Source: Deltaproteobacteria bacterium (GTDB lineage: Bacteria; Desulfobacterota; Desulfarculia; JACQYL01). Taken from it: a stretch of DNA of 41,943 bases. Location: positions 54,007-95,949 of the forward strand of contig JACQYL010000048.1 in the NCBI GenBank assembly GCA_016208165.1, in the 5' to 3' direction. Below, piece by piece: positions 1 to 41,943 of this stretch. The number at the start of each line of letters is the position of its first letter. Within the stretch, counting starts at the first letter, position 1. Below the pieces are notes generated by a model. It worked only from the letters and a program-made list of their open reading frames with translations, did no database searches and was not told the origin of the DNA. Position numbers and translations under genes: made by a program.

Positions 1-698
1 TAGGGCTCGAGCGCGGGCGTAATCGCATCCGCTTTCAGGAACATCATGGTTTCCAGGGCGTGAGCCGCTTCCACTGCGGAAAGCAACACGTTTTCACCAG
101 GAAAACCAATGGAGGGTTCCTGAAAGAGAAGGGGCAGGGGAAGCTCCAGCAGAGGCGGTACATCGGAAAGCAGAGACATGTCCCGGTCGAACCTCAGTTG
201 CGTTTGCCTGCGGGAAAGCTCGATACAGGTGCTGATATACTCGCGGCCGTGGATCCCGTCCCGAGTCGGACGCACGATCTCCGACATGTCGGTCCAAAGG
301 CTGTCGAAACCTTCTCCTACGAAGGGACCCCGATACCCGGCCCCGGAGACCGGTATTTTACCCGTGTGCGCCTGAAACCAGGTCCTCAGGATAACGTCCG
401 GCTTATAATACCGGTCTCCCAGTCTGCGGTATTCCGGATTGACCACTCTCGAGAAGATGCCTCTGGTGCACTGCTGGATGCAGCGAAAACAGCTTTTGCA
501 CGCATAAAGGTACTCGGGCTCGTCCATGGATCGTTCGTGCAGGCGGTTTTCCTCGAAAATGTCATATACGCAGGCCTTCTTGACGCAGTGGCGGCAACTG
601 CCCGCGCAGTCCTCCCGGAATTCAATGGTGGCGTACTTGCCCACCGGCTTGAAACGAGGCGGAGCCGTTTGCGTGTGAACGTGATATTTCTTCGGCAT
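1..698 (-). CDS. Archaeal-type glutamate synthase-like flavoprotein with N-terminal Fe-S cysteines, partial
   Basis: The frame is open from an ATG at 698 to the window edge (about 232 residues), so the C-terminal part is missing. The N-terminus carries two cysteine clusters, CAGSCRHC followed by CVYD, and CKSCFRCIQQC, as in ferredoxin-type 4Fe-4S domains. Further on, GYRGPFVGEGFDSLW and RPTRDGIHGREYIST resemble the beginning of the FMN-binding glutamate synthase (GltB2-like) domain of archaeal and deltaproteobacterial proteins. By family knowledge such proteins take part in glutamate formation or related flavin/Fe-S electron transfer. The catalytic part is not in the window, so the exact reaction is inferred. 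It lies 224 bp downstream of metF on the same strand, with two strong hairpins between them. No clear ribosome binding site precedes the ATG. Confidence 0.7.
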   Translation of the reverse strand, partial: MPKKYHVHTQTAPPRFKPVGKYATIEFREDCAGSCRHCVKKACVYDIFEENRLHERSMDEPEYLYACKSCFRCIQQCTRGIFSRVVNPEYRRLGDRYYKPDVILRTWFQAHTGKIPVSGAGYRGPFVGEGFDSLWTDMSEIVRPTRDGIHGREYISTCIELSRRQTQLRFDRDMSLLSDVPPLLELPLPLLFQEPSIGFPGENVLLSAVEAAHALETMMFLKADAITPALEP

Positions 699-707
699 GC
701 AATCGTT

Positions 708-743
708 TTCGAGGGGAACCTTTTAAAAAAGGTTCCCCTCGAA
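708..743. repeat. Perfect inverted repeat, 17-bp arms
   Basis: Arms at 708-724 and 727-743 are perfectly complementary and separated by AA. The centre is T4-AA-A4, so either strand could form a hairpin. It lies just upstream of the glutamate synthase-like start and downstream of metF. It could be a terminator or attenuator for the minus-strand transcript or an intergenic repeat; no long U tract follows it. Confidence 0.7.
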
Positions 744-764
744 CTCCCTTCCCAAATCTCTTAA

Positions 765-797
765 GTCCGTTTTGGCCGCGTTGCGGCCAAAACGGAC
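765..797. repeat. Perfect inverted repeat, 15-bp arms
   Basis: Arms 765-779 and 783-797 are perfectly complementary with a 3-nt loop (GTT). The stem is GC-rich at its tip (GGCCGC) and contains TTTT/AAAA in the middle. It stands beside the hairpin at 708-743 in the metF/glutamate synthase gap, making a double stem-loop. A role in termination or mRNA stability is inferred. Confidence 0.7.
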
Positions 798-922
798 AAG
801 TGCACGTGCGAGCTTCCTATAGGGATAGAAGCCAAGGCAACCCCGACATCGAGGTTCCAAGGGGTTCTATAAGGCCATTCAATAAAACCCCGGTATCGGC
901 GATATCAGCAGGAAGTTCGCGT

Positions 923-1855
923 CTAGTCCATCGCAGGGCGCGGGTAAAGACGGGCGCCTTCCACGATTTCTCCGACTTTCTCTTCCCACTCGATGGCCAT
1001 GATGTGGATTCCATGAACGCCTTCGATTTCGCGGAGTTCGGCGATCGTCTCGACGCACATCCGGATGCCTTCACCGGGAACCTCTTTGGCCGGTACGCCC
1101 GCCATCCGTCGGATCACTTTCTCGGGGACGTCCATGCCGGGGACTTTCCCGGCTATATACTTCGCCGCGGACACGGACTTGAGGGGCGTCACACCGGCCA
1201 GGATGTGGACTTTTTCCGTCAAGCCCTGATCGCGGGCCCGTTGCATCCATTCCCGGAAGCGTTCGAGGTTGAATACGCATTGGGTCTGAATGAAGTCCGC
1301 TCCTGCTTCGATCTTCTTGGCCAGCCGCAGCACCCGAAACTCGAACGGGTCGGCAAACGGGTTGGCCGCGGCCCCGATAAACATCTTCGGCGCCGTCTTC
1401 AGTTGAGTTCCGCTCATGTCGTGGCCGTTTTCCCGCATGTCCCGGACGGTTCGGATCAATTGCATGGAATCGATGTCGAATACATTCATGGCGTCGGGCT
1501 GGCTTCCAAAAGACTGATGATCTCCGGACAGACACAACAAGTTTCTTATGCCCAGGGAATAGGCGCCAAAAACATCCGACTGAAGTGCGATTCGGTTTCG
1601 ATCCCGGCAAACCATCTGCATAACCGGCTCGATACCCGCATTCAGGAGATGCACGCACCCGGCGATGCTGGACATCCTCACCACAGCCGTCTGATTATCC
1701 GGCACATTCACGGCGTCCACGTAGCCGTTCAAGACGGCGATCTTCTTCCGTATGGCCTCGACATCCGCACCACGGGGCGGACCGCATTCCGCTGTGACGG
1801 CGAAACTGCCGCCGGCCAGGACGCGCTGGAGACGGGTCGGGGTTTCAGCGCTCAT
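923..1855 (-). CDS. metF: Methylenetetrahydrofolate reductase (MetF family)
   Basis: A 310-residue protein of MetF length. MetF/MTHFR reduces 5,10-methylene-THF to 5-methyl-THF using a flavin; in anaerobes this is a step of the methyl branch of the Wood-Ljungdahl pathway or supplies methionine synthesis. Family-like segments are FAVTAECGPPRG near the N-terminus, VNVPDNQTAVVRMSS, LLCLSGDHQSFGSQPDA, GAAANPFADPFEFR and AGADFIQTQCVFNLERF. The ATG at 1855 was chosen over an upstream-extended frame because GGAGG lies shortly before it and the residues match the family start. Its start overlaps the stop of metV in an ATGA arrangement, indicating translational coupling. With metV and mvhD upstream it probably forms a reductase complex, perhaps receiving electrons through MvhD rather than directly from NAD(P)H (inference). 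Confidence 0.92.
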   Translation of the reverse strand: MSAETPTRLQRVLAGGSFAVTAECGPPRGADVEAIRKKIAVLNGYVDAVNVPDNQTAVVRMSSIAGCVHLLNAGIEPVMQMVCRDRNRIALQSDVFGAYSLGIRNLLCLSGDHQSFGSQPDAMNVFDIDSMQLIRTVRDMRENGHDMSGTQLKTAPKMFIGAAANPFADPFEFRVLRLAKKIEAGADFIQTQCVFNLERFREWMQRARDQGLTEKVHILAGVTPLKSVSAAKYIAGKVPGMDVPEKVIRRMAGVPAKEVPGEGIRMCVETIAELREIEGVHGIHIMAIEWEEKVGEIVEGARLYPRPAMD

Positions 1856-2520
1856 ATGACGTGATCCTCCCTGAGCAGTTTTCGCGGCCCTCCGGCGCTG
1901 CCGGAACGCCAATCCGTAGGAGGAAAGTAGGCCTTCAGGTTGTCGAGTTGTCCCAGCGCGGTCAGCCGATCGATGATGAGTTGCCACGCGCAGTCGGTTT
2001 CCGGGTTCACCTCGCATTTCCCGCTTCGAGAACCCCCGCAGGGACCGTTCAGCAGTTTCTTCGCACACCGGGTGATGGGACAGACGCCGCCGAACACGGC
2101 CAATCGGCAATTACCGCAACCGGAGCATTCTTCCGTGAAGAGACCCTGCTTTTCCAATACGCCGATGAAACCGGTATTGACTCCCGGCAGTACGGGAACG
2201 CGGGCAAACCGGCGGGCTATGGCCTGGACTCCGGCGCCGCACGCGAGAGACAGCACCGCCTGGTTGCGGGCGACGGATGGCGCGGACGTCCCGATAAACT
2301 CATTCTCGCATTGGCGCTCGATGGTGAGTTCCTCGACCGAGATCGGTTTTCTTTCCTTTTTGAACGCAAGACGTAGTGCGGACGCCAAAACCGCCACCTC
2401 ATCTTCTCCGCCTGCGAAACAGGTTTTCACGCAGGTGCCGCAACCCAGGATGAGTAGCCGTTCATACGGCCATACGAGTTTTTTGATTTCCGCAAACGGT
2501 TTCTGCTCTCCTACAATCAT
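1852..2520 (-). CDS. metV: MetV-like methylene-THF reductase C-terminal domain protein
   Basis: A 222-residue cysteine-rich protein. The N-terminus (MIVGEQKPFAEI) matches the usual start of MetV-type proteins, followed by LGCGTCVKTCFAGG. The C-terminal half has ECSGCGNC, GGVCPITRCAKKLLNGPCGG and KCEVNPETDCAW, the zinc/Fe-S cysteine pattern of the MTHFR C-terminal family. In acetogens such as Moorella, MetV partners MetF in the methylene-THF reductase complex. It overlaps the end of mvhD by 59 bp and its TGA overlaps the metF ATG, so all three are likely translated as one operon. The biochemical role here is inferred from family and order. Confidence 0.88.
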   Translation of the reverse strand: MIVGEQKPFAEIKKLVWPYERLLILGCGTCVKTCFAGGEDEVAVLASALRLAFKKERKPISVEELTIERQCENEFIGTSAPSVARNQAVLSLACGAGVQAIARRFARVPVLPGVNTGFIGVLEKQGLFTEECSGCGNCRLAVFGGVCPITRCAKKLLNGPCGGSRSGKCEVNPETDCAWQLIIDRLTALGQLDNLKAYFPPTDWRSGSAGGPRKLLREDHVI

Positions 2521-3001
2521 CCTTCATCTCCGCAAACGTGAGTTCGTATTGGTCCTGGTCCGGACTCTTGGTGATGGACGTGGGTCCGGAAACGCTCGCC
2601 GGGTCGGCGGCGGGATTGGGTCCCAATTCCCGGACCACGGCAACGGTCCGTAGAATCATCTGAAGGGTTTCCGCTTCGTTTCCCGATTCGAGGCTGACCG
2701 CGGACAAACGGTCTCCTTGAATCCCGATCTCATCCAACAGACGCCGGACTCTTTCGATCCGCTTTCTTGCCCGAGTGTTGCCTTCCACAAAGCGGCACTC
2801 TCCTTCCGGGCACATCCGGACAACAACTGCATCCGCTCCGGCTTCGAAAGCCTTTAAGAGGTAGACCTCCTTGGTCATCCCTGAACAGGGCATTTTTACC
2901 GACCGGATTTCGAACGGGTGACCGTTGTCGGTGTTCAGGAACTCCATGTCTTCTAATGCGTTGATGCAGTGAAAAATCGTAATCCTCGGTATCCAATCCA
3001 T
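2462..3001 (-). CDS. mvhD: MvhD/FlpD-family hydrogenase iron-sulfur subunit
   Basis: A 179-residue protein with the MvhD/FlpD pattern: CINALEDME, VKMPCSGMTKEVYLLKAFEAGADAVVVRMC and PEGECRFVEGN. This family binds a 2Fe-2S cluster and passes electrons between heterodisulfide-reductase-type flavoproteins (HdrA) and a hydrogenase or dehydrogenase. No hdrA, hdrB or hdrC gene is nearby, so its partner is unknown. It is the first gene of the mvhD-metV-metF operon. GAGG lies 8 nt before the ATG. The C-terminal tail after about residue 145 is family-atypical and overlaps the metV start. Confidence 0.85.
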   Translation of the reverse strand: MDWIPRITIFHCINALEDMEFLNTDNGHPFEIRSVKMPCSGMTKEVYLLKAFEAGADAVVVRMCPEGECRFVEGNTRARKRIERVRRLLDEIGIQGDRLSAVSLESGNEAETLQMILRTVAVVRELGPNPAADPASVSGPTSITKSPDQDQYELTFAEMKDDCRRAETVCGNQKTRMAV

Positions 3002-3456
3002 GTCATCGCCTCACCATATCGAGGTTTTGAAAAATGTTGTTGCTTATAGTCAATGATAATGAAGGTTGGTGTTCATTCATGTATCGCCTGACTCTGCTGA
3101 ACTTTGTTAATGCACCGTTAAATTTCTATTGATGGAAAATCCTCTGTCACCGTTATCTATGTTCAAGTTGAACCCGAAAGGGCGGGTTTTTCTCGATTTG
3201 TAATAGAACGAAAAAAGGCTCCGGGAAACCATGCGCTTGACCTACGGATCGAAAACGTCGACGGATCGGCATGCTTTCGAAAAGCCGCTTTGATTGAAAC
3301 CCACTCCCCATGGTTGCATAAAGTGCAGGACCATACCAGAGTGACCTTTTCCTGTCAATAAAATGTGTTGAGGGGATTACGCGGAGGGCGTTGGCATTTT
3401 TAGAAAACAAAGGGGCGGTTTTCACGCCGTCCCATACCACTCCGTGAATACATGCG
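3002..3456 (-). other. Intergenic region upstream of the mvhD operon
   Basis: 455 bp between the dehydrogenase stop and mvhD. The part nearest mvhD (about 3010-3150) is AT-rich and should hold the operon promoter, but I found no convincing -35/-10 pair. A weak minus-strand hairpin near 3418-3435 (GGCG stem) followed by T-rich DNA could terminate the dehydrogenase transcript. A 95-codon minus-strand ORF at 3153-3440 has no recognisable features and was not accepted. Confidence 0.4.
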
Positions 3457-4512
3457 TCAGGCGGGTTTGTTTCGTTCGTTCAAGATCCCGGCCGCCTGCC
3501 GGATGTCCTCTTTGATAATTCCCGCGGAGGCTTCGAGGGCTTCTCGAACGTCTTCCACAGGCAACTCGTACACGACTTCGACTCCGTGGGACCCGATTCG
3601 CGCGGGGACACCGAAGCTCATGGAGTCCAGGTTGTCCTCTTCCTTCAAGAGCCCGTATTCGTGCTCGATGATGGCGACCACGGGTTGCACCTCGGGCTGT
3701 CCGGAAATAATACACTGGAGCATCCGGCCCGCGGCTTTCGCAGGTCCGGCGGAAGCGCTCTGTCCCGTTTCGTTCACAAAATGCGTTCCGCCTTTCTTGG
3801 CGTCTTCGATGATGTCCCGGATGACTGCGGGATCGATGCCCTGGGATTCAATGAATACGGGCAAGGGCACCCCGCCGACCGAGAAATAGTTCGGACTGAC
3901 GACCATCGAGTCGCCGTGATCCCCGAATACAATGCCGTGCATATCGTTGCCGGAAAGCCCCAGTTCGAGGGCAATCGAGTGGCAGATGCGTCTCGAGTCC
4001 AGGTTTCCCGCCTGGCCCATCACGTGGCTTTTAGGAAAACCGGTGACCTTGTACGCCACCCATGTCATGCTCGTGACCGGGTTTCCCAGGAACACCAGGA
4101 TCGGGAGATCCTCGGGCGGACAATCCCGGTAGAGGTCACGAACCTGCGTGCACGTCTTGGCAATGACACCCGTGTTGACGGATAGAAGATCCCTTCTCGA
4201 TTGGCCCTCTCCCCGGGGGACGCCCACTCCGAAAAAAATGACGTCGAGTCCGGCCATGTCTTCCACGCGATTGGTGCCGATGATGCGGGGACCACGAAGC
4301 GTGTTGGCCTTGAGGTCGTCAATCCAGGCGCCGGCCCTGTTGTTGTAGGTCCCTTTGGGTCTTCCGTAAAACACGATCTCCTTGCCCAGGCCCTCTTCCA
4401 GCAGATAAAGCACCACGTCCCTGGAAACGTTACCGAATCCCCAGACTCCAATCCGGTCTCTCTCCTTGATGCTCTTTAACGCTTCCCACTCTTTCTCGAG
4501 GTGTCCGTCCAT
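3457..4512 (-). CDS. Malate/lactate dehydrogenase family protein, probably malate dehydrogenase
   Basis: A 351-residue NAD-dependent 2-hydroxyacid dehydrogenase. The N-terminal Rossmann loop is IGVWGFGNVSRDVV (residues 21-34). The mobile loop GVPRGEGQSRRDLL (97-110) carries arginine where malate dehydrogenases have it and lactate dehydrogenases have glutamine, favouring oxaloacetate/malate. Further family residues are GNPV (143-146), the substrate arginine in NLDSRR (170-175) and the catalytic histidine H199 in GDHGDSM. It is longer than typical malate dehydrogenases (about 310 residues), with extra residues at the N-terminus. I prefer ATG 4512 to a GTG one codon upstream because AAGG then lies about 7 nt before the start. 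It follows rubrerythrin on the same strand. Confidence 0.82.
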   Translation of the reverse strand: MDGHLEKEWEALKSIKERDRIGVWGFGNVSRDVVLYLLEEGLGKEIVFYGRPKGTYNNRAGAWIDDLKANTLRGPRIIGTNRVEDMAGLDVIFFGVGVPRGEGQSRRDLLSVNTGVIAKTCTQVRDLYRDCPPEDLPILVFLGNPVTSMTWVAYKVTGFPKSHVMGQAGNLDSRRICHSIALELGLSGNDMHGIVFGDHGDSMVVSPNYFSVGGVPLPVFIESQGIDPAVIRDIIEDAKKGGTHFVNETGQSASAGPAKAAGRMLQCIISGQPEVQPVVAIIEHEYGLLKEEDNLDSMSFGVPARIGSHGVEVVYELPVEDVREALEASAGIIKEDIRQAAGILNERNKPA

Positions 4513-4637
4513 CACTTACCTTCGATTGAGGAAAATGTGAGCCGACGTATCGGTTCGGTTCGATGATGTTGTCCCGCCGCGGATGCGCCGGGACCGGTCC
4601 ATTCATATGCATTGGAAGATTCAAGCAAAATTGGAAT

Positions 4638-5144
4638 CTAGCCCATGCGTTTGAACATTTCCTTTCCCTTGCCGCACGCCGGGCATTTGTCCGGTAGGGT
4701 TCCCTCGACCGTATAACCGCAATATTGGCACAAATAGAGGTCTCCGAGTTCCACGTCCTCTCCCTTTTTGGCGGCCCGAACGGCCTTATCGTACAGTTCC
4801 GCGTGGGCCTTTTCCGCCTCGTTGGCCCAGAAAAACGAAGCCAGCGCGTCGCTGTCGCCGTCGCGTTTGGCCTGATCCATGAACATGGGGTACATGCCGG
4901 TGTATTCGTCCTTCTCCCCTCTCCACGCATCTTCCAGGTTTTCCATGGTGGACTTGACGCCTCCCAGAACCTTCAGATGATTGTGCGCGTGAAAGGTCTC
5001 CGATTCGGCCACGGCACGGAAAAGCCTGGCAATGCCCGGAAGACCGTCTTCTTCAGCCTTCTTGGCGAACGCCAGATAGCGACGGTTGGCTTGTGACTCG
5101 CCGGCAAACGCTTGTTGCAGGTTTTTCGTCGTTTGGTTTCCCAT
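4638..5144 (-). CDS. rbr: Rubrerythrin
   Basis: A 168-residue rubrerythrin. These proteins reduce hydrogen peroxide in the cytoplasm of anaerobes. The N-terminal ferritin-like four-helix domain shows the diiron ligands (E16 in FAGES, ESETFHAH around 48-54, and EAEKAH around 109-114). The C-terminal rubredoxin domain has Cys139/Cys142 (CQYC) and Cys154/Cys157 (CPAC). Length and domain order match classical rubrerythrins. AAGGGAG precedes the ATG at good spacing and a sigma-70-like promoter lies about 60 bp upstream. Confidence 0.95.
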   Translation of the reverse strand: MGNQTTKNLQQAFAGESQANRRYLAFAKKAEEDGLPGIARLFRAVAESETFHAHNHLKVLGGVKSTMENLEDAWRGEKDEYTGMYPMFMDQAKRDGDSDALASFFWANEAEKAHAELYDKAVRAAKKGEDVELGDLYLCQYCGYTVEGTLPDKCPACGKGKEMFKRMG

Positions 5145-5203
5145 GATGTATCTCCCTTGTGATGCAGGTTTTTCATTTACAATCAGTATGTTTGGTTGCC
5201 GAA

Positions 5204-5232
5204 AAAATATCAGACGGGACGGGCAATGTCAA
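5204..5232 (-). promoter_or_regulatory. Sigma-70-like promoter for rubrerythrin
   Basis: On the minus strand a consensus -35 box TTGACA (5232-5227) is separated by 17 bp from TATTTT (5209-5204). It lies 60-88 bp upstream of the rbr ATG and points toward it. No clear PerR operator was seen. Confidence 0.65.
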
Positions 5233-5343
5233 CGCAGCCCCGCGCCGTGAGCAGATGGACCGATGCGTCTCTATTGAAAGAACCGCAGCTCTTTTTCGAA
5301 ATCGGGAGGATATGGGAAATTTCTCGAAAATACGTTCATCGGC

Positions 5344-7566
5344 TTATCCCAGCCCCCCTCTGACAGGGCCGGCCTTTCCAATACCGAGCAGATTGAACAG
5401 GATCTGGAATCGCGATTCATTCTCCTGTTTTTCAAACGAAACCTCGACCCCCCAGCACTGGAACATCATTTGAACTCCCACTCCTGTTTCAATCGTCCTG
5501 TTTCCCTCGAGGGACCGCTTGTTACTTCCAATCAGGAAAAACCATTCCGTGACTTTCAGGCGAACGTAGGCGTTCAATTGCTCGATACGGTCACGTGTGA
5601 ACCGATAATCCAGGCCGAAGGCGTCTCCCCTGTTATCCTTTGCCAAGAGATACGTGTTGAAGGTCCGAAACTCGCTGTCATAGGGATCTAATATCGCGTC
5701 CGAGAGAAGTTGGACGGTGCTCAACGGATACAGTTCCAGCTCGAAATGCAATCCTGAAAACGGATCTCCTTCGTCCTCTTCAAAGTCCGGTTCCTCCCGG
5801 TCTGACTCCGTGATATTGTAGTCCTGGCTGATTTTCAGACGGCAGATGTCCCTGTAAGTCCTCGATCCTTTGGGCAGGTCAAACCGGGCCGTCCAAACGT
5901 TGAGGAAGCCGTACGAAACCCGATTCGAGTTACCGATGTCATCCTCCAAATCGAAATGCGGCGTCTCACCGGATTCGTCCACCGTTCGGTAATCGTATCG
6001 AAGGAAGGGTTTCACCTCGTGTCGAATCCGGCTCATCCCCCAGAAGTCCGCATGGTACACCCTCGAAACAATCGTATTGGCCTCGGCTCCCAGAGTGGCG
6101 TCCCAGCGGGAAGCCGCACCCTCGTCCGCGTCGGCTTCAAGGCGTTCCACGTAATACAGGGTCTCGTTGAAACCGGCGAACGGGGTGAGCACAATGCCGC
6201 CGGGTATCTCATAGGGCAGGGAAACAGCGGGAGCGGCGTTCAGTCGGTGCCCTTTGTTTCCGTCTTCGCTCCAGAAATAGGTGTGCCGGGCATCCAGCCC
6301 GCCGAAAAGAGAAGAATCGAACAGGGGCAGATCCGGTACGGAGAGCATAAGGGCAGGCAACTGTTGGGGCGTGGCGTCCACCGGCTCGCGCACCAGATCC
6401 TGGTAATAAGTCAGGCTCCCGTTCATGCCGACGTTTGTCCAATTTTTCGTCGCCGCGGCTACGGACTTTCTGTGCAAAGCCGTGTCATCTCCCAGATTTC
6501 TATGGAAATCGTTTGAAAAGGCCCGGTCCGAATCCCGGAATCCGCTGAAAGAAGAATTGAATTCTCTCAGAAAATCCTGGTCGCTGGCCAGATCCAGATC
6601 CATTTTCACTTGAACGTCGTAGGGCAGATTCTGGTCGTGTTTGGAGCGTAACCACCATCGGCTTTCATTCGTGCGGGAGAACTGGTCGTCGTAATAGTTG
6701 TCATCTTCCAGTTGATCGTGCAAATAATCGAACTGCACCATTCCCCGGGACTCGTCCGTCTCGAGATAGCGGAACTCGAGACCTTGTTTCAGACCGCGTT
6801 CGTACATGTAGTGCTCGTAGAACGTAGCGTCCGTCTGGTCCGAGATTGCCCAGAAAAAAGGAAGGTCGATTCCCGCACCGCTCCTGCTCGAGTACTCCGG
6901 CCGGGGTATGAGAAAGCCCGTCTGACGGGTGACCTTGGCCGGAAAAATGAAATAAGGCGAATAGAGTACCGGTATATCCTTGATTTCGAAGACCAGGGAC
7001 CGGATCGTAGCGTAACCGTCCACGGTCAAATCGATTTCCCCGCCGCGGAACCGCCAGGCGGGGCAATCTCCGTCGCAGGTAGTGAGAGAGCTGTCAGTAA
7101 GATGGAAACGATTTTCGTCGGTTTTTTCGATGGTTTCCCCTGTGAGGTAGTAATGGCCTTCCCGAATGAAAAGTTTGCCGGCCCGGATCTTGCCCACACG
7201 CCGGCCCAGATCGACCCAGAGATGCTCCCCTCCGGCCATACCCGCGGGAGTCACGATTACAACGTTCCCCTCTGCTTCCGCTTGTTGAAGTTTCTGGTAA
7301 TAAACGACCCGGTCCGCGGTCAGTTCCCGGTCTTCCTGATAGATCCTGACATGGCCCGTTACAGTGATGAGGCCCTGGTCCTGGTCGTATTCGGCTGTGT
7401 CCCCTTTCACGAACCAGGGGCCTTCCCCGAGATCGAAACTGATGTCGGAGAGGGGCTTCACCGGCGCGGCCCACGCCGCCGGAAAGAATAGAAAACAGCA
7501 TGCGGCAACGAAGAAAGCCGGCTTTAGGAATCGCACATTGAACATCTTCGGCCGTGTCGGGCGCAT
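5344..7566 (-). CDS. lptD: LPS-assembly outer-membrane protein LptD
   Basis: About 740 residues. LptD is the outer-membrane beta-barrel that, with LptE, inserts lipopolysaccharide into the outer leaflet. A signal peptide is visible (FFVAACCFLFFPAAWA, cleavage after AWA). It is followed by the periplasmic OstA/LptA-like jellyroll (GDTAEYDQDQGLITVTGHV, LTADRVVYYQ, GVVIVTP-like strands). The long C-terminal region is rich in alternating aromatic/acidic strands as in the barrel (for example YSPYFIFPAKVTRQTGFLIP, a typical LptD segment). The start is uncertain: ATG 7566 and ATG 7545 are both possible, neither with a good ribosome binding site; a TTG further up (7635) is unlikely. Confidence 0.9.
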   Translation of the reverse strand: MRPTRPKMFNVRFLKPAFFVAACCFLFFPAAWAAPVKPLSDISFDLGEGPWFVKGDTAEYDQDQGLITVTGHVRIYQEDRELTADRVVYYQKLQQAEAEGNVVIVTPAGMAGGEHLWVDLGRRVGKIRAGKLFIREGHYYLTGETIEKTDENRFHLTDSSLTTCDGDCPAWRFRGGEIDLTVDGYATIRSLVFEIKDIPVLYSPYFIFPAKVTRQTGFLIPRPEYSSRSGAGIDLPFFWAISDQTDATFYEHYMYERGLKQGLEFRYLETDESRGMVQFDYLHDQLEDDNYYDDQFSRTNESRWWLRSKHDQNLPYDVQVKMDLDLASDQDFLREFNSSFSGFRDSDRAFSNDFHRNLGDDTALHRKSVAAATKNWTNVGMNGSLTYYQDLVREPVDATPQQLPALMLSVPDLPLFDSSLFGGLDARHTYFWSEDGNKGHRLNAAPAVSLPYEIPGGIVLTPFAGFNETLYYVERLEADADEGAASRWDATLGAEANTIVSRVYHADFWGMSRIRHEVKPFLRYDYRTVDESGETPHFDLEDDIGNSNRVSYGFLNVWTARFDLPKGSRTYRDICRLKISQDYNITESDREEPDFEEDEGDPFSGLHFELELYPLSTVQLLSDAILDPYDSEFRTFNTYLLAKDNRGDAFGLDYRFTRDRIEQLNAYVRLKVTEWFFLIGSNKRSLEGNRTIETGVGVQMMFQCWGVEVSFEKQENESRFQILFNLLGIGKAGPVRGGLG

Positions 7567-7896
7567 AATGGAACCGTCATGGGTGCTGAGGAAGTGAGTA
7601 CGCAGGAAACTAGCACACGGTTGGAAACGCGGCAACCGCGAATTGATCCAAATCGTTAACGGATAAAACAGCGTGCGCGCCGATGACTTGTCAGGAAACG
7701 AGAATTCTTTCAGCGAATGGGAGGCCGAGGAAAAGACCGGTCCGGAAAGGCTCGAGGTTATTTCCGGGGAGTATACGGATTCCGCTCCTTACTCTTGCGC
7801 ATGGCCGCGTATATCGGCGAAGTGTATCCGTTCGCGGGATATCAGGAGAGACCCTTAGGAATCCGCTTATGATTGTGTCCTATGGCGGTATCCTGG
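7567..7896. other. Intergenic region upstream of lptD
   Basis: No gene was accepted here. It should contain the lptD promoter, but no good -35/-10 pair was found. A small perfect palindrome (CGCGG-CAA-CCGCG) lies near 7628-7640. Short plus-strand ORFs at 7673-7919 lack ribosome binding sites and protein-like composition. Confidence 0.4.
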
Positions 7897-7936
7897 GGGG
7901 TGGCGCGGACAACAAGTAGTCCGGGCCACCCATCCA
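7897..7936. repeat. Dispersed palindromic intergenic repeat, family A copy 1
   Basis: An imperfect palindrome bounded by GGGTGGC and GCCACCC. Positions 7906-7936 recur as an exact 31-nt inverted copy at 40144-40174. Positions 7897-7913 recur directly (17 of 17 nt) at 40457-40473. This is a REP-like element in a gene-free gap. Confidence 0.75.
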
Positions 7937-7984
7937 CCGTCGACGTCCGAGCGAGTTGACCGCACGGGAGCCGTAGATACAAGT

Positions 7985-8015
7985 TTGGGTCAGCGAGCAC
8001 AGCGGGCGCAACCCA
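7985..8015. repeat. Dispersed palindromic intergenic repeat, family B copy 1
   Basis: An imperfect inverted repeat with outer arms TTGGGT and AACCCA and a GCGAGC-type core. It resembles the two palindromes at 40309-40342 and 40354-40380. It sits just downstream of the last gene of the glycan operon and may act as a transcript end or mRNA stabiliser. Confidence 0.6.
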
Positions 8016-8030
8016 GCATATCCGGCTTGC

Positions 8031-8912
8031 TCACGAGGACGTGTTCTCTTTGTACACCTCTTTCAAATCCTGGTATTCCTTCTGAGGTAATCCGTATTTG
8101 AACTTGTATCGTTCGCTGCCCTCGAAGCACATGAGCGACGCATCGGCCCTGACGCTCAAGGGCATGCGGTCCGTGGCCGCCGCATACACACCGCAGTTGA
8201 AGGCCCATTTGGCCGTCTTCTCCGGAGAGGCTCCGGGCTTCAGCGGATGGCTGTACGGATGCTCGATATGCAGCATGCGGAAACGATCGGGAGGCGCCAG
8301 GACCCGCTGCCACCCGAGGTCCCCAGCCTTGACCACCACCCAGGAATCCATGGAACCCGCGGTGAGCAGGAACGGCGGCGTTGGAATCAGGTGCTTGCGG
8401 CCATCGGTGGCGCGCAAGGCGAAGAGATCCAGGGCGGTCCATTCCTCGGGCCGGGACTCGGAAACGGCCCGCTGGAAATCCTCGACCGTGGCGAGCCCTT
8501 TGTGAAACGTCCAGTTGTGACGGGGCAGGCTGTACAAGGTGTCCCGTTCGATGTACTGCTGCAGCCAGGAGCAGATGCCGGGCCCCAGAACGATATCGCC
8601 GTTTATGTACACAAAGATCTCGGTGTCGCAGTCCATGAGCACGGTTTCGAACATCAGCTTGAAGCTGTGAAGCGGTCCCGGAAACAGGTAGTGCCGGTAC
8701 CACGGAATCACCACGCAATCATACCCGTGTCTGGAAGCGTATTCCGCGGTCTCCACCTCCGAAGGCCAGCAGATGAATTTGACCTTGATTCCGTCGGTTT
8801 GTTGCCAGTTCAGTCCCTGCAGCACGGTCTCGTTCCGTTCGATCCACTCGCCCTTGAAGGTCCTGAACGCCACGTACACCGTGATGTCACGTATTCCGGG
8901 TTTGACTTCCAT
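8031..8912 (-). CDS. Putative glycosyltransferase (GT-A-like), last gene of glycan operon
   Basis: A 293-residue protein without signal peptide. The N-terminus (ITVYVAFRTFKGEWIERN) begins like a nucleotide-sugar-binding fold. YINGDIVLGPG (residues 102-112) resembles the acidic metal-binding motif of GT-A transferases, and ALRATDGRKHLIPTPPF with SMDSWVV follows. I do not recognise a defined family, so donor and acceptor are unknown. An upstream-extended frame would run into the dehydrogenase gene. ATG 8912 is preferred because GGAG (in the last codons of the preceding gene) precedes it and only 2 bp separate the genes, indicating coupling. Confidence 0.6.
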   Translation of the reverse strand: MEVKPGIRDITVYVAFRTFKGEWIERNETVLQGLNWQQTDGIKVKFICWPSEVETAEYASRHGYDCVVIPWYRHYLFPGPLHSFKLMFETVLMDCDTEIFVYINGDIVLGPGICSWLQQYIERDTLYSLPRHNWTFHKGLATVEDFQRAVSESRPEEWTALDLFALRATDGRKHLIPTPPFLLTAGSMDSWVVVKAGDLGWQRVLAPPDRFRMLHIEHPYSHPLKPGASPEKTAKWAFNCGVYAAATDRMPLSVRADASLMCFEGSERYKFKYGLPQKEYQDLKEVYKENTSS

Positions 8913-8914
8913 GC

Positions 8915-10159
8915 TTACTCCATGAACCTCAGCACCACCGTGTTTTCGGACAGGTTCCGCCGCCAGGACTCGTCCTGAAACTCGGGCCAGGGGGTGAGAA
9001 TCGCCACGACATCGGCGTCCCGGACGCATTCGTCCAGGCTTCCACAGACTTTCCAGTCTCCCGTCGCGCGGGCCATGGGATCGTAAACCGCCAGCTCGAG
9101 TTCCGGATGGTCCGCCGATAGTTTTCGGGCTACATCCAACGCCTGGGAGCATTCCACCAGGGGAGTGTGCGGTTTGTACGCCAGACCCAGCAGAGCGACT
9201 CGAGGCCCGTTGCGCCGGGCGGCGTCCCGAATTCTCGCGGTTACACGCTGAACCTGGCTGTCATTGATCTCCAACACGGCTCGTTGGAGCCCCGTATATC
9301 CGCGGACCTGTTCCGCGAAGCGGATAAACGCCTGATTGTCTCTCGGAAAGCACGGTCCGCCGAAGCCCAGCCCGGGTCGGATGTACTTACTCCCTATGCG
9401 GCTGTCGCGCCCCAGAATGGTCATGATGGCCCTGGGGTCGGCCTGCGGGAGGTTTTCACACAGGGCGCCTATCTGATTGGCGAAACTGATCTTCATGGTG
9501 CAGAAGCAGTTGATCGCCAGCTTGGCGATTTCCGCGTTGAGCACGCCCGTCCTCGCCGCATAGGGACGATGCTCGCACACCCGATCGTAAACGGCTTGCA
9601 GAGCATCCCCGGTCTCCGGGTCGGATTCGCCGATCAGCAAGAGATCCGGATTCAGGAAATCCGAAATTACGCTGCCGATGGCGACGAATTCCGGGTTGTA
9701 GGCGTATCCGAGATCCTTCCCCACCTTCTTGCCGGTCTCGCGTTCGATCAATGGGATAAACCGATCCTGGCCGGATCCCGGCATGACCGTGCTGACCACG
9801 TTCACTACAAAACGCGTTTTCAGATCTTTTAAAGCCGGCGCCATGCCTGACAGCACCGTCAGGACAGCTTCGTTCGAGAAAGAGCCGTCGGACAGGGAAG
9901 CGGTGGGCACCACGATAAAGGCCATATGACTCGCCCGGATCGCTTCCCCGAGATCCGTTGAAAAGCACAGGTTTCCCCTGACCTCGTCCAACAATTCGGA
10001 AAGCCCTGTCTCGGGAAAGGGGGCCTTGCCTTTCTCGAGTTCGGCCACGTAGGATTCCCGGATGTCCACACCGATGACCGGGTATCCTCCTCGAGCCAGG
10101 CACGCGGCCGTGCAGAGACCCAATTTCCCGAGTCCCACAACGGAAATCGCCTCAATCAT
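8915..10159 (-). CDS. UDP-glucose/GDP-mannose dehydrogenase family protein
   Basis: A 414-residue nucleotide-sugar 6-dehydrogenase that oxidises an NDP-hexose to the uronic acid with 2 NAD+. Evidence: N-terminal Rossmann motif SVVGLGKLGLCTAA, the central family segment AYNPEF, LAINCFCTMKISFANQIG, and the catalytic cysteine in GFGGPCFPRDNQAF. The C-terminal substrate-binding domain begins at about VALLGLAYKPHTP. Substrate (UDP-Glc, UDP-GlcNAc, UDP-ManNAc) cannot be told from sequence alone. ATG 10159 has GGAG at 8 nt; an ATG two codons upstream is too close to it. It overlaps the end of the GT2 gene by 8 bp. Confidence 0.9.
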   Translation of the reverse strand: MIEAISVVGLGKLGLCTAACLARGGYPVIGVDIRESYVAELEKGKAPFPETGLSELLDEVRGNLCFSTDLGEAIRASHMAFIVVPTASLSDGSFSNEAVLTVLSGMAPALKDLKTRFVVNVVSTVMPGSGQDRFIPLIERETGKKVGKDLGYAYNPEFVAIGSVISDFLNPDLLLIGESDPETGDALQAVYDRVCEHRPYAARTGVLNAEIAKLAINCFCTMKISFANQIGALCENLPQADPRAIMTILGRDSRIGSKYIRPGLGFGGPCFPRDNQAFIRFAEQVRGYTGLQRAVLEINDSQVQRVTARIRDAARRNGPRVALLGLAYKPHTPLVECSQALDVARKLSADHPELELAVYDPMARATGDWKVCGSLDECVRDADVVAILTPWPEFQDESWRRNLSENTVVLRFME

Positions 10160-11021
10160 GTTCATCTCTCCGGATTTCCCGCAGGAAACGTCTAGCTCTC
10201 CGGGCGCACCGGATGCTCTCCCGCATCAAGTTCTCGTAACCGCGGTTTCGCCATGCAGCCGGTTCCGCGGGATTGTCCGGATCGTGTTTGCGGACGCGGT
10301 ACAGCACCCTGGGCACATGCTTGAATCGGCATCCGGCCAGAGCGAAGCGGAAGAACATGTCATAGTCGTTGGCGTTCCGGTAGCCGGGGTCGTAGTATCC
10401 GACCTTTTCATGCAACGACCTCCGATAGAGTTTGCACGCGCCCAAGTGGAACCAGTCCGCCAGGCAGGTGCGAAACGTGTACTCGGGCTTTTCGAGGCGC
10501 TGCAGGATGCGGCCTCCATTATCCACCACGAACATGTCCGCATAGACGAAATCCGCTTCCCCCGTTTCGAGGACTTGCACCATTTCGCTCAGAGCGGTGG
10601 GCAGGAACGCATCGTCCGCCACCAGGTATGTGCAATAAGCGCCCGTGGCCCTCGTGAAACCCTCGTTGTAGGATCGGGTGGCGCCGATGTTTTCGTCGCT
10701 TTCTAAAACCACCACGCTGCGGCCGGCCGGATATCTCTTCCCACAGGAGCGTATCAGGCGCTCCTCGCCGTCCGAATCGTCCATTCTATCCAGATACGAG
10801 ACCTCGTCCTGCTCGATACCTCGGAGGTAGTCTCGCATGATCCGGTCGGTTCCATCCGTCGAGCCGTGATTGCAGACAATCACTTCGATATTCGGGTAGT
10901 CCTGGAACAGAACGCTGTCCAACGCCTCGGGCAGGGTCTGTGCCTGGTTGAACGTCGGCACGACGACGCTCACCAGAGGTTGTTCCGCTGCTTTTTCGGG
11001 AGACCACTCCATCCATCGCAT
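10152..11021 (-). CDS. Glycosyltransferase family 2 protein
   Basis: A 289-residue GT2 (GT-A fold) enzyme transferring a sugar from an NDP donor in cell-envelope glycan assembly. It shows SVVVPTFNQAQTLPEALDSVLFQDYPNIEVIV at the start (residues about 18-50), the STDGT donor-binding segment, ENIGATRSYNEGF and VADDAFLPTALSEM (metal-binding acidic motif). The C-terminal region GYYDPGYRNANDYDMFFR is typical of GT2 acceptor sites. No membrane segment is visible. Start may be ATG 11021 or ATG 11012; AGG is better spaced from the latter. It lies 7 bp after the radical SAM gene. Confidence 0.88.
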   Translation of the reverse strand: MRWMEWSPEKAAEQPLVSVVVPTFNQAQTLPEALDSVLFQDYPNIEVIVCNHGSTDGTDRIMRDYLRGIEQDEVSYLDRMDDSDGEERLIRSCGKRYPAGRSVVVLESDENIGATRSYNEGFTRATGAYCTYLVADDAFLPTALSEMVQVLETGEADFVYADMFVVDNGGRILQRLEKPEYTFRTCLADWFHLGACKLYRRSLHEKVGYYDPGYRNANDYDMFFRFALAGCRFKHVPRVLYRVRKHDPDNPAEPAAWRNRGYENLMRESIRCARRARRFLREIRRDEHD

Positions 11022-11028
11022 CCTGCTT

Positions 11029-12183
11029 TCAGATAAACCGGTAGGTCATGGAATCCCCCTGGATCACATGCTCGAAGATCTGGTTGTGGGGCTGATACGT
11101 ACACCTAGGGCATTCCTTCAGGTTCAGGGAATCGAATATGGCCCAGTGCGCTTCGGATCCCCAGATTCGTTCCACTTGAGCAAAATCCGTAAATCCCTCG
11201 CTGAATTCGAGTCGGCCGTCCCCACGGCGATCGCAGCACAACCCCACGTTGAAGTCGCCGCGCCCGGCTTCCACGGGAGGCATGAACACGGCCGTCATAA
11301 AGACGGCGTGGCACCTGTGGAACCGGTTGGCTCGGTTCAACAGGGAATCGAACTTATGCGTGACTCCATAGACGCCGAAGGTTTCGTCCTCGAGACTCCG
11401 CGCCTCGGAGATCTGCCGCGCGAGTTCATCTCGCACCTCGGGGCCGAACAACCTCCCCCTGTTTCCGGGCAGCCGGTCCCAGGGTATCCCGCCGGGCCTG
11501 AGATGAAAATTCCGGCAACCGAGTTCTTTGGCTTTACGAACGGCAGGCAAAATGTCCCGGGCATTCCCGTTCCACAAGAGATATTTGTAAGTCACGCCGT
11601 ATCCCGGCCGTTCCGTTCCCAGGCGACATCCATTCTGTTTGACGGCCTCGTTGAGCAGACGAATGTTTTCGGTCACCCGGCCGAATCGGTCTTTTCCCTT
11701 GAGTTGCAGATAGAGATCTTCGGAACCCGCGTCAACCGACACACCCACCCATGTGCATAGAGAGAGCGCTTCCACATGCTCGTGGATCCGGGTGCCGTTG
11801 GTCACAACGCCCACCTCGATGTTCCTGCTTGTGCAAGCCTCGATGAAATCCCCGATATAAGGGTGCAGGAGGGGTTCCCCGCCTCCGGCAATGCACACGG
11901 ATTCGACTCCCCGCGGCCACTCGGGACTTCCCCGCCATCGTGAGAGACCCTCCGCCAGCTCTAGGAGGGCACTCCTGTTCATGGCGCGATTCCTGCGGTC
12001 CAAAATGTACCCGGCGTTGCACCACGGGCAAGCAAGGTTGCAGGCGTTGATCGGATCCACCGTGACCAGCACGGGCTGCGGCGCCGGTTTTCCCCGCTCG
12101 ATCAGCCGCCAGCGATACACGTGCGCGAGCAGTTTGTAGCTGTTGAAAGGGTTCCATCTCCTGGAACCGGACCATTCTTCCAC
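11029..12183 (-). CDS. Radical SAM protein with SPASM-like C-terminal cysteines
   Basis: A 384-residue protein. The radical SAM 4Fe-4S motif is CNLACPWC (Cys48, Cys52, Cys55), followed by the GGGEP motif (AGGGEPLLHP) that contacts S-adenosylmethionine and VVTNGTRI. Late cysteines (CHAVFM, GLCCDRRGD, CPRC) suggest auxiliary Fe-S clusters of the SPASM/twitch type. Substrate is unknown; within this operon a sugar or glycan-carrier modification is a fair inference. The start is GTG at 12183 with AAGGA just upstream; no in-frame ATG fits better. Confidence 0.82.
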   Translation of the reverse strand: MEEWSGSRRWNPFNSYKLLAHVYRWRLIERGKPAPQPVLVTVDPINACNLACPWCNAGYILDRRNRAMNRSALLELAEGLSRWRGSPEWPRGVESVCIAGGGEPLLHPYIGDFIEACTSRNIEVGVVTNGTRIHEHVEALSLCTWVGVSVDAGSEDLYLQLKGKDRFGRVTENIRLLNEAVKQNGCRLGTERPGYGVTYKYLLWNGNARDILPAVRKAKELGCRNFHLRPGGIPWDRLPGNRGRLFGPEVRDELARQISEARSLEDETFGVYGVTHKFDSLLNRANRFHRCHAVFMTAVFMPPVEAGRGDFNVGLCCDRRGDGRLEFSEGFTDFAQVERIWGSEAHWAIFDSLNLKECPRCTYQPHNQIFEHVIQGDSMTYRFI

Positions 12184-12233
12184 TTTATTCCTTACCGCGA
12201 ACAGTCCTCGGAAGTATTCCGAATGTCCGCCGT

Positions 12234-13190
12234 CTACAGAGATTCATATGCGCCCGTAAGCACTTCGAGAACCCGGCCTTCATTCCAGACCTGCTCCATG
12301 AAAGCCCTGCTCTCCCTGCCGATGGCATCCCGCTTCCCGGAATCGTTAACCAGTTCGTTCAGTCTTTGCTCGAGTTCCCCGGGATTTCCCGCCGGGACCC
12401 AGGGAAGGCTCTGCCTGCCGGTAAAGCGACGGATCTGTTCCACATTCCATTGGTCCAGGCCGGCGATGACGGGCTTCCCCTGACTGAGCGATTCCAGGGA
12501 CGAAATTCCGAACCAACCGCGCATATGGTCGAACACCACATGGCAGCTGCGTTTCAGCCGCAGACAACGACGATGCGGCATCCGTTCGATCACCAGGAGG
12601 GATACTCGGGGATTCCGGTCCTTCACGCGCGACATCGCCTCCACAAACTAACGGGTGTTCTTGTGATACTTTCGCGTAGGCGCCTGGCAGACCCGGATTT
12701 CGTCCTGAGGCAAGCTGTTTTCGAACCTCGGCAACAGGGCCGCGTCGTTCAGAGGCGCCAGATTAGGAACCCATACGGCGTTTTCCGCCACTTTGAGCAG
12801 ATCCGGCGTGGCTACGATCACCTTCCTGCCCAGACGCCGGTATTTTTCATTGAATGCATCGGCATTCAGAATGTAGTCGGGGTGGCCGTGATGATGGTGC
12901 AGGATGCGTTTCCCGCGAATGTAATCCCGAACCACCAATGGGCCCAGATGGGCGTTCTCGTCGCTGAGCATATGAAAATGGAAAACATCGGCCTCGATCA
13001 TCAGTTGTTCGAGTTCCCCGTAATCGTCGTCGTGGATGTCGGGCAGATGTAGGTCCGTCTCGTACTCGAAACCGTATTTTTCCGCCGTGGAAACCAGGCG
13101 GCACCGGTGGGAGGTGTACCGGTTTATGGCGTTGGTAAAGGCGATTCCCATGCCTGCGGGGTCATTGGCGGTGATCATGAGGATGTTCAA
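12234..13190 (-). pseudogene. GT-B-type glycosyltransferase interrupted by one in-frame TAG
   Basis: Two pieces in the same reading frame are separated only by a TAG codon at 12650-12648. The N-terminal piece (to KYHKNTR) has NILMITANDPAGMG, typical of a GT4-like N-terminal domain, and HHHHGHPDYI. The C-terminal piece has FGISSLESLSQGKPVIAGLD, the donor-binding EX7E-type region. FVEAM directly after the stop continues the usual linker (KxT..FVEA). The start is TTG 13190 with GGAGG about 8 nt upstream; the frame is open further up but lacks a start with a binding site. A C, G or A to T change would explain the stop. It may be a pseudogene, a sequencing error, or less likely read-through. Confidence 0.8.
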
Positions 13191-13306
13191 AAGAGACGCC
13201 TCCCATGCGAGCAATCAACGTTTTTCCGATCACCGGGATGCTTACCGTTCACCCGATTTACGGTTCCTGCGCCTGTGTCGGCGAACGAATTCAGAGCCGT
13301 TCCCGT

Positions 13307-15175
13307 TTAGAGATCGTAGCCGGACAGACGGGTCAGGGCTTCGATGAATCCACGTCCTCCGTGCAGGTGCCCCAGCCATATCTCCGGCACCCAGGTGTCT
13401 CTGTAGTCTGAAAAAAGGGGCATCACGGCATTGAAATCGATGTCCCCATCCCCGATCTGAATCCCTTCGCCGTCCAGTCCGCGTGCGTCCGCGAAATGGA
13501 TGTGACGAATGTGCTCCCGAACGGCCTCGATGAACTCGCAGAGATCGACGCCTCCGGCGTTGCAGTAGAGTGAAGCGTGGGACAGATCGAAACAGAAGCC
13601 CGAGTCGGTCCGGCGACAAAAGTCGACGATGTCCTCCGGTCCCATGAAGTAGTGTCCCCTCCATTGGCCTCCGAAGTACCAGGGAAAAGGAGGGAGGTTC
13701 TCCATCAACAGCTCCACCCCATCGCTGCGAAGCTCTTCCCATGACCTGAGGAGGTTTTCCCGGAGCCGCTGCGGGACCGAATCTTCCTTGAGGCTCATGG
13801 CTCCCGGATGCACCACCAGTTTGGGCGATCCTTTGAATCGTGGGCTCCATTTCCGGGCCAGGACAATGGCCTTGCGCACCTGCTCGACGGACCGGCCGCG
13901 GGTGGCTTCATCCTCGGCGCACAGGTCAACCAATTGATCGCCCATGTACTCCGGTGCGTGGACGACGAGATGCTGCGGAAAAACCCGTTCGGAAATCTCC
14001 GCTGTCTCGAGATCATTCTCCGTCAGGCGAATTTCAAGCGTTTTAGGATTCAATCGGATGAATTCCCCCGCGTCACTGAACCGGGCGATCAGACCCCACA
14101 GGCTTTCAAACCCGTTTTCCGTGGACCGCGGGCCGTGGTCCGCGTCATCGCTCTCCGTGAAGTAATCGTCCGGTTCGTAATCACGCGTCGCCCGGAGTCC
14201 CACGATTTGGTGGAGCCGATGGGGCGGTACGCCCCGGGCGGGCCCCTTCGCACACACCATGGACTTGCGGATCGGGGTCCCCCGCGGAATGAACCGGGCC
14301 GCCACCAGGCTTTTGCCGAACAGTTCCCGATTCAGAATTTCGCCTTGGGAGAGATGGTCCGTTTCTTCTCCCATGGCGTCCTCGGCTACCCTGATTTCCT
14401 CGACCAGCCGGCGAAATTCATGAGGTTCCAAGCTGGCGCGATGGTCGGGACCGGGCATGTTCCGGTTCAGGGTCAGATGTTTTTCTATGATACAAGCGCC
14501 CAAGGCCACGGCGATTAAAGGGATCGTAATTCCGACGTCGTGGCTGGAATAGCCCACCGGACGCCCGAAACGTCTTAGCGAAACCATTCGCTTCAGCTGC
14601 GCCTCCCTGGGGTGTACCGGATATACGCTGCGGCAGTGCAGCAGGGCGAAAGGGATATCGTGCGCATCGAGCACGGCCACGGCTTCCTCGACCTCTCGAC
14701 CGGTAGCCATTCCCGTCGAGACAATCATGGGCTTTCGAACACGGGCCACCGCATCTAACAGGGGGATGTTGGTGAGATCCGCCGATGCGATCTTGTGAGC
14801 CGGTAAATCGAGGCTTTCGAGAAAACGAACGCTCGCAGCGTCAAACGGTGTGCACAAAAAGTCCAGTCCCAGATGGTCCGCTTCCTGTTTTAGGCCGACG
14901 AAGGTCTCTTCCTCCAGCTCGGTCTGCCGCAAAACGGGGATGATATACTGAATATGTTGTTCGAACCGCCAGGTGCATTCCAGAACGTCCCTCCGGTAGA
15001 GATCGGATAAATTCCGTTTCTGGAATTTAACCGCATTGGCGCCCGCTTCGGCGGCCGCCTGCATCAACCGAAGCGCCGCATCCGGATCTCCGTTGTGGTT
15101 GATGCCGATTTCGGCGATGACATAGACAGGTTGCCCTCCGCCTATGGAGGTAGTTCCCAGGACCATCGTTCTCAT
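13307..15175 (-). CDS. NeuB-type nonulosonate synthase fused to SAF domain and sugar-phosphate isomerase-like TIM barrel
   Basis: A 622-residue three-part protein. Residues 15-265 form the NeuB domain that condenses phosphoenolpyruvate with an N-acyl sugar to a sialic-acid-like nonulosonate: IAEIGINHNGD, AVKFQKRN, FLCTPFD, KIASADLTN, STGMAT, GYSSHD and IIEKHLTLNR are all family motifs. Residues 286-345 match the SAF/antifreeze-like domain (FIPRGTPIRKSMVCAKGPARG). Residues 355-620 resemble an AP-endonuclease-2/sugar isomerase TIM barrel (HLVVHAPEY, LVVHPG, MENLPPF, FCFDLSHASLY, HIHFADARG). Plain NeuB proteins are about 350 residues, so the tail is an added module that may make or epimerise the substrate. 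ATG 15175 has GAGG just upstream. It lies 24 bp after the regulator. Confidence 0.9.
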   Translation of the reverse strand: MRTMVLGTTSIGGGQPVYVIAEIGINHNGDPDAALRLMQAAAEAGANAVKFQKRNLSDLYRRDVLECTWRFEQHIQYIIPVLRQTELEEETFVGLKQEADHLGLDFLCTPFDAASVRFLESLDLPAHKIASADLTNIPLLDAVARVRKPMIVSTGMATGREVEEAVAVLDAHDIPFALLHCRSVYPVHPREAQLKRMVSLRRFGRPVGYSSHDVGITIPLIAVALGACIIEKHLTLNRNMPGPDHRASLEPHEFRRLVEEIRVAEDAMGEETDHLSQGEILNRELFGKSLVAARFIPRGTPIRKSMVCAKGPARGVPPHRLHQIVGLRATRDYEPDDYFTESDDADHGPRSTENGFESLWGLIARFSDAGEFIRLNPKTLEIRLTENDLETAEISERVFPQHLVVHAPEYMGDQLVDLCAEDEATRGRSVEQVRKAIVLARKWSPRFKGSPKLVVHPGAMSLKEDSVPQRLRENLLRSWEELRSDGVELLMENLPPFPWYFGGQWRGHYFMGPEDIVDFCRRTDSGFCFDLSHASLYCNAGGVDLCEFIEAVREHIRHIHFADARGLDGEGIQIGDGDIDFNAVMPLFSDYRDTWVPEIWLGHLHGGRGFIEALTRLSGYDL

Positions 15176-15199
15176 ATCGCCTCGAAGTCAACGCAGCGG

Positions 15200-15904
15200 T
15201 TAGAGGTCGATCAACCTGCACACCCGGATGCCTTCCGACTCCAGATGCCGAATCTCCTCGAAAATCTCGTCCTGCCTGGCGTAGGACGTGATGAGCACGC
15301 AGTCCGGCTGTATGGCGGGAACGGCCTCCCGTCCCTCCACCGGGATCCCGAAAAACCGTTTGCCTTGCTTTTCCGGGTCGTTGTCAACGATACCGACCAC
15401 CTGGACCGGCATTTCCTTCAGTGCGGCGAACACGATTTCGCACGTTTCGCCGGCGCCGAACAATACCACCCTTCGAACTCCTTCTCGTGGCAAGCTCATG
15501 AGTTTATGGACCAATTCGTGTTTTGTCGCGATGTAGAGGCGGACGATGTCCACGGAGTAATCGATGAAAAGCTTTGACAACCGATTGTACCCTTTCGGCG
15601 TAAGACTATACCGCATACTCCGGTTGGTGTGTCCTTCCACTCGAATCAGACCCTCGTCCGCCAGCCGCCGGATGTAGTTATTCACCATGGTGCTGCTCAG
15701 ATGGACCCGTTCGGCCAGGATATGCTGACTCATGGAAGGATTCTCGTTCAGGCATGCGAGGATGAACAGCTCACGAAACTGCTTGGTAGGCAGAAGGAAT
15801 TTGGAAATTCCGGGGTCTACCAGACCATCGGTCTCGTGTGTGTGGGGCGTTTTTGAGAGCGGTTCATTCAACCCGTTCAAAGAATGCATGGCCGGTTTGT
15901 TCAT
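15200..15904 (-). CDS. Winged-helix regulator with C-terminal Rossmann-like domain, first gene of glycan operon
   Basis: A 234-residue protein. Residues about 42-105 form a MarR/Lrp-like winged helix (QFRELFILACLNENPSMSQ, recognition helix STMVNNYIRRLADEGLI, wing with SLTPKGY). Residues about 144-232 form a nucleotide-binding fold: VVLFGAGETCEIVFAAL, then GIVDNDPEKQGKRFFGIPV and DCVLITSYA, like the N-terminal domain of CapD/PglD sugar enzymes. This suggests a transcription factor that senses a nucleotide or nucleotide sugar (inference). GGGGAG precedes the ATG. A promoter and a 21-bp dyad lie 33-61 bp upstream, consistent with autoregulation of the whole operon. Confidence 0.78.
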   Translation of the reverse strand: MNKPAMHSLNGLNEPLSKTPHTHETDGLVDPGISKFLLPTKQFRELFILACLNENPSMSQHILAERVHLSSTMVNNYIRRLADEGLIRVEGHTNRSMRYSLTPKGYNRLSKLFIDYSVDIVRLYIATKHELVHKLMSLPREGVRRVVLFGAGETCEIVFAALKEMPVQVVGIVDNDPEKQGKRFFGIPVEGREAVPAIQPDCVLITSYARQDEIFEEIRHLESEGIRVCRLIDL

Positions 15905-15936
15905 CGATGTTTTCTCCCCGTACTCGCATCTTCGCG

Positions 15937-15957
15937 ACTATACACAAACTGTATGGT
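15937..15957. promoter_or_regulatory. Probable operator dyad overlapping the promoter
   Basis: Arms ACTATACA and TGTATGGT (7 of 8 pairs) flank CAAAC. The dyad covers the -10 box and most of the spacer, the place where a repressor would block polymerase. The likely ligand is the winged-helix protein encoded immediately downstream; this is inference. Confidence 0.5.
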
Positions 15958-15965
15958 GAGTGCAA
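15937..15965 (-). promoter_or_regulatory. Sigma-70-like promoter of the glycan operon
   Basis: On the minus strand TTGCAC (15965-15960), a 17-bp spacer and TATAGT (15942-15937). It points into the regulator gene, whose ATG is 33 bp downstream of the -10 box. Confidence 0.65.
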
Positions 15966-16507
15966 CAGGCCTTTCTGTGTGGAATATTTTGCCGATCCAC
16001 GTCCCGAATCCCCGAACGTGTCTTTCGGGGATGGCCTTGAACCGCCGTCGGAAAGAGATGTTCGGCGCAACTTCCCGTCCCCGTTACATGGGTATGCAAC
16101 TATCGGGCCGAGCTGTGACCGGGTCCCGTCGGAGGGCCGCCTTTTTCTCTTAATCCCGCGGACGGGCCTGATGTGGTTTAAAGCCACTGTCTTCGAAATG
16201 GAAGGTTGGTTGGTCCATTGAAACCGACCGGAAGGGCAGAGAGGGAGTCCAATGTCAACGGGCGATGGGCGTGGATCCATACGGCCGATTTCCTTCCGGC
16301 GAAGGGTGAAGCGTTTGAAGCTTCCATCGCGGGAAAATCAGCGATGACCCCGAGTGTGAAACAGGACGCCTATCTCTTGAAATACCATCGCATGTTCTCT
16401 TCCAATGATCGCTTGCTCCGCAATCGAGTTGATGATATAGGAGTATAGTCCAATCTCGAAACAGATCGGATTCGATAACCGACATAGTAAGGGGGCAGCT
16501 TTCCATC
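15966..16507. other. Gene-poor divergent intergenic region
   Basis: About 540 bp between the glycan operon promoter and a plus-strand small gene. Short ORFs on both strands here (for example 16206-16448 plus, and minus-strand frames ending in 15864-16280) lack ribosome binding sites and family motifs. I see no tRNA or convincing structured RNA. Confidence 0.4.
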
Positions 16508-16846
16508 ATGACCAATCCGACCATCGATCATCCTGTATGGGGCGCCATCGAAGTGTTGCAGGATGGTGGTTCTTTTATCCTTTGCCAGGTAGGGGCCGAG
16601 GCCAAGAAGATATCGAAAGCCTGGCTAGTGGACAAAGGCGTCCTCATTGATCATCTGTTTAAGGAGCCCGAAATTCCATCACGGCCCAGACAAAAGTCTT
16701 CCGGCGCGAGAAGTGCGGGACTTCGTCCGCCTGACCACGATGAAGAGGTGGACCGAGGCGAGTCCGACGAGGACGTTTTTGTCGAAGAAGACGCGGACGA
16801 GAATGACGCGGACGAAGAGTCCTATGAGGATGACGACTCGGAATAA
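16508..16846 (+). CDS. Small protein with highly acidic C-terminal tail, unknown function
   Basis: 112 residues, not recognised. The first 55 residues look like a compact globular domain (HPVWGAIEVLQDGGSFILCQVG). The last 35 or so are mostly Asp and Glu, giving a strongly negative disordered tail. A GGGGG stretch lies about 12 nt before the ATG, further than usual. It stands alone, divergent from the glycan operon. The tail could bind basic proteins, RNA-binding factors or metals, but nothing in the sequence decides this. Confidence 0.5.
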   Translation: MTNPTIDHPVWGAIEVLQDGGSFILCQVGAEAKKISKAWLVDKGVLIDHLFKEPEIPSRPRQKSSGARSAGLRPPDHDEEVDRGESDEDVFVEEDADENDADEESYEDDDSE

Positions 16847-17118
16847 ATGATCGCCGGTCCCGTTTATGTGTATATGATTGAAACATTCCCCTGAGGGAAC
16901 CCGGTTGAACAGGGGTATCCATCGATCTCCCCGTGAACGGGGAAGTACCCCATCCGTGAACGGCTCCACCAAAACGCCTGAATTTTCTCAGCGCGGGGGA
17001 TGCCAAACGCCCATCGTTAATGACGGACGGCCGTGGTATCCGATAACGCACCTCAGCAACCCGTTTTGTCGAGTACGGTTTTCCGAGCGTCGGCCGGAAA
17101 GAGAGGATCTTTGACCCG

Positions 17119-18024
17119 TTGACGTTTGAGAGATATCGCGACTTCATCCCGGATTTCGATCACTTTCTGAAGGTCCTGGAGCTTGAACCAAAACCGGTGA
17201 TTCGGGTAAATGCGCTCAAGTGCTCTCCGGATGCTCTTGTGGATCGCCTCGATCGTAAAGGGGTCATCCTGCGGCCTTTAGGAATTCGTCCCTACCTCTT
17301 CGAATACCCCGCAAGCGAAACCCCCGGATCCACCCTGGAATTCCTGTCCGGATGGTACCACATCCAGTCCTTGTCTTCCCATGTGCCCGTATGGGTCCTG
17401 GCCCCTGAAGAGAACGAAAGCATACTGGACCTCTGTGCCTCGCCGGGAAGCAAGACGAGTCTCCTGGCTCAGGAGATGCGGAATTCGGGATCGATTCTGG
17501 CCAACGAGAAGAGAACTTCGCGTTTGCGCCCTCTGCTCAATACGCTGATCCGGTTGGGCGTGGCCAATACGGTCGTATGCACCTACAACGGCGAGGAATT
17601 CCCCAAACGAGTCGCGTTCGATCGGGTTCTCGTGGACGCTCCGTGTTCCGGAGAAGGAAATGTTCGTATCCGACCGGGCGCCTTTCTCGATCATACCGAT
17701 GGGGCCGGGAAACATCTTCCCGAACTTCAAAAGCGACTGCTCGTCCGTGGATTCGACGTTCTGAAGCCGGGCGGACGGTTGGTTTATAGCACCTGCACCT
17801 TCAACCCGGAGGAAAATGAGGGCGTTGTGGCGCACCTCCTGACGGTGAGAGACGCTATCGTTGAACGCATAGATCAGCCTTTGCCTCACAGTCCGGGCAT
17901 CACCGGATACGGAAATGTCATCTATGGAAACGAGCTTGCGAAATGCATCCGGATCTATCCCCACCAAATCCGAACCGGAGGTTTCTTCATTGCCTCCGTG
18001 GTTAAACCGGGAAACACATGCTGA
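17119..18024 (+). CDS. RsmB/RsmF-type RNA m5C methyltransferase, catalytic part
   Basis: A 301-residue SAM-dependent RNA cytosine-5 methyltransferase of the NOL1/NOP2/Sun group. The SAM-binding motif is ILDLCASPGSKTSLLAQ (102-118). The two catalytic cysteines are C176 in DAPCSGEGN and C226 in STCTFNPEENE. The N-terminus FERYRDFIPDFDHFL is typical of the family's start. The frame is open upstream to 17044 but has no ATG or GTG, so the TTG at 17119 is the likely start; the nearest GAGG is 12 nt away. The C-terminal RNA-binding domain is missing and is encoded by the next, overlapping gene. rRNA is the probable substrate. Confidence 0.85.
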   Translation: MTFERYRDFIPDFDHFLKVLELEPKPVIRVNALKCSPDALVDRLDRKGVILRPLGIRPYLFEYPASETPGSTLEFLSGWYHIQSLSSHVPVWVLAPEENESILDLCASPGSKTSLLAQEMRNSGSILANEKRTSRLRPLLNTLIRLGVANTVVCTYNGEEFPKRVAFDRVLVDAPCSGEGNVRIRPGAFLDHTDGAGKHLPELQKRLLVRGFDVLKPGGRLVYSTCTFNPEENEGVVAHLLTVRDAIVERIDQPLPHSPGITGYGNVIYGNELAKCIRIYPHQIRTGGFFIASVVKPGNTC

Positions 18025-18469
18025 GGCGAGCGGTTTCTTCGAGAAACGCTTTGGCATTCCGCCCGAATGGTTTCAACCGTATCTTATCGGGCGGAGAGGT
18101 CCTACCTACTTCATGATCCGACGGAGTGCTCATCTCGAACAGGCGTTCGATCTGAAAGTCCATGTGCCGGGGCTTCCGATCCTAAGGCGTGTCGGCGATT
18201 ATTTGAAACCCACGGGCGCCATTCTTCAGTTGGCCGGTCACCTGGTGCATAGGAACGTTCTGGATCTGTCCGAGGAAGAACTCTCTCGACTCCTCGATGC
18301 GGGTCACATGGCGGATGCGTCCGGTTTGGAAGAGGGATACGTGATGATTCGGGCCGCCGGCGTGCCGGCGGGATGTGCGTTGGTACTGGGTGGGCGGCTG
18401 CTCAGCCGATTCCCGAAGTGGTTTCGGGCGATGTACAAAAGAACGGAGTCGCATAATCCGAATTCGTGA
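17990..18469 (+). CDS. RsmF C-terminal (PUA-like) RNA-binding domain protein
   Basis: About 159 residues. Its end (VMIRAAGVPAGCALVLGG then FPKWFRAMYK) resembles the C-terminal PUA-like domain of RsmF/YebU, where a glycine-rich strand and a PKG/PKW-R segment are typical. TTG 17990 is chosen because GGAGG lies 8 nt before it inside the methyltransferase gene; the frame is open further upstream to 17915. The 35-bp overlap with the catalytic gene and the same strand suggest coupled translation and assembly of a two-subunit enzyme. Confidence 0.6.
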   Translation: MPPWLNRETHAEASGFFEKRFGIPPEWFQPYLIGRRGPTYFMIRRSAHLEQAFDLKVHVPGLPILRRVGDYLKPTGAILQLAGHLVHRNVLDLSEEELSRLLDAGHMADASGLEEGYVMIRAAGVPAGCALVLGGRLLSRFPKWFRAMYKRTESHNPNS

Positions 18470-18509
18470 TTATACTTAGATCCGAGATTCGCTAAGGAGC
18501 CGTACATAC

Positions 18510-19262
18510 ATGAAGACCGGAACCGAGACACGGGAAAACGCATTGTTGGATTGGCGACGCATCACGCATGTTTTGCTGGATTTGGACGGAACTCTGCTGG
18601 ATAAGGACTTTGATGACCATTTGTGGCAGGAGTTGGTGCCCATGGTCTACGCACGGGAAAAGGGAGTTTCGCTCCAGGAAGCAAAAACAATCTTATACAC
18701 GGAGTACAAGAAAGAATGGGGCAGGCTTAACTGGAACGACATCGACCATTGGAGCGCCGTATTCGGTTTGGAAATCGTCGATCTGCAGCGGAGCGTGGCG
18801 AGCAGGGTGGCCATGCACCCAGGGGTCACGGAATTCCTGAAATTCGTGCGGGCTATGGGCAAACCCCTGCATTTGGTGACGAACGCCCATCCAAAAACGC
18901 TCTCGACCAAAATGGAGCAGATTCCATTGGCTGCTCTCTTCGACGAGGTTCTGAGCGCTTTTCAGGTTGGTCATGCCAAAGAGGAGATCGAGTTCTGGGA
19001 GGAGGCCCAACACCGATTGGCCTTTACCCCCGAAACCACCGTGCTGGTCGACGATAATGCGGAAGCGCTCCGTGCGGCGGAAGAGTTCGGGGTGGTTTAT
19101 GTACTCCATAAGTCGCGGGCTTCGAGCACCCGGCCGCCGGAACCCCACCCCGAGTTCCCTTCGATAGAATATTTCAGCGAACTCATGACGATTCCGGGAG
19201 AAGGACCCGAAACATTGAAGCCTTGGCCCACCACGCGGCGGGTGCTACAGGTGTGTACCTAA
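18510..19262 (+). CDS. HAD-family GMP/IMP nucleotidase (YrfG-like)
   Basis: A 250-residue HAD phosphatase. Motif I is LLDLDGTLLDKDFDDHLW, motif II VTNAHP, motif III lysine in the GHAKEEIEFW region, and motif IV VLVDDNAEALRAA. The lineup matches E. coli YrfG along its length, including WQELVP and LNW..D.WS, so a purine nucleotide 5'-phosphatase role is likely. The C-terminal 30 residues are extra. AAGGAG lies 11 nt upstream of the ATG. Confidence 0.8.
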   Translation: MKTGTETRENALLDWRRITHVLLDLDGTLLDKDFDDHLWQELVPMVYAREKGVSLQEAKTILYTEYKKEWGRLNWNDIDHWSAVFGLEIVDLQRSVASRVAMHPGVTEFLKFVRAMGKPLHLVTNAHPKTLSTKMEQIPLAALFDEVLSAFQVGHAKEEIEFWEEAQHRLAFTPETTVLVDDNAEALRAAEEFGVVYVLHKSRASSTRPPEPHPEFPSIEYFSELMTIPGEGPETLKPWPTTRRVLQVCT

Positions 19263-19337
19263 GAGCGCCGCCGATAGGTTTGGGTGACACGAGGCCCGAG
19301 GTCGTCTCATCATCAACCGCTGGGACAGAGGAACCGA

Positions 19338-19427
19338 TTATTTATTCTTGTGACGATTCCTTCGCCGTAACTTGCGGTGTTTGTGTTTGCTCATTTTTTT
19401 TCGACGTTTCTTGGTTACGCTGGACAT
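19338..19427 (-). CDS. COX24/AURKAIP1-domain mini-protein (bS22-like ribosomal protein)
   Basis: A 29-residue, extremely basic protein that begins MSSVTKKRRKKMSKHKHRK and ends in an RRRNRHKNK tail. This is the COX24 C-terminal/AURKAIP1 signature found in mitochondrial mS38 and in tiny bacterial ribosomal proteins (bS22 type). An excellent GGAGGAGG lies about 7 nt before the ATG and a sigma-70-like promoter is 40 bp upstream, so it is clearly expressed. It is convergent with the nucleotidase gene and divergent from trxA. Binding to the small ribosomal subunit decoding region is known for the family and inferred here. Confidence 0.88.
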   Translation of the reverse strand: MSSVTKKRRKKMSKHKHRKLRRRNRHKNK

Positions 19428-19466
19428 TGTCCACCTCCTCCCATGTGTGGATAGCTGAAGAGGTTT

Positions 19467-19494
19467 AAAATACAACGCGGAGTAAAAAAGTCAA
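19467..19494 (-). promoter_or_regulatory. Sigma-70-like promoter for the COX24-like mini-gene
   Basis: Minus strand TTGACT (19494-19489), 16-bp spacer, TATTTT (19472-19467), 40 bp upstream of the ATG at 19427. The surrounding DNA is AT-rich. Confidence 0.6.
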
Positions 19495-19558
19495 CTAAAA
19501 AATCACTATCGTATACCGGTCCGGAGTTCTGTTTGACGCCCGCTCACAAAAAGCGGTA

Positions 19559-19588
19559 TTGACATCCAAACGAACTAGACACTAGAAT
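19559..19588 (+). promoter_or_regulatory. Sigma-70-like promoter for trxA
   Basis: TTGACA at 19559-19564, 18-bp spacer, TAGAAT at 19583-19588, ending 34 bp before the trxA ATG. It is back-to-back with the mini-gene promoter. Confidence 0.65.
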
Positions 19589-19622
19589 AAAATCTTATTT
19601 TTGTTAAAGGAAGGAGCCTTGC

Positions 19623-19952
19623 ATGGCAGCAAAAAACATCATTCAAGTGACGGATGAGACGTTCGACTCGGATATCCTGAAATCCGAACTGCCTTCTCTG
19701 GTGGATTTCTGGGCCGCGTGGTGCGGGCCGTGTCGCGCCATCGCTCCGGTCATTGACGAACTGGCTGAGCAATATGATGGAAAAATCCGAGTGGCGAAGA
19801 TGAACGTGGATGAAAACCCCAGAACTCCGGGCAAATACGGTATCCGGGCCATCCCGACGCTGATCCTCTTCAAGGGAGGGGACGTGGCGAACCAGATTAC
19901 GGGCGCCGTATCCAAAAGCCATATCGAGGAAGCCATCAAAAGTGTCGTCTGA
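19623..19952 (+). CDS. trxA: Thioredoxin
   Basis: A 109-residue cytoplasmic thioredoxin. The redox site is FWAAWCGPCRAIAP, with the usual cis-proline in AIPTLILFKGG. Its length equals E. coli TrxA. It donates electrons to ribonucleotide reductase, peroxiredoxins and similar targets and is reduced by the next gene. AAGGAAGGAG precedes the ATG. One oddity is NPRTPGKYGI, where most thioredoxins have NPxTAxxYGI. Confidence 0.95.
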   Translation: MAAKNIIQVTDETFDSDILKSELPSLVDFWAAWCGPCRAIAPVIDELAEQYDGKIRVAKMNVDENPRTPGKYGIRAIPTLILFKGGDVANQITGAVSKSHIEEAIKSVV

Positions 19953-20883
19953 TAGTATGCAACAGGAAATGTATGATCTGATCATTATCGGAGGCGGACC
20001 GGCCGGTTTGACAGCCGGGATGTATGCCGCGCGAGCCCGGATGAAGGTTTTGCTGCTGGAAAAGCTGAGCCCCGGTGGCCAGGTCTTGAATACGGAATGG
20101 ATTGAAAATTATCCCGGTTTCCCCGAAGGTATCAGCGGCTTCGAACTGGTGGACCGGATGAAAGAGCAGGCATTGCGGTTCGGTCTGCCCATTGAATCCG
20201 GAGAAGTCACCGGTATAAACCTCTCCGATTCCGAAAAAGAAGTAGTGCTGGCCGACGGAAAGCGGTACGGATGTCGCGCCCTCGTCATCGCCAGCGGTGC
20301 GTCGTGGAATAAACTTAAAGTACCCGGGGAAGTGGAACTGATCGGAAAAGGGGTTTCCTACTGCGCAACGTGCGACGGTCCGTTTTTTCGCGATGCTGTT
20401 ACGGCTGTAGTGGGCGGTGGCGATTCAGCCGTGGAAGAGGCGTTATTCTTGACCCGTTTCGCCAAGAAGGTGATCATCATACACCGGCGCGACGAACTAC
20501 GAGCAACGAAGATCGTGCAGGAACGGGCCATGGCGAGCGAGAAAATCGAATTTCTCTGGAACACCGTCGTTACCGAAATTCAGGGTGATGGCAAGGTCGA
20601 GCGTCTTTCGCTCAGAAATGTCAAGACCGGAGACGTGTCCGATTTGGAGGTTGAGGGGATCTTCATCTTCGTCGGAGTGGTTCCCAACACCGGATATATC
20701 GGCGCGGAAATCGAAAAGGACGAACGCGGTTTTGTCATCGCCAATTTGTATCGGGAAACCAACGTGCCGGGAGTTTTTGCCTGTGGGGATGTGACCCACA
20801 AGGACTTCCGGCAGGTGGCCAACGCTGTCGGAGAGGGAGCGAATGCCTGCTATAGCGCCGAAAAATATCTGGAAAGTCACTAG
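19942..20883 (+). CDS. trxB: Thioredoxin reductase
   Basis: A 313-residue flavoprotein that reduces thioredoxin with NAD(P)H. It has the FAD-binding IIGGGPAGLTAGMYAARA, the redox-active CATC (Cys141/Cys144), the second nucleotide-binding VVGGGDSAVEEA, HRRD in the NADPH-binding region, and the C-terminal FAD motif GVFACGDV. The GTG at 19942 lies inside the end of trxA with AGGAAG 9 nt upstream; ATG 19957 is an alternative without a binding site. Overlap with trxA gives a coupled trxA-trxB pair. Confidence 0.95.
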   Translation: MSSDSMQQEMYDLIIIGGGPAGLTAGMYAARARMKVLLLEKLSPGGQVLNTEWIENYPGFPEGISGFELVDRMKEQALRFGLPIESGEVTGINLSDSEKEVVLADGKRYGCRALVIASGASWNKLKVPGEVELIGKGVSYCATCDGPFFRDAVTAVVGGGDSAVEEALFLTRFAKKVIIIHRRDELRATKIVQERAMASEKIEFLWNTVVTEIQGDGKVERLSLRNVKTGDVSDLEVEGIFIFVGVVPNTGYIGAEIEKDERGFVIANLYRETNVPGVFACGDVTHKDFRQVANAVGEGANACYSAEKYLESH

Positions 20884-21607
20884 GAAAACGACGGCGGGTT
20901 ACCGAGGTTTCGTGCTGGCCCTTTTGGCCGCAGCGATGCTGAATATATCCGGATGCGGCATTCTATTTCACGAGCCGCCGCCGAACTCGGACGACTTGTT
21001 GATGCAGGACGGCATCGAAGCTTTCAACGATGGAAGCTATAAAGATGCCATAGAAGTGTTCCAGAAGGTCAAAGACCGCTTTCCTTTCAGCCCCCACGTA
21101 ATCCTAGCCGAACAAAAGATCGCGGACGCGCACTACCTGAGGCAAGAATATCCTGAAGCCGTGTATGCGTACGAGGATTTCGAAAAGCTTCATCCGCGCA
21201 ACCCGATTATTCCTTATATCAACTTTCAAATCGGCATGTGTTATTTTGAGCAAATGGCCGCCATTGACCAGGATCAGGAATACACTCGCAAAGCGGCGGC
21301 GGAGTTCGATCGCTTGATTAAGACACACCCGGACAGCGTTTACGCCATACGGGCCGAAAATAAGCTCAATGAATGCCTGAAGCGGCTTTCCCAATACGAA
21401 ATGTATGTAGGGAGGTTGTACTTCCGGCAAAAGCACTATGCTGCAGCCAAAGCTCGCTTTCAAGGGGTGGTCTATAATTTTCCGGACCAGGGGGAGTACA
21501 GAGAGGCGTTGACGTACATCGCCCGATGCGACGCGGAACTGCAGACCAAAAGCGAAGTCCCTTCCGTACAGGGGGGGACCTCCGGCGGTTCAATACCTTC
21601 CGAATAG
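20843..21607 (+). CDS. bamD: Outer-membrane assembly lipoprotein BamD
   Basis: A 254-residue lipoprotein of the BAM complex, which inserts beta-barrel proteins such as LptD into the outer membrane. The signal sequence FVLALLAAAMLNISGC ends in an ISGC lipobox, so Cys is lipidated. Tetratricopeptide-like repeats follow: DGIEAFNDGSYKDAIEVFQKVKDRFPFS, ADAHYLRQEYPEAVYAYEDFEKLHP and LYFRQKHYAAAKARFQGVV. The length matches the family. The ATG at 20843 overlaps the end of trxB by 41 bp and has GAGGGAG just upstream. The link to trxB is probably only transcriptional. Confidence 0.9.
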   Translation: MPAIAPKNIWKVTRKTTAGYRGFVLALLAAAMLNISGCGILFHEPPPNSDDLLMQDGIEAFNDGSYKDAIEVFQKVKDRFPFSPHVILAEQKIADAHYLRQEYPEAVYAYEDFEKLHPRNPIIPYINFQIGMCYFEQMAAIDQDQEYTRKAAAEFDRLIKTHPDSVYAIRAENKLNECLKRLSQYEMYVGRLYFRQKHYAAAKARFQGVVYNFPDQGEYREALTYIARCDAELQTKSEVPSVQGGTSGGSIPSE

Positions 21608-21689
21608 GCCCGGTACTGGGAGGCGGTTTCGAAAGCTGAACTCGAGACCGTCTCTTCCCGTCCAGGGATGAGAATATCCATTCAGCAGG

Positions 21690-21941
21690 AAACCTCATTT
21701 CGGAATCCACGAGAAAGAACGAAGTCAAGGACTGAATTCCGGGCTTGACCTCCTGAACATCCACGCCGATGGGGAACCGGTCACTTGCCAACGCAGCCCG
21801 GCAGTACGACCCGTTGCGGGTCAGAGAAAGACGTGGGGGCTTGGGGGAGGCTGGATCCGGCATTGCTGCGACCACTCCGGGTGTTCCGGAGGGTTCTTTT
21901 GTCACTTGAAGGGAGTCGGGGGCAAATCCCGATTCCTGCAA
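21690..21941 (-). pseudogene. Remnant of a 4'-phosphopantetheinyl transferase
   Basis: On the minus strand about 84 codons resemble the middle of Sfp-type phosphopantetheinyl transferases, which activate carrier proteins: SGTPGVVAAMP, then LSLTRNGSYCRAALA (family SLSHSxxxAAxA; the histidine is replaced), FPIGVDVQEVKPG (family GIDVE) and FFLVDSE. No start codon precedes it (a stop lies at 21945-21947), and the downstream KEA motif is absent in all frames checked. It sits just after the MlaF-GGDEF gene on the same strand. I read it as a decayed gene; the rest of 21608-21985 holds nothing else recognisable. Confidence 0.5.
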
Positions 21942-21985
21942 CCATCAGCATTCGGGGAGTATCTTCGCATTAGGAAATGGCTCGA

Positions 21986-23173
21986 TCACGACGGCGTTCG
22001 TTCTCCAGGAACGATGAGGCCATTTAACGCCTCCCGGACGAGCTGTTCCGGCGTCTTTTTAGCCTCGAATTCAGCCCAGCCGACGGAAACTCGAGGCGTG
22101 GCTCCCTCCGCCACGTCCGCCAGCTTGGAGGAGGCGATTTCACTGATTCGGCGGGCCAGGACTTCTGCGGCCCACTTTGGAGTACCGGGCAGAATCATGG
22201 CGAACGTTCTATCATCGTAGCGTGCGATCACGTCAGAGAGCCGAACCTGTTTTCTCAGGACATACGCCAGTTCGAAATGCCATTCTTCCACCTTCGTATC
22301 CTTTCGAGCGCTTTGGACTTGAACCAGCACAACACTGAACGGCTGTCCGTATCGCTCGCCACGGGCACACTCCTCGGCGAGGCGAATGTCCAGCTCGACC
22401 CGGGAGAGCAGGCCCGTATGAGGACACCGTATGCTTTGGACGCCGGAGAGAAAATTAAGGAACGCTTCGTTTGTCACTCTCTCGAACTCGCCGGAGGGAG
22501 TGTCCACCACAATTTTTCCCTCGTCGAGCATGGCGATCCGGTCGGTGATCGTGAAAATATCCGGTATTTCGTGACTTACGATGACGGCGGCAAATCCGTG
22601 ATGACGTTGAGAAGCCGCGATGAGTTCGTGAACGGAGTTCTTGCGCAAAGGATCCAGTCCGGTGGTAGGTTCGTCGAAAAGAATGATGTCCGGATTATTC
22701 ACAAGAGCCCGAGCCAACCCAACTCGTTTTCGCATGCCGCCGCTGAGTTGTGGCGGGAATTTTTCTCTGGCCGCTATCAATCCCACGTGATCCAGAAGAT
22801 CTTTGACTTTTTCCTGGATTTGGGTTTCCGAAAGCTTGGTCGTTTCCCTCAGAGGCAGCGCCACATTCTCGAACACGGTCAGACTGTCGAAAAGCGCTGC
22901 ATTCTGGAAGAGAAAACCCATCTTGGAACGGACGTGTTCGAGCTCACCCCGAGAAGCCTTGCCAACATCCACTCCGTTTACCAGCACCTGTCCGGCGTCG
23001 GCTCGCATCAGTCCTATAATGTGTTTCAGGATGAGGCTCTTGCCCACCCCGCTTTTCCCGATAATACCAACGGTCTCCTTCTGGTAAACATTAAGGGAAA
23101 CTCCTTGGAGCACGGGTGTGTCCTTAAAACTCTTGTAAATATTGTCAACAGCGATGATCGGTGATCGTTCCAT
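21986..23173 (-). CDS. MlaF-like ABC ATPase fused to a degenerate GGDEF domain
   Basis: 395 residues. Residues 1-245 are an ABC ATPase of the Mce/Mla lipid transport (Ttg2A) group: Walker A GKSGVGKS (39-46), Q-loop FLFQNAALFDSLTV, signature LSGGMRKR (143-150), Walker B IILFDEP (163-169) and H-loop SHEI (His201). Residues about 250-390 align with a GGDEF domain (CPHTGLLSR, RYGQPFSVVLVQV, SDVIARY, FAMILPG, RVSVGWAEF), but the signature reads DDRTF (320-324), so cyclase activity is unlikely. The RxxD I-site (RLSD, 311-314) is kept at the canonical distance. No mlaE or mlaD gene is adjacent. The start lacks a strong binding site. Confidence 0.85.
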   Translation of the reverse strand: MERSPIIAVDNIYKSFKDTPVLQGVSLNVYQKETVGIIGKSGVGKSLILKHIIGLMRADAGQVLVNGVDVGKASRGELEHVRSKMGFLFQNAALFDSLTVFENVALPLRETTKLSETQIQEKVKDLLDHVGLIAAREKFPPQLSGGMRKRVGLARALVNNPDIILFDEPTTGLDPLRKNSVHELIAASQRHHGFAAVIVSHEIPDIFTITDRIAMLDEGKIVVDTPSGEFERVTNEAFLNFLSGVQSIRCPHTGLLSRVELDIRLAEECARGERYGQPFSVVLVQVQSARKDTKVEEWHFELAYVLRKQVRLSDVIARYDDRTFAMILPGTPKWAAEVLARRISEIASSKLADVAEGATPRVSVGWAEFEAKKTPEQLVREALNGLIVPGERTPS

Positions 23174-23384
23174 GTTCTTTGCGCCCGCCTAACAGGTGTG
23201 CAATTTCGCGCTATTCTTTCACGGCAAAGAAAGTATGGTACATGACGAATCGTTCTTCACGCAAGGAAAAGTTGATTCGGTATCCGCTCAGGCCAATCGG
23301 TTCCAGGCATATGTTCTGGACAATCCGGACGGGATGTGCGATTTTGACCCTCAGTAGACACTTGATCGAATGCAGGGAAATGTC

Positions 23385-24188
23385 ATGATATCCATCCAGG
23401 ACCTAAGAGAGACGATGCCTAACGCCGAGCGCCTTTTCCCGCGGGTGCGGTCTCTGTATCTGCGCCTCCCGGAAACCCGGTGTTCATGCGACCAGCCCGG
23501 AGTCTGTTGCACTTTCCTGCCGGAAATGACGGCAGTGGAGGCGCTTCAATGGTTTCAACTCATGCAGCATATGCCGGACCGGATCCTTTTATCAACACTG
23601 AAAAGGTTCATGGAATCCTACTTCACGAGTCTGGCTCGTTTGAGCCACTGTCCTTTTTTGGCGGACGGTGTCTGCTCGATCTATGAACATCGCCCGTTTG
23701 CGTGCCGTGCTTTCGGTCTCTGGAGTCGTGAACTGGGCCGGAAACGCACCCAACAGAGCCGAGAAGAAAAGGATACGCTGCGCGGGACGTGGAAGCAATA
23801 CGGGGTGGAATTGCCCGCGCATGTCGTGGAATTCGAACACGACCATTGCGACCGGGTCACGGTTGAGTCGGATGAACGTTTGAATGATTCGGACTTGTTG
23901 TATCTTTTTCGAGAGATTTATGATCTTGACCAGGAGATCGGCGGTTTCCGGGAACAATTCGAAAAGGGGTATCATTCCGATTTTAGTTTCCTGGTGACCG
24001 GCCTTGCGCTGGGGATGAAAAAAGCGCTGCTCGACAAGCTGGCAGTCACAAAGGAATTGCTTCAGGAAGGCGTGGAAGTCCGACTCCGCAGGGTGATGGA
24101 ACTGGCGTCGCCGGAAAAACTCCATTTAGACGTGCGGGCTTCCGCGGAGTGCGATTCCACGTCCGAAAACCCACCGGAATCCGTTTGA
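23385..24188 (+). CDS. YkgJ-family cysteine-cluster protein
   Basis: 267 residues. The N-terminal half carries the CxCxxPGVCC-type cluster (CSCDQPGVCC) and CPFLADGVCSIYEHRPFACRAFG, the metal-binding pattern of the YkgJ/CxxCxxCC family, thought to bind zinc or iron. The rest (LYLFREIYDLDQEIGGF onward) is helical and unassigned. ATG 23385 has AGGGAA 5 nt before it; ATG 23370 has no binding site. The neighbours give no clear link; molecular function is unknown. Confidence 0.75.
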   Translation: MISIQDLRETMPNAERLFPRVRSLYLRLPETRCSCDQPGVCCTFLPEMTAVEALQWFQLMQHMPDRILLSTLKRFMESYFTSLARLSHCPFLADGVCSIYEHRPFACRAFGLWSRELGRKRTQQSREEKDTLRGTWKQYGVELPAHVVEFEHDHCDRVTVESDERLNDSDLLYLFREIYDLDQEIGGFREQFEKGYHSDFSFLVTGLALGMKKALLDKLAVTKELLQEGVEVRLRRVMELASPEKLHLDVRASAECDSTSENPPESV

Positions 24189-24446
24189 CGCCGACAGGGC
24201 GCGATGTCGGTCAGCGGACAGATCGATCCGTCGGGAGATCATCGCTGAAAGAGAAATGAAAGAAACAGGACACTGACGTTATGCCCCAGGAACGGCTCTG
24301 TAACCGGTATAAGAGCTTGTAATGAACGCCGGAATGAGTATTATGGAGGAAGGTGCGGATTTTTGAGAATCGTTTTAACGGGTCTGAGGCATGATAACCC
24401 GCCGGAAGTCCGCAGGACGCCAAAACCTTAGTAAGGGGAAGACTGC

Positions 24447-24758
24447 ATGTTTGGTCTTGGAACGTCGGAAGTTATCGTGATCGCTTTGCTTATCCTTGTT
24501 TTTTTCGGCGCTCGTCGGCTGCCCGAGATCGGGGAAGGCCTGGGTAAGGCCATTCGCGAGTTCAGAAACGTTAAAAAAGATCTTGCCCAGGACGACAAGC
24601 GAGACGACGAAGACGCGGACTCGGTCAACAAGGGTCCATCCCTTGAAAAAAAAATAGCCAGTAAGGTCGCCGACCAGGTCAGCGAGCGAATTCCTGCTAT
24701 CCGGCAAGCCAAAAAGCTCAAAGACGGGGCAGATAAACTAAAGAATCTGCTCTCCTGA
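24447..24758 (+). CDS. tatA: Sec-independent protein translocase TatA/TatE
   Basis: A 103-residue TatA protein that forms the pore for export of folded proteins. It has the N-terminal FGLGTSEVIVIALLILVFFGARRLPEIGEGLGKAIREF: one membrane helix, the FG hinge, then an amphipathic helix. The charged tail (KDLAQDDKRDDEDAD) is usual. AAGGGGAAG precedes the ATG. No tatB or tatC is next to it. Confidence 0.93.
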   Translation: MFGLGTSEVIVIALLILVFFGARRLPEIGEGLGKAIREFRNVKKDLAQDDKRDDEDADSVNKGPSLEKKIASKVADQVSERIPAIRQAKKLKDGADKLKNLLS

Positions 24759-24974
24759 AATTCAGTTGCCTGTGAGCATTTTCGAGCGTTTGGTCAAGTG
24801 TTTCGTTGTCCGACCGCTGAAAGGCGCTTCATGTCCCATTGCTGTCGTAAATGGAAGGAGCGTTGCCTGGTTGATACTTTGTCTCCGGTCCTGAACGCAT
24901 CAGGGATGCGTGGAAAGCTCCTTACTCCGAATCCTACATCTCTATTCTCGAATTCCGATCTTCCCTGATACATC

Positions 24975-26093
24975 ATGTCCAGCCCTGCAAGGTCGCTATC
25001 CGTAGATGAACGCCCGAAATTGCAGACCATGCTTGTGGCTTGGTACGCCCGCAATCAGAGAGATCTGCCCTGGAGGCGATGCCATGATCCTTACCGGGTC
25101 TGGGTTTCTGAGGTCCTGCTCCAACAAACACGGGTAGATCAGGCTATTCCGTATTTTCATCGCTTCGTCGACCGTTTTCCGGATCTGTTCTCACTGGCCC
25201 GAGCCCGGCAGTCCGAAGTGTTGAAAGTCTGCGAGGGCATGGGATATTACGCCCGGGCCCGGAATCTTCACAAGGCGGCCCGTCAACTCGTCGACGAGAG
25301 AAAGGGGCGTATTCCCGATACACTGGAAGAACTCCTAGAGCTTCCCGGTATCGGTCCCAATACGGCGCATGCGCTGCTGAGCATCGGCTTCGACCGCCCG
25401 TATCCGGTTGTGGACGGGAACGTCCGGCGGATCCTTTCACGTCTGGTCGGTCTCGGGGGTGATTTGAGCAAACAGGGGCGGTCTCAGCTTCTATGGACCA
25501 TCGCCCGCGAACTTCTACCGGTGGAAGGGCCGGCAACATTCAACCAGGCGATGATGGATCTGGGCGCCCTGATTTGCCTGCCTCGCAAACCGCAGTGTGA
25601 GAAATGCCCGGTGTTGTCCTTCTGCTACGCCTTCCAGTCCGGCGATGCGGAAGCGTACCCTGAGAAACGGCCACGTAAGTCGAAACCCCACTATGACGTG
25701 TCCGCAGGCGTCATTATGAACGGAGCCCGCATCCTGATCACACGGCGCTTCCCCGAAGGGCTTCTGGGAGGCCTCTGGGAGTTTCCCGGCGGGAAAAGGG
25801 AGGAGGGAGAGACCCTTGAAGCATGTCTGTTGCGAGAGATACAGGAGGAGTTATCCGTCACCATCGATGTCGGTCCCTCGTTTCTAACCGTCAACCGCGA
25901 ATATAGCCACTTTCGGATTACATTGCATTCTTTCCTTTGTCGTTTGCAGCGCGGCGAACCCCAAAAAATTGGCTGCTCGGATCTCAGATGGGTCACTATA
26001 GGTCAACTGGGTGATTTTGCCTTTCCAAGAGCGGATCGGAAGATCATCGAAAAACTGAACAGTACAAACCCTTTCACTCTTATGCCGAATTGA
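24975..26093 (+). CDS. mutY: A/G-specific adenine DNA glycosylase
   Basis: A 372-residue base-excision repair enzyme removing adenine mispaired with 8-oxoguanine. It has catalytic Glu46 in WVSEVLLQQTRV, the helix-hairpin-helix LPGIGPNTAHALL (123-135), catalytic Asp147 in PVVDGNVRR, and the 4Fe-4S cysteines 201, 208, 211 and 217. The C-terminal NUDIX-like domain that reads 8-oxoG is seen as GGLWEFPGGKREEGETLEAC and REIQEEL. The length equals the family. The ribosome binding site is weak. Confidence 0.94.
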   Translation: MSSPARSLSVDERPKLQTMLVAWYARNQRDLPWRRCHDPYRVWVSEVLLQQTRVDQAIPYFHRFVDRFPDLFSLARARQSEVLKVCEGMGYYARARNLHKAARQLVDERKGRIPDTLEELLELPGIGPNTAHALLSIGFDRPYPVVDGNVRRILSRLVGLGGDLSKQGRSQLLWTIARELLPVEGPATFNQAMMDLGALICLPRKPQCEKCPVLSFCYAFQSGDAEAYPEKRPRKSKPHYDVSAGVIMNGARILITRRFPEGLLGGLWEFPGGKREEGETLEACLLREIQEELSVTIDVGPSFLTVNREYSHFRITLHSFLCRLQRGEPQKIGCSDLRWVTIGQLGDFAFPRADRKIIEKLNSTNPFTLMPN

Positions 26094-26101
26094 AAGGATT
26101 G

Positions 26102-26128
26102 TCACAACCGCGGCAAGCGAGGTTGTGA
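26102..26128 (+). terminator. Stem-loop downstream of mutY
   Basis: Arms TCACAACC (26102-26109) and GGTTGTGA (26121-26128) with an 11-nt loop, 9 bp after the mutY stop. Only a short T run follows, so intrinsic termination would be weak. Confidence 0.4.
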
Positions 26129-26266
26129 TTTGCAAAGCGTCCAGTGTCTTAGAATCTCCACTCGGAGTATACGATACGCATGCGCTTTAGCACCGCCGGG
26201 AACGATGCCGGGACGGCCGACCGTATGGAATACATCCGAGGCTTTCCGCCAATAGCGGTCGCTCAA

Positions 26267-26280
26267 GCCGCTTAAGCGGC
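26267..26280. repeat. Perfect 14-bp palindrome upstream of the histidine kinase
   Basis: GCCGCTTAAGCGGC is a perfect palindrome ending 29 bp before the histidine kinase ATG. It could be an operator or part of a leader hairpin; no regulator is identified. Confidence 0.4.
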
Positions 26281-26309
26281 ATAGGTTTCCAATTTATTGG
26301 GGAAGCGTT

Positions 26310-29300
26310 ATGACTCTTCGCACGAAGACTTCTCTTCTGCTCGCCTGCACCGTCGTTTTGGCCGTCACCTTGACAGGATATTTCTACCTGCAACTCCTGC
26401 AAAGCACGATCAGGAAATCGATCTTTGACAAGGCGGAAGACATCTCCGGCGCCACGGCTTCGGCGATAGCCGTATTCCTCGATGACACACTCAGAGACGC
26501 CCAGGTGGCAGCCGCTACGATCCCATCACGTGTTCTGGAAGAATGGGATGTGGCTGAAATTGAGCGGCGGCTGAGTTCCATGATGAAGCTTTACCCTAAA
26601 TTCGAAAACGGGCTGTTTGTTCTTGATTCCAAGGGAACTCTTCAATTGGATTATCCCCCACATCATGGAGTGAGAGGCAGGTCGTTTGAATTCAGAGAAT
26701 ACTTCAAACGAACGATGAAAGAAGGCAAAGGGATTATCGGGATCCCTTACCGGTCGGCCAGAACCGGTGAGCCCGTTCTTACATTTACTGCGCCACTGAG
26801 AAGAACATCCGGAGAAATCATTGGATTGTTGGGCTGCTCGGTAAAACTTCTTTCGGATCAGGCGCTCGGCGGCATAGGCAAAAAAGGTTTTGGCGAATCC
26901 GGGTATGTATATGTTTTCGATACCAGCAGGTTGAATATCCTTCACACCGATAAGGATCGGGTGCTCGAAAGAGACGTACCCCCCGGAGCAAATAACCTTT
27001 TCGACGCGGCCGTGGAGGGATTTGAAGGAACGGGTGAGACCGTCGACTCCCAAGGGATCCACATGCTGGTTTCTCTCAAGCGCGTACCGGAGAGCAACTG
27101 GATCGTCGGAGTCCAGCAAACCGCTGAAGAAGCATTCGCTCCCATTCGAGAGGCCCGTCTGCGAATTGCACTTTTTCTCGCCATCGGTGTTCTGGTCGCT
27201 TTCTTGGCTGGAACGGTGGTGATTCGGAGGATCACCTATCCGCTGTTCCAGCTCCGGCGAGCGGCCATGTCCATCAGCGCGGAGTCCCTCGAGACGCCCA
27301 AGCCGGTTGGAGATCGGGACCTTAACTTGTGGGAGAAACTGGACAGTATTCGGAGCGGAGATGAAATCGGTGAATTGGCTCAAACCCTGAAGGAGATGTA
27401 TGAAAAACTGGGTCAAACCTTGCTGTCGTTGAAACGGTCGGCCAAAGACTGGGAACGTACGTTTGACTCCGTGCCGGAAGCGATTTTTATTCTGGATAAG
27501 CAAAATAACGTCCGGCGCCTGAATCGAGCTGCTGCGAACCTGCTCCGGATGGATTTCAGGGAGGCAATTGGACGGCACTGCTACAAGCTGTTCAGAAAAG
27601 ATGACAGTGTTCCGGATTATTGCCCGGATGAAGGGGAATTGAAAGATAAGAAGCCCGCTGTGTTGGAAGTCGATGAGCCCTCTCTGGGTGGAATCTTCAG
27701 AATGATCATAACACCCCTTACGGACGATGCAGGCAACAGCGTTGGGGCGGTGCTCGTTCTCAGCAATATTACAGCGGCCAAGCGGGCGGAAGAGGCATTA
27801 CGTGAAAGTGAACTCCGGTATCGTTCGCTCTTCCTAGAGGCTCAGGATGCACTTTTTCTCATTAAGAACAAGGCCTACATAGACTGTAATCCCGCTGCGG
27901 AAAGGTTGTTTCGTTGTTCCCGGGAAGAGATGCTCGGGAGCAGTCCGGTCAAATTTTTTCCAGAGTTTCAGTCCGATGGATCATCCTCTTCCGATCTGCT
28001 CAACACGATGGACCTGGCCGACTTCTCAGGGCATCCGCTTCGTTTCGAGTGGATGCACAAAGCCAAAGGCGGCCATCTTTTCGACGCGGAAGTCTCGATC
28101 AGCAGGGTGTACATCCGGGGCGAAGCCACTTTTCTGATGCTGGTCCGTGACATCACCGAACAGAAACACGTTCGGGAGATCCTCATGAAAGAACAGAAAC
28201 GGCTCGCCTCCATCCTGGATGGTATCCCGTTACCGACCATCATGATCGACAGGAATCACCGAGTACTATTCTGGAACCGGTCTTCGGAACTGACGAGCGG
28301 AGTTCCCAGAGAGAAAGTGTTGAATCAGCCGCTGGACCTTGGCCATTTATACAACGATCAGAAACGTCCGATCCTGGCGAATCTGATTCTCGACCTGACG
28401 GATGAAGAGCTGTTGGCACGGTACGGTGAGAAGGGCCTTCGCAAGATTGAAGAATCCCCTGAAGCCTTCGGAACAGTGGACCGGATATGGACGAACGGAA
28501 AGGAGCGCGTGGTGGCCCTCATAGCCACAAGGCTGCGGGACGCCGGGGGTGAGGTGGTGGGCGCCATTCAGTGCGCGCAGGACATCACCGAGAGGGAGCA
28601 GCTGCAACAGAAGCTTCAGCAGGTCCAGAGAATCGAAGCGTTGGCCACGCTGGCTGGAGGAATAGCCCATGACTTTAATAACTTATTAATGGCGATCCAA
28701 GGGCATGTTTCTCTGATGCTCGTGGATACCTCATCGTCGGCCCGGTACGTCGAGAAGCTGAAAAGCATCAATCGGCTGGTCCGAAGCGGTGCGGAACTCA
28801 CTCGACAATTGTTGGGCTTCGCCCGAGCAGGAAAGTACGACGTCAGACCTCTCAGCATCAATGAACTCATTGAATATAGCTCCGATATGTTCGGCCGCAC
28901 AAGAAGGGAGATCGAGATACACAAGCAACTTGAACCGAATGCCTGGACCGTCGAGGCGGACCGAGGGCAGATCGAACAGGTGCTGCTGAACATCTATGTT
29001 AACGCTTGGCAAGCCATGCCTGATGGCGGGAAATTGCTCATAAGAACGGAATCGGTGACCGTGCACGCGGACACCGCACAACTTTGGGGACTCAGGCCCG
29101 GTCGGTATCTCAAGATCGTTATCGCGGATACTGGAATCGGGATGGATGAAGGTACGCTGAAAAGGATATTCGACCCGTTCTTCACCACCAAGGAGAGGGG
29201 CCGGGGGACCGGTCTCGGGCTTGCGTCCGCCTATGGTATCATCAAGAATCACGGCGGCTATATCGATGTTGCCAGTCAAAAGGGCAAGGGAAGCAGCTTT

Positions 29301-29750
29301 ACCATCTATTTACCTGCTTCAGGGAAGCCGGTTTCACTAGAAACCAAGGGGTCGGATGTGCCCCAGAAAGGCACGGAGACCATTCTCTTTGTAGACGATG
29401 AAATGGAGATTTTGGAGGTAGGAGAACAAATCCTACGGACTCTGGGGTACCGGCCTTTGGTCGCTCGCAACGGCGCCGAGGCTCTGGACATCTATCGCGA
29501 CAATATGAGCGGCATCGACCTGGTTATTCTGGACATGATTATGCCGGGGATGAGCGGCGGAGAGACGCATGATGCGCTCAAGAAAATGGATCCTCGAGTA
29601 AAGGTTTTGCTTTGCTCGGGTTACAGCCTCGATGGCCAGGCGAATGAGATACTCAAGCGAGGATGCGACGGGTTTCTTCAGAAACCTTTTGATATAACGA
29701 CACTTTCCATTAAACTGAGAGAAATATTGAGCGCGAAGACGGTAAGATGA
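26310..29750 (+). CDS. Hybrid sensor histidine kinase (dCache-HAMP-3xPAS-HisKA-HATPase-REC)
   Basis: 1146 residues. Membrane helices at about 8-28 and 286-306 enclose a periplasmic dCache-like sensor with GLFVLDSKGTLQLDYPPHHG and SGYVYVFDT. A HAMP region follows (about 307-375). Three PAS-like domains lie at about 380-495, 500-615 and 630-762, two ending in DIT-type motifs. The phosphoacceptor is His787 in LAGGIAHDFNNLL. The ATPase domain has N894/N898, DTGIGM (940-945) and GRGTGLGLA. A receiver domain (1023-1142) has DD1029-1030, Asp1075 in LVILDMIMPG and Lys1125. It probably signals in a phosphorelay; no separate response regulator is adjacent. ATG 26310 has a GGGG stretch upstream. Confidence 0.92.
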   Translation: MTLRTKTSLLLACTVVLAVTLTGYFYLQLLQSTIRKSIFDKAEDISGATASAIAVFLDDTLRDAQVAAATIPSRVLEEWDVAEIERRLSSMMKLYPKFENGLFVLDSKGTLQLDYPPHHGVRGRSFEFREYFKRTMKEGKGIIGIPYRSARTGEPVLTFTAPLRRTSGEIIGLLGCSVKLLSDQALGGIGKKGFGESGYVYVFDTSRLNILHTDKDRVLERDVPPGANNLFDAAVEGFEGTGETVDSQGIHMLVSLKRVPESNWIVGVQQTAEEAFAPIREARLRIALFLAIGVLVAFLAGTVVIRRITYPLFQLRRAAMSISAESLETPKPVGDRDLNLWEKLDSIRSGDEIGELAQTLKEMYEKLGQTLLSLKRSAKDWERTFDSVPEAIFILDKQNNVRRLNRAAANLLRMDFREAIGRHCYKLFRKDDSVPDYCPDEGELKDKKPAVLEVDEPSLGGIFRMIITPLTDDAGNSVGAVLVLSNITAAKRAEEALRESELRYRSLFLEAQDALFLIKNKAYIDCNPAAERLFRCSREEMLGSSPVKFFPEFQSDGSSSSDLLNTMDLADFSGHPLRFEWMHKAKGGHLFDAEVSISRVYIRGEATFLMLVRDITEQKHVREILMKEQKRLASILDGIPLPTIMIDRNHRVLFWNRSSELTSGVPREKVLNQPLDLGHLYNDQKRPILANLILDLTDEELLARYGEKGLRKIEESPEAFGTVDRIWTNGKERVVALIATRLRDAGGEVVGAIQCAQDITEREQLQQKLQQVQRIEALATLAGGIAHDFNNLLMAIQGHVSLMLVDTSSSARYVEKLKSINRLVRSGAELTRQLLGFARAGKYDVRPLSINELIEYSSDMFGRTRREIEIHKQLEPNAWTVEADRGQIEQVLLNIYVNAWQAMPDGGKLLIRTESVTVHADTAQLWGLRPGRYLKIVIADTGIGMDEGTLKRIFDPFFTTKERGRGTGLGLASAYGIIKNHGGYIDVASQKGKGSSFTIYLPASGKPVSLETKGSDVPQKGTETILFVDDEMEILEVGEQILRTLGYRPLVARNGAEALDIYRDNMSGIDLVILDMIMPGMSGGETHDALKKMDPRVKVLLCSGYSLDGQANEILKRGCDGFLQKPFDITTLSIKLREILSAKTVR

Positions 29751-29931
29751 AGCTCTTTCCGGATCATGACAAGCGGATCATCGCTGTCCACTGTTTGGAT
29801 TCTGATTAGGGTCCAAAGAGCGACAGAAAGCCCCGGTCTCCTCGCCACCGCCTTTGCGCGTTTCTCCACCCATTGTTCAACCACCTCAAATCCGTTGACT
29901 TTTAAGGATGAAACCTCTATAGAAGCGTTCC

Positions 29932-30555
29932 ATGTCAAAGAAGACCATGACATTGCGAATAAACAACGTGAATCCTCAAGGAAGGTTGCTTCGCCAGGTC
30001 GCCGCCGAACTGAAGGACGGGGGAGTGATCATCTATCCTACGGACACTGTGTATGGGATCGGTTGCGATCTCATGAACAAGAAAGCTATCGAGAGAATAT
30101 ATCAGATCAAGCAACGTCCCCAAGGCAAACCATTCAGTTTCATCTGTTCGGATCTTTCCGATATTGCCAGTTACGCAAAAGTGACCAACTATTCGTACAA
30201 GACCATGCGCCGTTTGCTTCCCGGTCCCTACACGTTTATTCTCGAAGGCACGAAACTGGTTCCGAGGATAGCCATGACCAAGCGTAAAACCGTTGGCATC
30301 CGGGTGCCCGACAACGCTATCTGCCTGGGAATTGTAAAAGAACTTGGCAACCCCATCATTACCACCAGCGCCACGACCCCTGAGGGGGAATCGCCGCCGG
30401 ATCCGTACTTGATTGAAGAGCTGTTCAGGGGCAAGGTCGATCTGATAGTGGATGGCGGTTACCTGGTGTCCGGGCCTTCGAGCGTCATCTCACTCGTGGG
30501 AGAGGAACCGGAGGTCATCCGGGTCGGTCAAGGGGACGTCAGCGAGTTCGTATAA
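29932..30555 (+). CDS. YrdC/Sua5/YciO-family L-threonylcarbamoyladenylate synthase-type protein
   Basis: A 207-residue protein of the YrdC superfamily. The layout follows E. coli YciO: NPQGRLLRQVAAELKDGGVIIYPTDTVYGIGCD, KQRPQGKPFSFIC, LPGPYTFILEGT, KRKTVGIRVP and VDLIVDGG. The dsRNA-binding-like fold binds ATP and threonine in TsaC/Sua5, which make the t6A precursor of tRNA. The usual STSAN is TTSATTP here, so t6A activity is possible but not certain. The ribosome binding site is weak. It begins a compact run leading into selA. Confidence 0.85.
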   Translation: MSKKTMTLRINNVNPQGRLLRQVAAELKDGGVIIYPTDTVYGIGCDLMNKKAIERIYQIKQRPQGKPFSFICSDLSDIASYAKVTNYSYKTMRRLLPGPYTFILEGTKLVPRIAMTKRKTVGIRVPDNAICLGIVKELGNPIITTSATTPEGESPPDPYLIEELFRGKVDLIVDGGYLVSGPSSVISLVGEEPEVIRVGQGDVSEFV

Positions 30556-30583
30556 CCGGACCTCGAGTAGGAATGGATCGATC

Positions 30584-30781
30584 ATGTCCAAACAGGCCAT
30601 CTTGAAAAACCTGCCGTCGGTAGACGAACTGCTTCGAGACGAAGATCTTGGCCAACTCACCAAGGGGACGCCTCGTTCTCTGGTCAAAGAGACCGTGCGA
30701 CAGGTGCTGGAGAGCATTCGCCGCAAAATCCTCGAGGCGCCTGAGGGCGATGAGCCGGAGATTCGAGGATCGCTGAGTTGA
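30584..30781 (+). pseudogene. selA: N-terminal fragment of selA
   Basis: 65 codons matching the N-terminal tRNA-binding part of SelA (AILKNLPSVDELLRDEDLG, then VKETVRQVLESIRRKIL), starting at ATG 30584. The stop TGA at 30779-30781 overlaps the TTG that opens the larger C-terminal frame in the -1 phase. The 55-65 residues that normally connect these parts, including the conserved VINATG and HTNLGR segment, are absent. Confidence 0.7.
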
Positions 30782-31857
30782 GTTCACACTATTCGAACCT
30801 CGAGTTCGACTTGGACGCGGGCAGGCGCGGGTCGCGATATTCTCACGTTGAAGACGTCCTCAAAGAGCTTACGGGCGCCGAATCCGCCTTGGTTGTGAAC
30901 AACAACGCGGCAGCCGTTTTCCTGGTACTCGAGACCCTGGCAAAAGGTCGTGAAGCGGTGGTCTCCCGGGGAGAACTCGTCGAAATCGGAGGTTCGTTTC
31001 GCATCCCGGACGTAATGGCCCGGAGCGGCGCTCACATGGTGGAGGTGGGAACCACCAACAAAACCCACCCCAAAGACTACGAGAATGCCGTCACAGAATC
31101 GACCGCCCTGTTTTTGAAAGTACACACCAGTAATTTCAGGATCATAGGATTCACACAGGATGTACCTCTGGCGGACCTCGTCAAACTAGGCGAAAAGCAC
31201 GGCATCCCGGTCATGAAAGATCTCGGCAGCGGGTGTTTTCTGGACTTATCGAACTATGGGCTCACCAAGGAGCCTACGGTGCAGGAGACGATTCGCACAG
31301 GGGTCGACGTGGCCACATTCAGCGGCGACAAACTCTTAGGAGGGCCTCAGGCCGGTCTGATTCTCGGAAAGAAACGATTCGTGGATCAGGTGAAGAAAAA
31401 TCCCCTGAATCGGGCCGTTCGCATCGACAAACTCACTTTGGCCGCCCTGGAAGCCACCCTGATGCTTTATCGGGACGAAGAGGAAGCCCGAAAGTATATC
31501 CCCACCGTGGCCATGATAACGGCTTCGGTAGAGGAGTTGAACAACAGAGCGCAACGTTTGAAACGCCGCATTCGAAACGCGATTCCCGCAGGGGTTGTGG
31601 ATCTGGCGGTTGTTGACGGCTCGTCCAGGGTAGGAGGTGGCGCGCTCCCCGAAATGGATCTGCCCACCCGGCTAGTGGCTCTCACGCCCAAGGCCGGCCT
31701 GTCCGCGGCAAAGATCGAAGACCGCTTGCGGAGGCTTCCGTTGCCACTCGTCTGCCGCATAGAACAGGATCGAATACTGCTCGACGTGAGAACCATACTT
31801 GAATCGGAGCTGGTCGACGTGTGCAAGGCGCTCCAATCGGCGTTAGCTCCCCAATAA
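30778..31857 (+). CDS. selA: Selenocysteine synthase SelA, C-terminal part (truncated)
   Basis: 359 residues matching SelA from HYSNLEFDLDAGRRGSRY to the C-terminus. SelA converts seryl-tRNA(Sec) to selenocysteinyl-tRNA with pyridoxal phosphate and selenophosphate. The pyridoxal lysine is Lys185 in SFSGDK-like FSGDKLLGGPQAG; also present are VVNNNAAAV, SRGELVEIGGSFRIPDVM and VHTSNFRI. It lacks the HTNLGR active-site segment and the N-terminal domain, which lies in a separate frame just upstream. TTG 30778 has GAGGA 9 nt before it, so it may be translated, but activity is doubtful. No selB or selD is visible. Confidence 0.75.
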   Translation: MSSHYSNLEFDLDAGRRGSRYSHVEDVLKELTGAESALVVNNNAAAVFLVLETLAKGREAVVSRGELVEIGGSFRIPDVMARSGAHMVEVGTTNKTHPKDYENAVTESTALFLKVHTSNFRIIGFTQDVPLADLVKLGEKHGIPVMKDLGSGCFLDLSNYGLTKEPTVQETIRTGVDVATFSGDKLLGGPQAGLILGKKRFVDQVKKNPLNRAVRIDKLTLAALEATLMLYRDEEEARKYIPTVAMITASVEELNNRAQRLKRRIRNAIPAGVVDLAVVDGSSRVGGGALPEMDLPTRLVALTPKAGLSAAKIEDRLRRLPLPLVCRIEQDRILLDVRTILESELVDVCKALQSALAPQ

Positions 31858-31876
31858 ATGAAAGCGGAAATCCACT

Positions 31877-32488
31877 ATGCACGATTGGGACAACCGGATA
31901 TTGGAGCTAAGAGCGCGAACGGTGTTCGAGGAATCGATCTCGATAAAACAGGCGTTTATGAGAGAAGGGCTGGATCTGTTGGTAAAGGCTGCTAAAGTCA
32001 TAGCTCTGGCCTTTAGCAGGGGTAATCGCTTGCTTTTGTTTGGTAACGGTGGCAGCGCCGCGGATGCGCAACACATTGCGGCGGAATTTGTAAACAGGTA
32101 TCGGATGGAAAGGCCCGGCCTGCCGGCCGTGGCGATCACCACGGACTCGTCGGTTTTGACCAGCATTGGAAATGATTTCGACTTCGAATCCGTGTTCAGC
32201 CGACAGCTCAAGGCGTTGGGCCAAAAAGGGGACGTGGCGTGGGCCCTCAGCACCAGCGGAGGCTCGCCCAACGTACTTCGAGGTCTCGGCATGAGTCGGC
32301 AGCTTGGTATGTACTCGATTGCGCTTCTCGGGAAGGATGGAGGAAAAGCCGGCGAGCTTTCGGATCTGCCCATCATCGTCCGAGGTCTGGATACGCCCCG
32401 CATCCAGGAGCTTCACATCCTGGCGAGCCATGTAATCTGCGATCTGGTTGAAACCATCCTGTTTCAGGAGCCGTCCCATGGCCATTGA
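31877..32488 (+). CDS. gmhA: Phosphoheptose isomerase (SIS domain)
   Basis: A 203-residue sedoheptulose-7-phosphate isomerase, first step of ADP-heptose synthesis for the lipopolysaccharide core. The SIS fold is shown by LLLFGNGGSAADAQHIAAEFVNRY, AITTDSSVLTSIGNDFDFESVF and ALSTSGGSPNVL, and the active-site ELHILASHVICDLVE. It matches GmhA in length and motif order. GCGGAAA lies upstream of the ATG, which follows 19 bp after selA. Its last 11 bp overlap the next gene. Confidence 0.93.
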   Translation: MHDWDNRILELRARTVFEESISIKQAFMREGLDLLVKAAKVIALAFSRGNRLLLFGNGGSAADAQHIAAEFVNRYRMERPGLPAVAITTDSSVLTSIGNDFDFESVFSRQLKALGQKGDVAWALSTSGGSPNVLRGLGMSRQLGMYSIALLGKDGGKAGELSDLPIIVRGLDTPRIQELHILASHVICDLVETILFQEPSHGH

Positions 32489-33434
32489 TCCCATAGATTT
32501 GCGGGACCTTCGCACCACGAGCCTGTCGAGCCGAAAAAGCAAAGTGCATCTGTCGGATTTCGGCGCACCTTGGCAATGTGGCGGAACCCTTCGCGATTTC
32601 CTGAAAAAGCTCCCAAGTATTCTTGCCGCGGCCGATTTTAACGAGTTGGCGGAACGTATCGCTTGCGCGCGCAAAGCGGGCAAATCGATACTTCTGGCCA
32701 TGGGGGCCCATCCCATAAAAGTGGGACTGAATCCGGTGATCGTCGATCTGATGGAGCACGGCTTCATATCGGGACTGGCCATGAACGGCGCGGGGATCAT
32801 CCATGATTCCGAGGTGGCCATGGCGGGTAAAACGTCCGAAGACGTAGGCGCTGTGCTCGGAGAGGGCGGTTTCGGCATGGCGGAGGAGACGGCCACGCTG
32901 ATCAACACGGCCGTGGAGTCCGGAACGGACGAAGGCATGGGACTTGGGGCCGCCGTGGGGCATGCCATCCTGAGAAAAAATCTGCCGTACAAGGACGTAA
33001 GCATCCTGGCTGCCGGCGCCCGTCTGGGCATTCCGGTTACGGTGCACGTAGCCATAGGCACGGACATCGTGCATATGCACCCGTCCTTTCGGCCCGACCG
33101 GACCGGGGCGGCTTCTCATCTGGATTTTCGCATTTTCGCCCGGCTGGTGTCCCAGTTGGAGGGAGGCGTCCTCATCAATCTCGGGTCCGCGGTGATTCTT
33201 CCCGAAGTGTTCCTGAAAGCCCTGAGCCTCGTTCGAAACCTGGGCCACCAGGTATCTCATTTTACCACGGCGAACATGGACTTCGTGCGTCACTACAGGC
33301 CCATCACCAACGTCGTCCAACGGCCGACCCAGGAGGGGGGCAAAGGATTTCATCTCACCGGACACCATGAAATCATGTTCCCTCTGCTTGCAGCCGCCAT
33401 CCTCGAGGCGAGTTGCGATCCTTCGATCGGATGA
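32478..33434 (+). CDS. Conserved protein coupled to gmhA, function unknown
   Basis: 318 residues with a Rossmann-like, glycine-rich pattern: LLAMGAHPIKVGLNPVIVDLMEHGFI, AMNGAGIIHDSEVAMAGKTSEDVGAVL and GGFGMAEETATLIN. Deoxyhypusine-synthase-like folds show similar GAH.iK and NGA..HD segments, but I see no known catalytic lysine, so the function is unassigned. ATG 32478 has AGGAG 7 nt before it and is chosen over an upstream alternative at 32448. The overlap with gmhA points to a role in heptose or nucleotide-sugar metabolism (inference). Confidence 0.7.
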   Translation: MAIDPIDLRDLRTTSLSSRKSKVHLSDFGAPWQCGGTLRDFLKKLPSILAAADFNELAERIACARKAGKSILLAMGAHPIKVGLNPVIVDLMEHGFISGLAMNGAGIIHDSEVAMAGKTSEDVGAVLGEGGFGMAEETATLINTAVESGTDEGMGLGAAVGHAILRKNLPYKDVSILAAGARLGIPVTVHVAIGTDIVHMHPSFRPDRTGAASHLDFRIFARLVSQLEGGVLINLGSAVILPEVFLKALSLVRNLGHQVSHFTTANMDFVRHYRPITNVVQRPTQEGGKGFHLTGHHEIMFPLLAAAILEASCDPSIG

Positions 33435-33655
33435 TGTGTTCCCAATCCGTCGCGTTTACCATTTCCGTGCGGACGGCCAACAACGAAGGTTGCGGTCGGA
33501 ATAGATGAATGCCCATGGGGAGGGGGCGCCGACCTGAAGCGGCGGCGCGAAAAACGAGCGCAATTTGAATCTTCTGTTCCACGGTCCTTGAAACGTATTT
33601 CCTAAATGTATATTGTTTTTTACAGATATAAGCTGTTCGAAACGAGGAGGAAATC

Positions 33656-33871
33656 ATGCCTATATATGAATACCGGTGCAAAGCCTGTGACTGCGAATTC
33701 GAAACACTGATCATCGGGTCCGCGGACACGGCGCAATGCCCCCAATGCCGGTGCGAGGACGTTGTTCGATTGATGTCCGCATGCAGCCACAAGAACGAAG
33801 GTAAATACGTGAGTTCCTCCGGCTCGGGATGCGGCGGTTGCTCGGCAACTTCCTGCTCGACGTGCCACTAG
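33656..33871 (+). CDS. FmdB-family zinc-ribbon protein
   Basis: 71 residues. MPIYEYRCKACDCEFE with CPQCRCEDVVRL gives the four-cysteine zinc ribbon of the FmdB family, whose role is a putative regulator. The tail SSSGSGCGGCSATSCSTC holds further cysteines, as in many deltaproteobacterial members. GGAGG is at ideal spacing before the ATG. It stands alone, followed by a strong terminator. Confidence 0.88.
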   Translation: MPIYEYRCKACDCEFETLIIGSADTAQCPQCRCEDVVRLMSACSHKNEGKYVSSSGSGCGGCSATSCSTCH

Positions 33872-33897
33872 TCCTGCAAACGAAGGATACGTATTCC

Positions 33898-33925
33898 AAG
33901 CAAGACTGAGAGGTCTTGCTTTTTT
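33898..33925 (+). terminator. Rho-independent terminator after the FmdB-like gene
   Basis: Perfect 9-bp stem AAGCAAGAC/GTCTTGCTT (33898-33906, 33913-33921), 6-nt loop, and a T run of six including the stem end. It separates the FmdB-like gene from hemC. Confidence 0.85.
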
Positions 33926-33990
33926 ATTGACAGGAAGCTATTGATGGATTCGTTGTGAACGGATACCCCACCGACAGGTGCCAACCTATT

Positions 33991-34926
33991 ATGACATCGT
34001 TCAAAATCGCTACTCGGGGAAGCCCTCTAGCCTTATGGCAGGCGGAAGCTGTCAAAAAACAGTTGGAAGCCCGGCATCCTGCACTGCGCGTCAAACTGGT
34101 TCGTCTCAAAACGAAGGGCGATCGCATTTTGGACACAGCCCTGGCCAATGTGGGGGGCAAGGGGCTTTTCGTGAAAGAACTGGAAGACGCGCTGCTGAAG
34201 GGCGAAGCGGACTTGGCGGTTCACAGCATGAAAGACGTTCCCGTGGACCTTCCACAAGGGCTTATGCTGGGAGCCATAACGGAACGCGAGGATCCTCGCG
34301 ATGCACTGGTGTCGACGTATGCCGTTACGTTGGAGGATCTGCGCCTGGGGGCGCGGGTCGGGACGAGTTCACTGCGCCGTCAAGCTCAGCTTCTGGAGAA
34401 GCGGCCCGACCTGGAAGTGGTCCCTGTTCGGGGTAATGTGGATTCCCGATTGTCCAGAATGCGCATAACCTATCTGGACGCGATCATCCTCGCTGCGGCG
34501 GGCCTGAAACGACTGGGGTTTGAAGATCGGATCAGCCGTATATTATCAACGGAAGAAATGTTGCCGGCCATAGGGCAGGGGGCCTTGGGGCTGGAGATCA
34601 GGCAGGACGACCCTCGGACCCTGGACCTTATATCCTTCCTGAACCATCCGCACACGGAGATTGCGGTTAAGGCGGAGCGTGCGTTTTTGAGACGGCTCGA
34701 GGGAGACTGTCAGGTTCCCATCGCCGCCAAAGGAACGCTTAGGGACGGCGCCTTGGATCTAACCGGATTTGTGTCGGAATTGGACGGCAGCCGGGCCGTT
34801 CGCAAGTCCGGTTCCGCCTCGCCCGAGGACGCGGACAACTTGGGCACAAGCTTGGCGGAAGCGGTCTTGGACGATGGAGGACGCGACATCTTAACTCGGT
34901 TTTATTCCATGACCGAATCGCTCTAA
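33991..34926 (+). CDS. hemC: Hydroxymethylbilane synthase
   Basis: A 311-residue porphobilinogen deaminase, joining four porphobilinogens to hydroxymethylbilane in tetrapyrrole synthesis. Family motifs: KIATRGSPLALWQAE, KTKGDRILD, GKGLFVKELE, AVHSMKDVP, GTSSLRRQAQL, RGNVDSRL and AIGQGALG. The dipyrromethane cofactor attaches to Cys240 in LEGDCQVPIA. ATG 33991 fits the family start; a GTG 36 bp upstream is possible. AGGTG lies about 11 nt before it. Next comes the fused cobA-hemD gene, which uses its product. Confidence 0.95.
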   Translation: MTSFKIATRGSPLALWQAEAVKKQLEARHPALRVKLVRLKTKGDRILDTALANVGGKGLFVKELEDALLKGEADLAVHSMKDVPVDLPQGLMLGAITEREDPRDALVSTYAVTLEDLRLGARVGTSSLRRQAQLLEKRPDLEVVPVRGNVDSRLSRMRITYLDAIILAAAGLKRLGFEDRISRILSTEEMLPAIGQGALGLEIRQDDPRTLDLISFLNHPHTEIAVKAERAFLRRLEGDCQVPIAAKGTLRDGALDLTGFVSELDGSRAVRKSGSASPEDADNLGTSLAEAVLDDGGRDILTRFYSMTESL

Positions 34927-34941
34927 CGGGAACACGAATCC

Positions 34942-36471
34942 ATGACAAGAGGTATGGTCTATCTTGTGGGCGCCGGACCGGGAGATCCCGAACTGATTAC
35001 TCTCAGAGCGCTCGATCGTATCAAAAGAGCCGAGGTTATCGTCTACGATTACCTTGCCAACGCGGCCATCATGGACCACGCGTCACCCTCGGCGGAACGC
35101 ATATATGTCGGAAAGCAGGCCGGCCGGCATGCCCTGCCTCAGGAGGAAATCAATCTACTGCTCATACGTCTGGCGCGCGAGAACAAAATCGTTGTGCGCC
35201 TGAAAGGCGGAGATCCTTACATTTTCGGTCGTGGCGGCGAGGAGGCTTCCGAACTTCAGGCCGCGGGTATACCGTTCGAAGTCGTACCCGGCGTCACCTC
35301 GGCCATTGCCGTGCCCTCGTTTGCGGGCATTCCTCTGACTGACAGACGATGGGCGTCGAGCGTTGCTTTCATAACCGGTCACGAAGATCCCACCAAACCC
35401 GAGTCCAGCATCCGGTGGGACCGACTGGCCACGGGAGTGGACACGCTTGTTTTCCTGATGGGGGTTCGAAACCTGCCGGACATTGCCGGACAACTCGTAC
35501 GGTTCGGGCGGCCCGCGGACACACCTGTGGCCGTGATCTATCGTGGCTCCACGCCCGAGCAAAGAACGGTCACCGGTACGCTGGATACCATTGTAGCCGC
35601 TTGCGAAAAGGCGGAAGTCAAGCCTCCGAGTATCATCGTGGTGGGCCGGGTCGTCTCTCTCCGTGACCAACTGAACTGGTTCGAACGCAGACCTCTTTTC
35701 GGGCGCACCATCCTCGTGACCCGAGCAAGACAACAGGCCAGCGAGTTCACCGCTCGCCTCGAGGAGTACGGCGCCGAATGCATCCTTTTCCCCACTATCG
35801 AAACGGCGCCTCCCGGTTCATGGGACGAAGTGGATCTGGCTTTGAATACCCTGTCCGAATTTTCGTGGCTGCTTTTTACCAGCGTGAACGGGGTGCACTA
35901 CTTTTTCGACCGAATCCAAAAAAACGGCCAGGATGTGCGCGTGTTACACGGACTGAAAATAGGAGCCATCGGCCCGGCAACGGCCGACGCCATCCAGGCC
36001 AGAGGACTCCGCGTCGATTTCATGCCCTCCGAGTATCGGGCTGAGGGCATTATTGAGGAACTGAGACCGCGTTTGAAACCCGGCGAATGGATACTCATAC
36101 CCAGGGCCAAAGAGGCGCGCGAGATACTTCCCCAGAAACTGGCCGAAGCCGGCGCAAAGGTTCACGTTGTAACCGCGTACGAGACCGTCATGCCCTCCGA
36201 TCGGCTCGATGAAGTCCGCCGGCGCCTTAAAGACCATAAGGTCGACATGATCACGTTTACGTCATCCAGCACCGTGACGAATTTCATACAGATGTTCGAG
36301 CCCGGCGAAGCGGCCGGTCTTCTCGAAGATGTTATCGTGGCCTGCATAGGTCCCATTACCGCTGAGACGGCTCGGAAGCATGGTTTGAGACCCCGCGTTC
36401 AGCCGGAAGCCTACACCATTGACGACATGGTTGACGCTATCCTCGAATTTTTTCTTAAAGTTCCGACCTGA
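34942..36471 (+). CDS. Fused uroporphyrinogen-III C-methyltransferase / uroporphyrinogen-III synthase
   Basis: 509 residues. Residues 1-245 are a SUMT/CobA methyltransferase (VYLVGAGPGDPELITLRA, VVRLKGGDPYIFGRGGEE, VVPGVTSAIAVPSFAGIPLT, GHEDPTK), making precorrin-2 for siroheme and cobalamin. Residues about 255-505 are HemD (ILVTRARQQASEF, LLFTSVNGVHYFF, IGAIGPATADAI, ITFTSSSTVTNF), closing hydroxymethylbilane to uroporphyrinogen III. This fusion is common in Desulfobacterota and Firmicutes. It begins 15 bp after hemC, in the same operon. Confidence 0.94.
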   Translation: MTRGMVYLVGAGPGDPELITLRALDRIKRAEVIVYDYLANAAIMDHASPSAERIYVGKQAGRHALPQEEINLLLIRLARENKIVVRLKGGDPYIFGRGGEEASELQAAGIPFEVVPGVTSAIAVPSFAGIPLTDRRWASSVAFITGHEDPTKPESSIRWDRLATGVDTLVFLMGVRNLPDIAGQLVRFGRPADTPVAVIYRGSTPEQRTVTGTLDTIVAACEKAEVKPPSIIVVGRVVSLRDQLNWFERRPLFGRTILVTRARQQASEFTARLEEYGAECILFPTIETAPPGSWDEVDLALNTLSEFSWLLFTSVNGVHYFFDRIQKNGQDVRVLHGLKIGAIGPATADAIQARGLRVDFMPSEYRAEGIIEELRPRLKPGEWILIPRAKEAREILPQKLAEAGAKVHVVTAYETVMPSDRLDEVRRRLKDHKVDMITFTSSSTVTNFIQMFEPGEAAGLLEDVIVACIGPITAETARKHGLRPRVQPEAYTIDDMVDAILEFFLKVPT

Positions 36472-36597
36472 TCCGACCGAATCATTGTTACAAAATGGAA
36501 ATCGCGGGGGAAGACGTCTTTCGCCGGCTTCCGGCATTAGGATCGGGCCGGCCCTTCTCAATCGACCATTTCATACAGAGGCAAAAAAGCAATCCAC

Positions 36598-37890
36598 ATG
36601 GAAGACTATCGGCAGCTTCTTGATTGGGCTTACGACTTACAGAAATTCGGCATCAAGCTCGGTCTTTCGAATACTCGCAGTCTGCTGGACCGCCTAGGCA
36701 ACCCGCACGAGGGGCTCAGGACCATACATGTAGGAGGCACGAACGGAAAAGGATCCGTATCGGCCATGGTATCGGCGATCCTGACCCAAGCAGGCTATAG
36801 GGTAGGGTTCTATTCTTCCCCTCACCTGGTGGATTTCGAAGAGCGATTCCGCATCGGTCCCGAAATGGTTTCCCGGGACCGGGTCACGGATCTTATGGCT
36901 CGAGTCAAAGCGGTGGTGGACCACCGGGAACCTCCCACGTTTTTCGAATATACAACGGCCATGGCGCTTTTGTATTTCCGTGAAGAGAGGACCGATCCGG
37001 CCATAATGGAAGTCGGTCTGGGGGGGCGGCTCGACGCTACGAATGTAATAGAACCTATGGTCAGTATAATTACGAACATATCCGTGGAGCACACGGAATA
37101 TTTGGGCGCTACCATCGAACAGATCGCCTATGAAAAAGCGGGCATCATCAAACCCGGAGTGCCTGTGGTCTCCGCAGCAAAACAACCCGAGGTGATCCGT
37201 CTGTTCGAAGAGACTTGCCGGCGTCAGAAAAGCCCGTTCTATCTGGCCGGTCGTGATTTCAAGATCCTGCAAGAACAGGAGCTAAGCACGTATGAGGGAT
37301 TCGAACGGCGCGTGACCGGACTCCGTCCCAATCTCGAGGGGCCGATTCAAAGGCAGAATATGTCCCTCGCCCTGGCCGCCCTGAGCCTGCTCGATCCGAA
37401 TGGTTTTCCCTGGAATGAAGACGCCATCCGTGAAGGGCTGTCCCGGGTTTACTGGCCGGGCCGTTTCCAACTAATGCACCGGGATCCCATAGTAGTCGTG
37501 GACGGGGCCCACAATCCAGGGGCGCTGGTGAGCCTGAAGGAAACGCTGGAGGACCGGTTCCCCGGAAGGAAGATCGTACTGGTGCTCGGCATTATGCATG
37601 ACAAGGACATCGCTGAGATGATGGGCATCATCGCCCCTTCGGCCTACGAGATCATCTGCACCAGACCGGCCTATGCCCGGGCCGCCGAACCGGGCGTGCT
37701 CTACCGGCACGCACGGCAAGTGCATCCCCGCGTTTACATGACGGACCATCTGGGGGATGCCGTGGACCGAGCCATGGACAGGGCCGTTCAACTGAATGGA
37801 GTGGTGGTGGTTGCCGGCTCGCTATTCACGGTTGGAGAGACGATCGCCTGGTTTCGATCGCGGCCGAACGTCCGGAACACCGGGACCTGA
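36598..37890 (+). CDS. folC: Dihydrofolate synthase / folylpolyglutamate synthase
   Basis: A 430-residue Mur-ligase-type ATPase adding glutamate to folates. P-loop HVGGTNGKGSVSAM (45-57), FYSSPHLVDFEERF, AIMEVGLGGRLDATNV, NISVEHTEYLG, YEKAGIIK with the modified-lysine region, and VVDGAHNPGAL. It should supply polyglutamylated folates for the MetF pathway. AGAGG lies rather far (about 16 nt) upstream of the ATG. It follows the cobA-hemD gene after 126 bp. Confidence 0.93.
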   Translation: MEDYRQLLDWAYDLQKFGIKLGLSNTRSLLDRLGNPHEGLRTIHVGGTNGKGSVSAMVSAILTQAGYRVGFYSSPHLVDFEERFRIGPEMVSRDRVTDLMARVKAVVDHREPPTFFEYTTAMALLYFREERTDPAIMEVGLGGRLDATNVIEPMVSIITNISVEHTEYLGATIEQIAYEKAGIIKPGVPVVSAAKQPEVIRLFEETCRRQKSPFYLAGRDFKILQEQELSTYEGFERRVTGLRPNLEGPIQRQNMSLALAALSLLDPNGFPWNEDAIREGLSRVYWPGRFQLMHRDPIVVVDGAHNPGALVSLKETLEDRFPGRKIVLVLGIMHDKDIAEMMGIIAPSAYEIICTRPAYARAAEPGVLYRHARQVHPRVYMTDHLGDAVDRAMDRAVQLNGVVVVAGSLFTVGETIAWFRSRPNVRNTGT

Positions 37891-37900
37891 GCACTCGGGT

Positions 37901-37915
37901 GTGTCGTTCCGACAC
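37901..37915. repeat. Small hairpin downstream of folC
   Basis: GTGTCG and CGACAC with a 3-nt loop, 10 bp after the folC stop. No T run follows, so terminator function is uncertain. Confidence 0.35.
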
Positions 37916-38057
37916 GCGCCCATGCCAAAGACGATTGAAGGAAGTGCGGCGAAATGTTCCAGAAGGATTCCCCGGTAGAAAGCACTTAGGCTATTCCGGC
38001 AACGGAATGCTCGTTCGATACCATGGGGGCGGTGCGAATTCCATCGAACCGGCTCCC

Positions 38058-38075
38058 CGGAACAACGTTGTTCCG
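38058..38075. promoter_or_regulatory. Perfect 18-bp palindrome upstream of the diguanylate cyclase
   Basis: CGGAACAACGTTGTTCCG is a perfect palindrome ending 35 bp before the ATG at 38111. Its position and symmetry suit an operator for a dimeric regulator. No regulator gene is adjacent. Confidence 0.4.
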
Positions 38076-38110
38076 CGCTATGCACCCGAAGCTCTCGTTG
38101 GAAAGTTGCT

Positions 38111-40108
38111 ATGCCTGAGACCGAAGAGAAGCTGGAGAGCAAGAAAAAAACCATACATCGAAATCCCGAGAACTCCGGTATCAAGGCTGGAAGTTTTCAT
38201 TTCCCATGGCGTGGCGCCAAAAGCAGGCTTTGGACGAATTTTGTACTGGTGTCTGTAAGCATCTTTGTCGTACTCAGCCTGATGTATCTGGTGGCGCGTC
38301 ACTTGTTGTTCAGCGAACTAAGCCAGCGCGCGGTTGGCGTGGCCCTTGCCACGGCCTCCGGCGTAGACCTTGAAGATCTCGACCGGATCCGGACTGCGGA
38401 GGACATCGACAAGCCTGAATATGTCCGGGTCCAGTCCTTTTTGAAGCGCATTTCCGATTCCAATCAAGACGTGGTCTGCCTATGCATGATCCGTCCGGTT
38501 CCTACAAACGTGTCCGGACGGGTAAGGTACGTGTACGTTGCGGACGACAAGACGAAAGATCTCAACGGCAACGATCGCTTCGAGAGAGATGAGGTCAGAC
38601 ACCTTCCCGGAGCACTTTTCAACGATTCGAGTCACGGCAGTTTGAACAAGGCGAGGTACCATCCGGTTGCCGATACGAACTCGTATTTCCAGTCCTTGAG
38701 ACACGTTCAGATTTCGGCCTACTCTCCTATAAAGGACGCGCGCGGCGACACGGTTGCCGTCGTGAGCGTCGGCATTTCGTCGGATTCGGTCCGTAAGCGA
38801 CTGGCCCACTTCCAGATATCAACCCTCGCCGTCTGGGCGCTGCTCAGTGTGTTGGCGTTCTTTTTCTCAGGAATCACCCGAAAACGGTGGGTCGGTTATC
38901 TGTTTGTGTCGGCCATCATTCTGGTTCTCTTTACCTTCCTTTACATGGTCGCGAGAAGGGCGATAATCAGTGAAATCAGGTACCATGCCATGGGCGTGGC
39001 CATAGCCACGGCCGCCGGCATCGATCCGGAAGAAGTAAACGGCATACGGAAAGCCGAAGACGCGGGAAAGGCATCGTACTTTCGCATTCAAGCATTCATG
39101 CAGCGCATAGCGGATACGAATATGGACGTGCGCTACGTCTACATCATGCGAAAATCGACGAAAGCCGACGCGAAGGCCACGGACTATGAGTACGTAGTGG
39201 ACGAGGCCACTTTCGACCAGAACGGAAACGGCGCCATCGATCCCGAAGAGGTGGGGAATCCACCGGGCGCCTATTACGACGCATCATCCTTTCCTCAATT
39301 GTTGGCGGCCTGGTATCAGCCGGCCGCCGATTTGGACGTGACTCCGGACCCGCCCTATCCCGACCTCATGTCCGGCTACGCTCCGATCAAAGACAAGCAT
39401 GGCCACACCGTAGCCCTAGTGGGAGTAGATGTGATCGCGGAAGTGGTCGGCCGGAAGCTATTGGCGATTCGCACCGTCATCCTGATTGTGTACCTGACCC
39501 TGACCTTGCTTACCATCGCCGTTCTCCAATTGTATTTTCAGAAGCGAGCCTTGCTGGAAGAGCGTGATGAACTCATCTCGGAACTGGAGAAGAGCAGGGA
39601 ACGGTACAAACTGCTGAGCATTACCGATGAATTGACCAAACTGTACAATCAGAGACATTTCGGCGATCAGTTGACCGAAGAAACACATCGGGCCCTCCGA
39701 TATGGGCATCCGCTGTCCTTGCTCCTGATGGATATCGATGATTTCAAACTCTACAATGACACGCACGGGCATGCGGCAGGAGATATGGTTCTCGAAGAAC
39801 TTGGAAGGGTCATTAAACAAGAACTCCGAGCTTCGGATTCGGCCTATCGTTACGGAGGCGAGGAATTCATTATCCTGTTACCGGAAACCGATGCGGAACA
39901 GGCCGTTTCCGTTGCGGACCGGCTCAGAAAAGACTGGAGGGAAACCGCTCTCTCCCGGGAAGAGATCGATAACGCGGGACGCGTTACTCTGAGCATCGGC
40001 ATCGCGGCATACAACCCGGGAGAAGACCCGGCTGAATTCGTGAAGCGCGCGGACGGCAATATGTATACTGCTAAACGCCTGGGCAAGGACAGGATCGTAT
40101 TCGCTTAG
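38111..40108 (+). CDS. Membrane diguanylate cyclase with duplicated sensor modules
   Basis: 665 residues. It has two similar membrane-linked sensor modules: residues about 43-235 and 260-450. Each begins with a membrane helix, has a GVA(L/I)ATA segment, RIxAFLKRI/QAFMQRI-type helix, a DxNxN loop and a SAYSPIKD/SGYAPIKD strand pair. The loops DLNGNDRFERDE (150-161) and DQNGNGAIDPEE (369-380) look like EF-hand calcium loops. After a last helix (about 452-473) and coiled linker comes the GGDEF domain (505-660) with DELTKLYNQRHF, GGEEF (582-586) and an RxxD I-site at 573-576 (RASD), so c-di-GMP synthesis with product inhibition is expected. GGAAAG precedes the ATG. Confidence 0.9.
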   Translation: MPETEEKLESKKKTIHRNPENSGIKAGSFHFPWRGAKSRLWTNFVLVSVSIFVVLSLMYLVARHLLFSELSQRAVGVALATASGVDLEDLDRIRTAEDIDKPEYVRVQSFLKRISDSNQDVVCLCMIRPVPTNVSGRVRYVYVADDKTKDLNGNDRFERDEVRHLPGALFNDSSHGSLNKARYHPVADTNSYFQSLRHVQISAYSPIKDARGDTVAVVSVGISSDSVRKRLAHFQISTLAVWALLSVLAFFFSGITRKRWVGYLFVSAIILVLFTFLYMVARRAIISEIRYHAMGVAIATAAGIDPEEVNGIRKAEDAGKASYFRIQAFMQRIADTNMDVRYVYIMRKSTKADAKATDYEYVVDEATFDQNGNGAIDPEEVGNPPGAYYDASSFPQLLAAWYQPAADLDVTPDPPYPDLMSGYAPIKDKHGHTVALVGVDVIAEVVGRKLLAIRTVILIVYLTLTLLTIAVLQLYFQKRALLEERDELISELEKSRERYKLLSITDELTKLYNQRHFGDQLTEETHRALRYGHPLSLLLMDIDDFKLYNDTHGHAAGDMVLEELGRVIKQELRASDSAYRYGGEEFIILLPETDAEQAVSVADRLRKDWRETALSREEIDNAGRVTLSIGIAAYNPGEDPAEFVKRADGNMYTAKRLGKDRIVFA

Positions 40109-40143
40109 CCCGAAGAGAGAAGGCCGGCAGGGATCGATCGTGA

Positions 40144-40174
40144 TGGATGGGTGGCCCGGACTACTTGTTGTCCG
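40144..40174. repeat. Dispersed palindromic repeat, family A copy 2 (inverted)
   Basis: Exact 31-nt reverse complement of 7906-7936. It shares the GGGTGGCCCGGAC core. Confidence 0.8.
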
Positions 40175-40308
40175 GGTCGGACGACAGGAGGTGACCGTAC
40201 GTCATAAATCGGAAGGTTGCATGGTTCGGACAACGAGCCGTCCCTCCGCCCGGAGTGGTTCAATGCCGGGGGAATTCAATCACCACCCGCGTCTGGATAT
40301 ATCGGTAG

Positions 40309-40342
40309 GTTGGGTTAGCGAGCGATGCGAGCGTAACCCAAC
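40309..40342. repeat. Dispersed palindromic repeat, family B copy 2
   Basis: Arms GTTGGGTTA and TAACCCAAC are perfectly complementary, enclosing a GCGAGC-type core. Similar to the element at 7985-8015. Confidence 0.75.
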
Positions 40343-40353
40343 GTATTGGATTT

Positions 40354-40380
40354 GTTGGGTTTCGCTGCGCTCAACCCAAC
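40354..40380. repeat. Dispersed palindromic repeat, family B copy 3
   Basis: Arms GTTGGGTT and AACCCAAC around a CGCTGCGCT core, 11 bp after the previous copy. Together they form a tandem pair. Confidence 0.75.
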
Positions 40381-40456
40381 CTTGTATATTGCAGCCATCG
40401 ATGATTGGATTCGATTCAGCCCGGATGTACGGAACCTGGGGACAGCGTTTCATTCA

Positions 40457-40484
40457 GGGGTGGCGCGGACAACTCGTTGTCCGC
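40457..40484. repeat. Dispersed palindromic repeat, family A copy 3
   Basis: The first 17 nt equal 7897-7913. Inside it GCGGACAAC and GTTGTCCGC (40465-40473, 40476-40484) form a perfect 9-bp hairpin with a 2-nt loop. Confidence 0.7.
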
Positions 40485-40730
40485 GTTGCGCAGCAACAAG
40501 AGGTCCGACGCGGCCTATGGCGTCACACAGCCCTGCGAGTTATGAAGTACAGTCACCTTTTGTCCTTGGACCTGGGTACAGGAGATGTTCCGTAATTTGT
40601 ACAAGGGCCGGGTTCGCCAGGGCATAGCGGGTCGACGCCTGGTTTGAACCCCCCCCCCACGGAACCTGCGATTCCCCGACCGTCGGGGGAGAGAGTCAAG
40701 GCGAGGGGCTTAAACGGAAAAGTGCTGTAG

Positions 40731-40777
40731 GGTGCGCACGCGTCAGGGCATACCGCAGCGAAGCCTGATCGCGCACC
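40731..40777. repeat. Imperfect inverted repeat upstream of the cytidylyltransferase
   Basis: Outer arms GGTGCGC/GCGCACC (40731-40737, 40771-40777) and inner arms TCAGG/CCTGA (40743-40747, 40764-40768). It ends 58 bp before the ATG of the cytidylyltransferase-like gene. Another intergenic palindrome type; regulation is possible but unproven. Confidence 0.5.
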
Positions 40778-40835
40778 ATAGGGTTTCTTTTCAACATGCT
40801 TGCGGAATGACGCAAAAACTATTTCAGGAGAGACC

Positions 40836-41943
40836 ATGAAAATCGGCGCTTTGGTGCCGGCCCGCCTGGGGTCCAAAAGACTGAAAAAGAAAAACATCAA
40901 GCCGCTCGAAGGCCGGCCTCTGATCTGCTGGACCCTGGACGTCCTGCTGAACTCGGAAGTCTTTTCGGATATTACCGTTTCCACTGAAAGCGACGAAGTC
41001 GCGGACGTGGTGCGGCACTTCTATTCCGGGAAGGACGTTCGAATACTGAACAGGCCGGAAGCGCTTGCGGGTGATGATGCTCTGCTGACCGACGTGCAGC
41101 GGCACTATCTGGACCATCGCCCCCAAATGGAATGGTCCGGCTTGTTCATGCCCACCTATCCCTTCCGGAAGGTCGACAAGATCCACGAAGCCGTCCATCA
41201 GATCCTCACCCGGTATCCCTGGCGGGTGGAATCCATGACTTCCCACGAAACCGCCAGCATGGACTACTACTTTCCCGTGGAAAACGGCGTGAAACGGTTC
41301 TTCGCCATGCCGCCCATCTACTGTGCGTGCAACGTATGCACCTACCTGTTCCAGCACAGGAACTGCATGGAGGACCTGTGGGGCCGTTATGGGCTCGCCA
41401 TAACGGAACGCGTGTACAAACTCCATACGACCCTGGAAGAAGCGGTGGATATCGACACCGAGGACGACTTCCGGACGGCGGAAAAGGTGGCCCGGGGAGG
41501 GAGGTTTGTTCCCGAAAGGCTGATGGAGCACGATCTGGGGGAGTGGCTGGCCATTGCGCCCGAAGGGGTGGACATGGAAGCTTATCTGGACTTTGTGGGC
41601 AGAGAGCGATTCGACGACCGGTCCCAACCCATCCTGGTGCTGGAGAAGGCTCATCCGCCCATGAGCTTCTTCCGGATCTGCGACGGGAATATCCGATCCT
41701 ACTGGATCAGCCGCGAGGCCCAAACTTTCCTCCATTCCGACCGAGTAAAGCGCACGGGCAACATGTCGTACATGCCCGAGCACTTTCAGCACAGTCCCGG
41801 TTACAGGTTCTTACGAAAACCGACACACGGCGGCCGGACCAACTATCTGTTGGATTCGGATGCGCTCGGGATACTGGTGGGTATCGGCTCCGGCCTTGGA
41901 CTCGATAGCGTTATTCCTTCTGACCGAATCGTGCATGTGGGGG
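40836..41943 (+). CDS. NeuA/KdsB-like CMP-sugar cytidylyltransferase with C-terminal extension, partial
   Basis: Open from ATG 40836 to the window edge (369 residues). VPARLGSKRLKKKNIKPLEGRPLICWT is the nucleotide-binding start of acylneuraminate/Kdo cytidylyltransferases. STESDEVADVV, ALAGDDALLTDVQ and VDIDTEDDFRTAEKV follow as in NeuA. NeuA domains end at about residue 230, and about 140 further residues (from RFVPERLMEHDLGEW) are an unassigned extension that continues beyond the window. It probably activates a nonulosonate as CMP-sugar, matching the NeuB-type gene at 13.3-15.2 kb. AGGAGAG lies at ideal distance before the ATG. Confidence 0.85.
   Translation, partial: MKIGALVPARLGSKRLKKKNIKPLEGRPLICWTLDVLLNSEVFSDITVSTESDEVADVVRHFYSGKDVRILNRPEALAGDDALLTDVQRHYLDHRPQMEWSGLFMPTYPFRKVDKIHEAVHQILTRYPWRVESMTSHETASMDYYFPVENGVKRFFAMPPIYCACNVCTYLFQHRNCMEDLWGRYGLAITERVYKLHTTLEEAVDIDTEDDFRTAEKVARGGRFVPERLMEHDLGEWLAIAPEGVDMEAYLDFVGRERFDDRSQPILVLEKAHPPMSFFRICDGNIRSYWISREAQTFLHSDRVKRTGNMSYMPEHFQHSPGYRFLRKPTHGGRTNYLLDSDALGILVGIGSGLGLDSVIPSDRIVHVG

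Follow-up and report, generated by a model that had tools for sequence, protein, structure and literature searches.

The 234-residue regulator encoded at 15200–15904 of the window, the stretch of 41,943 nucleotides analysed here, probably acts as a one-component autorepressor that responds to a ligand and controls a nonulosonic-acid (sialic-acid-type) glycan operon. As judged from sequence, the protein combines a winged helix with a Rossmann domain, its gene adjoins neuB, and a putative operator of the kind found in its family lies at its own promoter. The regulator probably turns the sugar operon off once enough activated sugar is present. The genes of the operon are as follows.

15200–15904, minus strand: regulator gene, 234 aa (open reading frame, domain searches and AF2)
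13307–15175, minus strand: neuB-type nonulosonic acid synthase (NeuB and SAF domains) fused to a TIM barrel, 622 aa (domain searches)
12234–13214, minus strand: GT1-like glycosyltransferase (domain search and clade I homologues)
11029–12183, minus strand: radical SAM protein (domain searches)
10152–11021, minus strand: glycosyltransferase family 2 (domain searches)
8915–10165, minus strand: nucleotide sugar dehydrogenase of the UDP-sugar 6-dehydrogenase type (TIGR03026, 313.7 bits, cut-off 189.8)
8031–9152, minus strand: 373-aa protein without a Pfam match, probably the last gene of the run

The preliminary description of this DNA had made the regulator the first gene of a glycan operon, and the neighbouring genes bear this out, as neuB, the glycosyltransferases and the dehydrogenase follow on the same strand. 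The regulator gene runs from its start at 15904 to its stop side at 15200, and the ATG of neuB lies at 15175, 24 nt after the regulator stop. The frame of the GT1-like glycosyltransferase is interrupted by one in-frame TAG (12650–12648, minus strand) with conserved sequence continuing on both sides, which may mark a pseudogene, readthrough or an assembly error. Among the window proteins scanned, none was recognised as a CMP-nonulosonate synthetase. Elsewhere in the window, a single open reading frame (21986–23173, minus strand) carries both ABC transporter ATPase and GGDEF domains, an unusual pairing.

The regulator family and its linkage to neuB

A relative spanning both domains is found in 6 of 63 genomes of the window's class, and with a seven-row profile 187 of the phylum's 395 genomes gave matches; many of these are full-length proteins, and others are confined to the short MarR_EPS form. 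We took 80 full-length or near full-length loci and left out weaker, partial and short MarR_EPS-only matches. In a tree of 81 proteins, a clade of 14 that includes the window regulator (support 100/99) is separated from the 67 others; we refer to these as clade I and clade II, respectively. Two clade I members, L061 and L063, are long branches whose placement is unsure; the neuB tally includes them, and motif training does not. We then widened clade I to 65 loci, defined by regulator sequence with the neighbours as no criterion, through 50 more loci of family f45, which we take to be Desulfovibrionaceae, and two others. From f45, 55 of 62 matches were used (G518, G596, G602, G613, G618, G624 and G629 were left out). 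Since many f45 loci are close relatives, with an effective number of about 54 of 63 upstream regions by a loose k-mer rule, the counts below do not represent independent events. Genes around the relatives were called by a longest-ORF rule, and start codons by position and HMM, so that ATG distances at single loci may be off.

A tblastn search with the window NeuB domain places a neuB homologue downstream of the regulator, in the same orientation, at 62 of 65 clade I loci versus 3 of 67 clade II loci, and we count this linkage in favour of a nonulosonic-acid autorepressor. In particular, 57 of the clade I neuB homologues start within 50 nt of the regulator stop, the start being extrapolated from the alignment. 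The clade I loci without a downstream neuB are L061, L063 and L213. The last of these is a second clade I regulator in genome G539, with no neuB nearby. A homologue of the window glycosyltransferase is present downstream in 28 of the 65 clade I loci. The fusion partner of the window synthase is a xylose-isomerase-like TIM barrel, matched in 3 of the 65. Gene linkage thus presents the window's clade as a neuB-linked regulator, apparently tied to nonulosonic acid synthesis.

The gene that follows the regulator was assigned to a family at 62 loci, mostly of clade II, and the assignments include NusG (15), NDP-sugar epimerase (15), CapD-type (10) and NeuB (6). The NusG-type genes suggest pairs of a repressor and an antiterminator at polysaccharide clusters. 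The next gene at several clade II loci (L069, L072, L081, L116 and L120, for example) encodes about 170 aa, its NusG assignment being judged by length. We found no description of the regulator family in the open-access literature searched, which comprised open-licence papers only, and this large family of regulators for sugar operons is apparently undescribed.

Regulator domains and a possible Rossmann pocket

The regulator begins with a disordered extension (about residues 1–35). In the AF2 model, calculated from 102 sequences with a pLDDT of 90.4, this is followed by a MarR-type winged helix at residues 41–101 and by a 33-residue helix at residues 103–135, which joins the winged helix to the Rossmann domain at residues 145–230 with its loop GAGETCE and the segment VDNDPEKQG. 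The model is a monomer, and the placement of the domains is therefore less certain than the single domains. The regulator matches HTH_24 (4.5e-12) and MarR (1.2e-9) in Pfam, and its winged helix fits MarR, PadR and Sso10a structures at Z 11–12.7. The Rossmann part scores above the gathering cut-off of PF08484, the Methyltransf_14 C-terminal domain (32.2 bits, cut-off 23.5), below that of PglD_N (PF17836; 16.1 bits, cut-off 23.4), and below the Pfam cut-off of CoA_binding; the NCBIfam model NeuD (TIGR03570) gives 28.5 bits (E 1e-6) against a cut-off of 160.8. In structure comparison, the Rossmann part fits 3nkl, a UDP-QuiNAc dehydrogenase domain that we group with the N-terminal domains of PglF and CapD, at Z 12.2 over 93 residues with an rmsd of 2.3, and the sugar C-methyltransferase KijD1 ranks first in Foldseek. 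Sequence matches, model and structure comparison together support the winged helix and the CapD/PglD-like Rossmann domain of the preliminary description.

The conservation pattern of the Rossmann domain suggests a pocket, though not one with the canonical NAD loop. Of 102 family members, 99 retain E156 and 101 retain G150, and within clade I each of D174, K179, T206 and S207 is present in 46–48 of 49 members. Following the first strand, most clade I members carry the loop GASETCE, with Ser at the second Gly position of the dinucleotide loop in 32 of 49 and without a third glycine.

The main rival reading is a Rex-like redox sensor, in which the Rossmann domain would read NADH/NAD+ and couple the glycan operon to the redox state. 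Rex is the best sequence match among solved structures (E 0.0092), Rex C-domains fit the Rossmann part at Z about 11, the NCBIfam Rex models match weakly, and the aspartate that closes the second strand, D174, is conserved, all of which speak for such a sensor. However, those weak matches amount to 12.6–16.6 bits against cut-offs of 126–217, and superposition of the full chain on Rex gives an rmsd of 12–14 for the single-chain model, in which each domain alone fits and the full-chain arrangement of Rex is not reproduced. The serine and the missing third glycine of the clade I loop also argue against it, as does the setting of the family, which adjoins sugar genes and not respiratory genes; we judge a redox sensor to be quite unlikely. 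Alternatively, the Rossmann domain might have ceased to bind a ligand and serve only for dimer or tetramer formation, which would leave a plain autorepressor that holds the operon at a constant level. Divergence of the domain, its degeneracy in some members (L061, for example) and the non-canonical glycine loop are consistent with such a loss, but the conserved residues listed above point to a pocket, both across the family (E156, G150) and within clade I (D174, K179, T206, S207), and this reading seems to us distinctly improbable.

For the ligand-responsive autorepressor that we prefer, fold and gene context make a nucleotide sugar the most likely effector. This guess draws on two precedents. 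A report on WbaP (PMC10942596) describes a comparable domain that is stabilised by UMP, UDP and UTP, is destabilised by UDP-Gal and is proposed to be an allosteric sensor, and a paper on human sialic acid synthesis (PMC4793188) describes feedback inhibition by CMP-Neu5Ac at the level of the enzyme.

Putative operators at the promoter and within the operon

The candidate control elements in the window are listed below.

15937–15957: O1, the dyad of the preliminary description (sequence; 5-nt spacing of the family)
15937–15942, minus strand: −10-like TATAGT, inside the right arm of O1
15961–15966, minus strand: −35-like TTGCAC, weak, 3/6 to TTGACA
13244–13264: O2, ACCGTAAA-TCGGG-TGAACGGT on the minus strand, in the gap between neuB and the glycosyltransferase gene

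Upstream regions of the relatives contain a conserved palindrome, as expected of an autorepressor. The clade I operator, found without the window, is ATCATTSA-N5-TSAATGAT (23 columns; log-likelihood 436 versus 86 for shuffled sequences in a free model). The clade II operator, found independently, is AaTGTTCA-N5-TGAACAtT, with the core ATGTTCA-N5-TGAACAT; it reaches at least 10 bits in 40 of 66 upstream regions (log-likelihood 366 versus 43 shuffled). A half-site model trained on clade I upstream regions of f45 alone attains a score of at least 14 in 20 of 66 clade II upstream regions versus 3 of 450 upstream regions of other genes, and in 1% of shuffles. When gaps of 0–11 were tested, a spacing of 5 was prominent, with 19 clade II and 40 clade I upstream regions at a score of at least 15; at that score, gap 1 accounts for 12 clade I upstream regions and gap 9 for 10. 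Outside f45 there are eight clade I relatives, and in five of them the best score comes from the half-site CCATTCA at spacing 1, not 5.

The operators crowd in front of the regulator genes. Clade I has 57 sites in the 300 nt before 44 of 63 regulators versus 6 elsewhere in 671 kb, and clade II has 65 sites before 47 of 67 regulators versus 6 elsewhere in 870 kb; the matrices were trained partly on the tallied upstream regions, a dependence from which the cross-clade test with the f45 model is free. Some regulators (15 of 67 in clade II and 13 of 63 in clade I; L105, L107 and L091, for example) are preceded by at least two operators. Twenty clade II genomes (about 64 Mb), picked for the strong own site that nearly all of them have, contain 20 near-perfect sites, of which 14 are located at the start of the regulator itself. 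The clade I pattern, with up to two mismatches, occurs 0–25 times in each of 17 genomes, where the reversed-pattern control is unfair because of the make-up of the pattern, and we draw no genome-wide clade I regulon from these counts.

O1 reads ACTATACA-CAAAC-TGTATGGT on the plus strand and ACCATACA-GTTTG-TGTATAGT on the minus strand, with 7 of 8 arm positions complementary. The dyad is present as the preliminary description had it, but alone it is within chance, since dinucleotide shuffling of the upstream 120 nt yields an 8-nt dyad with at most one mismatch and a gap of 0–10 in 224 of 1000 cases; the dyad by itself was rejected as evidence. For this reason we turned to the relatives, and it is the independent discovery of the operator upstream of them that raises O1 above chance. 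When the region upstream of the regulator is scored with the clade I palindrome, O1 ranks first at 10.8 bits, with the next site at −2.8 (7 of 400 shuffles). With the f45-only half-site model, its score is reached in 24 of 1000 shuffles when a gap of 1 or 5 is allowed and in 17 of 1000 when only a gap of 5 is allowed, while the clade II matrix gives O1 no support (452 of 1000 shuffles). The left arm, ACCATACA, is 7/8 identical to the half-site ACCATTCA of L095 and L096. O1 thus appears to share spacing, position and a related half-site with the family operator, and the match is moderate. A dyad that was not conserved upstream of orthologues was to count against the earlier proposal; this check did not refute it, since spacing and position turned out to be shared, although the letters of O1 have drifted. 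In its own genome, no site besides O1 lies within two mismatches of the dyad pattern first described.

The promoter assigned earlier, TTGCAC-17-TATAGT, stands exactly where it had been placed, with 17 nt between TTGCAC (15966–15961) and TATAGT (15942–15937), but its −35-like element agrees with TTGACA at only three of six positions, and the list returned by our promoter scan does not contain it. That the dyad covers the −10 box holds, with TATAGT falling within one arm of O1. Where a sigma70-like promoter can be recognised in a relative, the operator often lies over the −10 or the start site, and the window layout, with the −10 in one operator arm, recurs in L072, L073, L077, L078 and L081, where the operator centre is 11–13 nt before the end of the −10.

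O2 was found by a clade I matrix scan of the whole window (12.8 bits; local shuffle p 0.005) and lies 41 nt past the neuB stop, ahead of the glycosyltransferase gene. The nearest relatives of the window locus have sites at the same place (L102, 20.5 bits; L096, 18.6 bits; L095, 15.7 bits; 0 of 200 shuffles each), and L111 has a 13.3-bit site 1 nt after the neuB stop; the other loci among the 62 tested, including most of f45, are mostly without a site there. The 5.69-Mb genome has three occurrences of a pattern that covers both O1 and O2, and because this pattern was written from these two sites, its recovery of both is no test. O1 and O2 are its only intergenic occurrences. The third was dropped, as it lies inside an open reading frame, and with this distribution control by the regulator looks local to its own operon.

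Two further readings concern these sites. O1 might be a chance match, the true control site being either O2 only or the dyad ATCCCCGAA-N7-TTCGGGGAT at 16008–16032, a perfect 9-nt inverted repeat located 103–128 nt before the regulator start. This repeat is longer than the O1 dyad, is rarer (6 of 1000 shuffles versus 224 of 1000) and is unique in the genome at 0–1 mismatches, and the family models match O1 only moderately. However, the repeat resembles neither the family half-site nor its spacing and is not the best site of the family models, whereas O1 combines a location at the promoter with the 5-nt spacing and with a left arm one letter away from the half-site of L095 and L096; we consider a chance match unlikely. 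The other reading, suggested by clade I loci, is an activator or dual regulator at sigma54-type promoters. Elements resembling −24/−12 occur in 29 of 64 clade I upstream regions (window included; 1.55 expected from shuffles) versus 1 of 66 in clade II, and the window contains a single one, a 9/11 match at 16095–16110. But the regulator is without an AAA+ domain, some 140 nt separate the window element, which may be a chance match, from O1, and in L095, L096, L203, L224, L225, L226 and L228 the operator starts 0–3 nt after the −12, a position suited to blocking, which leaves activation very improbable in our estimate. Sigma54-like elements are also seen upstream of L119, L240 and others, and they sometimes overlap a sigma70-like promoter.

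Proposed mechanism and comparison with known systems

In the autorepressor mechanism that we favour, a regulator dimer held by the long helix would bind O1, each of its winged helices occupying one 8-nt arm, and the bound dimer would block the −10. A regulator bound at O2, between neuB and the glycosyltransferase gene, would tune the distal genes. A nucleotide in the Rossmann pocket would set the affinity for DNA. This ligand would most likely be a nucleotide-activated sugar of the pathway, either CMP-nonulosonic acid or a UDP-amino sugar precursor, and it would close a feedback loop from product to synthase.

More tentatively, and with more doubt than conviction, we suggest that the regulator represents a widespread, undescribed class of transcription factor that senses nucleotide-activated sugars through an enzyme-derived Rossmann domain. 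Clade I would then comprise a nonulosonic-acid feedback repressor that acts both at the promoter and at a second operator in the gap from the synthase to the glycosyltransferase gene, and clade II would serve other surface polysaccharides, often beside a NusG-type gene. Switching off the operon once enough activated sugar has been made would give bacteria a little-known means of metering their surface sugars. Bacterial surface-sugar pathways are held back by their products at the enzyme level; to our knowledge, very few transcription factors are known to respond to the activated sugar itself. The specific link to neuB and the second operator inside the operon go beyond the preliminary description. 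Testing the feedback idea should need only one purified protein and a small set of ligands, since the family supplies a defined protein and a defined operator, its spacer mostly fixed at 5 nt, together with a conserved pocket and one obvious operon as target.

PF08484, which matches the Rossmann domain above the Pfam cut-off in the window regulator and at E≤1e-3 in 9 of 81 family members, is a domain of the sugar C-methyltransferases KijD1 and TcaB9; in the regulator, by contrast, it is fused to a DNA-binding domain, and there is no methyltransferase domain. The fold is also similar, through 3nkl, to the PF13727-type domain of the PglF/CapD dehydratases and the WbaP-type phosphoglycosyl transferases. 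The WbaP-type domain is proposed, in the report cited above, to regulate its enzyme directly, whereas that of the regulator would act on transcription. The N-terminal domain of NeuD/PglD acyltransferases is a weak sequence match to the Rossmann part, but the regulator stays below both cut-offs and lacks a hexapeptide repeat domain.

Among regulators, MarR_EPS (TIGR04176) has the same winged helix and following helix and belongs to polysaccharide gene clusters, a combination that the present family shares, and its model matches 77 of 81 family members at E≤1e-3. Unlike the regulator, the MarR_EPS model spans 105 aa without a Rossmann domain, and its cut-off of 88 bits is above the 33.2 bits of the window regulator as well as the scores of ten members, seven of which give 33.4–79.7 bits and three no match at E 1e-6. 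Rex resembles the regulator in placing a winged helix before a Rossmann domain in one chain. The regulator differs from Rex in the other relatives of its winged helix, in the long MarR/Sso10a-like helix between the domains, in the absence of a canonical NAD loop and in its sugar-gene context. By these sequence and structure comparisons, the regulator appears to stand outside both MarR_EPS, as delimited by the cut-off, and Rex, and to resemble the working of each in part.

Follow-up and report, generated by a model that had tools for sequence, protein, structure and literature searches.

A predicted membrane diguanylate cyclase with tandem single Cache modules, each carrying an EF-hand-type loop as a putative calcium site

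The gene for a tandem-Cache diguanylate cyclase of 665 amino acids lies at positions 38111-40108 (+) of a 41,943-nucleotide stretch of DNA from a Deltaproteobacteria bacterium; the whole stretch is referred to here as the window. The open reading frame begins with an ATG at 38111 and comprises 665 codons, with a stop that ends at 40108. The sequence GGAAAG upstream of the start is a plausible ribosome site, and an artefact of frame or strand was ruled out, given that the minus strand over the gene is interrupted by stops. As predicted from its sequence, the product is a membrane diguanylate cyclase in which two tandem TM-sensor-TM modules are followed by an intact GGDEF domain. This description, proposed in an earlier note on the same DNA, holds in light of the GGDEF match (E 7e-46), an internal duplication and four hydrophobic segments.

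Upstream of the cyclase gene lie hemC, a cobA-hemD fusion and folC. A surface-glycan-type gene set begins about 690 bp downstream, with a cytidylyltransferase, an FkbM methyltransferase, a DegT aminotransferase and a family 2 glycosyltransferase (GT2), and spans positions 107-14067 of genome contig L267, from the last gene of the window onwards. A role for the cyclase at the cell surface or in biofilms is compatible with this setting; the glycan neighbours themselves are not evidence for such a role. The gap downstream of the cyclase gene includes a palindrome-like repeat at 40300-40385, GGTTGGGTTAGCGAGCG ... CGCTGCGCTCAACCCAACC, which by eye resembles dispersed intergenic repeats, and the same region carries a 17-nt inverted repeat (40227-40243 and 40467-40483) that is 88% complementary, with its arms 223 nt apart. 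Elsewhere in the window, a NeuB-type gene is found at 13307-15175, and a hybrid histidine kinase at 26310-29750 (+) combines dCache_1, HAMP, several PAS, HisKA/HATPase and receiver domains. The gene at 21986-23173 (-) encodes an unusual fusion, in which the ATPase of an ABC transporter (PF00005, 121 bits) is followed by a GGDEF-like domain (42 bits) at the C-terminus; this domain has the degenerate active-site motif YDDRTF and is probably non-catalytic.

The output domain of the cyclase occupies residues 504-660 (39620..40090) and matches GGDEF with 156.4 bits, above the Pfam cut-off of 23.8. The GG[DE]EF active site is intact, in the form GGEEF (residues 582-586; 39854..39868), and an RxxD I-site, RASD (residues 573-576; 39827..39838), stands five residues before it. 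Given a GGDEF domain with both motifs, the protein is expected to be an active, product-inhibited diguanylate cyclase. A linker helix at residues 478-503 (39542..39619), assigned from helix 188-233 of the module 2 model together with the sequence, connects the last transmembrane segment to the GGDEF domain and presumably has a coiled-coil role.

Hydropathy analysis places transmembrane segments on the plus strand at residues 39-70 (TM1; 38225..38320), 231-257 (TM2; 38801..38881), 258-287 (TM3; 38882..38971) and 449-477 (TM4; 39455..39541). The TM2 segment overlaps a short basic turn, ITRKRW, which lies between TM2 and TM3 and fits a cytoplasmic loop. Four hydrophobic segments with a basic turn between the middle two would place both sensors outside the cytoplasm. 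Alignment, phmmer and AlphaFold2 models delimit two TM-sCache-TM modules, module 1 at about residues 37-256 (38219..38878) and module 2 at about residues 257-490 (38879..39580). The modules are about 36% identical, and a phmmer comparison of module 1 against module 2 gives an E value of 6e-40. The local alignment score of the internal duplication is 355, compared to a mean of 31.8 (SD 4.8, maximum 51) over 500 shuffles. The earlier note had described the N-terminal 450 residues as duplicated, and the duplication itself is borne out, with its end moved from residue 450 to nearer residue 490.

Structure prediction of the sensor region, which the earlier note had proposed as a check, was carried out for both modules with alignments of relatives from other genomes, and it returned a single Cache domain of the CitA type in each case, with Z scores of 13-14. 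The AlphaFold2 model of module 1 has a pLDDT of 91.4 and a pTM of 0.84, and superimposes on CitA (1p0z) with a Z score of 13.8 and an rmsd of 2.5 over 126 residues; for module 2 the values are 88.7, 0.81, 13.3 and 2.5 over 127 residues. Both models also match DcuS and WalK, with Z scores of 12-13, and the DctB sensor is likewise among the extracytoplasmic sensors that both match. Each has a PAS-like sheet between long N- and C-terminal helices, with one domain for each pair of transmembrane segments, which is the arrangement of an sCache domain. On these models, the confident prediction for each module is a single Cache domain of the CitA/DcuS/WalK type. The Pfam sCache_3 families (PF17202, PF17203) were not reached, with 26.6 bits against a cut-off of 28.8 for sCache_3_3 and 21.9 against 28.4 for sCache_3_2. 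The modules have a Cache fold, yet are outside any specific Pfam sCache family.

The two modules differ in how much of the Cache signature they retain. Module 1 has lost three near-invariant residues (Y to C at 125, G to S at 219 and D to G at 221), each kept by 25-26 of the 27 aligned modules, and despite these losses it keeps its metal-ligand positions. Module 2 keeps all of the signature residues that module 1 lost, and it retains the near-invariant Tyr, Arg and Asp of the family (module positions 67, 88, 91 and 184). Because the losses are confined to module 1, module 2, which adjoins the cyclase, is probably the main sensor and the ligand-responsive unit. Module 1 probably tunes or stabilises module 2, and its losses suggest a more limited role, perhaps one of metal binding only.

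A 12-residue EF-hand-type loop is present in each module, DLNGNDRFERDE in module 1 (loop 1, residues 150-161; 38558..38593) and the canonical DQNGNGAIDPEE in module 2 (loop 2, residues 369-380; 39215..39250). The loops align with each other and have equivalent positions, in the stretch that separates strand 2 from the ligand-lid region, each beginning five residues past the invariant Asp that closes strand 2 (D108 in module numbering). Of the EF-hand ligand positions 1, 3, 5, 7 (through the backbone), 9 and 12, loop 2 fits all, and it fits every other position of an EF-hand loop as well, so that its earlier description as a near-canonical calcium loop is upheld. That each copy has such a loop is likewise correct; to call the first one diverged was an overstatement, given that loop 1 keeps all of the side-chain ligands (D1, N3, N5, E9 and E12) and is atypical only at position 6, with D for G, and at the hydrophobic position 8, with F. 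Two modules that otherwise differ so much share the same residue at each of the metal-ligand positions 1, 3, 5 and 12, with a conservative exchange at position 9.

Each model shows a brief turn of helix from loop position 10 onwards, as EF-hand loops do. The helix-loop-helix flanks of an EF-hand are absent from both, with a strand before the loop and a short helical turn after it. Because the entering element is a strand, the feature as modelled should be called an EF-hand-type loop rather than an EF-hand domain. The Pfam EF-hand models touch only loop 2, and only below the cut-off (EF-hand_5, 14.5 against 25.9 bits). The published Dx[DN]xDG motif is not matched either, since position 5 is N in both DQNGNG (module 2) and DLNGND (module 1), and the latter also lacks the G; both loops fit only the relaxed form Dx[DN]x[DN]. 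Confidence in the modelled loop of module 2 is low, at a pLDDT of about 61 over residues 111-120, and few rows of the alignment carry the loop.

The same class and phylum yielded about 100 related Cache domains for comparison. Those relatives with outputs checked in Pfam are histidine kinases, and a plasmid search added a chemoreceptor. The relatives from plasmids, a Peptoclostridium MCP and a Deinococcus protein, are single-module proteins without the loop motif. Across the roughly 100 modules, most have a shorter segment at the loop site, such as VDSEPPESKDYSPPGQVYE or IIDNDYDEKTRVGLDT, and no motif. Only four histidine kinases, which belong to a different class of the phylum (L179, L221, L223 and L224), depart from this, with VDSETDYDRDGEYEGERESRTVPGEEYE and variants of it at the loop site. 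These kinases have a single extracytoplasmic Cache module, about 20% identical to module 2, with DYD[RG][DN]G and then a glutamate at the same site; L221 and L223 carry DxDxDG. The distal glutamate is at position 13 rather than 12 in all four, and the placement of the kinase motif differs by about one residue between alignments. The four kinases are, by their sequences, candidates for calcium sensing in their own right. Since some 100 relatives lack the motif and four distant kinases have it, the loop looks like a recurrent functional insertion rather than a product of chance, whether by shared ancestry or by independent gain.

Two complete copies of the module were found only in the window protein among the roughly 100 related domains. 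Searches of 63 genomes from the class and of about 395 sampled across the phylum, none of them from the same genus or family, gave no orthologue of the full-length protein. In the rest of its own genome, other proteins match the cyclase through GGDEF only. A search of the genome contigs with the whole protein was likewise dominated by GGDEF matches, and none spanned the tandem sensor.

The function proposed for the loops is to bind calcium outside the cytoplasm and thereby to tune the Cache lid and c-di-GMP synthesis, a putative scheme that we regard as about evenly balanced between right and wrong. Calcium at extracytoplasmic concentrations would occupy both loops, and the filled loops would order the pocket lid of the Cache domain. 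The succession of strands in the models makes it likely that the loops are on the lid side of that pocket. Calcium alone, or calcium together with an organic ligand bound in the pocket, would then alter the module; transmitted along the helix that leads into TM4 and on through the linker helix, this alteration would affect how the GGDEF domains dimerise and thereby the synthesis of c-di-GMP. Because the Cache fold implies a pocket for an organic ligand, the signal may not be calcium itself, which could act as a co-ligand or as a structural ion. A broader and more tentative proposal is that such sensors form a recurrent type: with an EF-hand-like calcium loop inserted in its lid, a single Cache domain would provide histidine kinases and a diguanylate cyclase with an extracytoplasmic calcium input. 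In the protein described here the arrangement would be duplicated and two-stage, with one copy that lacks some Cache signature residues and keeps the metal loop.

The protein could instead be an ordinary Cache sensor of an organic ligand, for instance a small carboxylate, in which the loops, permanently occupied in the periplasm, serve only for the stability of the fold and calcium is not a signal. The closest folds are those of the citrate and C4-dicarboxylate sensors CitA, DcuS and DctB, module 2 keeps the near-invariant Tyr, Arg and Asp of the family, and structural roles are listed for several Dx[DN]xDG sites (PMC3123361). However, nearly all of the relatives do without the loop, so the fold does not need it, and both copies, as well as distant kinases, have the loop at the same site. 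An organic-ligand sensor with structural loops is a serious possibility, rated somewhat below an even chance.

That the loops are D/N/G-rich surface segments that bind no metal, with a chance likeness to EF-hands, is improbable. The Pfam scores below cut-off and the missing Gly at position 6 of loop 1 would fit such a likeness. The EF-hand pattern was chosen after the sequence had been seen, and with it shuffles of the extracytoplasmic sequence contain the strict pattern in 0.16% of cases and two relaxed patterns in 0.03%. Chance is made unlikely by this rarity, by the shared site and preserved ligand positions in two divergent copies, and by the recurrence of the insertion at that site in the four kinases. 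As to the duplication itself, the genome assembly is fragmented, in 142 contigs, and a second tandem-module protein was not found among the relatives collected, which could point to an artefact of assembly. Copies that are only about 36% identical in protein and that share one open frame are too diverged for an assembler duplication, and this explanation can be dismissed with near certainty. The preferred reading is that of an extracytoplasmic metal input, which the earlier note had offered as calcium or another metal and which is best supported, by the Cache modules, the ligand-complete loops and the same-site insertion in distant kinases; calcium binding and its control of the cyclase are putative.

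CitA and DcuS sense citrate or C4-dicarboxylates. Together with WalK they belong to the sCache_3 group, and they share their fold with both modules, whose Pfam matches to sCache_3 are weak. None of CitA, DcuS and WalK is known to have an EF-hand-type loop in this position, and few bacterial sensors are known to read extracellular calcium into c-di-GMP. Among open-licence papers, none was found that joins EF-hand-type loops with bacterial Cache sensors, or that treats an EF-hand, a periplasmic calcium-binding sensor domain and a diguanylate cyclase together; those in which "Cache domain" and "EF-hand" occur together are on animal calcium channels or on unrelated subjects.

Among known systems a close parallel is CasA of Vibrio fischeri, a diguanylate cyclase that has a dCache-type sensor and is activated by calcium (PMC8576532). 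Given CasA, calcium-to-c-di-GMP signalling by a Cache cyclase is already known. Like the protein described here, CasA is a membrane diguanylate cyclase with an extracytoplasmic Cache-type sensor and a GGEEF active site, and acidic residues of its sensor matter for its calcium response (PMC8576532). CasA has one dCache_1 region between two transmembrane segments, whereas the present protein has two separate sCache modules, four transmembrane segments and an EF-hand-type loop in each module. The place of calcium binding in CasA was left open, and an EF-hand is nowhere mentioned in the text on it (PMC8576532). If the calcium reading is correct, a defined and mutable Cache calcium loop would provide a direct structural handle on the link from calcium to c-di-GMP.

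Loops of the Dx[DN]xDG type bind calcium in many folds and are present in at least a dozen families, mostly extracytoplasmic, and proteins with them often differ from their kin by a longer loop that bears the motif (PMC3123361). The loops described here are similarly linear motifs, apparently gained as a longer loop between elements of secondary structure; they have N rather than D at position 5, and the text of that paper makes no mention of a sensor, a histidine kinase or GGDEF (PMC3123361). The sCache_heme domain (DUF3365/Tll0287; preprint PMC12889525) shows how a Cache domain can become a new type of sensor once a short motif has been inserted into it. In both cases a loop of the Cache scaffold has an inserted short motif for a cofactor, a CXXCH heme motif between strands 3 and 4 in sCache_heme and, in the present modules, a putative metal motif of Dx[DN]x[DN]G type that follows strand 2. 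If calcium is indeed bound, the present protein would be the second case, after sCache_heme, of a Cache sensor that gains a cofactor by insertion of a short motif.
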